Shown here: in pieces, positions 1 through 64,000 of the stretch
Layout of the letters: each line of letters opens with the position of its first letter
How positions within the stretch are numbered: position 1 is the first letter of the stretch
Source of the DNA: an uncultured Clostridia bacterium
Lineage (GTDB): Bacteria > Bacillota > Clostridia > UBA1381
Assembly: GCA_944392335.1 (NCBI GenBank)
Contig: CALXWJ010000021.1
Coordinates: forward strand, 62,001 to 126,000
Reading direction: 5' to 3'
DNA: 64,000 nucleotides
Notes under the pieces: model-generated
Told to the model about the DNA's origin: nothing
Seen by the model: the letters and a program-made list of their open reading frames with translations, nothing else
Database searches by the model: none
Made by a program: the position numbers and the translations under genes

Positions 1-711
1 TTCAATTTTTAATGAATATACTCCTGCTTTTTCCAAAGAATCCAAATACCCGGCAAGACACATATCCTTGGGACTTAACAAATATCCTGTTTTCATATTT
101 TTACCATTTTGCAGTAATTTATACGGTAATCTGCATGGTTGAGCACAATATCCTCTGTTACCGCTTCTTCCGCCTATCATACTGCTCATAAGACATTGAC
201 CGGAATAACTCATGCATATAGCTCCATGTATGAAAACTTCCGTTTCAGAAGAAATATTTTTTGATATTTTCTCAATCGAAGCAATATCCAGCTCTCTTGC
301 AAGTACGATCCGGGAAAATCCGATATTTTCAAGATATAAAGCAGTATCAAGCGACGCGCATGTGATCTGAGTACTTGCGTGCAGCGAAAGATCGGGATAT
401 TTCATGTGAATGGTTTTAGCCATTCCGATATCCTGCATAATAACCGCGTCAATCCCGATGTCATTCAACATTCCAATATATTCGATATATTCTTTGGTCT
501 CTTTTTCCTTTATAACGGTATTTGCGGCAACATGCACGGCAACACCCCTTAAATGGCAGTAATTTACCCAGTCATATATTTGTGATAAACCAAAATTTTG
601 TGCAGACCCTCTGGCTGAAAATTTATTTCCTCCAATATATACAGCATCTGCTCCGCTTTGTACAGCGGCGACCAATGCTTCGGGTGATCCTGCGGGTGAA
701 AGCAGTTCCAT
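1..711 (-). CDS. U32 family peptidase / tRNA or rRNA hydroxylation-type protein (3' part cut by window edge)
   Basis: The gene reads from an ATG at 711 leftward to the window edge, giving 237 residues with no stop, so the C-terminal part is missing. The N-terminus (MELLSPAGSPEAL, then SGADAVYIGG) and the segment HGAICMSYSGQCLMSS followed by RGYCAQPCR are the U32 signature, with the conserved cysteine cluster. Family knowledge: U32 proteins include collagenase-like peptidases and the prephenate-dependent RNA hydroxylation factors TrhP and RlhA; the Cys-rich signature suits the latter group, but the substrate is inferred. It lies downstream of zapA on the same strand with a gap of about 140 bases and is probably co-transcribed. 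Family assignment is secure; exact role is not. Confidence 0.93.
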   Translation of the reverse strand, partial: MELLSPAGSPEALVAAVQSGADAVYIGGNKFSARGSAQNFGLSQIYDWVNYCHLRGVAVHVAANTVIKEKETKEYIEYIGMLNDIGIDAVIMQDIGMAKTIHMKYPDLSLHASTQITCASLDTALYLENIGFSRIVLARELDIASIEKISKNISSETEVFIHGAICMSYSGQCLMSSMIGGRSGNRGYCAQPCRLPYKLLQNGKNMKTGYLLSPKDMCLAGYLDSLEKAGVYSLKIE

Positions 712-854
712 ATTTCAAATACTCCTCTTTTAAATCATTTTTTACATGTTTTAAAATAACTCTTGAAAATATAAGAATATCTACTCTTTACATTAACAGC
801 ATAATTTTACCGCAAATTTCAATATTAAGTATACTGTATAGTATTAAGAATATA

Positions 855-1256
855 TTATTTTTTATTTTTCAGTGCTTCCAGCTCTTTTATTAATGATTTA
901 TTTTCTTTTTCTAATTTTGACAATTCTTTGGAATAAGCTACAACTTGTTTTCTTAAATTATCAGCTTCCGATTCGATAGTGGTTTTTTCTGCTGTTTGTA
1001 TATGTTCCCGTGATATATTATTATCATCTTCAATATTATCATCTATATTTTTTACATTTGACGCCTCATCACAAAATTTTAATGCAGTAAGGACGGCAGC
1101 TTTTTCAAATGTAAGTCCGGAATTTGAATTTAACAGACCTGTAATGGATTTATCGACCTTTGATGCTATTTGCATCATATATTCAGGCTTGGCATCTGAA
1201 ATAATGGATAAAGCTCGTCCGCCGATTCTAACTCTTATACTATATCCTTTTGACAA
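855..1256 (-). CDS. zapA: Cell division protein ZapA
   Basis: A 133-residue protein. The N-terminal strand (KGYSIRVRIGGRALSI) and the segment PEYMMQIASKVDKSI are typical of the ZapA globular head; residues from about 85 on are a charged coiled coil ending in KNKK. ZapA binds FtsZ in the cytoplasm and bundles protofilaments at the Z-ring. Start choice: the reading frame stays open to an upstream ATG at 1319, but an AGGAGG site lies 7 bases before a TTG at 1256, and that start gives the usual ZapA N-terminus, so TTG is preferred. A promoter fits just upstream. A zapA-U32 order is common in Clostridia as I recall, which supports the call. Confidence 0.88.
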   Translation of the reverse strand: MSKGYSIRVRIGGRALSIISDAKPEYMMQIASKVDKSITGLLNSNSGLTFEKAAVLTALKFCDEASNVKNIDDNIEDDNNISREHIQTAEKTTIESEADNLRKQVVAYSKELSKLEKENKSLIKELEALKNKK

Positions 1257-1290
1257 CGATAATCCTCCTATCATATAATAGTATTTTATT

Positions 1291-1319
1291 ATTATACTAC
1301 TTTTTCTGAAATAAATCAA
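1291..1319 (-). promoter_or_regulatory. Sigma-A-type promoter of zapA
   Basis: On the minus strand, TTGATT (1319-1314), a 17-base spacer and a perfect TATAAT (1296-1291) lie about 35 bases upstream of the TTG start of zapA. Spacing and both boxes agree with the housekeeping promoter consensus. Confidence 0.7.
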
Positions 1320-1460
1320 TACAAGTAGGCAAACAAATCCAATTTTTTCTAATCTTTAACAAAAAAAATCAAATTATTTAATAATAATGTTATTTTTTGT
1401 AAGGATAGATACAGTAAAATACATTTTATATAAAATGTATAGTTAAATTTTATATATTCG

Positions 1461-1558
1461 ATAAGGGCTTATCTCGTCATTCAACAAGAACAAAAGCAAA
1501 CCGGTGCTGAGCTGTAATCAGTGAGAGATTGTACTTTCACCGATTACAGATATGGATC
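1461..1558 (+). repeat. Dispersed structured repeat, copy A (3'-truncated)
   Basis: Member of the dispersed repeat family. It has the left end (ATAAGGGCTT, then TCATTCAAC) and the central hairpin TGTAATCAGTGAGAG / CTTTCACCGATTACA around the conserved ATTGTA loop. The third hairpin and the tail ending in GCGCAGTTATATT are missing after about 1558. The rest of the 432-base gap between zapA and the HPr gene (1257-1688) holds two promoter candidates and otherwise AT-rich sequence with nothing recognisable. Confidence 0.75.
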
Positions 1559-1603
1559 CTTTTATGTTTATTTTCAATAATGCAAAATAAATTATTTATA
1601 ATT

Positions 1604-1633
1604 TTGTTTAATTATAAATTTTTAACATATAAT
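1604..1633 (+). promoter_or_regulatory. Candidate promoter of the HPr-EIIA pair
   Basis: TTGTTT (1604-1609), an 18-base spacer and TATAAT (1628-1633) precede the HPr start by about 55 bases. A second TATAAT (1639-1644) lies just downstream and could be used instead. The region is very AT-rich, so chance matches are likely. Confidence 0.35.
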
Positions 1634-1688
1634 ATCTGTATAATACTTATCAATATTATATTATCAATTTCAGAAAGGAATTTTTATT

Positions 1689-1946
1689 ATGAAGGAATTT
1701 TCATATGTAATCAAGGATAATGTGGGGATACATGCCCGTCCTGCCGGTCTGCTTGTTAAAGAAGCAGAAAAATATAAATCGAATATAACACTTTTCACAA
1801 AAGGTAAAAATGCTGATGCCAAAAAGCTTTTTTCTGTAATGAGCTTGTCTGCGAAGAATGGCGATGAAATAAAGGTAAGCATATTCGGAGCGGACGAAGA
1901 CGTCGCAGAGCTTGGTATCAGAAGATTTCTCGAAAAAAATCTGTAA
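1689..1946 (+). CDS. ptsH: Phosphocarrier protein HPr, without the regulatory serine 46
   Basis: An 85-residue protein of standard HPr length. The active-site motif GIHARPAG places the phosphorylated histidine at position 15. HPr carries phosphate from enzyme I to sugar-specific EIIA proteins in the cytoplasm. Where Firmicute HPr normally has Ser46 (K45-S46-I-M), this protein has K45-K46-L-F, so the usual HPr kinase site for carbon catabolite repression is absent. Ser49 and Ser52 are nearby but are not the classical site. An AAAGGA site lies 10 bases before the ATG. The next gene, an EIIA domain, starts 11 bases after the stop, so the two form an operon. No gene for a IIBC permease, enzyme I or HPr kinase is visible. 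Confidence 0.9.
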   Translation: MKEFSYVIKDNVGIHARPAGLLVKEAEKYKSNITLFTKGKNADAKKLFSVMSLSAKNGDEIKVSIFGADEDVAELGIRRFLEKNL

Positions 1947-1957
1947 GGAGGAGCCGT

Positions 1958-2431
1958 ATGTTTTTCAAAAAACAAAAAAAAGAAATAATATACTCTCCAT
2001 GCGATGGAAAAATCATACCTTTGAATGAGGTGCCCGATCAGGTATTTGCCGATAAAATATTGGGAGATGGAGCAGCGATCCTTCCGGAGAGCGGGACGAT
2101 TGTTTCTCCTGTTAACGGTAAAGTGACACAATTGTTTGATACTCTGCATGCATATGCCTTAACTTCTGATAGTGGTATTGAATTGCTGATTCATATAGGA
2201 TTGAATACAGTGGAATTAAAGGGTGAAGGCTTTAAGTCATTTGTCAAAGAAGGCGATACCATTAAGGCAGGCGATAAAATTGCCGATGTCAATCTTGAAT
2301 ATATTGCTGACAGAGGATATAATCTTCATACCCCTATCATAATCACTAATTTAAGTATGATCAGTTCTTTTGATGTAATGTTCGGGCAAAAAAAACAAGG
2401 TGATGAAATAATAATTTGTACAATTAAATAA
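1958..2431 (+). CDS. Free-standing PTS glucose-type EIIA protein
   Basis: A 157-residue single-domain EIIA of the Glc family (PTS_EIIA_1). The two family histidines are visible: H64 in LHAYAL and the phosphoacceptor H79 in LLIHIGLNTVELKGEGF. It accepts phosphate from HPr and passes it to a IIB domain. No IIB or IIC is encoded here, so it must serve a permease elsewhere or act as a regulator, as E. coli Crr does. Its AGGAGG site is 6 bases from the ATG and the spacing to the HPr gene is 11 bases, giving a two-gene operon. B. subtilis has a comparable free-standing protein (YpqE). Confidence 0.9.
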   Translation: MFFKKQKKEIIYSPCDGKIIPLNEVPDQVFADKILGDGAAILPESGTIVSPVNGKVTQLFDTLHAYALTSDSGIELLIHIGLNTVELKGEGFKSFVKEGDTIKAGDKIADVNLEYIADRGYNLHTPIIITNLSMISSFDVMFGQKKQGDEIIICTIK

Positions 2432-2436
2432 ATATA

Positions 2437-2477
2437 GCAGCCGGATCGATATATAATCAAAAATCATGTCCGGCTGC
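2437..2477 (+). terminator. Inverted repeat after the EIIA gene (possible terminator)
   Basis: A 9-bp perfect inverted repeat (GCAGCCGGA / TCCGGCTGC) with a 23-base loop begins 6 bases after the stop. No T-run follows, so it is not a textbook intrinsic terminator; it may protect the 3' end or act as a weak terminator. Confidence 0.3.
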
Positions 2478-2503
2478 GCCAAATCCTAATAATTAAATTG
2501 GCT

Positions 2504-2635
2504 TTATAACTGCGCATGTTGTCCCCTGACGTTACCCGCGGGGACACACCTGTAATCAGAAAAGGTACAATTCTCCGCCGATTACAGCACAGCTTTGCTC
2601 TTATCCTCGTTGAATATCGGGACAAGTCCTAATTG
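2504..2635 (-). repeat. Dispersed structured repeat, copy B (inverted)
   Basis: Full-length family member on the minus strand, between the convergent EIIA and LicD genes. Read in family orientation it has the GGACTTGTCCC left end, TTCAACGAGGATAAGAGC, the central hairpin starting TGTAATCGGCGGAGA with a mismatched right arm, and the tail GGGGACAACATGCGCAGTTA. It is the only copy in this orientation and forms an inverted pair with copy A around the HPr-EIIA genes. Confidence 0.8.
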
Positions 2636-2690
2636 AATGAATGTTGGGGTATACAAACGCAAAGCCGACGAAACCGGAAACAGAATAGTC

Positions 2691-3479
2691 TTATACCTGC
2701 CATTCTATTTCCCCCATAAGCATATCATGCCCCTTCTGCTCATCCTTTGGAGGCGGCGTCATATAGTCGCCGTAAAGGGCTGTTAAATAGCCGTCGCAGT
2801 CGGCAGGAACCGGATACAGCGAACCTTCAAACATCAGTTTCTGCTCCCCGCCGAATATTAAGCTTCGCTTCATGACATGTCCGCCCTTGCAGGTTATGAA
2901 CACATATTCGCTGTCATTGCGATGACGCGTTAAAATCCATATGCCGGCGTCCATAAATAAATGTCTTACAGAAATAGGTATTTTTTCCATTAAGAGTTCT
3001 AATAAATTGCGATTATCCTCATATTGTGTCATTTCTGCCATAAGCGTTTTGCGCGCCAGCTTGAATAAGGCAGTTTCAAAGCGGCGCAGCAGTGAACTGC
3101 CGCTCAAGGGAAAAATCGGAAACAGATCGATACATATTCCCCAGTTTATGGGGATATCCTTATAGCGCACAGGGCAAGACCTTGTATTTGCTATGCGGAT
3201 TTTAGTCCATGAAAGCGGAAAGTGCTTTTCGATCTTATAATTTGTTATCATATATGTACTGTCGGATTCCCGCCGGAAAATTTTTATGAGTTTTTCAAGC
3301 TCTGTGCAATATATTATAATATCTATATCGTCGTCCCAGGGAATAAATCCCCGTTCGCGAACCGCACCGATAAGTGTACCTTGAGCCAGGAAATACTGAA
3401 TATTATGTTTTTCGCATATACGTCTAAGCTCATTAAGAGCGCCAAGTTCTTTTTTCTGAATCGATTTTAAAATATCCAT
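2691..3479 (-). CDS. LicD family phosphotransferase, last gene of the exopolysaccharide operon
   Basis: A 262-residue cytoplasmic protein. The LicD core is clear: AQGTLIGAVRERGFIPWDDD with the metal-binding acidic cluster D49-D50-D51-x-D53, as in LicD/fukutin-type nucleotidyltransferase-fold enzymes. Family members transfer phosphocholine, ribitol phosphate or related phospho-groups from a CDP donor onto glycans, so this is probably a decorating enzyme for the polymer made by the operon; the donor is unknown. A GGAGG site lies 6 bases before the ATG, and the gap to the flippase gene is 22 bases. It is the last gene before a convergent plus-strand pair. Confidence 0.87.
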   Translation of the reverse strand: MDILKSIQKKELGALNELRRICEKHNIQYFLAQGTLIGAVRERGFIPWDDDIDIIIYCTELEKLIKIFRRESDSTYMITNYKIEKHFPLSWTKIRIANTRSCPVRYKDIPINWGICIDLFPIFPLSGSSLLRRFETALFKLARKTLMAEMTQYEDNRNLLELLMEKIPISVRHLFMDAGIWILTRHRNDSEYVFITCKGGHVMKRSLIFGGEQKLMFEGSLYPVPADCDGYLTALYGDYMTPPPKDEQKGHDMLMGEIEWQV

Positions 3480-3501
3480 TTTTATCCTCCACCTCTATAT
3501 T

Positions 3502-5010
3502 TCAAATCCGTTTTTGAAACCTTTTAAGCAAAGCCCAAAATACACGGTTTTTACTATAAAATATCAGTATAACGGCAATAAAAATCACACAAGCCGACAT
3601 ACCGGACAGTATAAGACCAATTATTCCGCCGACAGGTATAAGCCTGCACGCATAATATGCCGAAAAGCAGCCTATAGCTGCAGCACAAAGCTGAATAAGA
3701 TAGTTTACATAATATTTTTTTACAGGCTTATGCAGTGCATATTTATGAACCGCCAAAATCTCCCACCATATGCATACTCCGACCATAGATACGGTTGTAC
3801 CGAACAGAACGCCGTAAATGCCCATCTTAAATACGACCAAGAACAAAAATGATACTGCAAGGTTGACTACAACTTCCCCTACCGCTTTAAGCCGCAGACG
3901 GTTAAAAAGACCTGCCACCTCGATTACAACTATATTTGGCTGTCTCAGCCCAGTGAGAAAAAAATTCAGTATTACAACAAAAGTTATTGACGGAGGCAAA
4001 AGCCAGTCATCGCCTGCCCATATAACTATAAAACGCTCAAGGCATGCCGAAAAGCCTATTGATATAAAAAAATAAAAACAGAAGGTAGCAAAGGCAAATT
4101 CTTCAAACACAGTGTACTTGTGATCGTCGTCCTCCTGCGCCATAAGGCTTCCCATACTGCCCATAACCGAACAAAGCACATTGTATACTACCCTTGATAC
4201 GGTGCTTACCACCACGGAATAATTACTGTATATGCCCATAAGCGTGAGCTTTGCATATGAAATCATAAGATTATCTGTCCCTGTAACAAGCTTTGCTCCT
4301 ATCTTTTGATACATAAGGGAAACAACGCTCTTTTTCAGTATATCGCTATCCTCCTTGAGCAGCTTTTCCTTTTTGTATTTCTTTAAAAAGTGATATTTTT
4401 TATCGCACACCGCACTGATAACAATATTTGCACTGCAGTTGCATACCAGGTTTATAACAAGGTAGCCTATATAGCTGTCAAAACGTATAATGGCAACACA
4501 CTGCAGTATGTACTTAACAACAGCGAAAGAGTCCTCGCTTACGCTGTTTATATAGTTTTGCTGATATGCCGATAACAGAGTCCTTTTGTATGCAAAGAAG
4601 TAGCTCAGCACCGTATTAAGCAGGAACAGAATATAAATAATATTCATATTATCAATATTCACAGCTTCACGGGTAAAAAAGCGCATAAAAGGGATCAGCA
4701 TAGGCCCTATGACCGCAGTTGCGATCCCCAGTATATAATAGACCTTCTTATACATCGCCATAAGGCTTCCGATACGCTTTTCATCTCCGTCTTCAATAGG
4801 CTTATAGAGCGCAAAAGCTACCGATGTACCTATTCCAAGCTCAGTCATGGACAGGATCGTCAGCATACTTTCCATTACCGAGTTGACTCCGAGATACTCC
4901 TGTCCCAGCCTGCGGATAAAAAACCATCTTACAATAAAGCCCAGGAATATTGTTATGATCTGACCTGCAAGAGCAAAGCTGCTGTTTCGCAGCGAATTTA
5001 AAAAACGCAT
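3502..5010 (-). CDS. Wzx-type polysaccharide flippase (MOP superfamily)
   Basis: A 502-residue membrane protein with about 12-14 predicted segments, starting with SSFALAGQIITIFLGFIVRW. The N-terminal segment RRLGQEYLGVNSV and the charged stretch near KKYKKEKLLKEDSD between helices are typical of Polysacc_synt flippases in Firmicutes. These move undecaprenyl-linked repeat units across the membrane for Wzy polymerisation. It lies 12 bases after the HD-GYP-like gene and has a strong AAAGGAGG site. The operon's transferase, polymerase and Wzz-like genes make the Wzx role likely; teichoic acid or O-unit flippases are similar in sequence. Confidence 0.88.
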   Translation of the reverse strand: MRFLNSLRNSSFALAGQIITIFLGFIVRWFFIRRLGQEYLGVNSVMESMLTILSMTELGIGTSVAFALYKPIEDGDEKRIGSLMAMYKKVYYILGIATAVIGPMLIPFMRFFTREAVNIDNMNIIYILFLLNTVLSYFFAYKRTLLSAYQQNYINSVSEDSFAVVKYILQCVAIIRFDSYIGYLVINLVCNCSANIVISAVCDKKYHFLKKYKKEKLLKEDSDILKKSVVSLMYQKIGAKLVTGTDNLMISYAKLTLMGIYSNYSVVVSTVSRVVYNVLCSVMGSMGSLMAQEDDDHKYTVFEEFAFATFCFYFFISIGFSACLERFIVIWAGDDWLLPPSITFVVILNFFLTGLRQPNIVVIEVAGLFNRLRLKAVGEVVVNLAVSFLFLVVFKMGIYGVLFGTTVSMVGVCIWWEILAVHKYALHKPVKKYYVNYLIQLCAAAIGCFSAYYACRLIPVGGIIGLILSGMSACVIFIAVILIFYSKNRVFWALLKRFQKRI

Positions 5011-5022
5011 ATCGGTCCTCCT

Positions 5023-5604
5023 TTAATCAATATCCTTTACTATTTCTTCAAGGCATTCAATAAGCGCATCGTCAAAGTGTCCGCATTTATTTTCTCTGAG
5101 CATCTTAAATATTGTTTCCCGAGACAAGCCCTTACGGTAAACCCTATCCGAATCCAGAGCATCAAATACATCGCATATAGACACTATCCGGACATACATA
5201 GGAATATCTTTTTTTCCCTCATATCCGCCGCCGTCTATCCGTTCATGATGATACCTGCATAGGTTAAATACAAACTCATACTCTTTGCCGCATAACTCGC
5301 CCTCCACCGCTTCGGCTCCCAAACGGGTATGCATTCTTAAGTTATCCATCTCATTTGCCTGCAGCGATGAATCCTTTGTCAGCAGAGAGTTATCAACAAA
5401 CAGCTTTCCGATATCATGGAGAAGAGTTCCCTTGCATATCCAGCCTATCTCGTCATCGTTATAGCTTGTTATACCTAATCTGTTCGTTCTGCGAAGCATC
5501 CTGTGGGCAAGTTTTTTTACACGTAGGCTGTGATAATATGTTTCCGAATGGACTTTTTTAAGTTCATCCATAAGACTATCCAGCTTTTCTGTCATCTTTA
5601 TCAT
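5023..5604 (-). CDS. HD-GYP-like metal-dependent phosphohydrolase (candidate c-di-GMP phosphodiesterase)
   Basis: A 193-residue soluble protein. Metal-binding motifs are LLHDIGK (H63-D64) and YHHERIDGGGYEGK (H119-H120), followed by VSICDVFDALDSDRVYRK. This is the HD-GYP arrangement, with the GYP triplet read as GYE. HD-GYP enzymes hydrolyse c-di-GMP, which suits an operon with a c-di-GMP riboswitch, an EAL-like domain and a neighbouring GGDEF gene. Start: an upstream ATG at 5619 exists, but the ATG at 5604 has an AGAGGA site and overlaps the preceding stop by four bases, so it is preferred. There is no sensor or response-regulator domain. Hydrolysis of another phosphoester cannot be excluded, given the altered GYP. 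Confidence 0.8.
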   Translation of the reverse strand: MIKMTEKLDSLMDELKKVHSETYYHSLRVKKLAHRMLRRTNRLGITSYNDDEIGWICKGTLLHDIGKLFVDNSLLTKDSSLQANEMDNLRMHTRLGAEAVEGELCGKEYEFVFNLCRYHHERIDGGGYEGKKDIPMYVRIVSICDVFDALDSDRVYRKGLSRETIFKMLRENKCGHFDDALIECLEEIVKDID

Positions 5605-6545
5605 GCTTTTCCTCTCCATCTGATCTCAAAAATTTTTTTTACCGCAGATGACGGCATATGCAGTAAAAGAAAGGTTATTAGCTTATCTTTTTTTAACTTT
5701 GGATCACTGCCGATTTCTCTAAAATACTTAGCGGCTTCTTTTTTACGTCCCTCTATTATATAATGTCTGCAGCGGCGCATAGTAAACCATTCCATAACCT
5801 TTTTGATATTTTCCTTTTTTGACTCCGGTATGTCCTTATCTTCGTATAACTCAGAAACACTGTCAAAAAAACTCCAGTCCGGGTCGAAGGAATTGGCTTT
5901 TGTCGCTGTCGAGTTACCTTTAATGTATGTTGCTGTTATGCGGCTTGTAAGCACTACGGGAAAGTATGCCGCTATACGAAGGGACAGCTCAAGATCCTCC
6001 CCTATCCTGCATCCGACTGTAAATCCGCCCGTTTTATCAAATGCCGTTCGTGATATACATGTAGTTATAACAGTAAACATCTTTACAGACTTATTCTTAT
6101 AGTACTCCTCAAAAAAATTGTCCAAATATACCGTTTCTGACCGATCCTTGAAAAAACTGCATTCACTTATTGTCCTGCCGTTAACAAGCATAGTCCTGGT
6201 AAAGCTTCCGTATAAACCGGCGTCAGGATATCTTTCTGTAAGATCGCGCATTACCTCAAGATGATTTTCATGCCACACATCATCCGCATCCAAAAAGGCT
6301 ATATAGCTGCCCGTTGATGCTGTAATACCATTGTTGCGCGCTGCGCTCACACCAAGATTTGACTGGGTCATGATACGTATCTTCGGATGATCCTTATATT
6401 TTTCAAGAACCTTTCCGGTATTATCGACGGAACCATCGTTAACTATTATCAGCTCCCAGTCCTTTTCACGCTGGTTTAAAACGCTTGCTATCGCGTTATC
6501 TAAAAATTTTGCTCCGTTGTACACGGGCATGATCACTGAAAACAA
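5601..6545 (-). CDS. Family 2 glycosyltransferase
   Basis: A 314-residue GT-A enzyme. It opens with FSVIMPVYNG and contains ELIIVNDGSVDNT (first Asp of the nucleotide-sugar site), GVSAARNNGI and the DxD-type FLDADDVW. It adds a sugar to the lipid-linked repeat unit on the cytoplasmic face. Start: the open frame extends to a GTG at 6551, but that codon touches the GGGGGA ribosome-binding site; a TTG at 6545 lies 6 bases from it and is preferred. The stop overlaps the HD-GYP-like gene by four bases. Donor and acceptor sugars are unknown. Confidence 0.87.
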   Translation of the reverse strand: MFSVIMPVYNGAKFLDNAIASVLNQREKDWELIIVNDGSVDNTGKVLEKYKDHPKIRIMTQSNLGVSAARNNGITASTGSYIAFLDADDVWHENHLEVMRDLTERYPDAGLYGSFTRTMLVNGRTISECSFFKDRSETVYLDNFFEEYYKNKSVKMFTVITTCISRTAFDKTGGFTVGCRIGEDLELSLRIAAYFPVVLTSRITATYIKGNSTATKANSFDPDWSFFDSVSELYEDKDIPESKKENIKKVMEWFTMRRCRHYIIEGRKKEAAKYFREIGSDPKLKKDKLITFLLLHMPSSAVKKIFEIRWRGKA

Positions 6546-6560
6546 GCACACTCCCCCTTT

Positions 6561-7901
6561 TTAAATAAAATAAAAAATCATAAAGGCCCAGTCTATAAAA
6601 AAATCAACCGTGAACCCAAAAACTATAAAGGCAAAGTTGAAAATCAGCTGAAGTATCTTTAAATCCTCCGTTTCATAGCCGCCGGTTTTGGAAAAATGCC
6701 TCAATATACGATATACAAATACGCCGAACAGAGGTATGTATATCAACAGCGTACCCAAAACTCCGAAATTAAGCAGAGCCTGGATATATGAATTATGGCA
6801 GGCTATAGATATTACACTATAATCAATCGCCATAACCGTTATGACGCTTCCGCCTATAAGCTGACCGATAATCCCTTTTGAAAAGAATATACCCATAGCC
6901 TCTGTCCAGATGTCATAGCGGTCGGTTGTAAGCAGATCCCAGCGTCCCCGTGGAATATAAGAGAGTTTTTCGTTTATTCGTATGATCAATCCGGATATAG
7001 CCTCTATCTCTCTAAGCTGCGGAGTTGTCAAAATGACTACAACCGCAACCGCTGCCGCGACAAATACTGCTGTTAGTATTATTATGGACTTCATTCTGAA
7101 TTTAAGAATTATGTACAGTGTAAGCAATACAGCCAAAATCATCAAGGCTGAGATGCTTGCCGTCTGTACAAGCATTATCCCAAACAGCACCAATGCCGCA
7201 GCCCTGAGCCATTTGGGTATTCCCTTGACCGCAATCGCCGATACTATACATATACTGTAAAAAAGTCCGGCAAAATTAGAATCACTCAGTGCGCCGAAGT
7301 TTCTGTTAACGGTCTGGGCGCCCGCACCTGCAACATTAATATCCACCGACACATCAGTATTCGTCCAGCCGTATATACCCGAAGCAACTCCTCCGAGAAG
7401 AAAGGCATAGATAAACTTACGGAATAATCCGGGGTTATCGATGATCTTGAGCAGTATAATATAAGCAAGAGCGCAGTCAACTATTACATTAAGCCCTACC
7501 CTGTAGGATTCCAGCTGCGGCATTGCAAACAGGCTGTGAAGCATAAACACAAAGAGTGCAGGAAAATATGCCATTCTGAATTTGGTTTTAGGCAGATCCA
7601 ACAAAAATCTTAAAACCACCATATAGGAGTAAATTCTAAACACAGGCGTATCACCCAACAGCATCCTATAACGCATATACATAAAAAGAGCTGTATACAG
7701 GTAGAAATTTTCATCGAAAAAACAGACCGCTATGCAAAGGATCAAAATAACCGAGGCATAAGAGGTAAGGTCCGGCAGCGGGCCGGGGATAAGACAGCAT
7801 AAAAACCCGAGCAGAAACACTGCATCAAATATTCTGCCTCTCAATGTATTATTCCCCCGGACGTTAAGTCGGCTGCCGAGATCAACTATAATCTTGTTCA
7901 T
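6561..7901 (-). CDS. Wzy-type O-antigen/exopolysaccharide polymerase
   Basis: A 446-residue protein with about 11-12 membrane segments. The Wzy/WaaL region is seen near residues 320-400: TTDRYDIWTEAMGIF in the long external loop, then ACHNSYIQALLNFGVLGT. Such proteins join undecaprenyl-linked repeat units outside the membrane. The start overlaps the stop of the deacetylase-GT4 gene by four bases (ATGA). Together with a flippase and Wzz-like proteins this defines a Wzx/Wzy-dependent pathway. A ligase role is less likely in an organism that seems to lack lipopolysaccharide. Confidence 0.85.
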   Translation of the reverse strand: MNKIIVDLGSRLNVRGNNTLRGRIFDAVFLLGFLCCLIPGPLPDLTSYASVILILCIAVCFFDENFYLYTALFMYMRYRMLLGDTPVFRIYSYMVVLRFLLDLPKTKFRMAYFPALFVFMLHSLFAMPQLESYRVGLNVIVDCALAYIILLKIIDNPGLFRKFIYAFLLGGVASGIYGWTNTDVSVDINVAGAGAQTVNRNFGALSDSNFAGLFYSICIVSAIAVKGIPKWLRAAALVLFGIMLVQTASISALMILAVLLTLYIILKFRMKSIIILTAVFVAAAVAVVVILTTPQLREIEAISGLIIRINEKLSYIPRGRWDLLTTDRYDIWTEAMGIFFSKGIIGQLIGGSVITVMAIDYSVISIACHNSYIQALLNFGVLGTLLIYIPLFGVFVYRILRHFSKTGGYETEDLKILQLIFNFAFIVFGFTVDFFIDWAFMIFYFI

Positions 7902-9859
7902 TGAAGTAATCCTTCCACTAATCTGTCAAATTTTTCTATTTCTTTCTCATTTCCGTAATCATGGGTTTGTATATATTCACGCATTTTATCAAGGCATTTT
8001 GGATTTTCCAACACTGATTTGAGACCTTGATAAAGAGCATAATCGTTATTTTCAAAAATCAGGCCGTCGATGCCGTTTTGTATTTGCTCTCCCGCCGAAG
8101 TGTATCGCGTGACCATAGGTACAAGACCCATAATAAGCCCTTCGGTCACAACCATCGGCTTACCCTCGTGATGCGACGGGAGCAGCATTGCATCAAAGCT
8201 CTTCATATACGGTATTGGGTTTTCCCTGACCCCAATGAGATATATCACATCTTCCAATCCATAAACGGCTATAAGCTCTCTAAGCCGTTGTTCATCACGG
8301 CCCTTTCCGATGATTACCCATTTAACATTTTCTGTCAGACCATCGGCTTTCAGCTGTGCAAAAGCCCTTACAGCCCTGTCAAGCCCTTTGTGTTCAAAGC
8401 TAATCCTTGCCACTGTTAAAATTTTTAAATATCTGTTCGGATCATCAAAGGGAAAAGTAACATCCCCTGTGCTCCTGCTTCTTATGTATTCCGATGAAAG
8501 CAGGTTTGGAATAAAGTATGTCTTGTCTTTATGCTCAGGATGCTGCCGGACATATGCTAAGCGGCAGCTCTCGCTTACAAAAACAAGGGCATCCGCCTTG
8601 TCAAATGCTTTTTTATCGATTTTATAACTAAGTCCGGATTTATCATATTCGAGGTGATGCCATGAAATTTTCTTTTTAGCCTTCACCCGCGTCATAACAT
8701 AGTTAAGGCACCAGTCAAATTCATAGGCAACAGCTACGTCGTACTCCTTGCTGTTGGGAGTAGAATACCGGCATCCCTGCTTTGACATTATCTGTACAGC
8801 CATTCGTTTATTATGTTTAACTTTTTTATAATACATTCCCTGCGCTGCCGCTGCTATATAGCGTGGTGAACACAGCTTTTTAATCACATTTCCGACAGAA
8901 TACTTTTTGTGCCGCTTTCCCTGCGGCAATATATTTATCCCGGACTTTATACCGCTGATACTGCCGTTTTCATAAAACATAACATCCACATCGTATTTGT
9001 CGGTGTCAAGAGCGTTAAGAAAGTTAACCAATGATGTCATCGCCCCTCCGATATGAACCTGGATAAAGCATACAAGAAGCTTTATCCGTCTGCCGATTAC
9101 ATCCTCCAAATGCAATCCGTTTTTCTCGATCCACTCGTGTGTCACAAATGGGTGAGCCTCCGGCAGTGTATTATCTGTCAGCACTCCGTTAATATAATCG
9201 GGATGCGTCATAAGCTCAAGAGAATTGCTTATTTTTGCTTTGTCTGACCGTTCAAAATCCTGTACAGACCCGAAATAATCCGTCGTCCCTATTCGCTTTT
9301 TATCAATTTTAAGGCGTTTAATCATAAAATTAAAGATATTTTTATAAAGGCTGAATAGAGGGGAAAAGCTCCCTTTTGGAATATTTCTGCTGATACGGAC
9401 GGTTTTGAACCCATATTTTTTTAAAAGCTTTCTTATTTCTGTATAAACGCTTAAATATACATGAGTATAATTGTGTGAGTCGGCATGCATAAGTGTGAAG
9501 CCCATATCTATATATTTTTTGATTTGCGCTTCGACCTCGCAGCGTATGGCCTTTCTTGCGGATCTATCGAGGTATATACGCGCACGCAGCGGTATATGGA
9601 AGGTACCGGTAAAACAACCCCTGTCATCGCACAGGTCTGAGCATGCACACTCATTTGTAAGAGGTCTGCCCTCGGTGAGATTGATATGCAATCCAACCTT
9701 GTCAAAAAAACCCCTCTCCCGTGCAAGTTGTACCGCAGCCTCGCAGCCCGGCATATTAACCATTATGGTAGTACGGTTTATAAGACCCTGTTCAAAACAG
9801 TCGGCTATTGCACTGCTGACACTGTCGGAATAGCCGAAATCGTCTCCGTTTATAATCAT
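7898..9859 (-). CDS. ChbG/YdjC-type carbohydrate deacetylase fused to a family 4 glycosyltransferase
   Basis: A 653-residue two-domain protein. Residues 1 to about 255 are a ChbG/YdjC deacetylase: INGDDFGYSD (D6-D7), GLHINL with H58, and MHADSHNYTH with H125 and H129, matching the Asp-His-His metal set of the family. Residues about 260-653 are a GT4: the N-terminal lobe has QVHIGGAMTSL, and the C-terminal lobe has KILTVARIS, IGKGRDEQRL and SHHEGKPMVVTEG with the GT4 E-x7-E pattern. A GGAGGAG site lies before the ATG. No stop or frameshift separates the domains. The natural inference is one enzyme that adds a sugar and de-N-acetylates a neighbouring or the same amino sugar. I know of no characterised example of this fusion. 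Confidence 0.85.
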   Translation of the reverse strand: MIINGDDFGYSDSVSSAIADCFEQGLINRTTIMVNMPGCEAAVQLARERGFFDKVGLHINLTEGRPLTNECACSDLCDDRGCFTGTFHIPLRARIYLDRSARKAIRCEVEAQIKKYIDMGFTLMHADSHNYTHVYLSVYTEIRKLLKKYGFKTVRISRNIPKGSFSPLFSLYKNIFNFMIKRLKIDKKRIGTTDYFGSVQDFERSDKAKISNSLELMTHPDYINGVLTDNTLPEAHPFVTHEWIEKNGLHLEDVIGRRIKLLVCFIQVHIGGAMTSLVNFLNALDTDKYDVDVMFYENGSISGIKSGINILPQGKRHKKYSVGNVIKKLCSPRYIAAAAQGMYYKKVKHNKRMAVQIMSKQGCRYSTPNSKEYDVAVAYEFDWCLNYVMTRVKAKKKISWHHLEYDKSGLSYKIDKKAFDKADALVFVSESCRLAYVRQHPEHKDKTYFIPNLLSSEYIRSRSTGDVTFPFDDPNRYLKILTVARISFEHKGLDRAVRAFAQLKADGLTENVKWVIIGKGRDEQRLRELIAVYGLEDVIYLIGVRENPIPYMKSFDAMLLPSHHEGKPMVVTEGLIMGLVPMVTRYTSAGEQIQNGIDGLIFENNDYALYQGLKSVLENPKCLDKMREYIQTHDYGNEKEIEKFDRLVEGLLQ

Positions 9860-9904
9860 ACCGCTCCTCCCTTCACAAATGATATGCCGTCTGTCCGGCT
9901 GTCT

Positions 9905-10897
9905 CTATTTACGCAGTGTGAATATGCGCCCTATAATTACCGCGCTGTATGGCGCTACGTAAAATAAGGCATAAACAATTCTGCGCTTTATCGGTATTCC
10001 ATGTCTTTTTATCATGCTTTTATAGCTGCTCCTGTAAATTTCAATATATTTTCCGCTGACGCAGTCGGTATCTCTTTCTTTGGCGTTAAGCCGCATTTGC
10101 TCATTGTAACGAAGGATAATATCCGTACAGATTTTCTCACGGGTACGAAGTACCTGAAGGGGTTTATTTTCCCGTATAAAAAAATCGATTCGTTCCTTAT
10201 ATGCTTTTAACCAATCATACCTATGCGGATTGTTTTTAAGCCTTTTTGCTATATTGTCCATTATGCTGCCGCTATGCTGAAAATAATAGTACAGCCTTTC
10301 GCTTGTAAATGCAGTTTTATGCGCATTATATACAGCACGGTAAACAGTAAATTCATCCTCGTTCCATACTCCGTCAGGAAACCTGATATCTTTAAATATC
10401 CCGCATCTGAATATCTTTGCGCATGCAAACGATTTCAGGTCATAGCCAAGAAGAGCCTTTTCGCTGTCCGTTTCATAAACACGGGGATTATTTTCGGTAT
10501 CGGAAAAGACTCCGTCTTCTCCCTTTTCATAGCCGCACTGCGCAATATCACAGCCTAACCCTTCACAAATAGCAATCATTTTTTCAGCGTAATCAGAACG
10601 GATAAAATCATCTGAGTCAAGAAAGGATATATAATCATCCTCCCCCGCTGTTTTAAGGGCAAGGGTCAGCCCGACGTTTCTTGCATCTGACAATCCCCCG
10701 TTTTCCTTATGTATTACATGTATATTTTTGTACATACGTGCATATTCGTCACATATTTCGGGGCACCCGTCGGGGGAACCGTCGTCTACAAGAATAATCC
10801 CGACTCTTTCATACGTCTGCTCGAGCACCGAACGTATACAGCGGTGTATATATCTTTCAACATTATATACAGGTATTATAAAATACAGGTTTTTCAT
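9905..10897 (-). CDS. Family 2 glycosyltransferase (EpsJ/CpsJ-like)
   Basis: A 330-residue GT-A enzyme: YFIIPVYNVERYI, GIILVDDGSPDGCP, NGGLSDARNVGL and FLDSDDF are the canonical GT2 blocks. The C-terminal part (KRLKNNPHRYDWLKAY and later) resembles capsule glycosyltransferases that transfer galactose, galactofuranose or similar sugars, but specificity cannot be read from sequence. A GAGGAG site precedes the ATG. The metallophosphoesterase gene ends 14 bases upstream and the next gene starts 45 bases downstream, the widest gap inside this operon but still without an evident promoter. Confidence 0.87.
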   Translation of the reverse strand: MKNLYFIIPVYNVERYIHRCIRSVLEQTYERVGIILVDDGSPDGCPEICDEYARMYKNIHVIHKENGGLSDARNVGLTLALKTAGEDDYISFLDSDDFIRSDYAEKMIAICEGLGCDIAQCGYEKGEDGVFSDTENNPRVYETDSEKALLGYDLKSFACAKIFRCGIFKDIRFPDGVWNEDEFTVYRAVYNAHKTAFTSERLYYYFQHSGSIMDNIAKRLKNNPHRYDWLKAYKERIDFFIRENKPLQVLRTREKICTDIILRYNEQMRLNAKERDTDCVSGKYIEIYRSSYKSMIKRHGIPIKRRIVYALFYVAPYSAVIIGRIFTLRK

Positions 10898-10911
10898 ACT
10901 TTTTCACTCCT

Positions 10912-11766
10912 CTACCTGTCAAGAGTTATCAGTACGACCTCCGGTTGGTTAAAGTATCTTTTTTTACTCGCATTTTGGTCGCATCCGCCGCTTACAATCA
11001 TGGCCGCTGCCCCCTCGGAATAAAAGCCGTAATCGTATGCGGGAAAGATGCTGTTGTCGTATATGTCATGACCTATCACACCGCCAAGAAACGGAAGACG
11101 GATTATACCTCCGTGCATATGCCCCGACAAAATCAGGTCAACTCCGATATTTTTAAGATATGGATACATATCCGCACGGTGATTAATAAGAATGGAAAAT
11201 TCCTCGCTGTCCTCCGGAATAAATCCCTCTATTTTGCTGATAACATCCTCCCGGACCTCTTCCTCCCAAAGTTCATTTTTCCCGCTGTCTTTGGCGCCTA
11301 TTAGCCAGATTATATCTCCGTCCTTTTTTATCTTTTTATAGTCATTTTCAAGCCAGACTATACCGACGTCCCAAAGATTGCCTATGATATGTTCATACTC
11401 CTCATTCTGCGATTCATGATTTCCCGAGACAGCATACATAGGTATTGTATCGCCGACGTTTTCTGCAATCTTTTTCGTTTCCTCAAAGCTATAGCCGGGA
11501 AGCTGAACCATATCGCCGCAAAATATTATAACATCCGGGCTTGTATTCTCTATATGCGCCAATATCTGTTCTGCAAAGGGTGCTTCATGCAGGTCGGCTA
11601 TTAAAAATATTTTATATCCGTCAAAATTGTATGGGACGTCATTATGCCGGAATGTATATCGCGTGAGCTTTACGGTTTTATTCATAGCTGTATTTACAGC
11701 AAGCGCTGCTGCTGACGCAAGAATAAGGGCTAATACGATAATAACCAACGTTTTTATTTTTTTCAC
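10912..11766 (-). CDS. Membrane-anchored metallophosphoesterase (YkuE/YaeI-like)
   Basis: A 284-residue protein with one N-terminal membrane segment (residues 6-25) and a calcineurin-type fold outside or at the membrane. All metal motifs are present: D58-x-H60, G84-D85, GNHE at 115-118, and GHMHGG with H216 and H218. YaeI/YkuE relatives hydrolyse phosphodiesters or pyrophosphates of lipid-linked intermediates, so recycling of undecaprenyl pyrophosphate or trimming of UDP-sugar or lipid products is a reasonable guess. The GTG start overlaps the stop of the Wzz-EAL gene by four bases (GTGA), so translation is coupled. It is an unusual member of a Wzx/Wzy operon. Confidence 0.85.
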   Translation of the reverse strand: MKKIKTLVIIVLALILASAAALAVNTAMNKTVKLTRYTFRHNDVPYNFDGYKIFLIADLHEAPFAEQILAHIENTSPDVIIFCGDMVQLPGYSFEETKKIAENVGDTIPMYAVSGNHESQNEEYEHIIGNLWDVGIVWLENDYKKIKKDGDIIWLIGAKDSGKNELWEEEVREDVISKIEGFIPEDSEEFSILINHRADMYPYLKNIGVDLILSGHMHGGIIRLPFLGGVIGHDIYDNSIFPAYDYGFYSEGAAAMIVSGGCDQNASKKRYFNQPEVVLITLDR

Positions 11767-13973
11767 TCTTGCATTTCCTTTCTTTTAAGTTCTTCCGGTT
11801 TACCATAGAAGTAGCCTTGTTTATAATCAAAACCCAGTCTTGTAATAAGCGCATCCTGAGAACCTGTTTCAACGCCGCAGATACAAGATTTTATCCCGTG
11901 ATTTCTGCACTCATCAATTATGTGTATGAAGTTTGTTTCCATATCCTTCTCAGCCTTTATGAAGTCCTCGTCGCTGGAAGCATAAATGTCATTATTAAGG
12001 CTGTCAAGACTCATTTTAATATATTTCGGCTCAAGTACCCTAAGTATCTCTTGCTCTTCATACGTATTTTCAAACCTGTCTATGCATATGCTTATACCCA
12101 TCTTTTCAAGCAAGGTTATATCCTCAAGCGTAGACGCAATGTCATATACCTCAAGCTCAAGGCATACACACTCCGGGGGAATATGATTTTCGGATATATG
12201 CTTTATAATTATATCGTTTAACGCAAAGTCCCGAATCTGTCCGGAGGGACAGTTGACATGCACAACGGGAGCCCTTCCTTTTTTCTTTCCCATATATGCA
12301 ATATCGGCACAAACATTTTTGATTATCCAGTCGTTAAGCTGCCAGAATATTCCAAAGTCTGATATGCAGCCTATTATCTTTGCCGGAGACACCATACCAA
12401 GCTCTTCGTTGCGCCATCTGATAAAGATTTCAAGATGTTCTCTTTCGGTTTTGCCGCTGCTTACCATCGGTTGATACACAAGAGTAAATTCATCAAAATC
12501 CTTTAGATACTGATCATATAAAAGCTGATGAAGTCTGTCCATACCCGATACGTCTATTTCTGCCTTTGCTTCCTTTTGATCATCCTCTGCCTTTGTTTTT
12601 GCCATGATGTTTTTCAGCAGTTCTCTTAGAAGCACTGCAATAACCAGCACCCCGAATGTAAGCACTATCATGAATAGCGCTATGAGGTTAACAGGTCTGT
12701 CCGCAGACACCTCCGGAAGAATCAGGTACTGCAGATCACTGTTGATCTCCATGTTGAACAGCTCGCTTATTGAAAGGTTTGCAATTTCGCTGTACTCATT
12801 TGAAAGAATAAGTATTTCCGAAAAAATTTCATCATTTTCCGCAATCAGACGATCCTTTGTTTCACGAGGAACAGTGTCGTTTGTATAATCGTCTATTATA
12901 GCATTGTAATAGTTTATGGTATGCATGGCATCAGTAGCTGCTGCCGCGCGGTCCGCATAAGACAAAACAATATTGTCATATGTGTTTATATGTTCCTCTA
13001 TGTTGTAATCCTCGATCACATCCTGATCACGGTTATTGGATGCGTCAATATCGGTTTGTGTGCGATGGGCCTGGTTATAAAGCCCTGCCGCCTTATAAGG
13101 ATCGTAAAATGTTGTGATCTCATTTTTGTAATTGTCTGCAATCGTGTTGTCGACCATCATGGTTTCAGTAAGATCCTGTACCTTTGTCTGATAGCTTTTT
13201 ATTATCATCTCAGTATCCTTTGCAAGGTTTCCCGCACGAATATTACCATAATATTTTGCATGCTGAACATCCCTTATATGCTCATACAGTTCCATGATCT
13301 CGGCAAAGGAATACCCCGTACGTTTTGACCGGAACTCGGGAAAATCGGCGGCAAGGGTTTCCAGATAGGCAATAATCGAGTCAAGATTTTCGCTCATGGA
13401 ATTGGAAATCTCAATATAGTCGGCAGAGGAATTGTCCGCGGTTTTTGCAAAATCGGGTATTGTCCTTTTGTTGTAGTATTTATCCAGCAAAAAATCATCG
13501 TATTCTTTTATAATGCTGCTGAACATTTTTACCCCAAACTCATCTCCCAAAGATGCATCATATGTAAACTTCATTTCATATTCTGTTGTGACCGCATCGT
13601 ATTTTTCGCCTAACAGGGCGGCAGATTCGGAAACCTCCTTGTCTAAGTCGGTAATTACCTTTTCAATGGTAATATCCTGACGTATACCCTTAACGCTCAA
13701 TTTTTTGCCGGCATCCAGCCCAAGATTTTCAAGAGCCCCCTGTATAACAACAGGGTTTTGGATTTCATAAGGATCCAATTCACTTACCCCATCGGGTGCA
13801 AGCCCCTCTGCAGCTCCGTCGTAATTATATTTAAAGCCGAGCATGCAAGTGTATGTTTGCATTGAGTTTACGGCATAAACGGTCAAAAGCCCGACTGCAA
13901 GAGAAAGGGCAATCATATGCAGAATGTATCGGCGAATAATATTGATTATATCTCTTATACTTAAATATTCCAT
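11763..13973 (-). CDS. Wzz-like membrane protein fused to a degenerate EAL domain (candidate c-di-GMP receptor)
   Basis: A 736-residue protein. Membrane segments near residues 17-37 and 434-456 enclose a large helix-rich external region, the topology of Wzz chain-length proteins. After the second segment comes a cytoplasmic EAL domain, from about residue 490 to the end. Kept EAL residues: E515 (EIF in place of EAL), the Asn of VNCPSG, the first Glu of LELE, D632, K653, E702 and Q719. Changed: the second Asp of DDFG is R633, loop 6 reads DRFENTYEE, and the Glu of the usual TE pair is Val. Loss of the metal-site Asp and loop 6 predicts weak or no hydrolysis, hence a binding role like LapD or FimX. 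Start: the ATG at 13973 has GGAGG 8 bases upstream; a further ATG at 14012 is less likely. Confidence 0.85.
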   Translation of the reverse strand: MEYLSIRDIINIIRRYILHMIALSLAVGLLTVYAVNSMQTYTCMLGFKYNYDGAAEGLAPDGVSELDPYEIQNPVVIQGALENLGLDAGKKLSVKGIRQDITIEKVITDLDKEVSESAALLGEKYDAVTTEYEMKFTYDASLGDEFGVKMFSSIIKEYDDFLLDKYYNKRTIPDFAKTADNSSADYIEISNSMSENLDSIIAYLETLAADFPEFRSKRTGYSFAEIMELYEHIRDVQHAKYYGNIRAGNLAKDTEMIIKSYQTKVQDLTETMMVDNTIADNYKNEITTFYDPYKAAGLYNQAHRTQTDIDASNNRDQDVIEDYNIEEHINTYDNIVLSYADRAAAATDAMHTINYYNAIIDDYTNDTVPRETKDRLIAENDEIFSEILILSNEYSEIANLSISELFNMEINSDLQYLILPEVSADRPVNLIALFMIVLTFGVLVIAVLLRELLKNIMAKTKAEDDQKEAKAEIDVSGMDRLHQLLYDQYLKDFDEFTLVYQPMVSSGKTEREHLEIFIRWRNEELGMVSPAKIIGCISDFGIFWQLNDWIIKNVCADIAYMGKKKGRAPVVHVNCPSGQIRDFALNDIIIKHISENHIPPECVCLELEVYDIASTLEDITLLEKMGISICIDRFENTYEEQEILRVLEPKYIKMSLDSLNNDIYASSDEDFIKAEKDMETNFIHIIDECRNHGIKSCICGVETGSQDALITRLGFDYKQGYFYGKPEELKRKEMQE

Positions 13974-13974
13974 A

Positions 13975-15420
13975 TCAGATACCTCCGACCTTTGTCTGCT
14001 GTATGCTGGCAAGGAGCTTCTTTTTGCGGCGCAGCATGACTCTGTCCTGTATGACGCTTATGGCAATACAGATTATAAACATAACTACAGCTCCGAGCAG
14101 GAATGCTCCTCCCGCGCCTACTATCAAATCTGTAGAAAATACCTCCCGTTCCGTAACATCTGCGGTTATATAATTTTCATTTGTTTTGTTATAATATTCC
14201 TCCACAACGCTTATTGCCCTGTCTGCAAGATCCTCGTATTCGGTTTTAAGCTCATCCAGATATTCCTCGCATCTTGCACAAAGTCTTTCGTATTCCTCGC
14301 CGCTTTGGGCAACACTTCCGTAATGTGAAATTTCCTGATTCAAAAGCTCTATTTCAGCGCCGTATTCGGCGGTCATCTCGTCAGCGTCGTGTTTCTGTTC
14401 CACGATAGTATCAAAAGCGGTTTTTGGACGCGCCTGATACAGTCCCTGGGTCTCGTCCCGTACAACATTGATAAGATTTTCGGTAAATGTATGGTCGTAG
14501 TTGTCCATAGCATACTTGTTTACCAATGCCCTGTCGCTGTATTTGCTGAACTGGAGAGAGTTGTTTTCAAGATTAACAAACAGCTTGTTTAGATTGATCT
14601 CTGCATCACGGGAAATGGCTGATGATTCAATAAAGCTTGCTATGCCGTCAAGTTTATTTGTAACAAGCAGTTCATAATCGCCTATGATATCCTTCAATGC
14701 CGTATCTTCTCCAACCGAAACAAAACCCGGTGATTTGTTCTCAAGTTCGTTAAGATAATTTATGGTGGCATTAACTCTTACCCTGTACTGCTGCACCATT
14801 TCCTTATAATCATATCCAGACAGATCGTCCATAGCCACCAAAGCCTTAAACCCGCCTATGCCTCCCGAAAATTCAGCTATACGATCCCTGTTGACCTCAA
14901 CAAGCGCTTCGAGGAAATCGCTACTGTAATCCGGAGAAAACAGTCTTTTTAATAAGCTGTTATTGCGATAATCATGCATTTGTATGTATGTTATTCGATA
15001 CTCATTAGCAACATAACTGTAATCGTTGCCTTCGCTGCGGGCAGATGATACGGATGAGCCGGCAGAGTTTTTAAGATAGCTGTACAAAAAGAGCTTATCC
15101 TTTATGTCCTCTACGGTATAGCTTTGATATTTCCCGTCCTCCTGCATAAGCTTCAGAGCCGCTTCAATTTTTTGGTCGTCTATAAGATCGTATATCGTGA
15201 ACCTTTCTCCGTCCGGATAGCAGGAGGACGCGATCTCGGGATATGTAAGCACAATGTGCACCCTTGCGGAAGCATATTCGCTGTATACGACCTTCCCGCA
15301 GTAAAACAGGGCAAATAATGCTCCTACCACGAACATAACAAGGCCAAAGCGTTTAAATTTTACCAGACGTTCCCTGTAAAATGCCCTTCGCAGGCTGTTG
15401 ACATGTTTAATTATTTTCAC
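13975..15420 (-). CDS. Wzz/polysaccharide co-polymerase-like membrane protein
   Basis: A 481-residue protein with one membrane segment near residues 25-47 and another near 443-467 (GGAFLLGAVVMFIICIAIS), enclosing about 390 external residues rich in coiled-coil helix (for example AEYGAEIELLNQEISHY). This is the Wzz/PCP topology, although the Wzz domain itself is only weakly recognisable. Such proteins set chain length by assembling around Wzy. It ends one base before the start of the Wzz-EAL gene, so the two are translationally coupled and may form a hetero-oligomer. No BY-type tyrosine kinase gene, the usual partner in Firmicutes, is present. Confidence 0.72.
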   Translation of the reverse strand: MKIIKHVNSLRRAFYRERLVKFKRFGLVMFVVGALFALFYCGKVVYSEYASARVHIVLTYPEIASSCYPDGERFTIYDLIDDQKIEAALKLMQEDGKYQSYTVEDIKDKLFLYSYLKNSAGSSVSSARSEGNDYSYVANEYRITYIQMHDYRNNSLLKRLFSPDYSSDFLEALVEVNRDRIAEFSGGIGGFKALVAMDDLSGYDYKEMVQQYRVRVNATINYLNELENKSPGFVSVGEDTALKDIIGDYELLVTNKLDGIASFIESSAISRDAEINLNKLFVNLENNSLQFSKYSDRALVNKYAMDNYDHTFTENLINVVRDETQGLYQARPKTAFDTIVEQKHDADEMTAEYGAEIELLNQEISHYGSVAQSGEEYERLCARCEEYLDELKTEYEDLADRAISVVEEYYNKTNENYITADVTEREVFSTDLIVGAGGAFLLGAVVMFIICIAISVIQDRVMLRRKKKLLASIQQTKVGGI

Positions 15421-16808
15421 TTAACGGACACCTCCTCTTCTTGGTCTGCAACTGTCTTTATCTTAAAATCGTCTTCTCCTTCTGCCGATGACTTTAAAAA
15501 AATTATTTTCGTAGTTAAAAGTATTATCTTTAAATCAAGCAGAGGCGAATAGTGAGTTATATAATACAGATCGTAATATGTTCTGTCATGAATATATGTG
15601 GAATACCTACCGTATACATGAGACAGACTCGTCAGACCTGCCTTTACCTTGAACCTGTCATCGTAACGTTCTATCTCATTTTCAAACTGTTCAACAAATA
15701 CGGGTCTTTCAGGTCTTGGCCCAACTATGCTCATATCACCTTTAAGTATGTTTATGATCTGCGGCAGCTCATCAAGCCTCATTGCCCGGAGTATCTTTCC
15801 TACCTTTGTTATCCTCGGGTCGTTCTTTTCGGCAAATTTAGGGCCGCTGAGCTGTTCGGCATTAGGTACCATCGTTCTGAATTTATAAATTTCAAATTCA
15901 CGCTTGCCGCGTGTGTAACGGGTCTGCTTGTAAATTAACGGGCCGGGGGACGTCACCTTTATTGCCGCTGCTATTACCCCCATAGGGATAATAGCCACTA
16001 TTAATCCCAAGGCGGCAAAAACAATATCCATCGCCCGTTTTAAAAACAGTTCCGCCGTATTAAGCTCTGTTTTAGGCATATACAGCGTGAGAATATCGTC
16101 AAAGCATACTATCTTTGAGTTGGTTTTACCCACATCTACCATTTCGGGAACAATAAACAAATCCATATTCAGCTTAAGTGCGGCGTTGACCGCGGTATGG
16201 TATATCTCAGTGCTGAATCCGTTAAGGACGCATACGGCATCAAAAAGCGGAAACTGTTCATCTACAAAACGGCTGAATTCCTCAGGCGTTTTATTTTCAA
16301 TATTTTCATACCATGAGCCGTACTTTCTCAAAACGCCGTATTTTATCCTCTTCATACGATGAAAGTTAGACCGGTCAATATCTATTATTAAAAGCCTTGG
16401 TTGACTGTAACAGCTTTTGCTGATTTTTTCAAAAAGACAATCAGCTCCGAAAACACAGAGAATATTCACAAATGAAAATACAGCATCAAATGCCAGACGT
16501 ACACCGTCTCTAAACAGAACAAGGTTTATTATACACATGATAACAAACATATATATCGCCGAAAGGATTGTTGATACGGTCTTTTCATACAGACCTGAAA
16601 TAAGCGCCGAATATTTTTCCAAACACAACATAAAGCAGAGCATTCCACATATTTCTATTATATTTAAAAACATCATGCTGCGCATTCCGATTGGCCCTTG
16701 TTCGGGCATAATAATCCAAAACAAGACCGCAGTTATCAAGAGTACGGCGCAGTTGATCAAAAAACTGTATTTACCTTCTGTGCGCATATTACGCGTTTTC
16801 TTTTTCAT
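15417..16808 (-). CDS. Polyprenyl-phosphate sugar-1-phosphate transferase (WcaJ/EpsL-type initiating enzyme)
   Basis: A 463-residue protein. The N-terminal half carries about four or five membrane segments and a CoA-binding-like central region (residues about 140-250). The C-terminal domain is the bacterial sugar transferase core: a membrane re-entrant helix, KRAMDIVFAALGLIV, SPGPLIYKQTRYTRGKREF, KFRTM, then RLDELPQIINILKGDMSIVG and PRPERPVF. It starts the repeat unit by moving a hexose-1-phosphate from UDP-sugar to undecaprenyl phosphate. It overlaps both neighbours by four bases. It is the second gene of the operon. Confidence 0.92.
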   Translation of the reverse strand: MKKKTRNMRTEGKYSFLINCAVLLITAVLFWIIMPEQGPIGMRSMMFLNIIEICGMLCFMLCLEKYSALISGLYEKTVSTILSAIYMFVIMCIINLVLFRDGVRLAFDAVFSFVNILCVFGADCLFEKISKSCYSQPRLLIIDIDRSNFHRMKRIKYGVLRKYGSWYENIENKTPEEFSRFVDEQFPLFDAVCVLNGFSTEIYHTAVNAALKLNMDLFIVPEMVDVGKTNSKIVCFDDILTLYMPKTELNTAELFLKRAMDIVFAALGLIVAIIPMGVIAAAIKVTSPGPLIYKQTRYTRGKREFEIYKFRTMVPNAEQLSGPKFAEKNDPRITKVGKILRAMRLDELPQIINILKGDMSIVGPRPERPVFVEQFENEIERYDDRFKVKAGLTSLSHVYGRYSTYIHDRTYYDLYYITHYSPLLDLKIILLTTKIIFLKSSAEGEDDFKIKTVADQEEEVSVK

Positions 16809-17674
16809 TTTTTTACATTCTCCTTTTTTATGCAGTTAATCGTCCTTTCCCGGATTATTCTGAACAATTTGGAAAACATAATTATATAAGGCCTTGAATA
16901 TACCAATGCTCTAAATAACATATTATCCATTCCCCATACTGGTAACGCCTCTTTTAGTGTCCCCGATACTCGTCTGTTTGCTGAAAGCCTTTTTGAAAAG
17001 GATAATCCGCCTCCTGTCAGGGAGGTATCGCCGCGGGAATAGTGATACAATATGTCATTTGTAAAATAATAGCTGTTCACGTTATGAAAAAGCCGTATAC
17101 AAAAATCCAAATCCTCAGCAGTTTTCAGCATGGTATTGAACCTAAGCCCACTTATAAGGGATGTTCTAATCAGCTTCATACAGACATGATTCATATTTAT
17201 ACCTATCATCATCCGAATATAAACCCTGCGCAGTTTTTCGCCCTTTAAAAGAATATTATTCCTAAATGCCCCCTTAGGCAGGATATGACGTCCCCCCGGC
17301 ATATCGTATATAAAGCGGCACTGGACTACATCGGCGCCATGCTGTACAGCACAACCATATAAGACTTCAAGCATGTTTTCCTCCCATGCGTCATCTGCGT
17401 CCAAAAAGGCAGTATACTCAGCATCAAGCATTGCAAGAGCCTTGTTTCGTGCCTGTGCAACACCGCCGTTTTTTTTATTAATAATGTATACAAACCGGTT
17501 GTCCTTATCTGCAAATTTTTTTATGATATCGTTACTGCCATCAGTAGACGAATCGTTTACGATAATAGCATGCCACTGTGAAAAGGTTTGATTTACAAGG
17601 CTTTGAAGGCATCTTTCGATATTATCCTGCTTATTATAAACTGGCACTATAACCTGTATTTTATATTGTTTCAT
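16805..17674 (-). CDS. Family 2 glycosyltransferase, first gene of the exopolysaccharide operon
   Basis: A 289-residue GT-A enzyme: QVIVPVYNKQDNI, AIIVNDSSTDGS, NGGVAQARNKAL and FLDADDAW. Start: the frame stays open to 17767, but that extension runs through the terminator and riboswitch; an ATG at 17674 with a GGAG site 7 bases upstream gives the normal GT2 N-terminus. Its leader carries the c-di-GMP-I riboswitch and intrinsic terminator, so this gene and the eleven behind it are expected to respond to c-di-GMP. The stop overlaps the sugar transferase start by four bases. Confidence 0.9.
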   Translation of the reverse strand: MKQYKIQVIVPVYNKQDNIERCLQSLVNQTFSQWHAIIVNDSSTDGSNDIIKKFADKDNRFVYIINKKNGGVAQARNKALAMLDAEYTAFLDADDAWEENMLEVLYGCAVQHGADVVQCRFIYDMPGGRHILPKGAFRNNILLKGEKLRRVYIRMMIGINMNHVCMKLIRTSLISGLRFNTMLKTAEDLDFCIRLFHNVNSYYFTNDILYHYSRGDTSLTGGGLSFSKRLSANRRVSGTLKEALPVWGMDNMLFRALVYSRPYIIMFSKLFRIIRERTINCIKKENVKK

Positions 17675-17702
17675 TACACATCTCCAATCTGCAGCAGCAT
17701 TA

Positions 17703-17743
17703 AAATTAATAAAGGCTGCAACATTAAAATATATGTTGCAGCC
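17703..17743 (-). terminator. Intrinsic terminator of the riboswitch expression platform
   Basis: On the minus strand an 11-bp perfect stem (GGCTGCAACAT / ATGTTGCAGCC, 17743-17714) with an 8-base loop is followed by TTTATTAATTTTA. The first six bases of the 5' arm (GGCTGC) are also the 3' end of the c-di-GMP aptamer, so the two structures compete. Ligand binding should then block the terminator (ON switch); the direction is inference. Confidence 0.85.
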
Positions 17744-17815
17744 GATCGAGCATATGATATAAATCACTTAGCCATCTAAACTTTGCGTCTCCGCCTTTCG
17801 ACGAATTTGCCTATT
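17738..17815 (-). ncRNA. Cyclic di-GMP-I (GEMM-I) riboswitch
   Basis: Minus-strand sequence shows the GEMM-I core in order: GGCAAA (17811-17806), a hairpin UUCGUC/GGCGGA capped by a GAAA tetraloop (17799-17796), GACGCAAAG (17789-17781), and a second helix bearing the tetraloop receptor GCUAAG with its UAUGC partner (17754-17750), ending in CGGCUGC. The receptor keeps its closing pair as G-C where the consensus has C-G, a compensated change. It sits between a strong promoter and a terminator in the leader of the exopolysaccharide operon. I read it by eye; a covariance-model search against Rfam RF01051 would confirm it. Confidence 0.92.
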
Positions 17816-17834
17816 AAAATAACCATATATATTT

Positions 17835-17863
17835 ATATTACCATTTATTTCAATAGTTGTCAA
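17835..17863 (-). promoter_or_regulatory. Promoter of the exopolysaccharide operon
   Basis: Minus strand: a perfect TTGACA (17863-17858), a 17-base spacer and TAATAT (17840-17835). Transcription should begin near 17828, some 15 bases before the riboswitch core. It lies in the 128 bases between the GGDEF gene stop and the riboswitch core, so the operon has its own start site. Confidence 0.85.
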
Positions 17864-17929
17864 TACAAAACGCAAATTTTGTCGTATATTATTTAAGTGT
17901 TCTTTAAACTCCGGACAAAAAACATCTGA

Positions 17930-19312
17930 CTAAAAAGCAATAATCCCGGAGCTGCCGATTATATAATTGTCACGTCCGCGTTTCTTAACAGTGTAAAGCA
18001 GACGATCCGTCTCCCTATATAAATCCTCCACCGATTTATCAGATGCAGCAGGCACAACACCTGCACTGCAGGACAGGCTGTGATTATTTACACTGATGGA
18101 ACGTATTTTTTCCATAAACAGCTTCATATCCGACTCCAGCTTTTCTTCGGATACAGGCATATAAATAAAGACTGCAAACTCATCCCCGCCGATCCTGCCT
18201 ATAAAGCCGTTTTCCCCGAAGATTTCTTTGAGATGATGGGCAACAAACATCAAAATACGATCCCCTTCGGGATGACCGCAGCTGTCGTTAATCTCTTTAA
18301 AATAATCTATATCAACCATGATAAAATATCCGTAAAAATCCCCCTCCGGGTCTTGTTTGTCCAAAACCTTCCTGCACGCCTGAAAGAAAGCTCTTCGATT
18401 CATAACATCTGTCACCACATCCATCCCCGCTTCGTGATCCATATACATAGAATATTTACGGTTAAGCATCAAAAACACTGCAACCAAACACATTAACGAG
18501 AGTATTCCCACAATAAACTGTATTTGCAGATGAATAAGGTCGGAATAAACTGCATTGGTCAAATTAATTCCGTTTTGGCTGAGGACTCTGAGCATCCTGT
18601 TTATAAAATATACCCCTACTGCCAAAGACAGAAAAACAGTCACCAATATGCTTACAACTAAAACAAGAGTGTGATAGCTCCCTCCCAACCGGAGACGCTG
18701 CGCCTTCTCCACTTTGCAACAAAATTTCTTCCAAGCATCGGATTGCTCCCATCTCCACAGCAGCACGACAATAACCGATGTAAATATATCTGTAATATAA
18801 TTATTAACATTATAAATTCCGTCTAAAGCGTGCAACGCACTATAGCCGGAATCCGGAAACAGCACCCCCATAAAGCTATATACCAAAAAAGAGTGGATAA
18901 ATCTCCCGAGGAATGAGACGATAAATATCCAAAGTCCCTTAAAAGACATCCGTTTAGCTGCCATATATAAAATTCCTATCAACAGCCCAAAAAGAATCCT
19001 GCTGCCCACACTAAACAATATACTTTCCAAGGGGAAGCCGCTCATGCTGGGAGAAAACAGCTGATCTATATCCGTTACATAATGAGCTCCGGCTTTCCAC
19101 ATGCTGGATATCCCGAATACAGCGCCTAAAATAACCGCTTCGGGCAAGCCGATCATTGCGCCTGCCAGCATAACAGGAATATAGGCAATAGTCATGGAAA
19201 TAGGTTCTATATGTATATACCCAATAAATGAAAATGACATCAGCATTTCTATCGATACTAAAATCAGCAGCAAATAAAAACGCATATTTAAATTTTTAAA
19301 TATAATTTTCAT
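17930..19312 (-). CDS. Membrane diguanylate cyclase (ECF-S-like membrane domain plus GGDEF)
   Basis: A 460-residue protein. The N-terminal part has about five or six membrane segments and resembles ECF transporter S-component folds (IPVMLAGAMIGLPEAVILGAVFG). A further pair of segments flanks a short external loop near residues 218-280. The cytoplasmic GGDEF domain begins near residue 300 with DVVTDVMNRRAF; VDIDYFKEIND and an intact GGDEF at 375-379 predict active c-di-GMP synthesis. The inhibitory I-site RxxD is absent (GENGFIGRIGGDEF), so simple product inhibition is unlikely. It lies directly upstream of the riboswitch-controlled operon on the same strand. The membrane region may sense a small ligand. 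Confidence 0.9.
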   Translation of the reverse strand: MKIIFKNLNMRFYLLLILVSIEMLMSFSFIGYIHIEPISMTIAYIPVMLAGAMIGLPEAVILGAVFGISSMWKAGAHYVTDIDQLFSPSMSGFPLESILFSVGSRILFGLLIGILYMAAKRMSFKGLWIFIVSFLGRFIHSFLVYSFMGVLFPDSGYSALHALDGIYNVNNYITDIFTSVIVVLLWRWEQSDAWKKFCCKVEKAQRLRLGGSYHTLVLVVSILVTVFLSLAVGVYFINRMLRVLSQNGINLTNAVYSDLIHLQIQFIVGILSLMCLVAVFLMLNRKYSMYMDHEAGMDVVTDVMNRRAFFQACRKVLDKQDPEGDFYGYFIMVDIDYFKEINDSCGHPEGDRILMFVAHHLKEIFGENGFIGRIGGDEFAVFIYMPVSEEKLESDMKLFMEKIRSISVNNHSLSCSAGVVPAASDKSVEDLYRETDRLLYTVKKRGRDNYIIGSSGIIAF

Positions 19313-20081
19313 GATTCACAAACGCCCTTTCACATTACATTATTTGCAATATTAAAAACAATGTCCTCTTGAGTAATTTCTTTAATTCATTTTATATTAC
19401 AAATACAAACAGAATATACAGTATAAACCTGATATTTTTTATGCATATAATACATCAATGAACATGCAGTAAAATAAAATACTTTCCGCTTATGTCACTA
19501 TTTCAGACACAGTGAAGAAAACGCTTCTATGCTTCGCCATATCACATACAGCCATACGATATTTATACAAAACTGCCTCACTTTAAATATGTTTTTCAAT
19601 AAGGGCTTGTACAGTCATTCAACAAGCGCAAAAGCGCAGGCAAAGCTTGCGCTGTAGCACTCCCACTGATCGCCTTATGGAACCGGACACCGATAATGAC
19701 AGGGACACTTTGTCTGCAGTTATATTCCATATTATATCAAGCAAGTACCAATTTATCAATGGAAATTTTGCAAAAATAAACATTTTTTAGATAACAAAAA
19801 ATAAAATTAACAAAATAAGACAAAATATTACAAGCATATTTATGTTAAATAATAAAGCAAAAAACGTAATTACAACAAAAAAATTTCATTGGTGTAGCTA
19901 TTTGTACTATGGGGACATAAAAAATAATCCAAAATTTATATTTTGATAAGGGCTTGTCCCGCAATTTAATGATGACAAGAACGCAGCATAACTGAGCTTG
20001 TAATCAGTGGGAGATCATGCTCACACTGATTACAAATATGCGCCACGCCGCCGATAATGGCAGGGGACAACTTGTGCGCAG
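19313..20081. other. Large intergenic region between the GGDEF and FAD oxidoreductase genes
   Basis: This 769-base gap contains repeat copies C and D. The 218 bases between them (19727-19945) and the 285 bases next to the GGDEF gene are very AT-rich and show no reading frame, RNA motif or clear terminator. No convincing promoter for the GGDEF gene was found, although one must lie here or upstream. GC content drops visibly from the exopolysaccharide side to the glycan-utilisation side. Confidence 0.6.
19598..19726 (+). repeat. Dispersed structured repeat, copy C (decayed)
   Basis: Recognisable left end (AATAAGGGCTTGT, then GTCATTCAACAAGCGC) and right end (CCGATAATGACAGGGACA, then GCAGTTATATT). 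The central hairpin has lost its conserved loop: only CTGTAGCACTCCCACTGATC remains. The decay and the nearby copy D suggest an old insertion. Confidence 0.7.
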
Positions 20082-20087
20082 CTATAT
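19946..20087 (+). repeat. Dispersed structured repeat, copy D
   Basis: Complete member. Left end ATAAGGGCTTGTCCC, the central hairpin TGTAATCAGTGGGAG / CTCACACTGATTACA around ATCATG, a CGCCGCCGATAATGGC segment, and tail GGGGACAACTTGTGCGCAG. The right end overlaps the stop codon of the FAD oxidoreductase gene (20082-20084), so the element supplies the end of that gene. Confidence 0.82.
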
Positions 20088-21335
20088 TTCGATATTTTTC
20101 TGCGGGTTTAAAACCCCAAATTCTGTTTTTAAGATCCTTTGTACTTCTTTCACCGGCACTTCTCTTAACGGCAAATTATGTTTTACCGCAAAAGCGGCAC
20201 ATGCCCCCGCACCTTCTCCAATACCCATACATATGGGCATAACCCTGTAACTGGAATGTGCCATATGGGTACCTGATATATTCCTGCCGTTTAACAGCAA
20301 ATTATCTGTTCCTTTTGCCAGTAAAGAACGATAAGGAATGGTATAGCGTTCATGTCTGTAAGGAAGATTATTTTCGTCTGAACCGCTTCCGGTAAGATTG
20401 TGGTTTCCAAAACATGATGATGCATTTGAAACAACCCAATCATCAAAAATTATCTGATTTTGAATATCCTGCTCCGTTAATGTGTATTCACCTTCAAAAT
20501 GAAGGGTTTCACGTACTCCGATTGTGTTTGCCGTCTGCAATAAATAACAATTTTTGTATCCCGGAACATACTCTCTCAAAAACTCTATTATCTGAGGTAC
20601 CTGTTTTCTTGTCAACAACTCTGCCCTTGTTAAATCTTCAGCATTTGTACCATCTGCCATAATTACATTTGTCATATTTACATTTGCCGTTCCATGTTCG
20701 AATCCCTCTATTAGGATTACATGTCCTACCGGTTCACTGCATTTGCCTTCCTTGACATATTTTTTCAGTTTTTCTTCAAGATCAGGATTTGTGTTAAATG
20801 TTGGATATACGGCACAAGTTTCGTCCACTCCGCCTACACTGAATAACAAAGACATGGGCTGCATTAAATGGTCTGACGGGCGTCCTTTTGAGTAATTCAC
20901 TCCCGCAGATTTTGCCACCCAGCCATCCCCTGTTGAATCTATAAAAATTTTGGCCTCAATTTCATCAATATCTCCCGCACAAAGCAATGATATGCTTTTT
21001 ATATGGGACTCTGATTTATTTGCTTTCAAAAATACAGAATGAAGCAATATATTTACATTTGCCTCCTGTAACAGATCAATATAATATTCCTTCAATATCT
21101 CTGTATTATATACGCTTCTTTTCACTCTTTTTTCTGTCGTTTTTAAACGTATTTTCTGATACAGCCCGCCTTGAATATCTCCGCACCATAAATTTAAAAG
21201 ACCTGCCGTGCTCATTCCTCCTACATAACCGTTTTTTTCAATTAAAATAGTATCTGCCCCGCTTTTTGCCGATGACAATGCAGCAGCTATTCCCGACGGG
21301 CCTGCTCCAATTACCGCAACATCATATGTTTTCAC
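20082..21335 (-). CDS. FAD-dependent oxidoreductase (FAD_oxidored family)
   Basis: A 417-residue protein. The dinucleotide-binding motif GAGPSGIAAALSSAKSGAD near the N-terminus, then IEKNGYVGGMSTAG and IDSTGDGWVAKSAGV, mark a flavoprotein of the FAD_oxidored type. No signal peptide, so cytoplasmic. Family members are common in carbohydrate-utilisation loci of Clostridia and Bacteroidetes, usually without a known substrate; oxidation of a sugar or sugar alcohol is a guess. It lies 57 bases after the sensor kinase gene on the same strand and is probably the third gene of the regulator operon. Its stop codon is provided by repeat copy D. Confidence 0.87.
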   Translation of the reverse strand: MKTYDVAVIGAGPSGIAAALSSAKSGADTILIEKNGYVGGMSTAGLLNLWCGDIQGGLYQKIRLKTTEKRVKRSVYNTEILKEYYIDLLQEANVNILLHSVFLKANKSESHIKSISLLCAGDIDEIEAKIFIDSTGDGWVAKSAGVNYSKGRPSDHLMQPMSLLFSVGGVDETCAVYPTFNTNPDLEEKLKKYVKEGKCSEPVGHVILIEGFEHGTANVNMTNVIMADGTNAEDLTRAELLTRKQVPQIIEFLREYVPGYKNCYLLQTANTIGVRETLHFEGEYTLTEQDIQNQIIFDDWVVSNASSCFGNHNLTGSGSDENNLPYRHERYTIPYRSLLAKGTDNLLLNGRNISGTHMAHSSYRVMPICMGIGEGAGACAAFAVKHNLPLREVPVKEVQRILKTEFGVLNPQKNIEI

Positions 21336-21392
21336 AAAACCTCGCTCCTTTTATACATAATCTATTTCATAACATTAACCGTATATACATAC

Positions 21393-23180
21393 CTAAATTA
21401 AATCATTTGAATTGCTGTACGGCAACGTTATTGTTATTTTAGTAAATTCACCGTATATACTATCAATACATACACCGTATTTGTCCCCGAAAATTAATCT
21501 TATACGTTGATTAATATTTGACAATCCTATGTGCCGTTTAGTTTTTAAACTCCCTTTTAGTATATGTTGGCGAAGATTAATAAGGTCTTCAGACCGTATA
21601 CCAATTCCATTATCTTCAATTATAATTGTTAATGTCCCGCTATCATTGAATATTGATACTTTTATAATTCCTTTGGAATTTTTCGGTTTTATCCCGTGAT
21701 ATATTGCATTTTCTATTACAGGCTGTATTGAAAGTCTTAAAATATCGGCTGTGCGGACTTCCGGTGCTATATTCCATTCAACGCTGAATTTATCCGGATA
21801 ACGTATCTGCAATAAAGAAACATAGTTTTTTGTATAATCCGTTTCATAGTCTACAGATGTCACAAAATTATTAATATCCAGTCCGTTTTCCATTATTTTT
21901 CCTAAAGTTACGAGCATTTCCGATATTTCATTCTCAAATGATAACAGCTCAATACTTCTCCAGTTGATTGTATCCAACACATTTGAGAGAAAATGTACAT
22001 TTATCTGTGATTGCAAAGAAACTGCCTGAGACAAATTGACCTTTCTCAACTGTATTGCCAACATTTCTTCAGCTTTCTGCCTGTTATCATATTTATTTAA
22101 TATATTAAACATCATATGTCTGATTTCATTCTTATGAGAAAATGATTTAAGTTCTTTTTCAAACTCTTCAGGGGTGTCTACAATTGCTATAATTCTTCTT
22201 ACGGATTCAAATGAGACCATAGAAATAAGAAATACCGTAAATATACAAAGTATTATTATTACAGCAAGTATAAGATAAATATTTGCAAATTGTTTATTAA
22301 AGCGTTTTGTATATACATCAGAATCCATACAGCTAATATAATATATATCCTTCTTATCTGATTTTACAATTGATGAATGACATTTTTTCCCGTCAAGAAG
22401 AATATTCCCCACGAACTTGTCCTCCACGCTTTTTATGGTCTGCATCTCGCTGTCTTTAAATATCTGCATCCCGATTTTTTCCGAATCGGTACAAAAAACA
22501 ACAATTTTATCAAGCAACATAAAAAACTCATTTGATTTTTCATCAATTATATTAAATGCACTCTTTAACTGTTCAGTATCAATATTCACAATAATTGCAC
22601 CAACCTTTTCATTATTTTTAATTATGGGGCGAATTATTGTAATCAAGTATGGATATACATTATTTTTCGTTCTGAAATACATGGTGGATCCATAAATGTC
22701 ACATTGCAGATAGTCGGAATACCATCCCGAATCTGACATATATTTAAGATCCGAAATATTTGAGCTTGATATTATATAATTACTTTTTTGTGAATATATA
22801 TAAATGGAATTTATATATTGATATACATTTGTCAGATTTGTGATCTCTGTTTTAATGGATTCATTTAAAAGTGCAATGGCCGCATCACTGTTTTGAAACT
22901 GTAAAAAATTCCTAACGTTTTGTGACGATGCGAACTGTGCGGATATCAGATCTGCCTCTGATAAAATACTGTCGGTTACCATTTTTGCGGTCTGAAGTAC
23001 ATTCATATCATCATTATATATTTCTTTTATTAATATGTTTTTAGAATTATAATAAAAAATAAATATAATTGTAAAGATAGGTATAAGGAATATAATCAAA
23101 ATTTTTATAAAATTTTTATAAAACAAACTATTCAGCTTATATTCTCTTAAAAAAACAAAAAAATTTTCAAATATTTTCAT
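21393..23180 (-). CDS. YesM-type sensor histidine kinase
   Basis: A 595-residue membrane kinase. Segments near residues 26-46 and 300-325 flank an external dCache-like sensor of about 250 residues. The His_kinase block QINVHFLSNVLD has the phosphoacceptor at H396; it differs from the usual NPHFLYN. The ATPase part has IQPVIENAIYHG, IEDNGIG and HIGLSNINQRI. YesM/LytS-type kinases sense oligosaccharides or their binding proteins and phosphorylate a YesN-type regulator. The start overlaps the regulator's stop by one base (TAATG). It probably controls the surrounding glycan genes, as YesMN does for rhamnogalacturonan genes in B. subtilis; the signal here is unknown. Confidence 0.9.
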   Translation of the reverse strand: MKIFENFFVFLREYKLNSLFYKNFIKILIIFLIPIFTIIFIFYYNSKNILIKEIYNDDMNVLQTAKMVTDSILSEADLISAQFASSQNVRNFLQFQNSDAAIALLNESIKTEITNLTNVYQYINSIYIYSQKSNYIISSSNISDLKYMSDSGWYSDYLQCDIYGSTMYFRTKNNVYPYLITIIRPIIKNNEKVGAIIVNIDTEQLKSAFNIIDEKSNEFFMLLDKIVVFCTDSEKIGMQIFKDSEMQTIKSVEDKFVGNILLDGKKCHSSIVKSDKKDIYYISCMDSDVYTKRFNKQFANIYLILAVIIILCIFTVFLISMVSFESVRRIIAIVDTPEEFEKELKSFSHKNEIRHMMFNILNKYDNRQKAEEMLAIQLRKVNLSQAVSLQSQINVHFLSNVLDTINWRSIELLSFENEISEMLVTLGKIMENGLDINNFVTSVDYETDYTKNYVSLLQIRYPDKFSVEWNIAPEVRTADILRLSIQPVIENAIYHGIKPKNSKGIIKVSIFNDSGTLTIIIEDNGIGIRSEDLINLRQHILKGSLKTKRHIGLSNINQRIRLIFGDKYGVCIDSIYGEFTKITITLPYSNSNDLI

Positions 23181-24364
23181 TACTCAATTCTCCGTAAAAA
23201 TTCTTTGGGTGAGTATCCCGTGGTTTGTTTGAAAACATTTATAAAATATGAATAACTCTGATATCCTACCCTACGGCATATTTCCATACCTGTATATTTT
23301 CTTGTTTTTAAAAGTTCGATTGCCTTGTTAATACGAACATCAATAAGATAATCTATAAAGGTTACGCCTGTTTGTGATTTAAAGAAACGACTGAAATACA
23401 TAGCATTTAGCTGTACATGGTCTGCAACCGTAAAAAGGGATATATCTTTATTGTAATTCTGATTTATAAACTGCTTTGCTTTTAAAATCAATATATTGTC
23501 ATTATTTTCCGGCTTCGTCTTAGTAATATACGAAAAATGCCGCATCAGTTCATATACGTTGTCAGCAATAAAGTTAATTTGAACAGATGCTCTGAAATTC
23601 ATGATTCTTTCAAGATTATCTACATATTCAAAAATTTTTTCCTCCGGATTATACTTTTTATCGCATATAAAAATATATTTTAATTCGTTGTTAAAAGAGT
23701 CTACATTAAACACATAATGCCTGTCAGAATACATATTGAAAATATTATTACATGCATTGTAAAGGTTATTTAATTCATATTTCCAGCGGCTGTTCAAATA
23801 ATTCTCCAACTCAAGTATCTTTACAGAAAACAATGTATATTTATTATCGGCAATATCTGTCCAATATTTATTGACTGATATCAAATGATTCAATTCATCC
23901 GAAGATATCTCATTTTTATAAATATCAATCAATATTTTGTGCAGCATATAATTCAAATGATTATTGTCATGAGATGAAAGGTTCTCTTCCTTTATGTCAT
24001 TATATATGTCCAAAATAAGTTCTTTTAAATCCTTTAAATTTATTGGTTTTGTAAGATAATTATGTACATTATATTTTAAAGCAACAAGAGCATATTCAAA
24101 ATTCCTATATCCGCTTATGATAATTATTTTTGTAAACTTACTTATCTTTCTGACATTTTTTATAAGTTCCTCGCCGTTTACATTTGTCATCTTCATATCG
24201 GTTATCATAATATGAACAGCATTGTTTTTTATAAATTGAAGTGCTTCAGCACCATCTTGAAAAATACCGCAAAGTTTTATATCAGGATGTAACTCTTGTA
24301 AAAACTTTGATAATCCCATTCGTATAATCACTTCATCATCAACAATAATAACATTAATTTTCAT
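23180..24364 (-). CDS. YesN-type response regulator with AraC-family DNA-binding domain
   Basis: A 394-residue protein. The receiver domain has D9-D10, phosphoacceptor D56 (ITDMKMTNVNG) and K106 (YLTKPINL). A middle segment of about 150 residues links to a C-terminal AraC/XylS double helix-turn-helix (FTVADHVQLNAMYFSRFFKSQTG, read in two blocks, and GYQSYSYFINVFKQTTGYSP). It is the first gene of an operon with the kinase and the FAD oxidoreductase and has its own strong promoter. Likely targets are the two secreted-protein operons nearby. Confidence 0.92.
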   Translation of the reverse strand: MKINVIIVDDEVIIRMGLSKFLQELHPDIKLCGIFQDGAEALQFIKNNAVHIMITDMKMTNVNGEELIKNVRKISKFTKIIIISGYRNFEYALVALKYNVHNYLTKPINLKDLKELILDIYNDIKEENLSSHDNNHLNYMLHKILIDIYKNEISSDELNHLISVNKYWTDIADNKYTLFSVKILELENYLNSRWKYELNNLYNACNNIFNMYSDRHYVFNVDSFNNELKYIFICDKKYNPEEKIFEYVDNLERIMNFRASVQINFIADNVYELMRHFSYITKTKPENNDNILILKAKQFINQNYNKDISLFTVADHVQLNAMYFSRFFKSQTGVTFIDYLIDVRINKAIELLKTRKYTGMEICRRVGYQSYSYFINVFKQTTGYSPKEFLRRIE

Positions 24365-24399
24365 ATATCTGCCTACTTTATTAAAATATTTATACTACC

Positions 24400-24428
24400 A
24401 TTATATACCATATATACAGTCAGGTCAA
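24400..24428 (-). promoter_or_regulatory. Promoter of the yesN-yesM-FAD oxidoreductase operon
   Basis: Minus strand: TTGACC (24428-24423), a 17-base spacer and perfect TATAAT (24405-24400), about 35 bases before the regulator's ATG. The spacer contains CTGTATATATGG, similar to a segment near the other strong promoter of this region. Confidence 0.8.
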
Positions 24429-24575
24429 TTATCAAATTAAATTTTTATCTTGATCTTTAAATTAAAATATAATACTGCGAATATACTCATATATTTATGT
24501 ATTCACAGCATTTAATTAAAACTCAGGAACTGTTTGTTTATCTTCAAGCCGTCATAACGGATCACTTAATTTTTC

Positions 24576-24741
24576 AATAAAGCTTATTCCGTCATTCAAC
24601 GATGGCAAGAGCAAAACAGGCGATTCGTGAATCGCCCCTACGGTGATGCGCTGTAATCAGCGGGAGATTATACTCTCGCTGATTACTAATATGGAACCCG
24701 CCGCCGATTACGGCGGATGGCAAATTGTGCGCAATTATAAC
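24576..24741 (+). repeat. Dispersed structured repeat, copy E (with nested palindrome)
   Basis: Longest member. It has the family left end and TCATTCAACGATGGCAAGAGC. An added perfect palindrome, GGCGATTC-GT-GAATCGCC, and CCCTACGGTG follow. The central hairpin TGTAATCAGCGGGAG-ATTATA-CTCTCGCTGATTA is nearly perfect, and CCGCCGATTACGGCGG makes the third. It ends 5 bases before the stop codon of the LamG protein gene. It fills most of the 381-base gap 24365-24745; the remainder is AT-rich with the regulator promoter. Confidence 0.82.
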
Positions 24742-24745
24742 ATTT

Positions 24746-27289
24746 TTATTCCGAAATACATAATGCATCATACGGTATCATAGTTTCTATACCATCCCAA
24801 AGCATTGCCTTAACGGTCACCTTGCCAACGGGCAAAGTAATAAGCTCACTCTCAAAATCATACCCAATATCTGTATATGTCCTGTCTGTTTTTACAACAT
24901 TCACAAGCCCGCCTTCATCATATACAGCGACAAGCATTACCATATTCTTTTTATTCTCGTTTAAATCCTTTACACTTGCCTTTGCCTTAATTCCAACAGC
25001 ATTTGTAAGATCTTGTGGTGTAACAACCTCTATGTCATCTTGATTTACAAATCCCACAGAATTAATATTAAATGCCTCATCAACAACAAAATCCAATGTC
25101 TGTTCAGCTGTTTTGATAAATGCACCTTCCAAATCCTTTATTTGTGTTCCTATTACTAAAGTGTATTCACCTTTATCCAACATATCAAGATTTATTTTAT
25201 AACTATTTTCTTCAACAACACCATCAACAACAATCTGTTCTTCACCTTTATACAGTTTAACAGCTTCTGATACAGTTGACATATCCGCACCTGTAAAGTC
25301 TATCACAGCATTCAGATTGTTATTATCGCAAAAATCAAGGTTATTTTCCTCAATAAGTGTTTCGGAATTATATAATTTTATATCAAATTCCTTTTCAAAC
25401 TTTGATTTTTTCAGATAATATCTCTCTGTTATTTCTTCCTCTGACAATACTTTTGAGTAAAGGCTTACCAACCCCATATTTGCAAATGAATATGTATCTG
25501 TGCTGTTGAGTCTTACAGTAATATTTTTTTCAAACGGTATTACTTCATTTCCCATTGTACCTGTATATTTTGTCATTGAAAGTTTTTGTCCGTTCAAATA
25601 AATACTTGGTATATTGGTAAGATCCGAATTATCATAAGAAACAACTATATGATTCCATACATTTTTCAAGACAATATTTGTATTATTCCACCACTGATAG
25701 GTATTTCCATCAGCATACTTATGAATAAATACAATTCTTTGTCCCGAACTTACAATTCTCAATGAAATAACAATCTGTCCGTTACTCTCTATAGAGAAAA
25801 TATACGGCGCCTGAGTCCCGAGAGCATCACTCATGTTTATCCAACCTTCATATGTAAAGCCGCCATTTAACTCTTCACCGAAATCTATATCCGAACTAAC
25901 GGCAGATATACAGTTACTTGTCATGGGCTTTATATATCTTTGCTTGTTATATGTTATTTCATTGACATTGCCAAAACCATATACATGAGTGTCTGTCGAA
26001 TCCTTTATTGCATATTTTGAACTGTCAAGTGAATTTTCTATAGTCAGTGTTGCACTGTTGGGCAAAGCATATGCATTATTCATATCCCATTCTGCCAAAG
26101 GCACAAGTTTTTCTTTTGTTGTAAAATTCAGATTTTGTGCCGTAGTTCTGATTTCATTACCTTCTGTATCCTTTATTCCGTCAATAGTAATCTTATAACT
26201 CTTTCCTTCTATAAGTCCAAGGTTGGTCATTGTATAAATTCCGTCCGAAACATTAGTTGAATAATCAGAAATCGTGTTATCAGTAACATTTATAAGCCTG
26301 ATAGTTTCTTTATTTGCAGTATCAATATCAGCAGACTGTAAATTTATCGATATACTTGTTCTCTTTACAGGTACAGTATTTAAAGAATCAACAGATATGA
26401 TTTCACCATTTTCATCTTTTATCTGTATATCAAATACAGTTTCATACAATGGCATAGATTCTGTGTATGCGTATTGTACTTGTGTATCATTCATTATACC
26501 TGCGTATATGCTTTGAGATGCAAGTTTTACTCTTGATGTCATTCCATCATATCCCGAGCCGCCGATATTAAAATATTGGTTGTCATAATTAACCGGTAAA
26601 TAATCCTCTGTCAGTGCATCAGTGAACCTGTTTGGTGTCTGTTTTACACCATTGATGTAACAAATAGGAGGAGTAGTTGCGTTTTCTTCCGGCCACGTAA
26701 TTACAAGATGCTTCCATGTGTTTGTAGGTACTCCGGTTATGGTGTACATTACATCCTTTATGTCACCATCCGCATTTTTAAATTTCTTTTGTATGTACAA
26801 TATATTAACATCCCGTACGCCGCTTTGAGGCCCAAACCATACTTTAAATGCAGGATTTTCATTTCTGCTGCCTTTCTCAGTTCCTATGCAAAACAAATTA
26901 TCTTCACCTGTATGATATGGCTGATTAATCCAACCCTCGTATGTAAACCCATTATTTAATGATGGTGCAAATTCTTCGCCTGAAATATAGCTGCTAAATG
27001 CCCATCCGTTTCCGGGCGCTATGTAATTCTGCATCAAATCCGGATATGTAATATCATAAATAGGTTTTATTGACGCAGATGAATGGTAAGTCCTTGTCAA
27101 CGGATTTTTTTCACTATCCAAAGCATTTTCAACCTCTGCCGTATTTCCCGAAACATTGACAAACTCTTTCATATCGTACTGCACAAGTTTTGTTATGTTT
27201 TCCTCCGCATTTACGGCAAAAGGCATTTGCACTCCTGATAACATGATAATTGCTGCCGCCATTGCTTGTAATCTTTTTACAACATTCAT
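24746..27289 (-). CDS. Secreted protein with two LamG-like domains and a conserved C-terminal Ig-like module
   Basis: An 847-residue exported protein; the signal peptide ends near VNAEEN at about residue 30. Two LamG/concanavalin-like jelly rolls are visible, near residues 35-280 and 395-640 (each with FTYEGWIN, then WNHIVVSYD or WKHLVITWP). An Ig-like stretch follows each. The last 100 residues (MVMLVAVYDEGGLVNVV ... KAMLWDGIETMIP) recur in other secreted proteins here. LamG domains bind glycans; no catalytic domain is seen. It is the last gene of the operon that starts at 40832, 68 bases after the beta-helix gene. The second LamG domain is closely related to that of the SLH protein at 36602-39256. 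Confidence 0.82.
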   Translation of the reverse strand: MNVVKRLQAMAAAIIMLSGVQMPFAVNAEENITKLVQYDMKEFVNVSGNTAEVENALDSEKNPLTRTYHSSASIKPIYDITYPDLMQNYIAPGNGWAFSSYISGEEFAPSLNNGFTYEGWINQPYHTGEDNLFCIGTEKGSRNENPAFKVWFGPQSGVRDVNILYIQKKFKNADGDIKDVMYTITGVPTNTWKHLVITWPEENATTPPICYINGVKQTPNRFTDALTEDYLPVNYDNQYFNIGGSGYDGMTSRVKLASQSIYAGIMNDTQVQYAYTESMPLYETVFDIQIKDENGEIISVDSLNTVPVKRTSISINLQSADIDTANKETIRLINVTDNTISDYSTNVSDGIYTMTNLGLIEGKSYKITIDGIKDTEGNEIRTTAQNLNFTTKEKLVPLAEWDMNNAYALPNSATLTIENSLDSSKYAIKDSTDTHVYGFGNVNEITYNKQRYIKPMTSNCISAVSSDIDFGEELNGGFTYEGWINMSDALGTQAPYIFSIESNGQIVISLRIVSSGQRIVFIHKYADGNTYQWWNNTNIVLKNVWNHIVVSYDNSDLTNIPSIYLNGQKLSMTKYTGTMGNEVIPFEKNITVRLNSTDTYSFANMGLVSLYSKVLSEEEITERYYLKKSKFEKEFDIKLYNSETLIEENNLDFCDNNNLNAVIDFTGADMSTVSEAVKLYKGEEQIVVDGVVEENSYKINLDMLDKGEYTLVIGTQIKDLEGAFIKTAEQTLDFVVDEAFNINSVGFVNQDDIEVVTPQDLTNAVGIKAKASVKDLNENKKNMVMLVAVYDEGGLVNVVKTDRTYTDIGYDFESELITLPVGKVTVKAMLWDGIETMIPYDALCISE

Positions 27290-27357
27290 TTTTCAATTCC
27301 TTCCTTTCAATAATTTATTTTTACAATTTTGTATATTTGCTTTTTTATCACCCCTCA

Positions 27358-29304
27358 TTATTGTCTTCCTATAGCAGAAAAATCATAAAACTCAAAATCA
27401 GAAATAACTTCGAGAATTTTTTCTTTTTCCGATATTTCAAAATCCAATTGATTTATATCCTCAAACACATCTGTTTCCAATACCTGAAAATCACTTAAAA
27501 CAACACTCTTTATATCTCCTGTCACACGGTTTTCTCCACAGTCAAAAGCCAGATTATTATCTAATAAATTACCCACATATGCCGATTCTGAATAATGAGT
27601 TTTTAGTTCGGGATATTGCTCATACCATATATCCTTATTAAAATAAATATCATATAATCTGCTCCAATATGTTACAGTTGATAAATCTGATCTATGAACA
27701 TTAAAAGGTGCTTGTACATCAACAAAAACATTATTTAGGGCTTTGATATATCCTCCTCCGTTTACATGAAGTCCTATATTACAGTCATAAAATATGTTTT
27801 TTTCAAGTGTTTGGTTTGATGTGAATCCATCGAAATAAACTGCCGCAATCCCCGTTTGTGAATAACGTTCACCGCCTGTTCCGAGATGATGAAAATAATT
27901 GTTCCTTATTATATTGCCTCTGTATGTACTGTTTGCATACATGTATATCGCTCCGGCATCATCTGTTCCCATAAGTACATTATATATTTCGTTATTTTCA
28001 ATTATATTATTATTTCCGTTAATTGTAATCGCACCATGAAAAGCATCATGTATACTGTTATTTGATATTCTGTTGCCAACGCCATATATATTTATTGCCT
28101 GTGAAACAGGATTAATTAAATCATATTCAAATATTTCACAATTTTCAACATAATTTAATCCGTTTGTTAAATTACTTTGTTCTCCGCCGCCAATATTTAT
28201 TGCACCTGCTGAAAGATTTGAAAAAACAGAATTTCTTACTCCTGAATTATTACATACTTGCATATTGAGTGGTTTTTGAGCAAAAAACGAAAATTCACAA
28301 TCTTTCACTAAAATATTATCAGATAATTTTACGGTTATTGCACTGTTTGCACCACCTTCAAACTTTATGTTTTCAAAAGTAATATTGCTTGCATTTTGAA
28401 TATCAAACATATCATTTGAATTATAAACAATTCCAATCTCATGATTATACTCATATTTCGGATAAAAATATATTTTTTGCTGCAAAACATCCAAATACCA
28501 TTCCCCCGGTTCGTCAAGTTCCTCCAAAACATTTTCAAACCATAATTTTGCACCATTCATCAAACCATAAGAAGCTGAACCATCAGATTCAATTTTACCT
28601 TCACCTATTGATGTTACTCCAACATCCGAAAATGACCACAAATATCTTGGAAAGCCTTTTATTCTGATATTTTCAATTCCTGTCCAATTTTCAAATCTTG
28701 GCTCATCATAGCCTATAATAAAATTTCTATTTTCAGAGTATGCCAAAGATGTTGCCGAACCACTGTCATATATTTTATACGGCATATAATAACCATTGTT
28801 CGGCCAACGACTTTTGGTCATAGCTTCTTCTCCCGAATACAACATTTTTATATCATCGGCATTTTTTATTCCCAAATCACTTATGTCAATTTCACATATT
28901 TTGTTTCTTGCTTCTTCCGGAATTTTTAACAGTACATCGCTTGCCGGAGCATCGGTATCATAAAATATTACCTTTCTTGATGAATATAAAATTGTTTCAT
29001 CCATACCCTTATATACAACGGGTGCATCTTTTGTTCCTCCGGAAAATTTTGTTAATTTTACAGTATCATCAACAAAATATTCATTATCACAAATAACAAT
29101 TTCTACGCCCTCAAAAGGATAGGTGCCGTTTTCATTCATACATTCTACAGCAATATTTGCACGTTCAACAGTTTTATACGGTTGCTCAATTGTACCGTTC
29201 CCATAATCATTACCGTTTTGTGAAACATAAATACTTTTTGCCCAAACATTAGATGATACAAACAGCAAACCACAAACAGAAAATATTAATACTGTTTTTT
29301 TCAT
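27358..29304 (-). CDS. Secreted right-handed parallel beta-helix protein (polysaccharide-lyase-like)
   Basis: A 648-residue exported protein with a signal peptide ending at VWAK. It opens with IYVSQNGNDYGNGTIEQPYK, the usual entry to bacterial beta-helix enzymes. Residues about 300-560 are repeated helix turns (NITFENIKFEGG, NSGVRNSVFSNLSAGAINIGGG, NNIIENNEIYNVLMGTDDAG). The DDAGAIY box is shared by the three beta-helix proteins in the window. Related folds include pectate lyases, alginate epimerases and GH120/GH141-type enzymes; no specific catalytic set was identified. It is paralogous to the gene at 30676-32637. Adjacent binding proteins fit a role in degrading a plant or host glycan. Confidence 0.83.
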   Translation of the reverse strand: MKKTVLIFSVCGLLFVSSNVWAKSIYVSQNGNDYGNGTIEQPYKTVERANIAVECMNENGTYPFEGVEIVICDNEYFVDDTVKLTKFSGGTKDAPVVYKGMDETILYSSRKVIFYDTDAPASDVLLKIPEEARNKICEIDISDLGIKNADDIKMLYSGEEAMTKSRWPNNGYYMPYKIYDSGSATSLAYSENRNFIIGYDEPRFENWTGIENIRIKGFPRYLWSFSDVGVTSIGEGKIESDGSASYGLMNGAKLWFENVLEELDEPGEWYLDVLQQKIYFYPKYEYNHEIGIVYNSNDMFDIQNASNITFENIKFEGGANSAITVKLSDNILVKDCEFSFFAQKPLNMQVCNNSGVRNSVFSNLSAGAINIGGGEQSNLTNGLNYVENCEIFEYDLINPVSQAINIYGVGNRISNNSIHDAFHGAITINGNNNIIENNEIYNVLMGTDDAGAIYMYANSTYRGNIIRNNYFHHLGTGGERYSQTGIAAVYFDGFTSNQTLEKNIFYDCNIGLHVNGGGYIKALNNVFVDVQAPFNVHRSDLSTVTYWSRLYDIYFNKDIWYEQYPELKTHYSESAYVGNLLDNNLAFDCGENRVTGDIKSVVLSDFQVLETDVFEDINQLDFEISEKEKILEVISDFEFYDFSAIGRQ

Positions 29305-29381
29305 ATAAAGTAAAATAACTCCTTTCGTAAAACTTGAATATGGATAATTAAATAATATTACATTTTGGAACTACACACAAA

Positions 29382-30656
29382 CTAAAATACTTTTTTAATA
29401 TCCGAAAGTGCTGCCTTTATATCAATATCAGCTATACTATTGGAAATTATAACATATTCTCCGTATTGTTTTGTATTCGTTCCCAATGCATTCATATCAT
29501 TTATACATAGATTCAAATTTGACAAATATCCGTCTTCCAACACCTTTATTCTGTATCCATCCTTGTTTCCTACGGTATATTTTGCAGGCTGCAATACTGA
29601 ATAATCATTATATATGTAATTAACCGCAAATTTTTCTTCATTCCACTGTGATGTTACATTATAGAATAATTGCACTGTGCTTAACGGTATTGTTACCTCG
29701 CAATCTTTGTTAATAAAAACTGCATTGTCAATTGACATAGCTGTACCTTTATTTAATGCCGTATTTTCACCTATCTTAAATATTACACAGTTATTAATAA
29801 CGAATTGTGATTTTTTTGATATTTCACTTTTTCTTCTTATTATCTGATAATTTTCTATTCTATCACCAAGCTGTACAGTTATATTATCACCTTCAACACT
29901 TATATTCGCACCTGGAACAACTCTTAAACTGTCAATCACCTTTTTTACATCATCATAAAATCCCAAATCTCCGATTGTAAAATTATCTCTGTCAATCGCA
30001 TATTCTGATGAATACAATAAATTTTTAATCTCTGTGCTTTCACCTGTTTGGGTGATAACAATATTATCTATGTACATTTCGGTTGATTCTGCCGTAGTTG
30101 TAATACTGTTTATTTCAAACACACCACCACTTAAATTTCTTTGCGATGAAAATACTTTGTTATTATCTAGATAATAAGAATAGATCAGTGCCCCAATATC
30201 CATATCAATTTTTACATGATGCCATTTATCATATGTAAACCCCTTAACATATAAAAGCGATGTACCTCCCCCGTAAATCATATTGTTGTTCTGCATCATT
30301 GTTCCAATTATATCACTGCCGTTATATCCGGCACAAGGTGTATGCTGTAAAGACGAGGTAGATTTTATATACATATCATACTCAAGCGTCACCTTTCCCG
30401 AATAGGAATTTTCAAGAAAAAATACCGACTGTGTTCGTGCTGCATTTGCTTTTATAGATATTACTTTGTTATTTAGATTTTCAGGATCAGTTGTAATTTT
30501 TGTACCGTATTCACCTATATTATATCCGGATGTCCAATTATTCGGCAAAACCCCAACTTCGTAGTTTTCAAAATCTTCGCTTTCGGAGTACTGAGCAAAA
30601 ACATTAATACAAAATATCGGTAAAATCAACAATACTAAAAATATTATTTTTTTCAT
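29382..30656 (-). CDS. Secreted protein with an N-terminal jelly-roll (LamG-like) domain
   Basis: A 424-residue exported protein (signal peptide to about residue 21, INVFAQYS). Residues 25-205 look like a concanavalin-type jelly roll: FENYEVGVLPNNWTSGY, a strand-rich middle with KWHHVKIDMD, and EMYIDNIVITQTG at the end. The rest is strand-rich and not recognised. The N-terminal half resembles that of the 32643-33938 protein. Probably a glycan-binding accessory protein. It lies 19 bases after one beta-helix gene and 77 bases before the other. Confidence 0.7.
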   Translation of the reverse strand: MKKIIFLVLLILPIFCINVFAQYSESEDFENYEVGVLPNNWTSGYNIGEYGTKITTDPENLNNKVISIKANAARTQSVFFLENSYSGKVTLEYDMYIKSTSSLQHTPCAGYNGSDIIGTMMQNNNMIYGGGTSLLYVKGFTYDKWHHVKIDMDIGALIYSYYLDNNKVFSSQRNLSGGVFEINSITTTAESTEMYIDNIVITQTGESTEIKNLLYSSEYAIDRDNFTIGDLGFYDDVKKVIDSLRVVPGANISVEGDNITVQLGDRIENYQIIRRKSEISKKSQFVINNCVIFKIGENTALNKGTAMSIDNAVFINKDCEVTIPLSTVQLFYNVTSQWNEEKFAVNYIYNDYSVLQPAKYTVGNKDGYRIKVLEDGYLSNLNLCINDMNALGTNTKQYGEYVIISNSIADIDIKAALSDIKKVF

Positions 30657-30675
30657 ATTTACCTCTTTTCAAATA

Positions 30676-32637
30676 TTATTTAAGTCCCATTTTGCTCATA
30701 TCAATATTTTCAAAACCCTGATATTTTTGTGTTTTTAACGTAAAATCAAGATTTTTTGGATCTTTGAAAATATCCTCATTTGAATTGATCGTTATATTGG
30801 GAGTAAGATAAATAACAGCATCTTCATGTTTTGGTCCATCAATAGTTGATTCTCCGCAATTATAGAAGATATTATTTCCTATAGAATTTTCACGATACAT
30901 AAGATATTGATTATTATCTCTATACTCTGTTATTTCGGGATATCTTATCTTCCACACACCTTTATTGTAATCAAAGTTATCACATGGTTTCCAAAAATCT
31001 ACAGAAATAAATGTTGTAAACGGGTGTGACCATATAGGTCTGTCAACGTCCACGAAAATATTGTCCATTGCTTTGTGTACTTGTCCTCCGTTTATCATAA
31101 TACCGCCCTGACAATCATAGAATACGTTTCCATATACTTCTCTGCCCGATGTAAAACCGTCCCAATATATACACCAGCTTCCCGTTGCCTGTGTAATCAT
31201 ACGTCTTCCGATATTATGGAAAAAATTATATCTTACTATAATATTTCTGCTTGAACCATCCATATAAGAATAAATTGCTCCGGCATCATCATTATCTATA
31301 ACGCAGTCATATATTTCATTATATTCAATAATATTATCATTTCCGCTTGCCTGAATTGCCATATGATTGGTACCATGTATAAGATTATTTCGTATAGTTA
31401 TACCAATACCCAATAATTTAACTGCCGGAGTATATGTTGTTTCAATCTCTGAAAAATCATAAATGTGATTGTTTTCTATTAACGCATCAGAAGATCTTAA
31501 ATAATTCCTGTCACCTGAATTAATATATATACCTCCTGCTCCCATTTTATATATCTCGTTATTTATGATTTTTTGATTATAACCTCCCTCAATATTCATT
31601 GCCTGCATACCGATATATCGTATCGTACATCCGTCAAAGGTTATTTTGTTACCGTCATTAACAGTCACTGCCGTATTTCTCGTTCCCTGAATTGTAATAC
31701 CGGAAAATGTAATATTATCAACATTATCTATATTTATCATAACATTTTTTGTGTCTGTAAAATATAAAGGTTTCTTTTCTTCAAGATAACAGTATAAAAT
31801 AAGATTGTCTCTGTCAATATAATATTCTCCCGGATAGTCCAATTCTTCCAAAACGTTAAAATAATAATATTCTGCTCCTCCCATGAAACCATATCTTGAG
31901 TAGCTTTTTGTTGTTATTTCATTTTTCTCGGTGTCAAGCTTTTCTATTGCAGTGGTAGAGGGTGACCATTCATAATACCACGCACCCCACATCCATACAT
32001 TTTCTATATCTTCCCAGGTTTCTACAATCTCATCATCATACTCAAATATACCGCCTTTTTTCACAGTATCATTTGCACCGGAACCTGCTGAAATTATTTT
32101 CTTTACTGCAACAGTATCCTCATTAGGCCATCGTGCCAAGTGCATCATCTCACCCTCACAGTATAAAACATTTTCGCTGTAAGCATTGGTTTCCATTCCA
32201 AAACCTGTAACTTCAATATCGTCAATTGACGTTATTCCTATTTTCTGTAAATCTATTTTATAAATATTTTCTACAGCCTCTTTTTTCAATCTTCTCAATA
32301 CATTCTCATCTGTAACATTTTCTAATATGTCGGTTTTTATTTCGTATCCGCCCTCTAAAACCACATCTTCATTCTGATACGCAGAATATGTATGATTTGA
32401 ATCTCTCCAATCAAACTCCAATGTGTCGGTTATATGATAATATCCTTCACGCAAAAAAACATTAACTTCTCCTGTTTGTTTTCTTGCTTCCTCCTGTGCA
32501 CGTTCTATTGTTTTAAACGGTTCTTCAAAGCTGCCCGTATTGCTGTCATCTCCCTCAGGTGAAACGTAAATATCTGCATATGCTGCAGATGATATACATA
32601 AGAATATAAATGCTGACAATATAAAAATCTTTCTCAT
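30676..32637 (-). CDS. Secreted right-handed parallel beta-helix protein (paralogue)
   Basis: A 653-residue exported protein (signal peptide to about residue 21, AAYAD). IYVSPEGDDSNTGSFEEPFK opens the beta-helix; turns include NITFSGITIQGTRNTAVTV, NQKIINNEIYKMGAGGIYI and NNLIHGTNHMAIQASG, followed by DDAGAIYSYMDG. A C-terminal cap follows. It shares its layout with the 27358-29304 protein and the signal-less protein at 43641-45482. Likely acts on a polysaccharide outside the cell; lyase versus hydrolase cannot be decided from sequence alone. Confidence 0.83.
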   Translation of the reverse strand: MRKIFILSAFIFLCISSAAYADIYVSPEGDDSNTGSFEEPFKTIERAQEEARKQTGEVNVFLREGYYHITDTLEFDWRDSNHTYSAYQNEDVVLEGGYEIKTDILENVTDENVLRRLKKEAVENIYKIDLQKIGITSIDDIEVTGFGMETNAYSENVLYCEGEMMHLARWPNEDTVAVKKIISAGSGANDTVKKGGIFEYDDEIVETWEDIENVWMWGAWYYEWSPSTTAIEKLDTEKNEITTKSYSRYGFMGGAEYYYFNVLEELDYPGEYYIDRDNLILYCYLEEKKPLYFTDTKNVMINIDNVDNITFSGITIQGTRNTAVTVNDGNKITFDGCTIRYIGMQAMNIEGGYNQKIINNEIYKMGAGGIYINSGDRNYLRSSDALIENNHIYDFSEIETTYTPAVKLLGIGITIRNNLIHGTNHMAIQASGNDNIIEYNEIYDCVIDNDDAGAIYSYMDGSSRNIIVRYNFFHNIGRRMITQATGSWCIYWDGFTSGREVYGNVFYDCQGGIMINGGQVHKAMDNIFVDVDRPIWSHPFTTFISVDFWKPCDNFDYNKGVWKIRYPEITEYRDNNQYLMYRENSIGNNIFYNCGESTIDGPKHEDAVIYLTPNITINSNEDIFKDPKNLDFTLKTQKYQGFENIDMSKMGLK

Positions 32638-32642
32638 TCTTT

Positions 32643-33938
32643 CTACTCTCCCCTCATTCTTTTATGTATTTCATCTGCAATAATATTTCCCACTAATTCA
32701 TTTACGTCTTGCTGTTCATTTTTAATAACACATATTCCGTTATCATCATAAACTATAACTTTATTCAATAAATTTTTTATAACATCTTCATCCACATATG
32801 TAATATCATTTAATATAATTCCTGAATTTAAAGGCTGACTGTTTACATATACAACTTTTGATACCGAATCATACTCAATCGGTATATCAAAACCTTTGCA
32901 TACCGCTCTTAATGGAAAATATCTTATGCCGTCAATATATTGAATACCATTATCCTTTTTTTCTCCCTTTGCAATATGACAGTTTTCATATGCTGAAAAT
33001 GTGACGCTGTCACTCACAAGCATTATAGTTTCTCTTGATGCCACCCAAGGTCTGACTCTTATTAAAAAATCAATTTCTGAATCAATAATAGGAGATGTAA
33101 TGTTTAATATCAAATTATCTTCTAAATATTTCCCGGTATATGGTTCTCCTTCACTTGTTCTTATTTCATATAAAGCTCCTTGTACAAAAGTAAGATTCGA
33201 TAAAAATTCATCAACCGTAGTTTCATATCTGATATTGCTTATTTGTTTATAATTTGCATTGACTTTATAAACATCAGAGGCTAATTTCAAATAATTCTTT
33301 ACAATGTTTCCGCTGTATGATATTTGAACATCATCAATATACATTGTATTGCCCCCGTCATTAAATGTAATTGTCTTTATACTTTCAGTATCCACCGACA
33401 TAAACGGCTCTCCCGAAACAAAAATAATCCCATCGCATTCTATAGAAAATGTTTTTTCGGCAAAATCAATTTTATATACCATATCATACCAACGATTATA
33501 TTCTACACCTACATTAGGAACAGGCCACCCACTTTTGGCACCACTGTTTATACAAAATTGTCCTTGATATGGCATATTCATCAAAACGCCGCTTATATCA
33601 CACAAATGATGAATTGTTGCTTGTTGAAAATTGACTTTAAATTCTATTGTAACAATTCCTCCTATATCTTCAAACTCTCTTACGGCATTTACCGTCTGTG
33701 CTCCGGACTGTAATTTTAGCACTTTATTTTGAGAATTAAGCGGATCTTGTGCAATTTCGGCATAGTTGCCATCTGCTTTAACATTAGGAGATATATTCCA
33801 GCCCTCTACATTCTGATCTCCAACTTTATATTCTTCAAATGTGTCTTTTACAACCTCCTTTTCCGCTGATACCACCGTATTCACCATAAAAAGCAATAAC
33901 ATCATACCAAAAATTGCAGTCAACTTTTTTTTGTTCAT
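32643..33938 (-). CDS. Secreted jelly-roll protein with a copper-amine-oxidase-N-like domain
   Basis: A 431-residue exported protein (signal peptide ending near VVSAEKE). Residues about 27-210 form a LamG-like jelly roll (DTFEEYKVGDQNVEGW, then YNRWYDMVYKIDF and TMYIDDVQISYSG). Near residues 335-400 a Cu_amine_oxidN1-type segment (IDGIRYFPLRAVCKGFDIPIEYDSVSKVVYVN, read in two blocks) is seen; in Firmicutes this domain is a wall-associated module and not an oxidase. Spacing to the next gene is 5 bases. Confidence 0.75.
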   Translation of the reverse strand: MNKKKLTAIFGMMLLLFMVNTVVSAEKEVVKDTFEEYKVGDQNVEGWNISPNVKADGNYAEIAQDPLNSQNKVLKLQSGAQTVNAVREFEDIGGIVTIEFKVNFQQATIHHLCDISGVLMNMPYQGQFCINSGAKSGWPVPNVGVEYNRWYDMVYKIDFAEKTFSIECDGIIFVSGEPFMSVDTESIKTITFNDGGNTMYIDDVQISYSGNIVKNYLKLASDVYKVNANYKQISNIRYETTVDEFLSNLTFVQGALYEIRTSEGEPYTGKYLEDNLILNITSPIIDSEIDFLIRVRPWVASRETIMLVSDSVTFSAYENCHIAKGEKKDNGIQYIDGIRYFPLRAVCKGFDIPIEYDSVSKVVYVNSQPLNSGIILNDITYVDEDVIKNLLNKVIVYDDNGICVIKNEQQDVNELVGNIIADEIHKRMRGE

Positions 33939-33950
33939 GTTTTTGCCTCC

Positions 33951-36605
33951 TTATCTTATGCAATAACAAAATCCCATTGTTAAGGATTCTATACTCATAA
34001 GTACTTCATCTCCAATATTTACATCTGTCTGACTTATTACATTTACAGTATTTCTCTTTGAGTTATATTCATAAAAATATGTTTTATAATATGCAGATGA
34101 ATTTGCTGCAAACATCAAAACATGTTCTTCTCCTGTTCTATGCTCTTTTACAATTGCATAATCACCTTCAATATCAACAATAACCCCTTTTAACTGGTAA
34201 TAAGTATTTGGGAAATCATTTATTCGTCCTCCGAATTTGTAATTATCTTCTTTATAAATATTTGTTTTATTAATATAATCTCCCGTCTCACTCAAGCCCT
34301 CATCTGTTGTTAAATTCCAGAACTTCAAACAATTTTGGGGTTCAAAATTATCAAGCAGAAGCTCTAAGGATGACATATCCATTGCTGCACTGTATTGTTT
34401 TACATATGTTAGCAGTTCCCCTTCACTTTCTGCAATCTTTATAACATCTCCGCGTTTGAGTCCGTTAATGTTTACTCCGGGCTTTGAGTAATATTCTTTT
34501 TTCTGTCCCTCAGTCAAAACAATTAGTTTATCAACTATTTCATCTTTTTCATTTACTATTGATACTATGTTTTCAACAACCGCTTCCCTATGTCCTACCG
34601 ATTCTTCTCCCGTATATGATAAAGTTATATCAGCCCTTGAGATTTTCTTTGAAAGGTCCGATGTAAAGAAAGCTGTGAATGTTCTTGACGTGTTATCTGT
34701 GTAATCTTTAACACCCGTTGTCACTTTATATAAATCATCTCTTGATGCATCAAGCGGAATACTATAATTTATTGCACTGGTATTTATATATAAATTTCTC
34801 GGTACCCCTTCAATTTTTGTATTCATATAATAAGCATGAATACCGTTTCTTCTGTATGTATATGCCAAATTACCCGCTGTCTGCAATATTACCTCAGATT
34901 CATTCCAATCCTGCGTTGTAAAGAGATGGGATATTTCACCTTCCCTGTTTGTTTTATACAATATAACCTGACGGATAAATTCTGCATCATCTTCATAAAA
35001 AATATCTTTATTCAACAATGTGTATGGTTTTGTTGTCACATTATTAAACTTTATTTTCTCCTTGAAACATAAATTTTTTATTTCACCATCCTGGGTAAAA
35101 ATTTTTGCCCACACTTTATCGGGTTCATCTTCATCTTCATAAAGTCTTATTAAAACTCCGGATTGATTTTCTGTATTTGCCTTTTCAAAATATATAATTC
35201 TACCCAATAAATCAGTATATATTGTTCCTTCTTCACCTAATTTCGGCAAGACATTACTGTTTTGTATATATTCATCAGCTATTATAAGTTCATCTTTTTC
35301 GGTCGTGGTTAAAATATTATCAGTTAAATTAACAGAAGCGATTTCTGCATATTGCGCGTCGGTGCAAATCTCAAGACGGTAATCATCACCAACCTGATAA
35401 CACGCTAAAACATCATAGGGAGCAATTTTTTCAAAATCCACCGGTTCTCCATCTTTGCCGTAAACTTTTGTTTCATCACTAAACTCATGAGTTTTTCCAA
35501 ACATATCAATTATCTTGTACTCTGTTTTATTGATGCTCTTTGCCAAAAATGCTTCATATACGTCTATTTTAACTATATTATACACATTTTTGTTGTCTGT
35601 GGCAATTAATGTAATAATCGCAGTCTGACTGTTTACATCTTCATTAGTCAAGCTTGATGTGTATTTCCCGTTTTTTATGTAATTTGCATATAATGATATT
35701 TTTGCGGTTTTCACCCTATTACCAACATAATACTCAATCTTTTCAAGATCAGCATATTCAATATCTTTTGCATTAATGGTTATAAAAGTATTTTTTGATT
35801 CATTTGGTTCATCAACCCAAACCAAATAATATTCATCATCTATTTCTTTATAATAACCGGTAATATAAAAACCAAGATACTCTTCTGCATCAGTGTCTGC
35901 CTTATAATAAACTTTATCACCGATTTTTACGGTATCTTCATTAATATTGCTTTCACCGTCTATTGCTGTTATTCCATTATCGGTCATACTGCCTTTTACT
36001 TCATAAATATTCATATATTTATTTATCAACAACACATCTTGTGAACTTGTATATGAAACTGTTTCACTTGTAGTAATTTCGATAGTCATACACTCTGCAA
36101 AAAGTGTATTATATAACAGCTTATACATATCTCTTTTAATAAGTTTATCTGTTTCTTTAATTCCTTTCATCAAATTAAGTTTTGATGAAACCTGTTTATA
36201 TTCATTAAACATATCCTGACGCAAAAGTTTTACCATAACCTTTAATGCCTCATCTGAACTTACTGCATTATTAGGTAAAAATCTTCCGTCATTTTCTCCC
36301 GTCATAAGGTTTTGTGCGTAAACCGCATTAATATATCTATCACCCTCAACATCTGAAAAAATTTTTTTATCGTCCTGCGGTACTTCTGTATTATAACAGA
36401 TATTTGCCACCCATTTTGCGAGCTCACGTCTTGTAACTGGAATATCAAGATTTTCTGTATCATCAACAATTCCTATTGCTTTTAAAAACTCTCCCTCATA
36501 AAAATATTCATTTTGAACTTCCTCTGCTTCTTCCTCTGAAAAAACCACTGCCGTCACACTACACAGCATAATAATTGATAAAATAAAACATAACATTCTT
36601 TTCAT
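33951..36605 (-). CDS. Large secreted protein with N-terminal SLH repeats (second gene of an SLH pair)
   Basis: An 884-residue exported protein (signal peptide near residues 1-24). Residues about 55-170 carry two or three diverged SLH motifs (VTRRELAKWVANICYN, IFSDVEGDRYINAVYAQ, GENDGRFLPNNAVSSDEALKVM read in pieces). The remaining 700 residues are strand-rich and unrecognised, but share layout and short blocks (KVYGKDGEPVDFEKIAPYDV) with the protein at 48970-51618. SLH motifs bind pyruvylated secondary wall polymer. The start overlaps the stop of the upstream SLH gene by four bases, as in the other copy of this pair. Function beyond wall attachment is unknown. Confidence 0.8.
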   Translation of the reverse strand: MKRMLCFILSIIMLCSVTAVVFSEEEAEEVQNEYFYEGEFLKAIGIVDDTENLDIPVTRRELAKWVANICYNTEVPQDDKKIFSDVEGDRYINAVYAQNLMTGENDGRFLPNNAVSSDEALKVMVKLLRQDMFNEYKQVSSKLNLMKGIKETDKLIKRDMYKLLYNTLFAECMTIEITTSETVSYTSSQDVLLINKYMNIYEVKGSMTDNGITAIDGESNINEDTVKIGDKVYYKADTDAEEYLGFYITGYYKEIDDEYYLVWVDEPNESKNTFITINAKDIEYADLEKIEYYVGNRVKTAKISLYANYIKNGKYTSSLTNEDVNSQTAIITLIATDNKNVYNIVKIDVYEAFLAKSINKTEYKIIDMFGKTHEFSDETKVYGKDGEPVDFEKIAPYDVLACYQVGDDYRLEICTDAQYAEIASVNLTDNILTTTEKDELIIADEYIQNSNVLPKLGEEGTIYTDLLGRIIYFEKANTENQSGVLIRLYEDEDEPDKVWAKIFTQDGEIKNLCFKEKIKFNNVTTKPYTLLNKDIFYEDDAEFIRQVILYKTNREGEISHLFTTQDWNESEVILQTAGNLAYTYRRNGIHAYYMNTKIEGVPRNLYINTSAINYSIPLDASRDDLYKVTTGVKDYTDNTSRTFTAFFTSDLSKKISRADITLSYTGEESVGHREAVVENIVSIVNEKDEIVDKLIVLTEGQKKEYYSKPGVNINGLKRGDVIKIAESEGELLTYVKQYSAAMDMSSLELLLDNFEPQNCLKFWNLTTDEGLSETGDYINKTNIYKEDNYKFGGRINDFPNTYYQLKGVIVDIEGDYAIVKEHRTGEEHVLMFAANSSAYYKTYFYEYNSKRNTVNVISQTDVNIGDEVLMSIESLTMGFCYCIR

Positions 36606-39256
36606 TCACTTAATCCTCCTTTTATAAGCTGGACTGTATTGTATATCATTTTTGCAGCTTCGGCTCTGGTTGCTCCATTTTGTGGATTAAAATACTTATT
36701 CTGATCCCCAGATATTATATCTTCATTTTTAAGTTTTGCTACGGCATCAACAGCATAGGCAGAAATTTGTTCGCTGTCCGCAAAATCATTTTCACCAGCG
36801 CTCAATTCTACACCTTTATATTCCGCAACTCGATTCAATATTACCGCTATATCTTCTCTTTTTATGTTCTCACCTATACCAAATACCGTATCATTTTTTC
36901 CTGTTATTATTCCTTCTGCATATGCCCACATCACATAGTTGTAATACCATGCTTCTGTGTCGATATCTGAAAATGCAAGTTTTGCTTTTGTATGTTTTAT
37001 TCCAAAAGCTCCTACAATCATTTTAATAAATTCTTCTCTTGTTACCATATCATTTGGTGCAAATTTTCCTTCTTCTTTTCCTGATATAATTCCTATCTCG
37101 CTTAAATATTCTATAGCATCCCATGCCCATTGAACATTATCAAGATCTTCAAAAGACAAATCTTGTTTTTCATCAGTAATTTCTTCTACCGGATTTTCTC
37201 CTTGAGGTTCTACAGGTTTGGTTGTTACTGCCGGAATATATGTCCCAGAAAAACCGCCGCCTCCTGAGCTTCCTCCGCCCGAACTGCTTGAGGAATTGTT
37301 TTTGCTGTCATCTTCTTCTTTTGCTTTTTTTACAGCTTCAGATAATTGTTTTGTGATATCCTCAAGATTTTTGTATTCTTCTCCTATCATGTATTTATAT
37401 GTCTTTTCTTTATTTGAGTATTTTGTATATTCTTCAGGGAATGTAATGTATTCTTTGTATGTATTTAAAATTCTTCCGACTTCATCACGTGCTCCCACTT
37501 CAACATTATTCATACAGCACAATATTATTTCAGTAACAAATTTTTCCGACAATTCTTCAACTGATTGTGCCTGTTTTATTTTCTCATTTATGTCTGTTTT
37601 ATATTTTATATAATCCTCATTATCCAAATCAATATATTTTAAAAGCTCTTCTTTGTTTTTTTCTATATATTCTTCTGTAGATGTACATTCATTAAGACCT
37701 AACAGCAATACCGTATTATAAAATTCAGTTCTTACCTCTTCTATATTTTCATATTTTTTTAAAGACAGTGTTTCAAAAATCTTATCCTTATTTGCTATAT
37801 GCGAATAATTACCTTCTAAATCAAGCTGATATACAGACTGATATTTTTCAAGCAATATATTCTTTATTTTTTCAATATCTTTAATATCTATTGCATCATT
37901 TAACTCATCAACAGCATCAAGAAAATCCTTTTCCTTTTGCAATTCCACTATTTGGGTAAAGTTATTTACAATATTTTCAATCGTAGAGTTATCTGCTTTC
38001 AAAAAATCTGATATTACTCCCTCTTTATTTATTACACTGTTATAATCAGAAATATCGATTTTAAATAAATTTTTATACTTATTAAAAATATATTCCTCTA
38101 CTTGCGATTTTTCAGTAAGTCCTTTCAGTTCTTCAACTATTTCTGCTCTTAATTCATCATTTTTTGACACTTTAAAGTCGAGTATATAATCACTTTTTCT
38201 TAAACTCGTACCGTCACTCAGAAGAATATCCTTTGACAGCACCAAAGAATACTCCCCTTCATATAAATTGCCCGCATCTATTTTATATAGATTATCTTCA
38301 ATTATTTCACTTGCTTCTGCCTTTTGGTTTGTTTCTTTATTTATGATATAAAACTTATCAGAAAGAGCATCACTGTTTAAATCCTCTATATCCAGTGTCG
38401 CATTAAAATTTCCCTCTGTTTGATTTAATAGCTCTGATTTTTCCACAAAAGTATCTTCCTTATAAAGACGAATATCCTTTATAGGTTCAAAATATGCCTT
38501 GCTCTCATCATATTTATTTATAATCTCTTCTTCGGTCAATACTTCACCGTATAGCTTAACCGATGCCATTCTTGCAAAAGAAAATAACGATGAGTTATTA
38601 AGCCTTATTAACGGTTCTGACGTAAACGGAATATTCTTTGTACCGATTGTACCTGTATATTTTGTCATAGTCATCTTTTTACCATTTATATATACGCTCG
38701 GAATATTGTTTATATCTGAATTATCATATGTTACAACAAGATGATTCCAGCTGTTCTGGAAATCAAAATCCGCATTACTCCACCACTGATATGATGATTC
38801 CTCAAATTGATTAAAAAACACTATTCTTTGTCCTCTGTTAACTATTCTTAGCCAAACTATTTCTTTTCCGTCATTTGCAATACTGAATATATGCGGCGAA
38901 TGAGTTCCTACATTTTTCATATTTATCCACGATTCATATGTAAACCCTCCGTTTAATTCTTCTCCGAAATCAGCATTTTCTATTGCTATATTCATGCAAT
39001 TTGCAACTTCTGACTCAATATATTTCTGTTCTCCGTACGAAAAAGAATTTATAGTACCTATTGGCTGAAGATATGCTCCTACCAATTCATATTTTTCAGG
39101 ATCAATACTGTTTATAACATGCGTTTTTCCTGATGAGTTGTCTGCATTATTCATATTGTATTCAACAATGGGCTCTATACCATCTGCCATCGATATTACC
39201 GTAATCATTTGTACCGCAATACATAAAACCAATATACTCACAATTATTTTTTTCAT
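36602..39256 (-). CDS. Secreted LamG protein with helical repeats and three C-terminal SLH domains (first gene of an SLH pair)
   Basis: An 884-residue exported protein. Start: the frame opens at 39301, but the ATG at 39256 has a GGAAAGGG site and begins a clean signal peptide. Residues about 25-270 are a LamG domain close to that of the 24746-27289 protein, then an Ig-like segment. Residues about 365-655 hold roughly four helical units of about 75 residues. A linker GGGSSGGGGFSG follows, then three SLH domains (SEIGIISGKEEGKFAPND; AYAEGIITGKNDTVFGIG; LKNEDIISGDQNKYFNPQ). It should bridge the wall polymer and a glycan. The stop overlaps the downstream SLH gene by four bases. Confidence 0.87.
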   Translation of the reverse strand: MKKIIVSILVLCIAVQMITVISMADGIEPIVEYNMNNADNSSGKTHVINSIDPEKYELVGAYLQPIGTINSFSYGEQKYIESEVANCMNIAIENADFGEELNGGFTYESWINMKNVGTHSPHIFSIANDGKEIVWLRIVNRGQRIVFFNQFEESSYQWWSNADFDFQNSWNHLVVTYDNSDINNIPSVYINGKKMTMTKYTGTIGTKNIPFTSEPLIRLNNSSLFSFARMASVKLYGEVLTEEEIINKYDESKAYFEPIKDIRLYKEDTFVEKSELLNQTEGNFNATLDIEDLNSDALSDKFYIINKETNQKAEASEIIEDNLYKIDAGNLYEGEYSLVLSKDILLSDGTSLRKSDYILDFKVSKNDELRAEIVEELKGLTEKSQVEEYIFNKYKNLFKIDISDYNSVINKEGVISDFLKADNSTIENIVNNFTQIVELQKEKDFLDAVDELNDAIDIKDIEKIKNILLEKYQSVYQLDLEGNYSHIANKDKIFETLSLKKYENIEEVRTEFYNTVLLLGLNECTSTEEYIEKNKEELLKYIDLDNEDYIKYKTDINEKIKQAQSVEELSEKFVTEIILCCMNNVEVGARDEVGRILNTYKEYITFPEEYTKYSNKEKTYKYMIGEEYKNLEDITKQLSEAVKKAKEEDDSKNNSSSSSGGGSSGGGGFSGTYIPAVTTKPVEPQGENPVEEITDEKQDLSFEDLDNVQWAWDAIEYLSEIGIISGKEEGKFAPNDMVTREEFIKMIVGAFGIKHTKAKLAFSDIDTEAWYYNYVMWAYAEGIITGKNDTVFGIGENIKREDIAVILNRVAEYKGVELSAGENDFADSEQISAYAVDAVAKLKNEDIISGDQNKYFNPQNGATRAEAAKMIYNTVQLIKGGLSE

Positions 39257-39293
39257 TTTACCCTTTCCTTTCTTTATCAATATCCTATTTTCA

Positions 39294-40832
39294 CTATTCA
39301 TCCATTGATTTTTTATTTCTCAACCATTCGTCAAGCTGCCTTTGTATTTCATCCCTTATTGTATCAGAACCTGCCTCCTTTAAATTATATAGAAATTCAT
39401 CATATATTTCTTTCCAGTTTTCAGAAATACCGTAATCAAGAGTTTTAACATATTTATCATAGACTGCTTCCAGTTTTGCTAATTCTTCAGAATATGCTGA
39501 TAAATCCGGAGTAAAACCCACAGTCGGCATTACAATTGCAGATTTATCCACCGACTCCATATACTCTTTTAAATTTTCTATGCTTGTTTCCACTTCAAAG
39601 GCATTTTTTGTATTTCCCACTGCCCATTTAGGCAATCCGTATCGACTGTCAGGCTGTCCTTGTACTACATAATCAAAAGGTCTGATTCTGTTTTCTCCTA
39701 TCTTTTCATAATGTTCGCCTTCAAACCCGTAAATCAAAAGATTGTATAGCTCTTTTCCCTTTTGACTATTAATTAAATTTATAAGCTGCATAGCTTCTTT
39801 AGGATGTGCACATTTTGATGATATTGCAGTCATTGTTGAAGGAATACCGTTTTTGATATAAAAATTTTCTCCCAAAGGAATAACCTTTACATCATATCCA
39901 CGCATTTTCGTCTCCTGTATTTCAACATTTGAATCATATAAATGCTGCCATAAAATATACCCTTTGTCCCCTTGATCGGTACCTATATCCTTTATTGTCA
40001 TGGCGTCAGGTCTTACAAATCCCATCTTATACCATGAATTTATATTTTTGCACCACAACTTATAATCCTCTGTTTCATAATTATTGTATACTTTCATTGT
40101 GTCCGTATCTATAAGAAAACTGTTTATTCCGGTATAATCTATATTAGGGTTTCCGCAAAACATTCTAACCGTTCCAACACCTATACCCGATCCAAGTTCA
40201 CCACCGTTTTTAATATTTTGAAAATAGTTTGTTAAAATATTATAAAACTCAATGCGGGCATTTTGGTCATTTTCCCAGTTATTGTAGCATTCTTGCAATT
40301 TTTCTGCATCTAAATATTTATCTGCAAGCTTTTTAGGTGTTTTTAGCGCGATAGGAGATGTAGCCATGATTTGATAATTAGGAATTGCATACATCATATC
40401 GTTTATTTTTCCCATATCTATTACCCAAGGTTCCAACTCTTTTGCCATGTCCTTGCCATATTCTTCATAAAGATCATTCAACGGCATATATAAATTTTCC
40501 TCAATATCCGAAAAAAAGGAATTTGTGTACCCCGTCCACAAAATATCCATTTGTTCGTCCACTGCATTCATTAAATGTATTCTGTCATTATATTCTACTG
40601 CTTGAATAATCTCAAAATCAACTTCAATTCCCGGCAAGTACTGTTTAAGTATTTCGTTAAATTTTTTCCAAATCCGATCGGAATCAATCTGTTTCCCCGG
40701 GCCATTCATGATCCATCGCAGACTTATATTTTCACTCTCGACTTCATTCATATCATTATGCCTTATAAAGTAAAATAAAAATCCAATCACAATAATTAAA
40801 ATAAAAATCATGTTCCTTTTCGCATTACCCAT
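39294..40832 (-). CDS. Extracellular solute-binding protein (ABC transporter, LipO/LplA-like), membrane-anchored
   Basis: A 512-residue binding protein. Start: the frame opens at 40883 but GGAGG lies 6 bases before an ATG at 40832. Residues 8-27 form a hydrophobic segment with no lipobox cysteine, so it is probably held by an uncleaved signal anchor and not a lipid. SLRWIMNGPGKQIDSDRIW, DILWTGYTNSFFSDI and TMTAISSKCAHPKEAMQLIN are typical of family 1 binding proteins for oligosaccharides in Firmicutes. No permease gene accompanies it; the LplB/LplC pair at 61.5-63.4 kb could serve it. It is the first gene behind a strong promoter. Confidence 0.86.
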   Translation of the reverse strand: MGNAKRNMIFILIIVIGFLFYFIRHNDMNEVESENISLRWIMNGPGKQIDSDRIWKKFNEILKQYLPGIEVDFEIIQAVEYNDRIHLMNAVDEQMDILWTGYTNSFFSDIEENLYMPLNDLYEEYGKDMAKELEPWVIDMGKINDMMYAIPNYQIMATSPIALKTPKKLADKYLDAEKLQECYNNWENDQNARIEFYNILTNYFQNIKNGGELGSGIGVGTVRMFCGNPNIDYTGINSFLIDTDTMKVYNNYETEDYKLWCKNINSWYKMGFVRPDAMTIKDIGTDQGDKGYILWQHLYDSNVEIQETKMRGYDVKVIPLGENFYIKNGIPSTMTAISSKCAHPKEAMQLINLINSQKGKELYNLLIYGFEGEHYEKIGENRIRPFDYVVQGQPDSRYGLPKWAVGNTKNAFEVETSIENLKEYMESVDKSAIVMPTVGFTPDLSAYSEELAKLEAVYDKYVKTLDYGISENWKEIYDEFLYNLKEAGSDTIRDEIQRQLDEWLRNKKSMDE

Positions 40833-40921
40833 ATTATTCCTCCGCAAATCCGGGTATTTAATAAAATAATTGTTAAACCACACAATATTTAAATTTTATT
40901 TATAAAGAATAACCTAATATT

Positions 40922-40950
40922 ATTATATATTATATTTATTTTTTGGTCAA
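40922..40950 (-). promoter_or_regulatory. Promoter of the second secreted-protein operon
   Basis: Minus strand: TTGACC (40950-40945), a 17-base spacer and TATAAT (40927-40922), about 90 bases before the solute-binding protein ATG. The boxes and spacing are identical to the regulator promoter at 24400-24428. Eight genes follow without a gap above about 80 bases. Confidence 0.8.
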
Positions 40951-41162
40951 TAACTCTTTTTTTACATAATTATTCTATTTTTACAGTATATATGGCACTA
41001 ATATATTTTAATATCATATTTCGTATTATAATACTCATGTTTTGTATTAAAAAACCTCAAAAATTGCAATTGTAAGTTTTCGATTTATAGTTAAAAATAT
41101 GATACTTTCTGATTAATTTATGATGAAAAAATGATCATATTAAATGCAATAGCCCAAATCAA

Positions 41163-41193
41163 AGGTAAAATAAACGCCCTCGTGTTGAGGGCG
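41163..41193 (-). terminator. Intrinsic terminator-like hairpin
   Basis: Minus strand: CGCCCTC-AACAC-GAGGGCG (7-bp perfect stem, 41193-41175) followed by TTTATTTTACC. It lies 234 bases past the stop of the fucosidase-like gene and before the next promoter, so it may end that transcript. Confidence 0.6.
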
Positions 41194-41426
41194 CCATTGA
41201 TATACCTGTGCTTTTATGCTATATTATGATTAATGGTAAAAATCAAAAAATCGATTTTCCCCCTTGAAAATCTCTTAGATTATTTATCATTTTGGAGTTT
41301 TCACAAAATCAAGGGAATACCCAAGCATTTTTCACACTTGCACTAAAACATGCGGATCCATTCCATATATAAAAATTATTAATAATTCTTGAAACTTTAT
41401 TTTTGCAAATTTTAAAATACCATTTG

Positions 41427-43379
41427 TTATTCATTTTCAATAACAACAATATCATATATTTTAATTAACTGTACAACAACAGACAATGTATTATTTTCAT
41501 AGGTATACTCTAATGGAATATTATCAGGCATTAATATTACAGACTTAGGCTTTTTCAAGGCTTTTACTTTTACTGTAACCGGTCCAATGCGCGGTATTTC
41601 ATCAAAATCAAACACTTCGCAATTACTGTGAGGTGATGCAAGATTTATAAGATTAATCAAAAGTTTATTGTCTTTTTTTCGTACAACATTTTCTACATAT
41701 CGTGTGCCAGTAACACTAACAAACGGTTCATCTAAAACTTTATTGACAATTTTTTTTATAAAATCACATATTCCTATAGTTCTGCCTCTTAAATATGAAG
41801 CGCCAAAATCAAAATAAACTCCGGCAATTTTCCCTTTTCCATAATTATTAATTGTTGCCGCAATATATTTATCACCATCAAAATTTCTTGAATTAAGTGA
41901 CATATACTCCAATACTTCGGCACCATTATTTTCTACGATGAATGTATCATTTTTTCCGCCAACGGTATAACACATTCCTGTCTTGGTCAAATAAACAGTA
42001 CATTTATTATTTTTTTCTTTTATTATAACCCCTAATTCTTTATCAAATAGTTTGACACTTTTCCCAATAACTATCAAGCTTCCGCCTTCAAATACATATT
42101 TTTTAAGAAATTCTGTATTATTAAGTTCTTCCCATTCAGGAATAACGATAACCTTATATTTACTTAATTCATGAAACTCTGCTGCTACATCAACGCTTAA
42201 CTGTGAATCAAGCATACACTGCATTATTCCTTTTATCCAATCAAGATCACCATTCCAAAAAGCATAAAGACTCTTATTCAATCTGTTTCCGGCATAACCG
42301 CTGTTTAGAATAGCAATTTCGGAACCGCTTTTCGTATTATAACAATATTGTTTTCTTTCTCGGCAAAAATCTCCAACCTTCTGCGCAGGTAATAATTGTT
42401 CTGTGTATACCGAACCATCTCTATTTTGATTATAATATATCTGAAAACCTCCACCTTGAGAAAGAATTATCGCTGCTTCCTGCATAAGTTGAATTGCCGG
42501 TTTGCTGCAGCAAAAATCTGTACTCCCGGTCTGATCACCATCATTTTTTGAAATCAAAGACACTCCCCAGCTCATTAAATCCCATGTTTTATTTTGCTGT
42601 GACATAAATCTTGCTTCAAACCTTGCCTTATTAACATTATCAATCCCCCACACATCTCCTGACAAATAATCGACATCAGCAAAAATTCTTTCCGGCATAT
42701 ATGTAGTAAAAGCCCAATTGCTGATAACCTTAAAATCAGGATATTTTTCATGTAAAGTATCCACATATTTTTTTAAATACATTCTGTATTTTTCTCTGAA
42801 AAATTCATTAAATTCCTTGAAATATTTATCTTTTTCACTTTTTGGTATTTCTTTTATCCCGGTCTCTTTTACAAATTCATTTACAGCTTTTTCGCCGTAG
42901 TCTCTTTCGATTCCCCAACAATCTCCATCTATCCAAACACCATCAACACCATATTCTCCGGCAATTTCCATTAATTGAGGAATAAGTATCTGATCCTCAT
43001 AATTGCTGAAAAGAGATGTTGAATACTCACTCTTTGAACCATCTGCCCTTACAACTGCCCAGGATGGGTTTTCTTTTATTGCATTCCTATCCCATATTCC
43101 GGAATAATGGACAAAAAGACATACTCCATTTCTTTTTGTAACATCGCGCCACATTTTGAGTATATCCTTCCTTATTCCCTTTGCCTTATTACCTATCTTT
43201 GTGGGATAGCTTGAAATCCCCGGATGTCCCTTACAATCGCATTGTAAAAAATCAGGATGTATCATATCTATTATTTTCTGTATCTGTTCTTCGGTTGAAT
43301 TTTCACCTATATTTACAGAATCTTCATCTGCATGAAAATCAAAATGTAATCCAAAATATCTATCATTGTTTTTATTCAT
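41427..43379 (-). CDS. Putative intracellular glycoside hydrolase, alpha-L-fucosidase-like TIM barrel plus glutaminase-like domain
   Basis: A 650-residue protein without a signal peptide. Start: the ATG at 43388 touches the GAGG site, so the ATG at 43379 (9-base spacing) is preferred. Residues about 5-330 look like a TIM barrel: HFDFHADED, LFVHYSGIWDRNA, GVDGVWIDGDCWGIE (the Asp of WIDGD lies where GH29-type fucosidases carry the nucleophile) and VISNWAFTTYMPERI. Residues about 400-560 resemble the GATase-like domain of GH42 and fucosidase relatives; a beta-sandwich tail follows. Probable cytoplasmic cleavage of imported oligosaccharides, with GH29/GH151-like enzymes the closest guess. Confidence 0.68.
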   Translation of the reverse strand: MNKNNDRYFGLHFDFHADEDSVNIGENSTEEQIQKIIDMIHPDFLQCDCKGHPGISSYPTKIGNKAKGIRKDILKMWRDVTKRNGVCLFVHYSGIWDRNAIKENPSWAVVRADGSKSEYSTSLFSNYEDQILIPQLMEIAGEYGVDGVWIDGDCWGIERDYGEKAVNEFVKETGIKEIPKSEKDKYFKEFNEFFREKYRMYLKKYVDTLHEKYPDFKVISNWAFTTYMPERIFADVDYLSGDVWGIDNVNKARFEARFMSQQNKTWDLMSWGVSLISKNDGDQTGSTDFCCSKPAIQLMQEAAIILSQGGGFQIYYNQNRDGSVYTEQLLPAQKVGDFCRERKQYCYNTKSGSEIAILNSGYAGNRLNKSLYAFWNGDLDWIKGIMQCMLDSQLSVDVAAEFHELSKYKVIVIPEWEELNNTEFLKKYVFEGGSLIVIGKSVKLFDKELGVIIKEKNNKCTVYLTKTGMCYTVGGKNDTFIVENNGAEVLEYMSLNSRNFDGDKYIAATINNYGKGKIAGVYFDFGASYLRGRTIGICDFIKKIVNKVLDEPFVSVTGTRYVENVVRKKDNKLLINLINLASPHSNCEVFDFDEIPRIGPVTVKVKALKKPKSVILMPDNIPLEYTYENNTLSVVVQLIKIYDIVVIENE

Positions 43380-43414
43380 TTCAAACATCCTCGTATTTTT
43401 ATAATTATTTATTC

Positions 43415-43557
43415 AATAAGGGCTTGTCCCATCATTCAACGGGGACAAGCGCGCAGGCTGTGCTTTGCTGTAATCAGCGGGAGATTGAACTCTTGCTGAT
43501 TATAAATATGTAACCCGCCACCGATTACGGTGAGGACAACATGTGCGCAGTTATATT
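43415..43557 (+). repeat. Dispersed structured repeat, copy F
   Basis: Complete member: AATAAGGGCTTGTCCC pairs directly with GGGGACAAGCGC to form a strong first hairpin. The central hairpin TGTAATCAGCGGGAG / CTCTTGCTGATTATA surrounds ATTGAA, followed by ACCGATTACGGT and the tail GAGGACAACATGTGCGCAG. It lies between the beta-helix and the fucosidase-like genes. Confidence 0.82.
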
Positions 43558-43640
43558 ATCAACGGTATAAAAAGCCACCGCAATGATTTACCATTTAAAC
43601 GGGCATATATGCGTATCAATACAATACTGAACTCTGATAT

Positions 43641-45482
43641 TCATTTCGTTATATAATGCCAGTCATCATAATTACTTTTATGTTTAACATTTTCCTTTAT
43701 ATCGATAAAAGTATTATCGAAAATTTTTGTTATATCACACATATCCCTCATTTGAAGAGCGAACCCCTCACCGCCGATAACTGTATTTTTATATATTTCA
43801 TTGCCAAGCGGCAAATATATGTTGTTATCGTATATATTATATAAATCAGGATATGCCTTTTTCCATATTGTACTTTTGTAATCTATTTCAGCAAGTCTTT
43901 GTTTTAATCTCTCCTGCAGTTCCTCAACAAAAAATATTCTTTTATCGTAATTTATTGCCATTCGACAATTAAAGAAAATATTATTATGAATTTTAAAATC
44001 CCTTCCACCACCAATTAACACAGCCATATGAGGAATATTTGTAAAAATATTACCATAGACCGATGCAGAGCTCATTCCATCATCAAAATATACACCCATA
44101 CAGCCTGCATTATTATAACCATAAAGATCATGTATATAATTATACCTTATAATATTTCCTCTATATGTATAGTTTCTACCGCTGTACACAGCCCCGGCAT
44201 CATTTGATTCATAACAGGCATTTTTTATTTCATTTTTTTCGATAATATGATTATTTCCGGAAAATACAATACCAAAATGCGGAACATCATAAATTAGATT
44301 CTGAGAGATTGTACATCCTACCCCGCTTATATCAATAGCAGCCATATAAGTTTTATGCCATACCGCTATATTATGGATTACACAATTACTTATTATATTT
44401 CCACAAGAGATAAGTGTCTGCCTGTTACCGCCATTTATTCCGATACCTCCGCCACCTGTATGGCAAATCTCACACTGACTGACAATCATATTATTGCAAT
44501 TTTCACCTAAAATTCCCCAAGCTCCGACATTTTGTATATTAATATCAGAAAGATTAATATCTGAGCAGTTCTCCAACACTATTCCGGATTTTCTGCACTG
44601 TGAAATACTAATACCTGAAATTTTAATATTCTTGTAACCATTTGCATAGATCATATCATTGACGCAAGATATTTCAACATATTTTTGTCCTTCATACGGA
44701 TAAAGATATACCTCCATATTTTTTCTGTTAACTGCCCATTCACCGGGTAAAGATATTTTTTCTTTTACATTCAGCGCATAAAACATTCCGGCTCTATCAT
44801 CAAAATATGATCTTCCGTCTCTGTATCCGAAGCAATGATACGGTTTTTTTACCTTTATTATGCCTGTATTTTTATCAATGTCTTCTATCATATGTCTTTG
44901 AGTTGCCCAGTCATACTGCCAATATCCCACAAGCATTATTTCATTGAAATTTTTAAAGGTTGTTATTTCATCATCATCCGCAATGAAAATTCCTTCTGCA
45001 CTTCCATTTCGCTCATTCTTATAATAGGTATAAGTTTTTCCAAGAGATTTTTTTATAAATATATATCCATCTTTCGGATATCTTGATACAGGCATATGCC
45101 TATTCTTATAAAAAAGCTCCATACCAGGTCCAAAATCTGTCATATGAGGTTTTGGTATATCATATTCCTCCCAAAAATCCTTAAAAGGGCCCTGACCGAA
45201 TTGACCAGCATCATTAATTCCATTTTTTTTGAGATTAATTGTAACAATAGTTCTTCCAGTATTATCAATTTGTATTTTTTTGCTTCCCTTTAGTTTAACA
45301 TTGTTATTTTCTCCTATAATGCTTATATTATTTCTTTTTATAACAAGAGTGTCATAAACTTCATATTCACCTTCTGCAATATTTATTATTACACCTTTGT
45401 CAGAAGCATTAGCTTTTTTGAATGCCGCCTCAAGGCTGTCACCTTGTCTTACCCATATCTGTAAATAATCATTTGATACCAT
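43641..45482 (-). CDS. Right-handed parallel beta-helix protein without signal peptide
   Basis: A 613-residue protein that starts MVSNDYLQIWVRQGDSLEAA, with no signal sequence or membrane segment. Residues about 15-60 form a Pectate_lyase_3-like entry (GDSLEAAFKKANASDKG, IIGENNNVKLKGS). The beta-helix covers about 270-530 (NIKISGISISQCRKSGIVL, GGGGIGINGGNRQTL, GNNHIIEKNEI, then NDAGAVYSGRNYTY). It is homologous to the two exported beta-helix proteins, so the lack of a signal is notable and suggests intracellular action on imported fragments. A GAGAGGA site supports the start. The 32 bases upstream end in a strong hairpin. Confidence 0.8.
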   Translation of the reverse strand: MVSNDYLQIWVRQGDSLEAAFKKANASDKGVIINIAEGEYEVYDTLVIKRNNISIIGENNNVKLKGSKKIQIDNTGRTIVTINLKKNGINDAGQFGQGPFKDFWEEYDIPKPHMTDFGPGMELFYKNRHMPVSRYPKDGYIFIKKSLGKTYTYYKNERNGSAEGIFIADDDEITTFKNFNEIMLVGYWQYDWATQRHMIEDIDKNTGIIKVKKPYHCFGYRDGRSYFDDRAGMFYALNVKEKISLPGEWAVNRKNMEVYLYPYEGQKYVEISCVNDMIYANGYKNIKISGISISQCRKSGIVLENCSDINLSDINIQNVGAWGILGENCNNMIVSQCEICHTGGGGIGINGGNRQTLISCGNIISNCVIHNIAVWHKTYMAAIDISGVGCTISQNLIYDVPHFGIVFSGNNHIIEKNEIKNACYESNDAGAVYSGRNYTYRGNIIRYNYIHDLYGYNNAGCMGVYFDDGMSSASVYGNIFTNIPHMAVLIGGGRDFKIHNNIFFNCRMAINYDKRIFFVEELQERLKQRLAEIDYKSTIWKKAYPDLYNIYDNNIYLPLGNEIYKNTVIGGEGFALQMRDMCDITKIFDNTFIDIKENVKHKSNYDDWHYITK

Positions 45483-45515
45483 ATATCTATCCTCTCTTTA
45501 TGATTAATATGTAAG

Positions 45516-45554
45516 TAAAAAAACAAGGTTTGCCATATATTAATATGGCAAACC
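45516..45554 (-). terminator. Strong intrinsic terminator in the leader of the beta-helix gene
   Basis: Minus strand: GGTTTGCCATAT / ATATGGCAAACC (12-bp perfect stem, 45554-45527) followed by TTGTTTTTTTA. It lies 193 bases past the stop of the binding-module gene and only 34 bases before the ATG of the beta-helix gene. It could end the upstream transcript or attenuate the downstream one. Confidence 0.8.
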
Positions 45555-45630
45555 CCTTATAAATTTAAATCGCATCAATTTTTCATCAAACTTGCTTGAA
45601 ATGGAGTTTGTGATGATTGCAACCAGCAAT

Positions 45631-45718
45631 AGGAGCGTTAGCTCCTCATCATTTCAGCAGAAGATTATAACTTCCACTGAAATGATGAATAGAGCCTGCC
45701 GCCTACAGAGGCATGGGA
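45631..45718 (+). repeat. Diverged relative of the dispersed repeat family, copy G
   Basis: Three hairpins in the same order as the family: AGGAGC-GTTA-GCTCCT (45631-45646); TCATCATTTCAG / CTGAAATGATGA, 12 bp (45646-45688), around GAAGATTATAACTTC; then TGCCGCCTACAGAGGCATGG. The central segment CAGCAGAAGATTATAACTTC aligns with CAGCGGGAGATTATACTCTC of copy E with few changes. The outer ends of the family are not recognisable. Confidence 0.5.
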
Positions 45719-45746
45719 TATCTTCGCTTAGGTTATGTTATACATC

Positions 45747-48700
45747 TTATACATCATTAGAGATAGATTCTATAAGAGGCATTCCTGTTGAAAGATCATC
45801 CCAAATATATGCCTTAATTGTCATTCCGCTCACATCTTCAGGCAATGTCATAGTTGCTGCCAATTCCTGATATTCATTTGTCGTCGATATAGAATCGCTT
45901 TTTACAACACTGTTTAATGACCCGTTACTGTTATACAATGCAATAACCATTATTGCATTAGTCTTTACAGAGCCACCGTCAAGAATTTTTGCAATAGCAC
46001 TTATTGTTTCCCCTCCAATAAGAGTTGTGAGTTCTTCGCCGTTACTACTAATAAACTTAAAATTCTTTACAACTACACCTTGAGCAGGCAAAACTGTTAT
46101 ATAAACATATTGTTCACTTGACGACTGACCATTTTTGTCTGTTTTATCAGCAATAAGATTTAATATGCCCTGTTGTTCCTGCATTCCTATAGGATAAATT
46201 ACACCTTTTTCATCAATAACTTCAGGGAACATTGACTGGAATGAATACCTGCTTCCAGCAGGACCAGCTTGAGGTATATCAATATTATCTTTTGCACCCT
46301 TTGCATATTTCCTATCTATAGTATACCATAAGGCGGTTGCATCAAGAGTTGCACTAAGCTGCGTTCCCTTGTCATCTAACGTAGGTGTCCATTCAAATCC
46401 CTTAGGAACAAGAACAATACAATCAGCTTGTCCCCAGCGCTGAGGTCCATCTGCTCTGTATAACTGTTTATATGTAAATATGTGATCTCCTGCCGTCAAA
46501 GATATATTTTCGGCAGCTTTCTGCCACATAACATCAAAGCCACCCGCTTCTGCCTGATATAGGGCATCTGTCTTTTCAAGCTGCTGACATGCAATAAGTT
46601 CATTTTCACCACTTATATCAATTCCCCATTTAAAGTTTGATAATGGGCTCCATGCAAGATCTGTACCTAAAAACCACATATCATATACACCGGAATTGTC
46701 CAGTTCAAAATCATAAGTATAGGTAACCTCTCCGTCAGAACCTTCCATATTTATGCATCCATTGCCGCTGTAATTTGCATTGTTCCATCCAAGACATGGA
46801 TTTGCATTTTCTGTTTCCGAGGTGTAGTTTTTGAAATTTTCAAGCTCTATTAACGCATAAGGATTGATAAAATCTGTCTCAACCGTTGATCTGCCATTTG
46901 TTTTGAGCATTGTGTTATTATCCGGCGTCCAGTTATAGCTTGAAGGAACAAGTACTGCACCGCTTACACAGCTGATTATCCAACTGTCAAACCAACGATT
47001 TTCTACAGAGTATTTTAAAATATGATCTCCCTTTGTAAAAGTCTTATTTGTTTCTACCTTGCTCCAATAAAGATCAAAAGGTGTACTTACCATATAGTTA
47101 AAATACGGTGTCACCTGCTGATTGTTCCATCCCTCTGTTTCAAATGCCCATCTTTTCGGTTCATCATTATCAAAAGAATACATAGGTGTTGACAATGAGT
47201 TATCATTAAATGTCGATAAAATCCATATGTCATAACCCACAGTTTCATTTCCGTCATAATTAAAGCCATATGAAATGCTGTGAACAGGTATCTCAGCACT
47301 ACTGCCGAAATCCTTTTCTACCCTATATATGGTCTCATTATCTGTTGACCATTCAGAACCTATAACATCCACAACGTCGTCTACTGTAAGAACATATACT
47401 TTATTTTTAATCCTTTCTACTGCATTAGGATCGATAAGTACTACCAATTCGGCATTTTCTTCAGCTGTTGCTTCTGCTTTATATGCTGTTATTTTTAACT
47501 CCGCATTAAGATCTTCTTCACTTGACGGGACTATTGCTCCGTTATTTAAAATAACATCCGGTGTTAACGATTCAAACATATATCTGCTTCCGGCAGGTCC
47601 CATCTGAGGCAGGTCAATATTTTCATCTACACCTTCTGCATATTTTTTCTCTAATGAATATGCTGCTGCCTTCGCGTCAAGATTTGCATTAGCAAAATTT
47701 GCCTTATCTTGTGCTGTAGGCTGCCATTCAATTTCTGACGGAACAATTGCTATGCAGTCTGCCTGTCCCCAACGGTCAGGAGCAATATATCTGTAATTTT
47801 GTTTGTATGTAAATTCATGCTGTCCCGCCCCGATAGTTATGCCTTCTGCAACCTTTTGCCATTTAACGGGAAAACTTTGGTTTGTTGCATAATATACCAC
47901 ATCGGAATTATACTGATCGAGTTTTTGTATAGGGTTTAACATAGTATTACTTGTTATATCTATTCCCCAGTTAAAATCCGAAATATGCATTTCAAATTCT
48001 GTACCCAAGAACCATATATCATATGAATCCGAATTATCCAGCTTGAAATCATACGTATATATTGCTTCTCCGCTTTTCCCTTCCATCAGTATGCATCCAT
48101 TCCCACTATAATTATTTGTAGAAGAATAACTTATCGCAGGTTCTATTTCCATTCCCTCCGCCGGGTCATCCTCACCTACATATTGAGAAAATGTCTTATA
48201 TTTTTCAAGTTCTATCCACGCATACGATGCATCAAATCCGCTGTCAATTATTGACTGTCCATTATTGCTTAAAACCGTTTCGGCAGTAGGCGTCCAATTG
48301 TAGTTTGATGGAACTAAAACTGCACCACCGTAACAAGACAACACATATTTATCAAACCATCTTTGACCAACCGAATACTTTAAAGTATGCTTACCATGTG
48401 AAAATGTTTTATTTGTCTCCACCTTATTCCAGTAAAGTTCAAAACGCGAACCCGCTAAATCATTTGTATATGGGGACACTGTCTGATTATTCCATCCTTC
48501 CGTTTCCACTTCCCATCTTTCAGATTCATCGTTATCAAATGCATACATAGGAGTAGAAACACCATTATCATTAAATGTTGACAATATCCATAAATCATAT
48601 CCGGTATTTTCATTACCATCAAAATCAAATCCATATGAAACACTGTGTACAGGTACATTTTCATATGATGTATAATTCCCGTCAACACGATAGATCATAT

Positions 48701-48872
48701 TATTATCGGTTGCCCAGCTGTCCCCGATAACCTCTACAACATTTTCCGGCGTCATAATATATATCCCATCCTCATTTGCTGTACTGTATAACGCCTCTGC
48801 CTCTGCCATGTATGGCATCATATACATCTGCATCATTATAATTGACAGTGTAATTATAAACATCTTTTTCAT
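45747..48872 (-). CDS. Secreted protein with tandemly duplicated carbohydrate-binding-like modules
   Basis: A 1041-residue exported protein (signal peptide to about residue 26). It contains two near-copies of a 440-residue block, about 30-480 and 485-930; each has a first module (VPVHSISYGF, YDIWILSTFNDN, VLVPSSYNWTP) and a second (YDFELDNS, YDMWFLGTDL, DRWGQADCI, VPKGFEWTPT), then RKYAKGAKDNIDIPQAGPAG-like text. The C-terminal Ig-like module ends KAYIWDDLSTGMPL and recurs elsewhere here. Module 2 resembles the modules of the 59878-61566 protein. There is no catalytic domain; glycan binding is inferred. A GGGAGGA site precedes the ATG. It lies 97 bases after the second SLH gene. Confidence 0.78.
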   Translation of the reverse strand: MKKMFIITLSIIMMQMYMMPYMAEAEALYSTANEDGIYIMTPENVVEVIGDSWATDNNMIYRVDGNYTSYENVPVHSVSYGFDFDGNENTGYDLWILSTFNDNGVSTPMYAFDNDESERWEVETEGWNNQTVSPYTNDLAGSRFELYWNKVETNKTFSHGKHTLKYSVGQRWFDKYVLSCYGGAVLVPSNYNWTPTAETVLSNNGQSIIDSGFDASYAWIELEKYKTFSQYVGEDDPAEGMEIEPAISYSSTNNYSGNGCILMEGKSGEAIYTYDFKLDNSDSYDIWFLGTEFEMHISDFNWGIDITSNTMLNPIQKLDQYNSDVVYYATNQSFPVKWQKVAEGITIGAGQHEFTYKQNYRYIAPDRWGQADCIAIVPSEIEWQPTAQDKANFANANLDAKAAAYSLEKKYAEGVDENIDLPQMGPAGSRYMFESLTPDVILNNGAIVPSSEEDLNAELKITAYKAEATAEENAELVVLIDPNAVERIKNKVYVLTVDDVVDVIGSEWSTDNETIYRVEKDFGSSAEIPVHSISYGFNYDGNETVGYDIWILSTFNDNSLSTPMYSFDNDEPKRWAFETEGWNNQQVTPYFNYMVSTPFDLYWSKVETNKTFTKGDHILKYSVENRWFDSWIISCVSGAVLVPSSYNWTPDNNTMLKTNGRSTVETDFINPYALIELENFKNYTSETENANPCLGWNNANYSGNGCINMEGSDGEVTYTYDFELDNSGVYDMWFLGTDLAWSPLSNFKWGIDISGENELIACQQLEKTDALYQAEAGGFDVMWQKAAENISLTAGDHIFTYKQLYRADGPQRWGQADCIVLVPKGFEWTPTLDDKGTQLSATLDATALWYTIDRKYAKGAKDNIDIPQAGPAGSRYSFQSMFPEVIDEKGVIYPIGMQEQQGILNLIADKTDKNGQSSSEQYVYITVLPAQGVVVKNFKFISSNGEELTTLIGGETISAIAKILDGGSVKTNAIMVIALYNSNGSLNSVVKSDSISTTNEYQELAATMTLPEDVSGMTIKAYIWDDLSTGMPLIESISNDV

Positions 48873-48969
48873 AAAAAATTCCTCCCGTTCTTTTTACTTT
48901 CAAGCGAATACTATAACAATATTAACAAAAAATCAATTATCCAATTCAACCGCTATATTTTTGTTGTAC

Positions 48970-51618
48970 TTAATCGACATAGATAACTATGCTCCTGAGC
49001 TGTGAATATGTGACAAAAAACAAGCATCTTGCATCCCTGTTTAAATCAAATTTATATGATTCAAGTTCGCTTATATCTATGGGAATAAGGTCATCTTTTT
49101 TACATATATAAATAACTGCATCTGCAAGCGAATATATTTGAGAGTTGTTAAATGTCAATGTTGATGTATCAAGAGTATTCAGGTCTGTGCCTGTAAGGGG
49201 GACCTTTATATAATTGCCGTTCTTTTCTGCAATAACATTTCCGGTAATATACTGACCATGATTTGCAATATATTCCCCTATACCATCTGAACCTTCGTTA
49301 TATACTTTATACGCTGTATCAAAATGTCTTCCGCCCGCATCAAATATTTTATGTATATATTCTATTTCGCCATTAAAATCTAAATTAAAATCCACAAAAT
49401 CTCCAACCTGTAAATCGGAAGCATCTATTACCGCATTTGTTATATAATGTACGTTTCCACCAAAAAGTTTGTATCCCTCAATTGAATAAACAGGTTCGTC
49501 ATCAGAGTTTAACTGTTGTTCTATATTGCTGATTATACATCCTCCTGTATTTCCAATATTAATAGTATGTTGCTGTTCAGTGTCTGAATATATAACTATT
49601 ACCTCTGCTACTCCCATTGTATCACTGTCATAAGCTGAAATTTTTAACAGCTGATTATTGTTCATGGGAGGGAGTGTCATAGAATAACGATCATAATTAT
49701 AAACATCATTTTGCGGTACATTAAACACTGTCGTATTATTCAAGTCCAATAAAAAGGATATTGTTTCGCCTTTTCCTAATCGCCCTGTACGAACACTCCA
49801 GTATAAATCCTCCATATATGCATTACAAGTCAGATTTTTCTTTGTTTCCCCAATACCATCTTCAGCAGTATCTATATAGATGACATTTCCATCTCCGTTA
49901 AGCATGAATTTTACAAGTTGTTGTTTGGGATTTTCTTCACCATTACAAAGAATTTTATATGCAGTTAAATAATCATATCTTTTACCGTCAATTTTAAACT
50001 TATTCTCAGTTCTTACATTTGATACTCCCTTAGTTTCATCGTACAAAAGTTTTACAAACATACACTGTTCTTCTTCATCACATACAGCATTCACAAGATA
50101 TGCATAACGGAAAGAGTAATCCGGTTCAGTAACAGCTGCAGCCACACGTTCATCTGCATCAAGATAATAAATACCTTCTTGATTTAATCTGATTTCTACT
50201 GCGTTGGTTTTATTTGATTCTACTGCATCCTGATAGCTTTTTGAAATCGCATAATGCTCATCATCTACCACAATATAGCTTTCTCCATCATCAGTATACA
50301 TACTTTCTATGGTTCCTATAACAGGATCGTCATAAATAACAATTTTTGCATATTCCCCATCCATACTTTCATATACAGACATTACATTCCATTGTGCAAG
50401 AGAATTAAAATCAACTTTTTCACCATACATTGAATAGATATCTATTGTTTCAAGTTCAGAATAATCAAAATATTTTCCGTATTTATCGATAATAATCTCA
50501 TTTGTTTTATCATTGGAATCATAAACATAAGTATCAAATTCCCAAACCATAATAACATCTACTATACTGTCACCGTTATTATCTATAAGTTCAAGATTAC
50601 CGGTATCCGGAGTAATGGTTTCTAAAGAAAATGATGTAAATGCCTTTCCGTTATATATTACATCCATAGACTCTGATAGTTTGACTGTCCTTATCCTGTC
50701 ACCGTCAAGATAAACTATTTTTGAGAAATCGGTAATTTCATCTTTTTCAATATATTTTGCCCTTATATTTGTAACATTGTTTCTTCCGGACTTATAAGCA
50801 TAAATTGCTTCATACTCATCATTTCCGTTATCACGATAATAAACATATACATCATATCCCAGCAAAGATGACAGATTGTCTGTAAGGTCCGTGTAGAATT
50901 CATCACCTATCACAACCATGTCCTGACCGGGATTGCCGTTTATTGAAAGATATGTCCTCTCATTTGCATTTACAATACCGCGTTTTTTATAAACCTTAAA
51001 ATTTTCTGTAAGAATTGTTTGATTTGTATTGTAATTGTAATTACCCTCAAGATCAGGTATCATTATTTCACAATCTAAGCTGTTATAAATAAGACTGATC
51101 AACATTCTTTCAGTTAAAACATCCCCAACTTTTGCGTTTATATCGTCAGTAAGACCAATTGACGCGGCTATCGACATATATCCTTCCGGCCACTTTATAT
51201 TGTTTGTAATTCTGTTGTACCCGAGAATACCCACAATCATTTTAACAGCCTGTTCATATGTTGCATTATCTTCCGGATAATACTTGTCATCAATAGATAT
51301 TATGCCCATTTGCGCAAGCGCTGAAATATATTCGGCATTTTCGGTTTCTTCAGTAACATCTTCAAATACAGGAGTATATGACCCGTTTGTATTTGCTGAA
51401 AGATAATAAATTTTTCTTGCAAGAGTACTTCTTGATACTGTTTCAATATCAGAAATCATCTCTCCTTCATCCATAAGCCCCAAGCACATGAGTAACCCAT
51501 ATGCATTATCTTCCATAAGCTGCATTTCTTCATTTACATTATCTTCCGCTATTGCAGCCTGCTGCGATATAATCATTACCGAAAAGATAACAGATAAAAA
51601 TTTCTTTAATTTTATCAT
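48970..51618 (-). CDS. Large secreted protein with N-terminal SLH-like repeats (second gene of an SLH pair)
   Basis: An 882-residue exported protein (signal peptide to about residue 24, AAIAED). Diverged SLH motifs lie near residues 45-165 (VSRSTLARKIYYLSAN, FEDVTEETENAEYISALAQ, ISIDDKYYPEDNATYEQAVK). The rest is strand-rich and unrecognised; it matches the 33951-36605 protein in length, order and short blocks such as SMYGEKVDFNSLAQWNV. The start overlaps the stop of the upstream SLH gene by four bases. Probable wall-attached partner of that protein. Confidence 0.78.
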   Translation of the reverse strand: MIKLKKFLSVIFSVMIISQQAAIAEDNVNEEMQLMEDNAYGLLMCLGLMDEGEMISDIETVSRSTLARKIYYLSANTNGSYTPVFEDVTEETENAEYISALAQMGIISIDDKYYPEDNATYEQAVKMIVGILGYNRITNNIKWPEGYMSIAASIGLTDDINAKVGDVLTERMLISLIYNSLDCEIMIPDLEGNYNYNTNQTILTENFKVYKKRGIVNANERTYLSINGNPGQDMVVIGDEFYTDLTDNLSSLLGYDVYVYYRDNGNDEYEAIYAYKSGRNNVTNIRAKYIEKDEITDFSKIVYLDGDRIRTVKLSESMDVIYNGKAFTSFSLETITPDTGNLELIDNNGDSIVDVIMVWEFDTYVYDSNDKTNEIIIDKYGKYFDYSELETIDIYSMYGEKVDFNSLAQWNVMSVYESMDGEYAKIVIYDDPVIGTIESMYTDDGESYIVVDDEHYAISKSYQDAVESNKTNAVEIRLNQEGIYYLDADERVAAAVTEPDYSFRYAYLVNAVCDEEEQCMFVKLLYDETKGVSNVRTENKFKIDGKRYDYLTAYKILCNGEENPKQQLVKFMLNGDGNVIYIDTAEDGIGETKKNLTCNAYMEDLYWSVRTGRLGKGETISFLLDLNNTTVFNVPQNDVYNYDRYSMTLPPMNNNQLLKISAYDSDTMGVAEVIVIYSDTEQQHTINIGNTGGCIISNIEQQLNSDDEPVYSIEGYKLFGGNVHYITNAVIDASDLQVGDFVDFNLDFNGEIEYIHKIFDAGGRHFDTAYKVYNEGSDGIGEYIANHGQYITGNVIAEKNGNYIKVPLTGTDLNTLDTSTLTFNNSQIYSLADAVIYICKKDDLIPIDISELESYKFDLNRDARCLFFVTYSQLRSIVIYVD

Positions 51619-53267
51619 ATTATCCCTCCTTCCATAATGTTGTAAATTATCTGTGATACTTGTGCTCTCGTTATATTTTCATGGGGTCTGAATTCTCCGT
51701 TTTCAAATCCATTTATCATTCCCGCTTTACTAAGTGTCAAAACTGCATCCAATGCATAATCACTTATATCTCTTTCATCGGTAAAAACAACATCTTGTAC
51801 ATCATCCATATCTCCTGTAATTCTGTAAAGCATTAAAACCGCATCCTGTCTTGTAAGCAAATCATTAGGTTTAAACGTATTATCTGCATATCCCATAACA
51901 ATGCCTTCATTTACCGCTGAAGCAACATATGAATAATACCAGTCATCAGAAGATATGTCATTAAAGCTGCATACCGCATCTGAAGCATATTGTTTTGCGG
52001 CTACAGTTATCATCTTTACAAATTCTGCGCGTGTAACACTTGCATCAGGTCTTACTGTATTGTCATTATATCCTGAAATGATACCTTCTGTATAAAGCGA
52101 CATTATTGCATCATATGCCCAATGTGAATTGTCAATATCAGAAAAATTCCCATTTTGGTTTTCATCTTCTATACTGTCCGGAACATTTTCTTCATCATCT
52201 GAAGGGTTATTTACAGGCGTTCCTACATAAGGCAGCGTCGATGAACTGCCTCCGGGCAATGAACCCGAACTTGATCCTCCGCCTGACGAATTTTTATTAT
52301 CATTTAATGATGTAATTGCATTGTCGAATGCGGTATTTACCTGCTTTACATTGTCAAATTCTTTGCCTTGCAATGCTTTTATAACAGTCATTTTGTCCGA
52401 TTCATTTCTTATTTGGTTATATTTATCGATATCCATGCCAAGAATTTCACCATATGAATTAATTACATTGTCCATTTCTTCTCTGCTGCTTGTGTTAATG
52501 ACAGCTATTGCTTTTGATTCCTCAAACCATTTTTTTACCACATTTTCCACATCAGACATGCCGTTTATTTTTTCCCGAACATGTGTAAAAACACGCCATA
52601 CTTCATCCTTACATTCCTGATAATCGGAATCAAATTCCATCTCCAAATCTTTATTGTATATGTCTGCTCTTTCTTTTAATACAGAAGCAGAACTGTCCGT
52701 GAAAAATCCTACGGCTTTCGCCTTGATAAAATCATTTTTTATATCCGAAAATTGTGTATATTTTTTATCTCCTCTTATAATAGAAAAAGCATCTATACAT
52801 GAGCTTGTATAGTCATTTGCAATATCAAGATCAAGTTCTCTGTAATATAATTCTATTGACGCAGCAAGCTCATTTCCATTTTTATTGCTCATGTCCGAAA
52901 GAATTTCCGAAACAAGATCTGCATCTGATATAAATATGTCTTTAGATCTGTTTTCATATGTAATTCCTTCAATATCATTTACAGCCATATAGTCTTCAAT
53001 AACCGCTGTATAATACTGTTCTGTCTGTATGTCAGAGGGTATATTCAGGATTGCCTCATGGTTGGTGCCGTTAACAACTGTATCACCGATTGCAATAATA
53101 TTTCCGTCTGCATCTGCCACATAAACAATCAATGGTTTTTCTCCTGCATCTGTAATATTAAATATTATTTTTCTGTTTTGATTATCACAATACACATCAA
53201 ATTCCGCTGCATTTGCTATCGACGTCATAAATAACATACAAGCAAATATTAAAACTGTTTTTTTCAA
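51615..53267 (-). CDS. Secreted protein with Ig-like head, helical repeats and three C-terminal SLH domains (first gene of an SLH pair)
   Basis: A 550-residue exported protein. Start: the frame extends to 53330, but an AGGAGG site precedes a TTG at 53267 that begins a clean signal peptide (KKTVLIFACMLFMTSIANAA). An Ig-like domain covers about 22-110, helical units about 120-325, the linker GGGSSSGSLPGGSSS about 328-345, and three SLH domains the rest (LYTEGIISGYNDNTVRPD; AVNEGIVMGYADNTFKPN; LSKAGMINGFENGEFRPH). The TTG overlaps the stop of the glycosidase gene, and its own stop overlaps the next gene by four bases, so three genes are translationally coupled. Confidence 0.87.
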   Translation of the reverse strand: MKKTVLIFACMLFMTSIANAAEFDVYCDNQNRKIIFNITDAGEKPLIVYVADADGNIIAIGDTVVNGTNHEAILNIPSDIQTEQYYTAVIEDYMAVNDIEGITYENRSKDIFISDADLVSEILSDMSNKNGNELAASIELYYRELDLDIANDYTSSCIDAFSIIRGDKKYTQFSDIKNDFIKAKAVGFFTDSSASVLKERADIYNKDLEMEFDSDYQECKDEVWRVFTHVREKINGMSDVENVVKKWFEESKAIAVINTSSREEMDNVINSYGEILGMDIDKYNQIRNESDKMTVIKALQGKEFDNVKQVNTAFDNAITSLNDNKNSSGGGSSSGSLPGGSSSTLPYVGTPVNNPSDDEENVPDSIEDENQNGNFSDIDNSHWAYDAIMSLYTEGIISGYNDNTVRPDASVTRAEFVKMITVAAKQYASDAVCSFNDISSDDWYYSYVASAVNEGIVMGYADNTFKPNDLLTRQDAVLMLYRITGDMDDVQDVVFTDERDISDYALDAVLTLSKAGMINGFENGEFRPHENITRAQVSQIIYNIMEGGII

Positions 53268-56200
53268 TGGTTTACCTCCTTTGTCTGCGCCTGAGAAATA
53301 GGTCTTATATTTTCCCCGAACACAAAACATTTTATTGTTTTATCATCACTTGCAGGCGTTATGTTTATGTCAAGATCAATAACACCTCTGCCAATACTGA
53401 AATCAGAAAATTCTATTTGGGTTATTTTACCTTTTTCATCATATGTTGCTACAATAATTTTACCTGACATTGTTTTATCATAAGTATTATATACTGTGGC
53501 AGTAAAGCTGACTTCATCTCCTGTATCATCCGCAACGATTGGTGTATCAGCATAAAATCCTAATTTATCATATAATATGCCAATTTCTTCAATGTAATTA
53601 AGACCGCTTGCTGCCGTAGCGTCTTCGGCTGCAATTATATACAGGTTTCCATCCCTTATTGCATACGGTTCACCCTCATTTGTAGACGCAAGAACATCAG
53701 CTGTATTTGTTGTGTTCAGAATCTGAACGCGGACGCCATTTTCGTTTTCAGAAAATCTCGAGGTAAAATATTTATCCAACTCCGGAACAGTTCCCAGATC
53801 TTTTCTAAATCCAACATACAATACCTTTTGATCCTCATCAGAAATAGCTTCAGAAAATCTTTTTCCCCATATTATTGATGAAGGTTTATTTTCAAATGTA
53901 GCTGCCAATATATCACATTCCATAACATCTTCAGTTTGCCATAATCCATAATATTCAGAAATATAAGCTCCATACACCTCTGAATATTGCTTTGGCAATA
54001 CCGCAGTCCATCGGTTAGGTACAGTATAAAAATTTGAATTGAAATTCATCAATGCAACTGTAGTTTTTTCAAAAGGCTCATATGCAATCTTTTCATGGTC
54101 GAGATTATCATAATAAATATTTAGCCATTCAAACTGTTCGGGATTTTCTTCATAAGAATATGCTGTCTGAATAATTGCATCATGAGGGCATGATATAACA
54201 AAATCATATATTCCCCTTGCCCCGTTTTCAAAATGAGTATCAAAATGTTTAGTCATATATTCCTGCGAACCGTATCCGTATTGTCCCGACTCATATTTAT
54301 TAATTGTATTTTCATCTGTAGAAGTTTCGGTTACAATACTCCATGCAGTTTTGGCAAATTGCTTTGTCATTCCGTAATTTGAAAATGTTTTGCCTGCTAT
54401 ATTGCCGTAATCCCCATAGCTTTCAGCGCCAAGCCCGTCAAAACCACCAACCAGCCTTTTGTTTATAAAATATTCTTTGTGTCCCCATACATTCTTTATA
54501 ATAACCGGGACATCAGCCCCCCTTTTTATTGCATTAGCAACATCATTGTAAAATTCAGCATATGAGGCATCACGAAACTCGAGATAATCCTGCCACATAA
54601 TTCCATTTTGGCCATCAAGATTATATATTTCCCCTGTATATTCATCTACACAGTAAACTCTGAAACTATTAGTATTTGTATAAACCGGTATAAGACGTGC
54701 GGCTATATCAAAGCTGACGTTAGATACACCCCATGATTCTTCAAGATTTTCTATCAATGTATATCTTTCAACTAACCAATTTTTAAATAATGCATTATAT
54801 TCATCACCATGTGGACGTATGCTTTCAAGGTAATTATACATTCCGGTTTCATTCGCAACAGGATCGATGACTGTCATAAGATTTTCACCATTAAGTTGCC
54901 TTGCATAATCTTCTCTTGTTTCTTCAAAATACTCTATGTTGTTCCAGAAATCATTGAACGTAGCGACTGAAAGTGTAACCTTTGGTGTAAAATACACATC
55001 ATAAATCCCTTCAGGCAAAACACCGATAAGTGTCTTGCCGTCCACTCTGCATTCTCCGCTGTATACAGCTCTTCCTGATTTTACCGCGGTAATAAAACCA
55101 CCAATCAATGTTCCATTTACATCCGAACAATCCATACTTACTGTACCCTCTGCACCATATATAACCTTTTTCCCTTCATTTGCCCTTATATAATAAAGTT
55201 CTTTATCAAGTTTATCGGTTCCGTATTGTATGCCGTACTTAAATCCAACACTGTCAAGATAATTACATAATTCTGTCATTACCCACACAGGCGCTTCATC
55301 ATTTACACAGTTTATATAAATATCCCGCACGCCTTTATCATATATTTCCTGGAGTCTTTTTTTGTCATTTACCCAATTTTGTCTATTTACCCAATCATTG
55401 GTTTTATTATATCCTGTAATAGTATTGAGGCATATCATACCACCCATTGGGATATACGGTTCACCGTCTCTTATTAATGCCCCGTTTTCATTTATATACC
55501 AAAAGTGCTGATTTTTTGTTTCAGGATTTATATAAGTACCATAGGAATAAGGCTTTTTGTCAACACCATTCTCCTCAACATATATTATCGGATCACTCTC
55601 GCCCCTCATACCGTAAAATCCTACTATTACTTCATATTCTCCGGCAGGAAGCTGTGGAACGACAAGCTCTGCAAATTGACTGTAAGAACATTCTGCAACA
55701 CCATAGAGTGCAGAATTTTTTATAAACTTTGCATAAATACCATCTGCATTTTCAACATCCGATAATATAAACAGTTTGTTGTTTTCAAAATAGATGCTTT
55801 TAAATTCTGCCTCAGGTTGTATAGCTTTTTCCGCCGGTGTTCCTACCGTGAGTTCAGATATTGTTTTTATCTGTTCTCCGTCAGAAAACATTCCATTTTT
55901 TATTAAAATTTCAAGAGTATAATCTCTGGAATCGGGCGCAAGATATGGTATCTGTGCATTCATTGTTATAGTGTATTCCCCCATCGATTCTGATGCAGGT
56001 TTTATAATTTCCCTTGATACAACCTCTGATCCCCTGTGTTTCAACGTAATTACATAAATAATGTCATCTTCAGGTACAGTATTGCTTTTTAACGTCACAG
56101 AACTATTAAATGTTCCTCCCTTTCTCATGGTACCGCTTACGGTCCCATCTACATACTCAATATCAATATCTTCTCTATAAATATTAAATTCAAAAGTTCT

Positions 56201-56515
56201 TTTTGATAGTGGGGTTGTCTGAGAGGCTGTGCCTCCAAGTACAAGTGAATATGTACCTGGTGGCACATTGTCAGGTAATATAATTTTTTTATTTATTATT
56301 CCGGTATCGTCAGATGAAAAATCATCTATAGCATAAATACCGCCGTCTTCTTTAGATGTGACATTTACTGTATATACAGAGTTTTTTTTTGCTGTTCCCT
56401 CTATGGTGATAGTACTATTGATTATTTCAAATTGTATATCCGTGTCACATTCGGCACTAACTATCATAATCACATTAAATATCATAATCCACAAAGTAAC
56501 AATTATTTTTTTCAT
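53264..56515 (-). CDS. Secreted clan GH-A-like glycoside hydrolase
   Basis: A 1083-residue exported protein (signal peptide to about residue 22). Residues about 25-320 are three beta-sandwich domains. The TIM-barrel part begins near WYINENGALIRDGEPYIPMGG, as in GH35/GH42-like enzymes. Candidate acid/base is E556 in DPVANETGMYNY and candidate nucleophile E730 in SIVTETSTDEN, the NE / TE pair typical of clan GH-A retaining enzymes. The tail (IIVATYDEKGKITQI) resembles the shared C-terminal module. Activity could be beta-galactosidase, beta-mannosidase or another; the family number is not certain. It is paralogous to the gene at 56526-59867, which lies 10 bases upstream. Confidence 0.75.
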   Translation of the reverse strand: MKKIIVTLWIMIFNVIMIVSAECDTDIQFEIINSTITIEGTAKKNSVYTVNVTSKEDGGIYAIDDFSSDDTGIINKKIILPDNVPPGTYSLVLGGTASQTTPLSKRTFEFNIYREDIDIEYVDGTVSGTMRKGGTFNSSVTLKSNTVPEDDIIYVITLKHRGSEVVSREIIKPASESMGEYTITMNAQIPYLAPDSRDYTLEILIKNGMFSDGEQIKTISELTVGTPAEKAIQPEAEFKSIYFENNKLFILSDVENADGIYAKFIKNSALYGVAECSYSQFAELVVPQLPAGEYEVIVGFYGMRGESDPIIYVEENGVDKKPYSYGTYINPETKNQHFWYINENGALIRDGEPYIPMGGMICLNTITGYNKTNDWVNRQNWVNDKKRLQEIYDKGVRDIYINCVNDEAPVWVMTELCNYLDSVGFKYGIQYGTDKLDKELYYIRANEGKKVIYGAEGTVSMDCSDVNGTLIGGFITAVKSGRAVYSGECRVDGKTLIGVLPEGIYDVYFTPKVTLSVATFNDFWNNIEYFEETREDYARQLNGENLMTVIDPVANETGMYNYLESIRPHGDEYNALFKNWLVERYTLIENLEESWGVSNVSFDIAARLIPVYTNTNSFRVYCVDEYTGEIYNLDGQNGIMWQDYLEFRDASYAEFYNDVANAIKRGADVPVIIKNVWGHKEYFINKRLVGGFDGLGAESYGDYGNIAGKTFSNYGMTKQFAKTAWSIVTETSTDENTINKYESGQYGYGSQEYMTKHFDTHFENGARGIYDFVISCPHDAIIQTAYSYEENPEQFEWLNIYYDNLDHEKIAYEPFEKTTVALMNFNSNFYTVPNRWTAVLPKQYSEVYGAYISEYYGLWQTEDVMECDILAATFENKPSSIIWGKRFSEAISDEDQKVLYVGFRKDLGTVPELDKYFTSRFSENENGVRVQILNTTNTADVLASTNEGEPYAIRDGNLYIIAAEDATAASGLNYIEEIGILYDKLGFYADTPIVADDTGDEVSFTATVYNTYDKTMSGKIIVATYDEKGKITQIEFSDFSIGRGVIDLDINITPASDDKTIKCFVFGENIRPISQAQTKEVNH

Positions 56516-56525
56516 ATGATACTCC

Positions 56526-59500
56526 TTATTTCAGCAAATCAAAGTATCTGAAGGTATAATATTCTCCTTCTTTATCAAACAAATCAGATACTGCAATTAT
56601 AATTATATTCCCGTCTTTTAATGCATATGGTTTTCCATCATCGGTCGATAAAAGAATTTGTGATGTTTCTGTTGGCTTAAGTATTTGAACGGTTTTGCTC
56701 TCACTTAGTTGTATCTTTTCATTTGTATAATACTTGTCTATTGAAGGTATTGTCCCTAAATCATCTCTAAAGCCTATAACACACATAATTCTATCATTAT
56801 AATCCATCGTTTCTTCAAGAGGACCTCCAAAAATATTTGAATAAGGACCATTTGTAAGATTTACAAACATTATATCCGCTTCTACCGTCGGATCGTCAGT
56901 CTGCATTACCATATCCCCATTGGGCATGAAGAATCTTTCTATCATAATATTGTCATCACAAAGCTGAACAATTGATCTTTCATTACCTGCATACCACCAA
57001 TTTTTCTGTGACGGATAAAAATAATATTTTTTTCCGGTATATGTTTCTTTTGCCATATCATCAATTCGTGCTTCATGTTTGTCAAGGTACGGCTGCCACC
57101 AAGGCCACTCTTTTTCATTCATTATCGTCGAGTATGCTTCTCCAAGAATCCCTCCGAGGTCAAATCTGTCGGTCAAAAGGAAGTTGAATCCTCCCTTCAT
57201 ACCTGCTTCAAACATTTTATCAAAATGTTCATTGAAATGTTCCTCCGACGGATAACTCCATTCTCCGGTTTCATGCTTTAACATAACATTTTCCTCTGTA
57301 TTTGTTTCTGTTATAATACGCCATGCTGTTCTTGCAAATTGATCGGTTATGGCACTTGTTGTCGCCGCTCTTGATCTTGTAACTGTTACAGGTCCATATG
57401 ACTCTGTCCCCAACCCATCAAATCCGCCTATAAGATCACGATTTATCAAGTATTCTCGTTGAATTGAACAATGTTTGAAAATGACCGGAACATCTACCGA
57501 TTCTTTTATTGCATCTGCAATTTCATTATTGAATTTTGCAAACAATTTATCCCTTCCGTCCAAATAATCATTCCACAAAAGACTGAGATGTGTATCTGAT
57601 TTTTGTATTTTATCAGGATTATCTCCATCTACACTATATGTGTATGAAATCTTTCCTTCCCCATTATTTTCAGTAAATATCGGAACAAGTCTTGAAGCTT
57701 CATCAAATGAGCTTACATTTACTAACCACGCATCATTCAGCTTATCTATTGTCCGGTACTTTTCCGAAAGCCATCCACTGTACAATTTATTGAAATTTTC
57801 ATCATATACTCTTGTTATCTCTGAATTGTTATAAAATCCCATTTCATTTTGCGTAGGATCGACTATAAATCTTAAATTTCTTCCGAGAGATAACCATTTA
57901 CAATATTCTCTCATCTGTTCCACATCATATTCCCAGTCAACCCAGTATGTCATTTCCATTTGCGGAATCCTTGTGAAATACGGCATAAAGTAAACAGTAT
58001 GGTTATGACCATCGTTAACGGTTATATTTGCATCATAACGAAGTTGATTATCCATAGTTACAGATAATGAACCTTTGCCTGTACTTTCTGCTTCTCCTGT
58101 TTCATTGTCTATAACTAAATAGGTGCATGAAATTTCACCGGCAGAACTACCTCCAAAAATTTCGGAATAGGCAGTAATGGCTGAGGATTCTGTAATGTTT
58201 TCAACCTTTACATGACCGAGGGCTGCTCTAGGGAAATATGTGTCATAATTTCTTCTCTCAGTACCACCTAACTGTAACCCGTATGTCCAACCCGTTTCTT
58301 CAAGATAATCAAAGAAATATTCAAATGCCCATGCCGGTACACTAAGGCCGGGACGTACCGGATTCAAATACAAATGACTGATACCCAGACTTCTTAATTT
58401 ATCAAGATCTGCTTTATCTGTAGCAAAATTTGCAATATTTGTTGCATTGTCATCTGCATTAAAACTTACTATAAACTGTGAACAGAACATTCCGCCCATG
58501 GGGACATACGGTTCACCATCCCATATACAAGTTGATCCCTGATTGATATACCAGAAAGATACTGAACCATCCCTTACTGAACGATAATTTCCGTATGACA
58601 TTGGTTTATAATATTGTTCTTTGCCTGTTTCTTCCCCGGTAATTAAAATTTCTGTTTCATCACATATACTATCATAATGATGTACTCCCACTTTTGCTTT
58701 ATACAATCCTGCCGGCAAATCGGCATTAATCGTACCACTTGCAGTAATAACACCGTTATCAGGGGATGATGTTGATTCAATCACATCATACAGCAACCCA
58801 TCCTTCCACAAAGAAACATATGCATTCCCTTTTTCTTCAGCAGATAATGAAACATTAGCTCCAAATTGTATTGTTTCTCCCTTTTGTGCTTGTGCAGGCA
58901 ACGTAACATCTGTAATTTTTGCACTGTATAATGTTACTGTTTTTACCCCACCTATTGTAACTTCTCCGATTTTTGCCTTAGGTTCTCCCGTATCAAGAGC
59001 AACGCCGTCTACTCCTGCGACCACATCGTATACGCCGTCAGGCGCACAAAACGGCACATTAAGCTCAAAACTTTCAGTACGGTCTATACCTATTCCCCAT
59101 TGCTTGAGCGGTATATCGGAATATTTGTAAGCAGTTGTTATAACCTCTCCGTTTTTTGTAAGCTGTGCAAATAATTTTGGATTACCGCTGACTTTGCTTG
59201 TAACGCGAAATTGTACATCTACCTTTATTGTGCCTTCTCTTTGCGCCTCTGTGCTGCTAACCTTTCCTCCGACACATCTTAATTTTATTGACGCCAGATC
59301 ATATGGTTTGGTATTAAGGTCTACAGGCTTCCAATTCCATGATTTTGGCGCTATAATAATTGCGTCAAGATAACTTAACATATAATCGTCTGCCAACGGT
59401 CTGATTTTTGGCACATTAAATGTCATTTTATTAGCGCCTTTTTCCAATGTGCGCGTAGTCAGATGCTGAAATACTACCGGCACACCCAGCATAGAATCGA

Positions 59501-59867
59501 CATATGCCGATGTTGAGGATATAACAGCATTGGTATATTCCGTATCGTCGTCATCATTGAATTTATAATATGTAGGTGAAGCCCAGTCCGTATTAAACGG
59601 CAAACTTAAAACATATATGTCATATTCGTCTGTTTTGCTTATATTGAAATTGATGTCTACAATGGCGGGTTCTTCTTTTTCGCTTTGAAGTTTCAGCGCA
59701 TATCCTCCTGAACTGTTTGCATCATATCTATTAACAAATGCACCACTTATTAAATTATACGAATTTTCACATTCTATCCAATAGCTCTGATATCCTCTGA
59801 CCGCTGCAGCAGGTAAGGCGGCTGTCAGAATTGTAATAAATAACAATATAGATATAAGTCTTTTCAT
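56526..59867 (-). CDS. Secreted clan GH-A-like glycoside hydrolase with N-terminal binding module
   Basis: An 1113-residue exported protein (signal peptide to about residue 22). Residues about 25-190 form a jelly-roll module (YWIECENSYNLISGAF, then YDIYVLSLPFNTDW and DAIIIAPKSWNWKP) related to those of the 59878-61566 and 45747-48872 proteins. Ig-like domains follow, then the barrel from FWYINQGSTCIWDGEPYVP. Candidate acid/base is E675 (DPTQNEMGFYNN) and candidate nucleophile E854 (RIITETNTEEN). IGGFDGLGTESYG is shared with its downstream paralogue. An AGGAGG site precedes the ATG. Probably releases oligosaccharides for the ABC importer. Confidence 0.77.
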   Translation of the reverse strand: MKRLISILLFITILTAALPAAAVRGYQSYWIECENSYNLISGAFVNRYDANSSGGYALKLQSEKEEPAIVDINFNISKTDEYDIYVLSLPFNTDWASPTYYKFNDDDDTEYTNAVISSTSAYVDSMLGVPVVFQHLTTRTLEKGANKMTFNVPKIRPLADDYMLSYLDAIIIAPKSWNWKPVDLNTKPYDLASIKLRCVGGKVSSTEAQREGTIKVDVQFRVTSKVSGNPKLFAQLTKNGEVITTAYKYSDIPLKQWGIGIDRTESFELNVPFCAPDGVYDVVAGVDGVALDTGEPKAKIGEVTIGGVKTVTLYSAKITDVTLPAQAQKGETIQFGANVSLSAEEKGNAYVSLWKDGLLYDVIESTSSPDNGVITASGTINADLPAGLYKAKVGVHHYDSICDETEILITGEETGKEQYYKPMSYGNYRSVRDGSVSFWYINQGSTCIWDGEPYVPMGGMFCSQFIVSFNADDNATNIANFATDKADLDKLRSLGISHLYLNPVRPGLSVPAWAFEYFFDYLEETGWTYGLQLGGTERRNYDTYFPRAALGHVKVENITESSAITAYSEIFGGSSAGEISCTYLVIDNETGEAESTGKGSLSVTMDNQLRYDANITVNDGHNHTVYFMPYFTRIPQMEMTYWVDWEYDVEQMREYCKWLSLGRNLRFIVDPTQNEMGFYNNSEITRVYDENFNKLYSGWLSEKYRTIDKLNDAWLVNVSSFDEASRLVPIFTENNGEGKISYTYSVDGDNPDKIQKSDTHLSLLWNDYLDGRDKLFAKFNNEIADAIKESVDVPVIFKHCSIQREYLINRDLIGGFDGLGTESYGPVTVTRSRAATTSAITDQFARTAWRIITETNTEENVMLKHETGEWSYPSEEHFNEHFDKMFEAGMKGGFNFLLTDRFDLGGILGEAYSTIMNEKEWPWWQPYLDKHEARIDDMAKETYTGKKYYFYPSQKNWWYAGNERSIVQLCDDNIMIERFFMPNGDMVMQTDDPTVEADIMFVNLTNGPYSNIFGGPLEETMDYNDRIMCVIGFRDDLGTIPSIDKYYTNEKIQLSESKTVQILKPTETSQILLSTDDGKPYALKDGNIIIIAVSDLFDKEGEYYTFRYFDLLK

Positions 59868-59877
59868 ATATTACCTC

Positions 59878-61566
59878 CTATTGCACAATCTTTGTTTCAC
59901 ATAACTTATTTGCAAGAGTTCTGTTATTTAAAAGATATACTTTAAGATATACTCCATCTACCTTGTCAGTATTTGATACTGTCGTCTCTAATGTTGTTAT
60001 TTCTCTTGTTACATTGCTCTCCTTTATACCTGTTGCGATTAATGTATCATTTTTATCAAATAAAGCTGCAATCATAAATGCACTTCCAGTTAAATCCGAC
60101 TCTTGTGACGTGTTTAATTTTACATCAACTGATACAGTTATCGTTTCTGATAACTCTCCATCTACTTTTATTTCTCCTACATTGTATTTTTCAAGTGCTT
60201 TTATCGATGCCGGAACGGAATACGATGATACAACTCCTTCATTTTCCGCGTTTACCGGAAGATTAAATGTCATATCTCCTTCATCAAAATATGGTCTTGT
60301 TACTTCTCCATTTGTATTTACGGGACAGTCCTCTGCTCCTATCCCTAATATTTTACTTCCCCCTGGGGTCAGAACATTTACATCCGGCAATATAATATTT
60401 TCCTGAATATTTGTGTAATCATCATGCATATATTGTTCAGCAAAATATCTTGCGTCAAGTCTTGCTATCTCATATTTGGGGTATCGATCCTGAGCATCCT
60501 GATTTGATGGTGGTGTAAAATTCCAGCTTTTAGGTACAACAATTACACAGTCAGCCCATATTACGTGCTTTCGTTCTGCACCCTGTAATGCTCTATAAGT
60601 ATACTTAATATTTAATGTATGTAACCCCGATGAAAGTGTTTCAGTTCCAAGTTTCTGCCAATATATTGGCAAATTATTTACTGCACCTACCGTATTCATG
60701 ATTATTACACCATTATGTGGTTCTGCTGCCAACTTGTTTACCTCTTGATCGTCAACACTCCATTGCGTACCCGACAAATGCATAACATTCATTTCCGCTC
60801 CGAGATACCATAAATCATACTCATCATCATCATCAAGCATAAAGCTATAATACAGAGTTTCCTCATCAGAACCATCTGGTGATGGTATATCATACGCATA
60901 CAGCAATTTATCTCCGCTAGCAAAAGATGTATCAATGGAACCTATAAATGTTTCATTATCCGGTGATTCCATCTCTATAAGTGCGAATCTGTGAGGTCTT
61001 TTTCTTGGTCTTTGCATAGATTCATCGGGAACATATTTTACTTCTGCCGGTACAATAACAACACAGTCAATTGCAGACATATATGTTCTCGGTCCACCGG
61101 GAGCTTTACTATTAATGCTAAATACAAGTTTACTTTCACCGGCATTAATTGTAATATCTGATGAGATTTTCGTCCATGTAATCTGTTGGTCTACATATGC
61201 CATATTGTGTGTATAAAGATCACATTGTTTCGCATCTGCTTTACCTGAAATTTCTCCTATGCTCCAATTGAGTTCCGAAAAATTCCTGCTTGTAATATCA
61301 CTTGTAACAGCCCAAATATCATATTTACCTGTTGAACTCAGTTCCAAATCAAATGTTAGACTAAAAATCTCATTCTCAGGCATTGTCAATAAATTGTTTA
61401 CAGTCATCAGTTTTCCTTCCGACGCGAGTTCATTTTCTTCAATTGTATATCCTACTGCTTCTGCATTTTCAGCCTCGAGCCATAAATAGTCTTGTGCAAA
61501 TGCACTTACAGACAATATAAATACAGTAAATACAGTTATGGACAATAACATAAATAATTTTTTCAA
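59878..61566 (-). CDS. Secreted protein with two carbohydrate-binding-like modules
   Basis: A 562-residue exported protein (signal peptide to about residue 24). It starts with TTG at 61566, overlapping the permease stop, with AGGAGG 9 bases upstream. Two modules are seen, about 26-190 (YLWLEAENAEAVGY, YDIWAVTSDITS, DCVVIVPAEVKYVP) and about 200-365 (YDLWYLGAEMNVMHLSG, DCVIVVPKSWNFTPP). A C-terminal Ig-like module (FMIAALFDKNDTLIATG) matches other secreted proteins here. No catalytic residues are evident; a glycan-capturing accessory protein is inferred. Confidence 0.76.
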   Translation of the reverse strand: MKKLFMLLSITVFTVFILSVSAFAQDYLWLEAENAEAVGYTIEENELASEGKLMTVNNLLTMPENEIFSLTFDLELSSTGKYDIWAVTSDITSRNFSELNWSIGEISGKADAKQCDLYTHNMAYVDQQITWTKISSDITINAGESKLVFSINSKAPGGPRTYMSAIDCVVIVPAEVKYVPDESMQRPRKRPHRFALIEMESPDNETFIGSIDTSFASGDKLLYAYDIPSPDGSDEETLYYSFMLDDDDEYDLWYLGAEMNVMHLSGTQWSVDDQEVNKLAAEPHNGVIIMNTVGAVNNLPIYWQKLGTETLSSGLHTLNIKYTYRALQGAERKHVIWADCVIVVPKSWNFTPPSNQDAQDRYPKYEIARLDARYFAEQYMHDDYTNIQENIILPDVNVLTPGGSKILGIGAEDCPVNTNGEVTRPYFDEGDMTFNLPVNAENEGVVSSYSVPASIKALEKYNVGEIKVDGELSETITVSVDVKLNTSQESDLTGSAFMIAALFDKNDTLIATGIKESNVTREITTLETTVSNTDKVDGVYLKVYLLNNRTLANKLCETKIVQ

Positions 61567-62453
61567 CCCTTAACACCTCCTATATTAATCCCGCTGATAA
61601 TCTTATCCTGGAATATCGCATATAATATAATAAGCGGCAACACAGAATATAAAACTGCCAGCATTTGATAATCCTGTGTAAATGTTGTACTTTTTAATTT
61701 ATACAGTTGTACTGCAAGCACAATTTTGTTTTCATCACTTATCAGCAGATATGGCCAAAAGAAATTACCAAATGACGACATAAACGTAAATAATCCGACT
61801 ACAAGAAATATTGGCTGTCCCATAGGCAATATTATATGACGAAAAATCCCAATACTGGATAGTCCATCGATTTTTGCCGCCTCAACTATTTCATTTGATA
61901 TTCCATTAAAATAACTTCTGAAAAGTATTATATTAAAAGGTGACGCCGCTCCCATTAGCCATATGGGCCAGTATGTATCCATCATGCTAAACCCAAATAT
62001 CGGGAATTCCTTAAAGGTCATATAAAGCGGTACTGTACTCATCGTACCAGGTATAAGCATAAGCCAAAAAACAATATTATTTACCAGTTTTGTACCCATC
62101 GGTCTTATTTTTGATAAAGCATATCCTGCAAGCCCTGAACATAACAGACACAAAACAACACTTCCTATCGACATATAAGCTGTGTTAAAATAATACTTAT
62201 ATATTTTAAGCTGATTCCATACCTCAAACAATTTGGTTATATCAAATTCTTTAGGAAAAAGGGTCGCAGGAATCTGATATAATTCCTGCGGATCCTTGAA
62301 TCCCGCAATTAAAATCCAAACCACTGGGAACAATGATATTACTACAGCATAAAAAAGCAAAAATACAAACATTGCCCAATAAAGTGCTTTATATCTCGGT
62401 TGTTTCATTTCAGTATTAAGCAACGCGCCCCTCATATCATTGAATGCTTTCAA
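61563..62453 (-). CDS. ABC transporter permease, LplC/YtcP type
   Basis: A 296-residue inner permease with six membrane segments and the EAA loop EAAKIDGLSSIGIFRHIILP, which contacts the shared MsmX-type ATPase. Start: the frame opens with ATG at 62471, but AAAGGAGAAG is itself inside that extension and points to a TTG at 62453; the ATG remains possible. Such permeases import oligosaccharides in Firmicutes (compare YtcP and LplC). It lies downstream of the LplB-type gene in a binding protein-permease-permease set. No ATPase gene is present, as is usual in these systems. Confidence 0.92.
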   Translation of the reverse strand: MKAFNDMRGALLNTEMKQPRYKALYWAMFVFLLFYAVVISLFPVVWILIAGFKDPQELYQIPATLFPKEFDITKLFEVWNQLKIYKYYFNTAYMSIGSVVLCLLCSGLAGYALSKIRPMGTKLVNNIVFWLMLIPGTMSTVPLYMTFKEFPIFGFSMMDTYWPIWLMGAASPFNIILFRSYFNGISNEIVEAAKIDGLSSIGIFRHIILPMGQPIFLVVGLFTFMSSFGNFFWPYLLISDENKIVLAVQLYKLKSTTFTQDYQMLAVLYSVLPLIILYAIFQDKIISGINIGGVKG

Positions 62454-62487
62454 ATTTTCTTCTCCTTTCATAAAAGCAATAATTTAC

Positions 62488-63411
62488 TTAACCATTCATC
62501 TTGTCTATCTTTTTGTCTAACACATAGTAAAAACATGTAATAATAAGTAATATCAGGAATAATATGCATCCAAGCGCCATTGCAAACTGTGGCTTATAAT
62601 AACGGAATGCATATTTATAAATTTGAAGTCCCAGGGTCATTGAAGCGCCGTTAGGCCCGCCGTCCGTCATCATCATAGGTTGTTCCATAACTGAAAAAAC
62701 TCCTATTATTTGTCTTACAAAAAATAAAAGCACTATTCCGGAAATATTTGGCAATGAAACTGTAAGAATCCTTCTAAAAAAACCTGCTCCGTCAATTACA
62801 GCAGCTTCATATATTTCTCTGTTTATTCCCTGAAGCGTCGCATAATAATATAATACAGTAGATCCGGCCCCGCACCATGTCATACTTATAATTATATACA
62901 TAATAGTATGTTTACTGTCCTGCAGCCATACATATGGTTCCATTCCAAAATTTGCTATCAGCATATTCAGCAGTCCGCCTGCACTCGGATGATATACAAA
63001 ATACCATAATAGCGATACACTGGCTGCAGGAAGTACAGCCGGAAGATAAATCAAAAATCTTAACGTTGCTCTCATATGCGCCATCTCATTAAGCATTAAT
63101 GAAAATATTACCGGCAGAAAAAAACCTATTACTATTGACCACAATACATATTTAAAAGTATTGATGAGGTTTTTCATAAACATACTGTCATTGAATATTC
63201 TTTTATAATTTTCAAGCCCAATAAAATCTGTTGGCGTATACCCTTTCATATCGAAAAATGAAAGATATGTACCAATTATCATAGGTCGTAATATAAAAAA
63301 GTACATACATAAAAGTGCGGGTAATAAAAGCAGCCATCCAACCAGATTCTTTTTAATTAATTTCACAAAACCTTTACTACCTTTTGTTTTTGCCTGTAAT
63401 TTTAAGTCCAT
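62488..63411 (-). CDS. ABC transporter permease, LplB/YteP type
   Basis: A 307-residue permease with six membrane segments. The start is MDLKLQAKTKGSKGFVKLIK, and the EAA loop is EAAVIDGAGFFRRILTVSLP. MMMTDGGPNGASMTLGLQIYKYAF is characteristic of the sugar-permease pair (read as two blocks). It partners the LplC-type protein and the binding protein encoded just upstream. It is co-transcribed with both, with 15-base and 34-base gaps. Substrate is an oligosaccharide, not identified. Confidence 0.93.
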   Translation of the reverse strand: MDLKLQAKTKGSKGFVKLIKKNLVGWLLLLPALLCMYFFILRPMIIGTYLSFFDMKGYTPTDFIGLENYKRIFNDSMFMKNLINTFKYVLWSIVIGFFLPVIFSLMLNEMAHMRATLRFLIYLPAVLPAASVSLLWYFVYHPSAGGLLNMLIANFGMEPYVWLQDSKHTIMYIIISMTWCGAGSTVLYYYATLQGINREIYEAAVIDGAGFFRRILTVSLPNISGIVLLFFVRQIIGVFSVMEQPMMMTDGGPNGASMTLGLQIYKYAFRYYKPQFAMALGCILFLILLIITCFYYVLDKKIDKMNG

Positions 63412-63426
63412 TTATTCACACCCCAA

Positions 63427-64000
63427 TTATTCCGCATAATCAAGAGAATTATTTTGAAAATCAGAAACTGCCTTTTCAAGGAGATCATGAACATCCGCAT
63501 CTTTGTTAGTTAATATTTCCTGCAACATAGAGTCAAGGACTGAATAAAGTTCCTGAGCATTCTTTGGTTCTTCCGCCTGATATTCAATATCTGTTTTATC
63601 GTTATAGGACGCCACATTTTTAGGATCGATGTTTCTGTATTTTTCAATCATCTCCGTTGTATATTGTTCTCTGTCTGTAGCATCACTCCAAACAGATGAA
63701 TCAAGAATACCTATAATTTCACCTTTATTTGCTCTGTTTTGATAATCTTCTTCTATCCTTTGTTTTGTCTCATCATCAAGATTTGGTGTGTATCCATCAA
63801 ATTCCAACCATTTTAACACTGCTTCAGCTTGTTCATCGTTTGCATTAGGAGCTATAGCCTCAACTCCTCCTCCTAAAAGCGTTACTCTCTTAGCAGTTCC
63901 TGCAGGCATTTTAAACATTCCCACCGAATTAATATCAAGACCATAGTTTTTTAATCCTTTTGCCATATCAGGATGTCCTATTGTCATTGCAGCTTGACCT
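63427..64000 (-). CDS. Extracellular solute-binding protein, C-terminal part (cut by window edge)
   Basis: The last 190 or so residues of a family 1 solute-binding protein; the frame continues without a stop beyond 64000. GQAAMTIGHPDMAKGLKNYG, VTLLGGGVEAIAPNANDEQAEAVLKWLEFDGY (read in parts) and the helical C-terminus DSMLQEILTNKDADVHDLL fit sugar-binding proteins of this transporter type. The gene is first of the visible binding protein-permease-permease set. The methionine at 63987 is internal and not a start. Confidence 0.86.
   Translation of the reverse strand, partial: GQAAMTIGHPDMAKGLKNYGLDINSVGMFKMPAGTAKRVTLLGGGVEAIAPNANDEQAEAVLKWLEFDGYTPNLDDETKQRIEEDYQNRANKGEIIGILDSSVWSDATDREQYTTEMIEKYRNIDPKNVASYNDKTDIEYQAEEPKNAQELYSVLDSMLQEILTNKDADVHDLLEKAVSDFQNNSLDYAE

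Follow-up and report, generated by a model that had tools for sequence, protein, structure and literature searches.

A candidate self-contained c-di-GMP circuit in a Wzx/Wzy-type surface polysaccharide locus of an uncultured Clostridia bacterium

RESULTS

Organization of the locus

The window, meaning the whole 64-kb stretch of DNA that we analyzed, carries on its minus strand a gene for a GGDEF protein, then a sigma-70-type promoter, a c-di-GMP-I riboswitch and a 12-gene operon of the Wzx/Wzy type (Table 1). An earlier note on this DNA had proposed a complete c-di-GMP circuit within one polysaccharide locus. That observation held up, more strongly than it had been put. We recovered every part that it named, in place and on a single strand, and the EAL domain, the HD-GYP protein, the class I riboswitch and one GGDEF protein do lie inside 14.3 kb, as its figure of 14 kb implied. 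The GGDEF gene sits ahead of the riboswitch operon and outside its transcription unit. A longer, GTG-initiated reading frame for the first GT2 gene begins within the aptamer, and the HD-GYP gene overlaps the gene before it by 19 nt. The annotated operon genes include no BY-kinase of the Wzc/CpsD kind, either as a C-terminal domain or as a separate tyrosine kinase. Defense-system models gave no relevant match.

Table 1. Features of the polysaccharide locus (positions in the 64-kb window)
Feature	Position	Strand	Remarks
Membrane diguanylate cyclase (predicted), 460 aa	17930..19312	-	~6 TM segments, intact GGDEF 375-379
Sigma-70-type promoter TTGACA-17-TAATAT	17835..17863	-	Directly ahead of riboswitch
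c-di-GMP-I riboswitch aptamer (RF01051)	17734..17821	-	64.4 bits vs gathering score 35
Intrinsic terminator	17714..17743	-	5' arm GGCUGCAACAU is the aptamer 3' end; predicted ON-switch expression platform
GT2 glycosyltransferase, operon gene 1	16805..17674	-	ATG at 17674
Initiating phosphoglycosyl transferase (polyprenyl-P)	15417..16808	-	
Polysaccharide co-polymerase without cytoplasmic domain	13975..15420	-	Wzc-like extracytoplasmic fold, 2 TM
Co-polymerase with C-terminal degenerate EAL; predicted c-di-GMP receptor	11763..13973	-	ATG at 13973
Calcineurin-like metallophosphatase, membrane-anchored	10912..11766	-	Conserved in all complete relatives
GT2 glycosyltransferase	9905..10897	-	
YdjC-like deacetylase fused to GT4 glycosyltransferase	7898..9859	-	YdjC part absent from several relatives
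Wzy-type polymerase / O-antigen ligase-like protein	6561..7901	-	Slightly below Pfam cut-off
GT2 glycosyltransferase	5601..6551	-	
Stand-alone HD-GYP-type phosphodiesterase (predicted)	5023..5619	-	Trinuclear metal ligands complete
Wzx-type flippase (Polysacc_synt)	3502..5010	-	
LicD-family transferase	2691..3479	-	Last conserved gene of the operon

The leader has the architecture of an ON switch

The riboswitch proposed in the earlier note is a member of RF01051. It was the sole Rfam match in the 64-kb window and the sole RF01051 match in the genome, and it retains the invariant GGCAAA core of the aptamer. The order promoter, aptamer, terminator recurred in all six loci that carry the riboswitch, and the promoters of the other five were similar. 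In each of the six, the terminator starts 10 to 11 nt before the end of the aptamer; a comparable hairpin was found at 18 of 400 random positions. The 5' arm of the terminator thus overlaps the last 10 to 11 aptamer nucleotides, making the expression platform mutually exclusive with the ligand-bound aptamer. Since this arm is formed by the aptamer's own 3' end, each of the six leaders is predicted to act as an ON switch.

A co-polymerase carries a degenerate EAL domain

The protein with the EAL domain had been described as Wzz-like. The degenerate EAL domain, at about residues 474-736 of the fusion, stood up to analysis (110 bits in Pfam), but the rest of the protein is better described as a polysaccharide co-polymerase of Wzc size. 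The Pfam Wzz family (PF02706) matched neither co-polymerase of the window; one relative (L051:8758-10155) scored 28.2 against a cut-off of 25.5. In the fusion, as in its sister protein, a large extracytoplasmic domain lies between two TM segments. Because its N-terminal half gave no direct sequence match to solved co-polymerases, we relied on fold comparison. The top eight Foldseek matches of the sister protein were Wzc and other co-polymerases. VIA-align superimposed 207 of its residues on Wzc (Z 10.4, rmsd 6.7), but the Wzc rows were tied with unrelated long-helix proteins, so this support is only moderate and not decisive alone. Fold and relatives together allow us to identify the N-terminal half of the fusion as a co-polymerase with moderate confidence.

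The EAL co-polymerase fusion is common to 13 genomes. Twelve of the EAL homologues are 53 to 100% identical to the window protein, and the other (L110) is 26% identical. Q501, E515, R519, N574, E606, D632, K653, E702 and Q719 are invariant in all 13; seven of these, all but E606 and D632, are ligand-pocket residues. The EAL fold matches the c-di-GMP complexes of FimX and LapD (Z 21.8-25.7). Whether an inactive EAL domain binds c-di-GMP has been attributed to the ExLxR motif (PMC10333796). We located the catalytic positions by aligning the window protein to active MorA. In the DD motif, the second Asp is lost throughout, being replaced by R, K, Q or N; the Glu of AEGVE is lost in 12 of 13 domains, with Cys in its place; and in ELTE, V or G stands for the second Glu. 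Across all 13 homologues, the domain is therefore predicted to be locked into binding c-di-GMP without cutting it. With the ON-type leader present in six loci, the earlier suggestion that two sensors act at different levels holds as a prediction.

Could the riboswitch instead be the sole c-di-GMP sensor, with the EAL domain a structural or protein-interaction module that has lost nucleotide binding? Certain inactive EAL proteins do work without binding c-di-GMP. Loss of EAL activity has been discussed (PMC10333796), and in most members here F stands in the middle of the ExLxR motif. We nevertheless regard this explanation as unlikely, since all nine tabulated pocket ligand or metal residues are invariant across the 13 sequences while catalytic positions have changed, and the EAL domain is retained even in operons that lack any riboswitch. 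That the domain is still a phosphodiesterase with an altered metal site, making the fusion an enzyme and not a receptor, is very unlikely: the catalytic set still includes E515, N574, E606, D632, K653 and Q719, but the substitutions in DD, AEGVE and ELTE argue against catalysis, as does the separate, complete HD-GYP protein already encoded in the operon.

c-di-GMP genes are concentrated in the locus

We counted c-di-GMP components genome-wide by family searches that covered GGDEF, EAL, HD-GYP, PilZ and the c-di-GMP-I riboswitch; the genomes compared are drafts or MAGs. The window genome (G000, 3.64 Mb) has one EAL match, one HD-GYP match (HD_5/HD-GYP), one c-di-GMP-I riboswitch and two GGDEF matches, and the search gave no PilZ match. 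In G048, which is 99% complete, the four GGDEF, EAL and HD-GYP matches (one GGDEF, one EAL, two HD_5) all lie inside the related locus, and in G074 both GGDEF and both EAL matches lie in the locus or just beyond it. In G000, G048, G049, G072, G073, G075, G076 and G077, no EAL match other than the co-polymerase turned up in the genome. The genomes of L098 (Roslinia) and L099 have seven and four GGDEF matches, respectively, none of them within the retrieved locus region.

c-di-GMP is normally a global bacterial signal. Because nearly all recognizable c-di-GMP machinery of the window genome falls in one surface polysaccharide locus, our results suggest that in this gut-type Clostridia genome it privately serves a single polymer. 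This privacy is not absolute, since the second GGDEF protein, which also lacks an I-site, is encoded outside the locus and is probably active.

The full set of parts is not universal among related loci. A neighborhood comparison, which had been proposed as a check on co-occurrence of the five parts, left the EAL co-polymerase as the constant element and the others as variable. Riboswitch, EAL co-polymerase, HD-GYP protein and linked GGDEF protein occur together in three loci (the window, L104 and L108); the remaining loci lack the riboswitch or the linked GGDEF gene, and three have an upstream HD-GYP-GGDEF-histidine-kinase module instead. As neither the adjacent diguanylate cyclase nor the riboswitch is universal, the wiring varies while the EAL co-polymerase stays. 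In L102, L103, L105 and L109, permissive cmscan searches revealed no hidden riboswitch, and there was no histidine-kinase end upstream. The locus itself is patchy, being present in one of four genomes of its own genus and about 5 of 70 of the family; we considered its horizontal spread as a unit but did not adopt that reading. In sister loci of relatives such as L060, a degenerate GGDEF domain (GSDQF) replaces the tyrosine kinase on the co-polymerase.

This variability, with GGDEF linkage and riboswitch not kept in every relative, might be taken to mean that c-di-GMP genes of a sparse network, regulating other things such as motility or adhesion, have clustered here by chance. We consider that highly improbable. 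Uniform-placement estimates of such clustering were about 2e-7 for G000, 3e-6 for G048 and 6e-6 for G074, the EAL domain is covalently joined to the co-polymerase, and the HD-GYP gene lies in the operon in nine species.

The enzymes predicted to make and degrade c-di-GMP

The GGDEF protein has a weak ECF-transporter-S-like match in its TM segments. Its substrate residues are intact (metal Asp, N/D pair and GGDEF; VDIDYFKEIND..GD). The I-site, which serves product inhibition and is optional for diguanylate cyclases, was correctly called absent, since the RxxD position, five residues upstream, reads GENG. RxxD is missing from five of the six locus-linked GGDEF proteins; the sixth (L100) has both an RAKD I-site and an HD-GYP protein. 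We found no clean pattern across the linked proteins in which loss of the I-site is traded against presence of HD-GYP.

The protein previously called HD-GYP-like scored above the cut-off for both PF01966 and PF13487 and keeps all metal ligands, with GYE replacing GYP. ExxxH, HDIGK, H, HHERIDGGGY and D are preserved in all nine homologues, including the Glu of the trinuclear site. Five of the nine operons with HD-GYP are controlled by the riboswitch. An HD-GYP gene inside a riboswitch-driven operon in five species would build negative feedback into the operon's anatomy, as had been proposed; the accompanying argument that feedback compensates for the missing I-site is weak, because L100 has both and the second GGDEF protein of the window genome lacks an I-site too. 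A signal other than c-di-GMP, such as 3',3'-cGAMP, is very improbable: a phosphodiesterase for 3',3'-cGAMP is among the relatives of HD-GYP (5z7c match), but the guanine-binding N..D pair, which is altered in Hypr enzymes that make cGAMP, is intact in the GGDEF protein (NDSCGHPEGD), and the aptamer retains its core.

DISCUSSION

We consider it reasonably probable that one surface polysaccharide of the Wzx/Wzy type is governed by a c-di-GMP circuit that is largely self-contained. The upstream membrane GGDEF protein would make c-di-GMP in response to some signal. Binding of c-di-GMP to the nascent leader would hold the 3' end of the aptamer, and because the bound aptamer retains that end, the terminator hairpin would be blocked and transcription would enter the 12-gene operon. 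One product would be a co-polymerase built like Wzc, with an inactive EAL domain in place of the tyrosine kinase; c-di-GMP on this domain would switch co-polymerase oligomerization and hence polymerization or export. Polymer would then be made only as long as the signal persists, and the HD-GYP product would degrade c-di-GMP, giving delayed negative feedback.

Individual elements of this circuit resemble known systems. According to the excerpted text of PMC4125290, Listeria Pss (pssA-E, PssE) is likewise a Firmicute polysaccharide operon with its own inactive c-di-GMP receptor and with clustered diguanylate cyclase (DGC) and phosphodiesterase (PDE) genes, but its receptor is an I-site GGDEF protein, its pathway is of the synthase type, and its DGC/PDE operon lies elsewhere; that text mentions neither a riboswitch nor a co-polymerase fusion. 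The Bacillus cereus Pel system (PelD, CdgF, CdgE) also combines a DGC, a PDE and an inactive receptor for post-translational control of one polymer, whereas PelD is a degenerate GGDEF protein with I-site binding, the polymer is synthase dependent, and the genome encodes eight c-di-GMP enzymes (PMC7112168, in which the word riboswitch does not occur). In Alg44, a co-polymerase-type subunit likewise bears a receptor domain for c-di-GMP, but this is a PilZ domain in the alginate synthase pathway, and Alg44 is not a Wzc-type chain-length protein (PMC8461298). In E. coli, NfrB/DgcJ likewise dedicates a specific DGC to one exopolysaccharide synthase; there, contact between proteins provides the specificity in a cell with 12 DGCs and 13 PDEs (PMC8669469), whereas the window genome has almost nothing else.

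The fusion protein itself shares with Wzc two TM segments flanking a big extracytoplasmic domain and a single C-terminal cytoplasmic regulatory domain. Wzc is a tyrosine autokinase, whereas the fusion has a degenerate EAL domain and no kinase is found among the annotated operon genes. FimX and LapD have the same inactive EAL fold, which binds c-di-GMP in those proteins and is predicted to do so here, but they are GGDEF-EAL pairs acting in type IV pili and adhesin proteolysis, whereas the window protein has a lone EAL domain on a co-polymerase. The terms Wzx and chain length are absent from a review on c-di-GMP control of exopolysaccharides (PMC8461298). Our searches of open-access literature brought up no comparable EAL/co-polymerase fusion.

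Most work on c-di-GMP has been done in genomes that encode dozens of enzymes and in which specificity is difficult to explain. Here, a single 17-kb locus makes it possible to study together how c-di-GMP is made, degraded and sensed by RNA and by protein. The locus also provides a connection that can be tested, at the protein level, between Wzx/Wzy-type assembly and c-di-GMP, through a co-polymerase that elsewhere is run by tyrosine phosphorylation. Extending this to a whole class of proteins is more tentative, and we put it forward as a possibility that we slightly doubt: a class of co-polymerases may use c-di-GMP, through a dead EAL domain or, in sister loci, a dead GGDEF domain, instead of the tyrosine phosphorylation cycle of Wzc, with the locus traveling together with its own parts for synthesis, degradation and RNA sensing. 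If so, c-di-GMP would be the private messenger of one polymer where other c-di-GMP biology is scarce.

A riboswitch-led polysaccharide operon

The window belongs to contig C21 of a 3.64-Mb draft assembly that is 99.5% complete. Twelve minus-strand genes follow the riboswitch, with intergenic gaps of −19 to +45 nt. When rechecked on the sequence, the coordinates and GGDEF position reported in the earlier note proved correct. Intergenic repeats of one family, with an internal palindrome (TGTAATCAGTGGGAGATCATGCTCACACTGATTACA-like), flank the locus on both sides and may be mobile or have a regulatory role.

Features of the locus and of related loci (window positions unless a locus is named)
Feature	Position	Strand	Description
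GGDEF protein	17930-19312	minus	460 aa, ~6 membrane segments, GGDEF intact
Promoter	17863-17835	minus	TTGACA-17-TAATAT, between GGDEF gene and riboswitch
c-di-GMP-I riboswitch	17821-17734	minus	RF01051, directly ahead of the operon
Operon genes 1-4		minus	GT2; initiating phosphoglycosyl transferase; co-polymerase; co-polymerase with EAL
Operon genes 5-8		minus	metallophosphatase; GT2; YdjC-GT4; Wzy-like polymerase
Operon genes 9-12		minus	GT2; HD-GYP; Wzx-type flippase; LicD
Intergenic repeats	1457-1559, ~2512-2660, 19595-19700, 19942-20086, 24572-24739		
Second GGDEF protein of the genome	L003:295-1974 (contig C15)		GGDEF intact, no I-site
Degenerate-GGDEF co-polymerases	L060:7769-9700		also L057, L059, L095, L096, L093 and others
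Secreted-type protein genes near riboswitch	L084:4080-6119, L054:10997-13570, L055:1432-3981		

The order promoter, aptamer, terminator was found in all six riboswitch loci. In each, the 5′ arm of the terminator overlaps the last 10 to 11 nt of the aptamer model and uses the conserved CUGCAA, and the hairpins (−14 to −24 kcal/mol) are followed by a poly-U tail; of 400 positions drawn at random from the region, 18 passed a similar test. Since the ligand-stabilized aptamer and the terminator are mutually exclusive, this architecture predicts an ON switch.

The EAL co-polymerase as a predicted c-di-GMP sensor

A profile search of the genome contigs with a four-member alignment recovered 13 loci. 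We aligned 13 fusions of a co-polymerase to an EAL domain with MorA as the reference. Nine pocket residues, including the E and R of ExLxR, were invariant. In every fusion, R, K, Q, or N takes the place of the DD pair's second Asp. The Glu of AEGVE has become Cys in 12, and V or G replaces the second Glu of ELTE. Sequence identity among the fusions was similar in the EAL and membrane halves, which argues against decay of the EAL domain. The predicted model of the fusion (mean pLDDT, 79.5) matched EAL structures, including c-di-GMP-bound FimX and LapD (Z, 21.8 to 25.7).

With moderate confidence, we regard the adjacent sister protein as a Wzc-type co-polymerase: the top eight Foldseek matches to its model were Wzc and other co-polymerases, VIA-align matched it to Wzc at a Z of ~10, level with unrelated long-helix proteins, and one homologue exceeds the Pfam Wzz cutoff. 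Sister loci of the family encode a degenerate GGDEF domain (GSDQF, GSEQF, or GVGQF) fused to a co-polymerase at the same place as the EAL domain, likewise in tandem with a second co-polymerase. On this evidence, the EAL domain occupies the position of the Wzc tyrosine kinase; no kinase gene was found among the operon genes.

Predicted synthesis and degradation enzymes

The HD-GYP ligands (Glu and His, HD, Lys, His, HH, and Asp) were conserved in all nine sequences, and the GGDEF protein retains its metal-, substrate-, and guanine-binding residues. Its membrane part (residues 19 to 181) bears a weak likeness, below the cutoff, to ECF transporter S components and might sense a vitamin-like ligand. 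From the missing I-site, the earlier note had reasoned that limitation relies on the operon's own HD-GYP-like enzyme. The absence is confirmed in the window, and among the six locus-linked GGDEF proteins five are without the site, but the reasoning is only suggestive, because the protein linked to locus L100 does carry an I-site.

c-di-GMP parts across whole genomes

Whole-genome searches of the window's own genome placed its single EAL, HD_5/HD-GYP, and RF01051 matches, and one of two GGDEF matches, inside the locus, and found no PilZ match. The two HD proteins ranked next look like RNase Y and a fusion of NadD to YqeK. The second GGDEF gene lies far from the locus. In a relative, G048 (99% complete), the sole GGDEF, the sole EAL, and both HD_5 matches fall within the corresponding locus; for G074, both GGDEF matches and both EAL matches lie within or just beyond it, and for G078 the two EAL matches and two of the three GGDEF matches do. 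Eight genomes have no EAL-domain match other than the EAL co-polymerase. Under uniform placement, the clustering probabilities are ~2e-7 (window genome), 3e-6 (G048), and 6e-6 (G074). These are rough values, because many causes can bring related genes together. Such near-complete concentration of the c-di-GMP toolkit in one locus appears to be new.

A conserved putative sensor with changing inputs

The relatives are Clostridia, chiefly from animal-gut metagenomes, the closest being "Candidatus Roslinia caecavium" (key protein 74% identical). From GT2 to LicD, the genes mostly keep their order, the divergent L110 being the exception. The HD-GYP gene lies between the final GT2 gene and the flippase (or LicD) gene in nine operons, the window's among them, and is absent from the L103 and L105 operons. 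The riboswitch immediately precedes the first GT2 gene in the window, L098 (Roslinia), L099, L104, L108, and L044 (genome G049); it was not found upstream of the remaining loci, four of which were also searched with permissive settings. Directly upstream of three loci that lack the riboswitch (L100, L107, and the joined L106 and L123), HD-GYP, GGDEF, and hybrid histidine kinase proteins are encoded, the HD-GYP protein of L100 being a response regulator. Genome G075 carries the same module, with its sole GGDEF, away from the locus. Immediately downstream of L104 and L108 lie two genes, one for an EAL protein that also has a weak GGDEF and one for a GGDEF protein. The operon tree groups the kinase-type loci with L101, L103, and L105 (support, 95/99) and sets them apart from the riboswitch type.

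Input wiring therefore varies around a constant EAL co-polymerase. Of the complete circuit proposed in the earlier note, that protein was the constant part, but the arrangement of riboswitch, HD-GYP, and linked GGDEF was not uniform.

L044 (G049 contig C56) is an operon remnant with large internal deletions and an intact promoter and riboswitch, in a genome with no HD-GYP match and only a marginal GGDEF match; this state may reflect decay or an assembly artifact. In G020, G040, and G050, a c-di-GMP-I riboswitch precedes a gene for a large, apparently secreted protein, adjoining a tandem co-polymerase operon without EAL.

Known systems and a proposed mechanism

Polysaccharide operons carrying their own inactive c-di-GMP receptor include those of Listeria PssE (PMC4125290) and Bacillus cereus PelD (PMC7112168). 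NfrB represents a local c-di-GMP circuit (PMC8669469), and Alg44 a receptor on a co-polymerase-type subunit (PMC8461298). The open-access papers searched described no comparable system; an EAL domain on a Wzc-type protein, and RNA and protein sensors within one polysaccharide operon, both appear to be new.

We propose that a putative input signal would act on the GGDEF protein, which would make c-di-GMP. The nucleotide would allow terminator read-through and hence synthesis of the operon proteins, and, bound to the EAL domain, would gate co-polymerase action. The HD-GYP protein would then bring c-di-GMP down after a delay.

Follow-up and report, generated by a model that had tools for sequence, protein, structure and literature searches.

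A polysaccharide co-polymerase-like protein with a degenerate EAL domain in Clostridia, probably gated by c-di-GMP

Synthase-type polysaccharides such as cellulose, Pel, and Pss are directly controlled by c-di-GMP, and the usual view of Wzx/Wzy assembly puts it under tyrosine phosphorylation of the co-polymerase. The locus studied here raises the question of what an EAL domain does on a protein that resembles such a co-polymerase. The window, i.e., the whole 64,000-nucleotide stretch that was analyzed, comes from a 3.64 Mb genome of an uncultured Clostridia bacterium (99.5% complete) and encodes P0001, a protein in which a region similar to polysaccharide co-polymerases (PCPs) precedes an EAL domain. 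The sequence-only reading of this protein had proposed that c-di-GMP acts on chain length or export from inside the polymerase complex, in place of a tyrosine kinase.

Domain architecture and predicted fold

The P0001 gene starts with ATG at position 13973 and ends with a stop codon at 11765–11763 (Table 1). The entire architecture is preserved in 14 full-length orthologs, and this is not a chance open reading frame. The AlphaFold2 model comprises a helix at residues 6–37, a mainly helical ectodomain with a small α/β base, a second helix at residues 428–463, a low-confidence linker, and an EAL fold. Together with the Pfam match to the EAL domain (residues 494–726, E 1.3e-31), it bears out the initially noted order of two membrane segments around a helical external region, followed by EAL. 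The arrangement of the domains in this full-length model (12 sequences, pTM 0.41) is not trustworthy.

Since a fold search with the whole model returned EAL structures almost exclusively, residues 1–460 were modeled separately (12 sequences, pLDDT 78.4, pTM 0.56). In a Foldseek search of the PDB with this model, places 1–11 are all occupied by Wzc and WzzE, with E from 6.5e-7 to 1.4e-2. The best VIA-align match of the PCP part is also Wzc, with a Z of 11.9, which for a helical protein is supportive and not decisive. At the profile level, a 23-row PCP alignment of the P0001 family matches eight canonical kinase-paired CapA proteins over 111 N-terminal columns (hhalign 97.3%, E 2.1e-11). Pfam, its Wzz model included, has no match within residues 1–460 of P0001, and the Wzz matches in its relatives are sub-threshold (best 23.1 bits against a cut-off of 25.5, E 9.4e-5); a sequence-profile search of the PDB with the PCP part gave chance helical matches only. 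Of the two domain assignments made from the sequence alone, EAL is recovered by Pfam and Wzz, in P0001 itself, is not, while Foldseek and hhalign place the external region with PCPs and not with an unrelated structure. As predicted by these models, residues 1–460 fold like PCPs. P0001 shares with Wzc (PCP-2a) and with the CapA/CapB, CpsC/CpsD, and YveK-type PCP-2b proteins two membrane helices, an α/β base, and long helices in the predicted fold, but its ectodomain is much longer than that of CapA.

Gene cluster and absence of a local tyrosine kinase

The genes are packed as tightly as in an operon: the stop of P0002, the PCP-A partner, is at 13975, one base ahead of P0001, and the phosphoesterase gene overlaps the P0001 stop. 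The gene order in most loci of the window clade is a family 2 glycosyltransferase (GT2), the initiating transferase, PCP-A, PCP-B-EAL, the calcineurin-like phosphoesterase, GT2, GT4, the Wzy-like polymerase, GT2, the HD-GYP-like protein, the flippase, and the LicD-like protein. An initiating transferase, a Wzx-like protein and, just under the Pfam cut-off, a Wzy-like protein are thus found in the same cluster as the PCP pair. Whether the clade is of the EAL, GGDEF-like, or domain-less type, the calcineurin-like phosphoesterase is encoded adjacent or close to the pair (the window, L097–L103, L107–L109, and L112), with a constancy that no regulator matches. The reading frame matching the YdjC-like fusion of the window is only about 400 aa long in several orthologous operons.

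Table 1. Features of the P0001 locus (positions in the window)
Feature	Position	Strand	Evidence or remark
LicD-like phosphotransferase, last gene of the conserved operon	2691..3479	-	
Wzx-like flippase	3502..5010	-	PF01943
HD-GYP-like phosphohydrolase	5023..5619	-	HDIGK...HHERIDGGGYE; only HD_5 domain in the genome
Family 2 glycosyltransferase	5601..6551	-	Sequence, synteny
Wzy-like polymerase/ligase	6561..7901	-	PF04932, 31.6 bits, just below the cut-off of 31.7
YdjC-like deacetylase fused to group 1 glycosyltransferase	7898..9859	-	
Family 2 glycosyltransferase	9905..10897	-	Sequence, synteny
Membrane calcineurin-like phosphoesterase	10912..11766	-	Adjacent or close to the PCP pair in every clade
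PCP-B-EAL fusion protein P0001, 736 aa	11763..13973	-	ORF, Pfam, AlphaFold2
Degenerate EAL domain of P0001, residues 494–726	11796..12494	-	Pfam, VIA-align, site table
PCP-like part of P0001, residues 1–460 (TM1, ectodomain, TM2)	12594..13973	-	hhalign to CapA, Foldseek, sub-threshold Pfam Wzz in relatives
PCP-A partner P0002, 481 aa, of the P0001 family but lacking a cytoplasmic domain	13975..15420	-	PCP profile match, conserved tandem pair
Initiating polyprenyl sugar-phosphate transferase	15417..16808	-	PF02397, TIGR03025
Family 2 glycosyltransferase, first operon gene	16805..17674	-	Likely start ATG at 17674
Intrinsic terminator, 11-pair (expression platform)	17714..17743	-	5' arm overlaps aptamer 3' end
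c-di-GMP-I riboswitch aptamer	17734..17821	-	RF01051, 64.4 bits (gathering 35); only one found in the genome
Promoter-like TTGACA-17-TAATAT	17835..17863	-	In front of the riboswitch
Membrane GGDEF protein, likely diguanylate cyclase	17930..19312	-	Intact RIGGDEF motif; the genome has two GGDEF domains, this one included

A BY-kinase gene is adjacent in all nine canonical CapA loci examined, i.e., six fetched for comparison (L128–L133), L118, L119, and the window genome's own on contig C82. On the other hand, none was found within 30 kb of the PCP pair on the same contig in the 46 pair-bearing genomes (95 genomes scanned), nor in any PCP-pair locus read. No BY-kinase at E 1e-25 was found in 23 of these 46 genomes, several of which are incomplete. 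That the window genome has no tyrosine kinases at all was considered and rejected, as one ordinary short CapA and BY-kinase pair is encoded on another contig (L105:8561-10341). The suggestion that EAL stands in place of the kinase therefore agrees with the kinase-free locus and has to be qualified for the genome, as well as for the sister proteins, which carry a degenerate GGDEF domain or nothing.

Distribution and evolution of the fusion

Matches to the PCP profile were observed in 46 of 95 genomes of the order, in 54 of 391 drawn from the class, and in few from the rest of the phylum; among the matches at class and phylum level, a handful are CapA proteins of the ordinary short type. The long form occurs as a tandem A and B pair at nearly every locus. 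The genome survey recovered 14 full-length PCP-B-EAL proteins from at least six families (f1, f19, f20, f30, f54, and f73), all in a single clade. The option that EAL is the only domain used was rejected because of the sister clade, in which a degenerate GGDEF-like domain occupies the same place at the PCP-B C-terminus; other proteins have no domain there, and hence the extra domain is not essential to PCP function.

The tree of 61 proteins has one origin each for the EAL and GGDEF types (support 96/90 and 100/99). To remove a possible bias from the domain columns, the tree was rebuilt on the PCP part, with the same outcome (98/97 and 100/98). The sister of the window protein, from genome G340, belongs to another family, and the operon may thus also move between lineages.

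The GGDEF-like motifs of the sister clade read YNGSDQF, YNGSEQF, YNGVGQF, YNGGKQF, or YNGNGSF, and the I-site is absent. These degenerate domains at the PCP-B C-terminus, without active-site or I-site motifs (L009–L029 and relatives), are often followed by a long charged low-complexity tail, most pronounced in L080 (880 aa). At two loci, a family 2 glycosyltransferase domain precedes PCP-A in a single protein of about 800 aa (L102:10232-12646 and L103:10136-12541), an alternative connection between the pair and synthesis.

Residues kept and lost in the EAL domain

The predicted EAL fold matches the EAL domain of MucR (VIA-align Z 25.7), with Z values of about 25 to MucR, MorA, and FimX. FimX, with a catalytically dead EAL that serves as a receptor, is among the closest known systems.

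The ligand and metal-1 residues are kept in P0001, namely, Q501, E515, R519, N574, E606, D632, K653, E702, and Q719 (Q161, E175, R179, N233, E265, D295, K316, E355, and Q372 in RocR numbering). Four other positions are lost relative to RocR (E268 to V609, D296 to R633, D318 to S655, and E352 to C699) and loop 6 is rewritten to FENTYEE, so that the full catalytic set of an active EAL phosphodiesterase is absent. The sequence-only reading had listed E515, D632, K653, E702, and Q719 as kept, R633 in place of the second Asp of DDFG, and loop 6 as rewritten; all of this stands in the residue table, and the losses at V609, S655, and C699, which it had overlooked, are added here. In ProE, the residues E422, D450, and E506, equivalent to E268, D296, and E352 of RocR, yield nearly or fully inactive proteins when mutated to alanine, whereas R332, N387, and E509 contact c-di-GMP (PMC7290235); P0001 has lost the equivalents of the former three (V609, R633, and C699) and kept those of the latter. 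Both the residue comparison and the ProE mutants thus support a domain in which the pattern for binding is retained and several residues essential to catalysis are gone.

Over the 14 fusions, invariant columns make up 19/217 of the alignment and 9/13 of the functional positions (P 2.2e-8). The nine retained ligand and metal-1 positions are the same in 14/14 proteins, while most other columns vary. The equivalent of RocR E268 is absent from all 14, including the basal L086 (genome G120). At the second Asp position, L086 keeps DDFG, L006 and L085 have DN, and the 11 window-clade sequences have R, K, or Q. Cysteine at the RocR E352 position (C699, window positions 11877–11879) is fixed in 11/11 window-clade orthologs, a pattern that speaks for repurposing rather than drift. 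This invariant cysteine, which replaces a catalytic Glu, could conceivably have a redox or metal role. Read together, these patterns indicate that metal site 1 and the ligand contacts are constrained and metal site 2 is gone, and the EAL domain of P0001 is probably an inactivated enzyme domain that senses c-di-GMP.

c-di-GMP components around the locus and the nature of the ligand

The window genome contains one EAL domain, one HD_5 domain, two GGDEF domains, and one c-di-GMP-I riboswitch; a genome-wide search for PilZ gave no match. All these components except one GGDEF domain are situated between window positions 5023 and 19312, i.e., within 15 kb. The riboswitch at the operon start and this clustering of nearly all recognizable c-di-GMP machinery of the genome are new relative to the sequence-only reading, and its c-di-GMP interpretation is strengthened by the riboswitch, the HD-GYP-like protein, and the diguanylate cyclase of the cluster.

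The riboswitch matches the c-di-GMP-I covariance model over its full length, and the terminator is placed ahead of the first operon gene. As the ligand-bound aptamer and the terminator are mutually exclusive, the ligand should permit transcription, and we infer ON polarity from this architecture. Riboswitches were observed near eight EAL-fusion loci, the window's included: ahead of the operon at L032, L035, L104, L136, L138, and L140, and downstream of the pair at L137. The overlapping aptamer and terminator hairpin in L032, L035, L140, and L137 was read by eye and not scored. Riboswitches are also present at L097, L103, and L109, all three from the domain-less clade, and some EAL-fusion loci, e.g., L033 and L034, have neither a riboswitch nor a cyclase nearby. 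Among the genomes of the order that have the pair, 6 of 12 riboswitches are no more than about 12 kb away from it, which has a probability of roughly 1e-9 by a hand estimate at about 1% chance each. Intact GGDEF proteins are also found near the pair in genomes G048 and G239. The HD-GYP-like protein, with HDIGK and HHERIDGGGY motifs and E instead of P after GY, matches the HD-GYP protein 4mcw in the PDB (4.9e-19). Taken together, the arrangement suggests that expression of the cluster and operation of its products answer to one signal.

The GGDEF-like clade and G303 have separate EAL proteins encoded in the same clusters (L100:365-1744, L108:15636-17000, L135, and L137), and those checked in L100 and L108 are catalytically intact by residues. 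In G088 (L135), two EAL proteins flank a c-di-GMP-I riboswitch together with an intact GGDEF protein.

Other readings of the domain were weighed against this evidence. It is unlikely, though the best of these, that the EAL domain binds no nucleotide and is a structural or docking module, e.g., for a sugar transferase or polymerase. In its favor, several active-site residues and loop 6 have been rewritten, and the sister proteins have in that place either a GGDEF-like domain that lacks the active-site and inhibitory-site motifs or no domain; against it stand the nine ligand and metal-1 positions, invariant while most columns vary, and the riboswitch, cyclase, and HD-GYP-like protein in the same cluster. 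We regard as improbable a receptor for another nucleotide, such as pGpG, cGAMP, or c-di-AMP. The pocket is changed, and a cGAMP-specific phosphodiesterase ranks second among the PDB matches of the HD-GYP-like protein, but the full-length c-di-GMP-I aptamer and the intact upstream GGDEF protein point to c-di-GMP. Finally, a phosphodiesterase of weak or conditional activity, sensing as well as degrading c-di-GMP, is about as improbable, for despite the conserved metal-1 ligands, K653, and Q719, and DDFG in the basal L086, the window clade has none of the ProE E422, D450, and E506 equivalents, and the first of them is missing even from L086.

Discussion

We consider it likely that P0001 is a c-di-GMP-gated PCP-2-type co-polymerase, in which the kinase is replaced by a non-hydrolyzing receptor EAL domain and the same ligand acts via the riboswitch; ligand binding, lack of hydrolysis, ON polarity, and gating are all inferred. 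P0001 would be the regulatory half of a two-gene co-polymerase, working with the Wzy-like polymerase and Wzx-like flippase of the operon. Its EAL domain sits where Wzc or CapA/CapB have the controlling cytoplasmic tyrosine kinase, and, with phosphodiesterase chemistry presumably lost, it is expected to bind c-di-GMP with one metal; the Arg or Lys at the metal-2 position could, speculatively, substitute for the second cation. Ligand binding or altered EAL dimerization may be transmitted through TM2 to the ectodomain and so license polymerization or export. One level up, c-di-GMP would open transcription of the operon via the leader riboswitch. The messenger may be supplied by the membrane GGDEF protein encoded just upstream and removed by the HD-GYP-like protein.

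Somewhat more tentatively, we lean toward a Clostridia class of kinase-free co-polymerases, in which an EAL or GGDEF-like domain, repurposed from a c-di-GMP enzyme, replaces tyrosine phosphorylation in controlling polysaccharide assembly and, in the EAL branch, is coupled to the c-di-GMP riboswitch of the operon as a two-level gate.

In common with Wzc and the PCP-2b systems, the cluster encodes an initiating transferase and Wzy-like and Wzx-like proteins, and a regulatory cytoplasmic domain is attached to, or acts through, the PCP. Unlike in Wzc and PCP-2b/BY-kinase systems, this domain is EAL and not a kinase, no kinase is encoded nearby, and two PCP proteins stand in tandem. Dead EAL or GGDEF domains that serve as c-di-GMP receptors have been described, two of them in polysaccharide operons of Firmicutes. 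PdeB of Lactobacillus acidophilus, like P0001, is a membrane-anchored degenerate EAL protein encoded in such an operon; it has no catalytic residues, keeps an ExLxR-type motif, and binds c-di-GMP, but it is anchored by a membrane-targeting segment and is thought to act on a cellulose-type synthase and is not a co-polymerase (PMC6123363). YdaK of Bacillus subtilis is a membrane c-di-GMP receptor derived from a degenerate enzyme domain, encoded in an exopolysaccharide operon and fed by a membrane cyclase, but that domain is a GGDEF with an I-site, on four membrane helices and with no PCP part (PMC7064775). LapD uses a catalytically dead EAL as a receptor and relays a cytoplasmic signal through the membrane to an external domain, whereas its architecture is HAMP-GGDEF-EAL, with KVL in place of EAL, and its output is protease capture and not polysaccharide synthesis (PMC3032553). 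Neither YdaK nor LapD is a co-polymerase.

Passages of a recent review of capsule chain length tie PCPs to kinases and c-di-GMP only to synthases (PMC12220298). No description of a Wzz or chain-length determinant fused to EAL or GGDEF was found in the open-licence literature, which is weak evidence of absence.

If the preferred reading of P0001 is true, a PCP with a built-in c-di-GMP receptor would join both modes of control, and through it the messenger would act directly on chain length or export in gut commensals. The sister clades with an EAL domain, a GGDEF-like domain, or no domain constitute a natural experiment, in which a single machine has had its control domain exchanged.

Follow-up and report, generated by a model that had tools for sequence, protein, structure and literature searches.

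A stretch of 64,000 nucleotides (hereafter the window) from the genome of an uncultured gut bacterium carries, directly before a twelve-gene Wzx/Wzy exopolysaccharide operon, an RNA element that we read as a c-di-GMP-I (GEMM-I) riboswitch by which c-di-GMP turns the operon on at the level of transcription, with a probability of about three in four. The genome scanned here (G000) spans 3.64 Mb and is 99.5% complete. Orthologs were collected by scanning the family of the fourth operon gene, g4, against GTDB species genomes, which yielded 12 relatives at 53-74% identity and one distant relative (L084); the closest record is Candidatus Roslinia caecavium, a clostridium. Thirteen operons, including that of the window, had a readable 5' end, and L075, which is cut, was left out.

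The aptamer occupies positions 17734..17821 of the minus strand. Using cmscan, RF01051 was matched at 17821-17734 (-) over its full length (model positions 1-87 of 87), with 64.4 bits against a gathering threshold of 35 and an E-value of 2.7e-10. This is the sole Rfam match in the whole window and the single GEMM-I aptamer of the 3.64-Mb genome, and the covariance-model search suggested by the sequence-only reading therefore bears out the aptamer it had proposed. The bases equivalent to Vc2 G20, A47 and C92, which contact the ligand in Vc2 (PMC4744006), are G, A and C in the window and in five orthologous leaders, with the numbering mapped by hand. On the 5' side, a consensus scan placed a sigma-A-type promoter at 17835..17863 (-), reading TTGACA-17-TAATAT with a TG extension. 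On the 3' side, an intrinsic terminator with an 11-bp stem lies at 17714..17743 (-), its arms GGCTGCAACAT and ATGTTGCAGCC running from 17743 to 17714 and followed by TTTATTAATTTT. The succession of promoter, aptamer and terminator predicted from the letters is thus present in full, on the minus strand and at the predicted place.

No other terminator-like site in the scanned 15.5 kb is as strong as this terminator, whose 5' arm, GGCUGCAACAU, overlaps the 3' strand of the aptamer, which ends in GGCUGCAACA. As had also been noted from the letters, GGCUGC is common to both structures: the first arm of the terminator opens with these bases of the aptamer, which makes it exclusive with 4 of the 22 aptamer pairs, and it also claims the C corresponding to Vc2 C92 (again mapped by hand). 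When the downstream DNA was shuffled with dinucleotides preserved, an arm of such length followed by T's appeared once in 3000 shuffles. In the energy model the aptamer by itself reaches -14.7 kcal/mol, against -32.8 kcal/mol for the terminator together with the remaining aptamer pairs, so that the terminator would be the default once it has been transcribed. The U-tract of the window is weak (UUUAUUAAUUUU), and termination may therefore be leaky. The first ATG of g1 lies at 17674, with a Shine-Dalgarno-like GGAG ahead of it; in the minimum-energy fold of window positions 17640-17828 the GGAG near the g1 start pairs with a CUC of the aptamer, which in this model suggests a possible second, translational layer.

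The leader is followed by twelve minus-strand genes spaced -19 to +45 nt apart. The first, g1 (16805..17674), encodes a family 2 glycosyltransferase (PF00535, E 5e-36), as do g6 (9905..10897) and g9 (5601..6551), both matching PF00535; a fourth glycosyltransferase gene, g7 (7898..9859), joins a YdjC-like deacetylase to a GT4 glycosyltransferase (PF04794 + PF00534). The initiating enzyme is g2 (15417..16808), a polyprenyl glycosylphosphotransferase (PF02397; TIGR03025 at 309.3 bits against a cut-off of 295.55), g11 (3502..5010) is a Wzx-type flippase (PF01943, 30.8 bits against a cut-off of 28.2), and g8 (6561..7901) is a Wzy-type polymerase whose PF04932 score of 31.6 bits falls 0.1 below the cut-off of 31.7. 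A membrane protein resembling a co-polymerase is encoded by g3 (13975..15420); it matched no Pfam or NCBIfam family and was hit by the co-polymerase-like proteins of L063 and L084. The remaining genes encode a probable co-polymerase fused to a degenerate EAL domain (g4, 11763..13973), a calcineurin-like metallophosphoesterase (g5, 10912..11766; PF00149, E 1.1e-14), an HD-GYP-like putative c-di-GMP phosphodiesterase (g10, 5023..5619; PF01966/PF13487) and, at the end of the operon, a LicD-family phosphotransferase (g12, 2691..3479; PF04991, E 6.6e-31). One operon thus holds a Wzx/Wzy pathway set of initiating transferase, flippase, polymerase, co-polymerase (g4, by fold) and four glycosyltransferase genes. 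The sequence-only reading had placed a complete Wzx/Wzy operon encoding c-di-GMP proteins behind the leader, and both parts of that claim hold, the first with g2 and g11 over their cut-offs, g8 0.1 bit under and g4 assigned by fold, the second with g4 (EAL) and g10 (HD-GYP-like). No Walker A motif, as would mark a tyrosine kinase, was found in any operon protein. The g7 fusion is full length in L073, L076 and L082, and other orthologs align by the GT4 half only. Copies of a dispersed repeat of ~140 bp, which may be a mobile element or a structured repeat, flank the operon at window positions 2500-2640 and about 19320-20000; the copy at 2500-2640 scored 40 matches across the genome.

The assignment of g4 as a co-polymerase with a Wzc-like N-terminal half and a degenerate EAL domain draws on family, fold and residue losses. 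Residues 494-726 match EAL (PF00563, E 1.3e-31), and the model of this half superposes on the EAL structures of FimX, RocR and LapD with Z-scores of 26.0, 25.5 and 21.8, respectively. The N-terminal half contains two membrane helices and an extracytoplasmic domain. When its 465 residues were predicted alone, the nine best Foldseek rows were all Wzc, with E-values down to 2e-6, the weight of which is lowered by the helical content; against the better-superposed Wzc chains, VIA gave Z-scores of 12-13 over ~175-250 residues with a low TM-score, long helices inflating Z. WzzE and KpsE were also among the structural matches of this half, and the Pfam Wzz cut-off was passed only by a homologue in L058. 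As the match is partial and its Z-scores are inflated by long helices, a Wzc-like fold is supported, not proven.

Within the EAL domain, Tyr500, Gln501, Glu515, Arg519, Asn574, Glu606, Asp632, Lys653, Glu702 and Gln719 are invariant in 12 aligned g4 members. Both catalytic acids of active EAL domains, the second Asp of DDFG and the Glu equivalent to RocR E352, have been lost from all 11 close orthologs, position 633 being R, K or Q and position 699 being Cys in every one of them; the distant L084 has N at 633 and E at 699. E352 is a catalytic residue and loop 6 is needed for cleavage, and in another EAL domain the first Glu of the ExxE motif is required for activity (PMC12943098). In LapD, a degenerate EAL domain serves as a receptor (PMC3032553). 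As the ligand-site residues are kept, the catalytic acids are lost and LapD sets a precedent, g4 would bind c-di-GMP without cleaving it; sequence and predicted structure together indicate that its EAL domain is probably a catalytically dead c-di-GMP receptor. In binding the ligand, it would gate chain polymerisation or export, so that the signal probably has a second point of action at the protein level. An EAL domain that lacks canonical residues might also bind something else or nothing.

Directly upstream of the promoter, at 17930..19312 (-), lies a gene for a GGDEF diguanylate cyclase with a membrane N-terminus (PF00990, E 4.2e-30); its motif is intact, it ends 67 nt before the promoter, and its product would make c-di-GMP. 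In the genome census, this operon-adjacent gene is one of two GGDEF domains, g4 is the only EAL domain, g10 is the only HD_5 match, and no PilZ domain was found. A genome search for c-di-GMP-II riboswitches gave no match, and neither did its control. The HD-GYP motif of g10 ends in GYE in the window, not in GYP, and across nine orthologs the histidine/aspartate ligands and HHExxDGxGY are kept while the final P of the motif is E, H or T. The g10 protein would degrade c-di-GMP, and its feedback would be negative because the riboswitch would induce g10; we infer both this feedback and the identity of the polymer. Almost all c-di-GMP machinery that can be recognised in the genome is found in the operon or next to it, and the arrangement suggests a c-di-GMP circuit that centres on one polymer and is nearly self-contained. 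The g4 ortholog is likewise the only EAL domain in five of the relatives (G098, G099, G101, G102 and G104); other relatives have more GGDEF and EAL genes, with up to 15 GGDEF in G100, and the description as nearly self-contained is therefore limited to the genome of the window and some relatives. The upstream GGDEF gene is found in the window, as a contig-edge fragment in L065 and in another arrangement in L074 and L081. As it is not upstream in L072, it is not universal, and it was ruled out as a conserved part of the module.

An aptamer just upstream of g1 was also found in L072, L073, L078, L082 and L065, so that 6 of the 13 operons, with that of the window, carry one, and each of these five relatives has a single GEMM-I aptamer in its genome. 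Consensus-like promoters lie 5' of the aptamer in the orthologs too, that of L073 being TTGACA-17-TATAAT. In all six leaders, the 5' arm of the terminator starts at the [GA][GA]CUGCA of the aptamer. Stems range from 10 to 13 bp and loops from 5 to 27 nt, and several terminator pairs vary across the six leaders yet stay paired (C-G/U-A/U-G and G-C/A-U/G-U). The observed arm was reached in 0-22 of 3000 dinucleotide shuffles of the downstream DNA for each leader, and together these shuffles and the conservation rule out a chance terminator. Gene order from g1 to g12 matches the window in most orthologous operons, with the odd loss. The operon copy of L065 (G031) appears shortened, with g3 and g5 not found and g4 partial with a stop codon, which would reflect decay or a misassembly of the metagenome-assembled genome.

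In a tree of g1-g4 in which most splits are well supported, riboswitch-bearing operons fall in both main clades. The simplest history would therefore be that the ancestral operon had the riboswitch and that at least two losses followed. The riboswitch is also not essential to the module, as 7 of the 13 orthologous operons do without it, and a search of the 420 nt upstream of g1 in these seven (284 nt in L077, limited by the start of the contig) found no leftover aptamer cores. Two of the seven, L074 and L081, have HD and GGDEF genes upstream, and so the module stays linked to c-di-GMP in some riboswitch-less operons as well. A family search identified the next upstream gene of L074 as a hybrid histidine kinase, and the frame that immediately precedes g1 in L080 and L081 ends in sequence judged by eye to be receiver-like. 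The riboswitch-less L076 and L083 share a common promoter and a leader of more than 100 nt that contains GGTGGAGTA and has no Rfam match; it is possibly another regulatory element.

It is unlikely that the riboswitch is a relic or weak, with the main control of the operon lying elsewhere and the EAL domain of g4 being merely structural. The seven aptamer-less operons, the HD, GGDEF and hybrid histidine kinase genes that some of them have upstream instead, and the weak U-tract of the window would all suit such a state, but aptamer and terminator are intact together in six divergent operons, and the EAL binding residues are invariant in all aligned orthologs, riboswitch-less ones included.

The best reading of the shared strand is a switch of transcriptional ON polarity. 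As the first arm of the terminator is the 3' strand of the aptamer, ligand binding and termination should be exclusive. With c-di-GMP bound, the aptamer would keep its 3' strand (GGCU and the ligand-contacting C of UGC) and no terminator would form, so that RNA polymerase would proceed into g1-g12; without ligand, the 11-bp terminator would fold and transcription would end ~40 nt before g1. That the ligand should favour read-through had been proposed from the window, and the proposal gains support from the recurrence of this strand sharing in six leaders despite their differing sequences, loop lengths and terminator pairs. The opposite polarity, in which c-di-GMP promotes termination and the polymer is made at low c-di-GMP, has the example of C. 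difficile, also a clostridium, in which the functional class I riboswitches are all OFF switches (PMC6366702, PMC11477304). We consider an OFF switch improbable here, as the first arm of the terminator is the aptamer's own 3' strand in 6/6 orthologous leaders, no anti-terminator that ligand binding could disrupt was seen in the leader, and a class I ON switch has precedent in Bc2 of Bacillus thuringiensis. It is very improbable that the ligand is 3',3'-cGAMP, as for the GEMM-Ib riboswitches that precede Geobacter polysaccharide genes (PMC6456294), since the base aligned with Vc2 G20 is G, and not the A that marks GEMM-Ib, in the window and all five orthologous leaders, G20A being the change reported to permit cGAMP binding (PMC7288161), and since the neighbouring genes are of GGDEF, EAL and HD-GYP types, although the GGDEF protein, judged by eye, may be of the Hypr type.

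Elsewhere in the family, GEMM-I aptamers with the same terminator overlap are often seen before other genes. In L063 (1343-16836) and L058 (3596-19875 as oriented), a GEMM-I aptamer precedes a gene for an SLH-domain surface protein, and behind that gene lies a polysaccharide operon of another kind that includes co-polymerases; the pairing of GEMM-I with polymer genes therefore recurs. In L062, L064 and L066, GEMM-I aptamers with the same AGCUGCAAU terminator overlap precede VTC-domain genes; CotH is nearby in L064, and a polysaccharide deacetylase/SLH gene comes next in L066.

The proposed c-di-GMP ON switch and EAL-type receptor can be set beside several known systems. In Wzc-type co-polymerases, a cytoplasmic tyrosine kinase tunes polymer assembly. 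The N-terminal half of g4, with its two membrane helices and best structural matches, may resemble the membrane and extracytoplasmic half of Wzc, whereas the C-terminal domain is a degenerate EAL in place of the BY-kinase with its Walker A motif. Among the Firmicutes, exopolysaccharide systems with degenerate-GGDEF receptors are represented by Listeria PssE and Bacillus YdaK. These share with the present proposal a c-di-GMP receptor built into the exopolysaccharide operon; their receptor is of the GGDEF type and their polymerisation route is another, whereas here a Wzx/Wzy pathway, an EAL-type receptor and a riboswitch are found. Bc2, as an ON-type RF01051 switch, belongs to the same aptamer family, matched at full length here, and the two would have in common a terminator-based platform and ON polarity; the window switch differs in that its predicted target is a complete Wzx/Wzy operon with c-di-GMP proteins built in. 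With the Geobacter GEMM-Ib switches, the window has RNA architecture and target class in common (PMC6456294), but it has G at the G20 equivalent, comes from a clostridium and adjoins GGDEF, EAL and HD-GYP genes. LapD and FimX resemble g4 in the EAL fold, the kept ligand-site residues and the lost catalytic acids, and LapD passes its signal across the membrane (PMC3032553). Unlike them, g4 has no GGDEF or HAMP domain, and its output would be a polymer co-polymerase where theirs is protease sequestration or pilus regulation.

Polysaccharide genes under GEMM-I control have been described before, and placing such a switch ahead of a polymer operon therefore extends known practice. We found no published EAL-fused co-polymerase in the open-licence literature, and the predicted EAL-fused co-polymerase together with the concentration of a c-di-GMP toolkit at one locus, neither of which formed part of the sequence-only reading, was not found described. 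Tentatively, and at somewhat less than even odds, we suggest that this clade of uncultured gut Clostridia has reduced c-di-GMP signalling to a nearly single-output circuit in one polymer locus, combining an ON switch at the RNA level with a co-polymerase gated by a c-di-GMP-binding EAL domain in the place of the Wzc tyrosine kinase, so that the second messenger takes over from tyrosine phosphorylation in the control of chain polymerisation. As one locus brings together an RNA sensor and the probable enzymes for making and degrading the signal, and the genome holds almost nothing else of c-di-GMP machinery, the system is compact enough for signal, expression and polymer to be measured jointly. 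Among the Clostridia, the class I switches that have been studied in C. difficile turn expression off, and the leader contributes a conserved class I candidate of the ON type. If the reading is true, the degenerate-EAL co-polymerase would link c-di-GMP directly to chain polymerisation.
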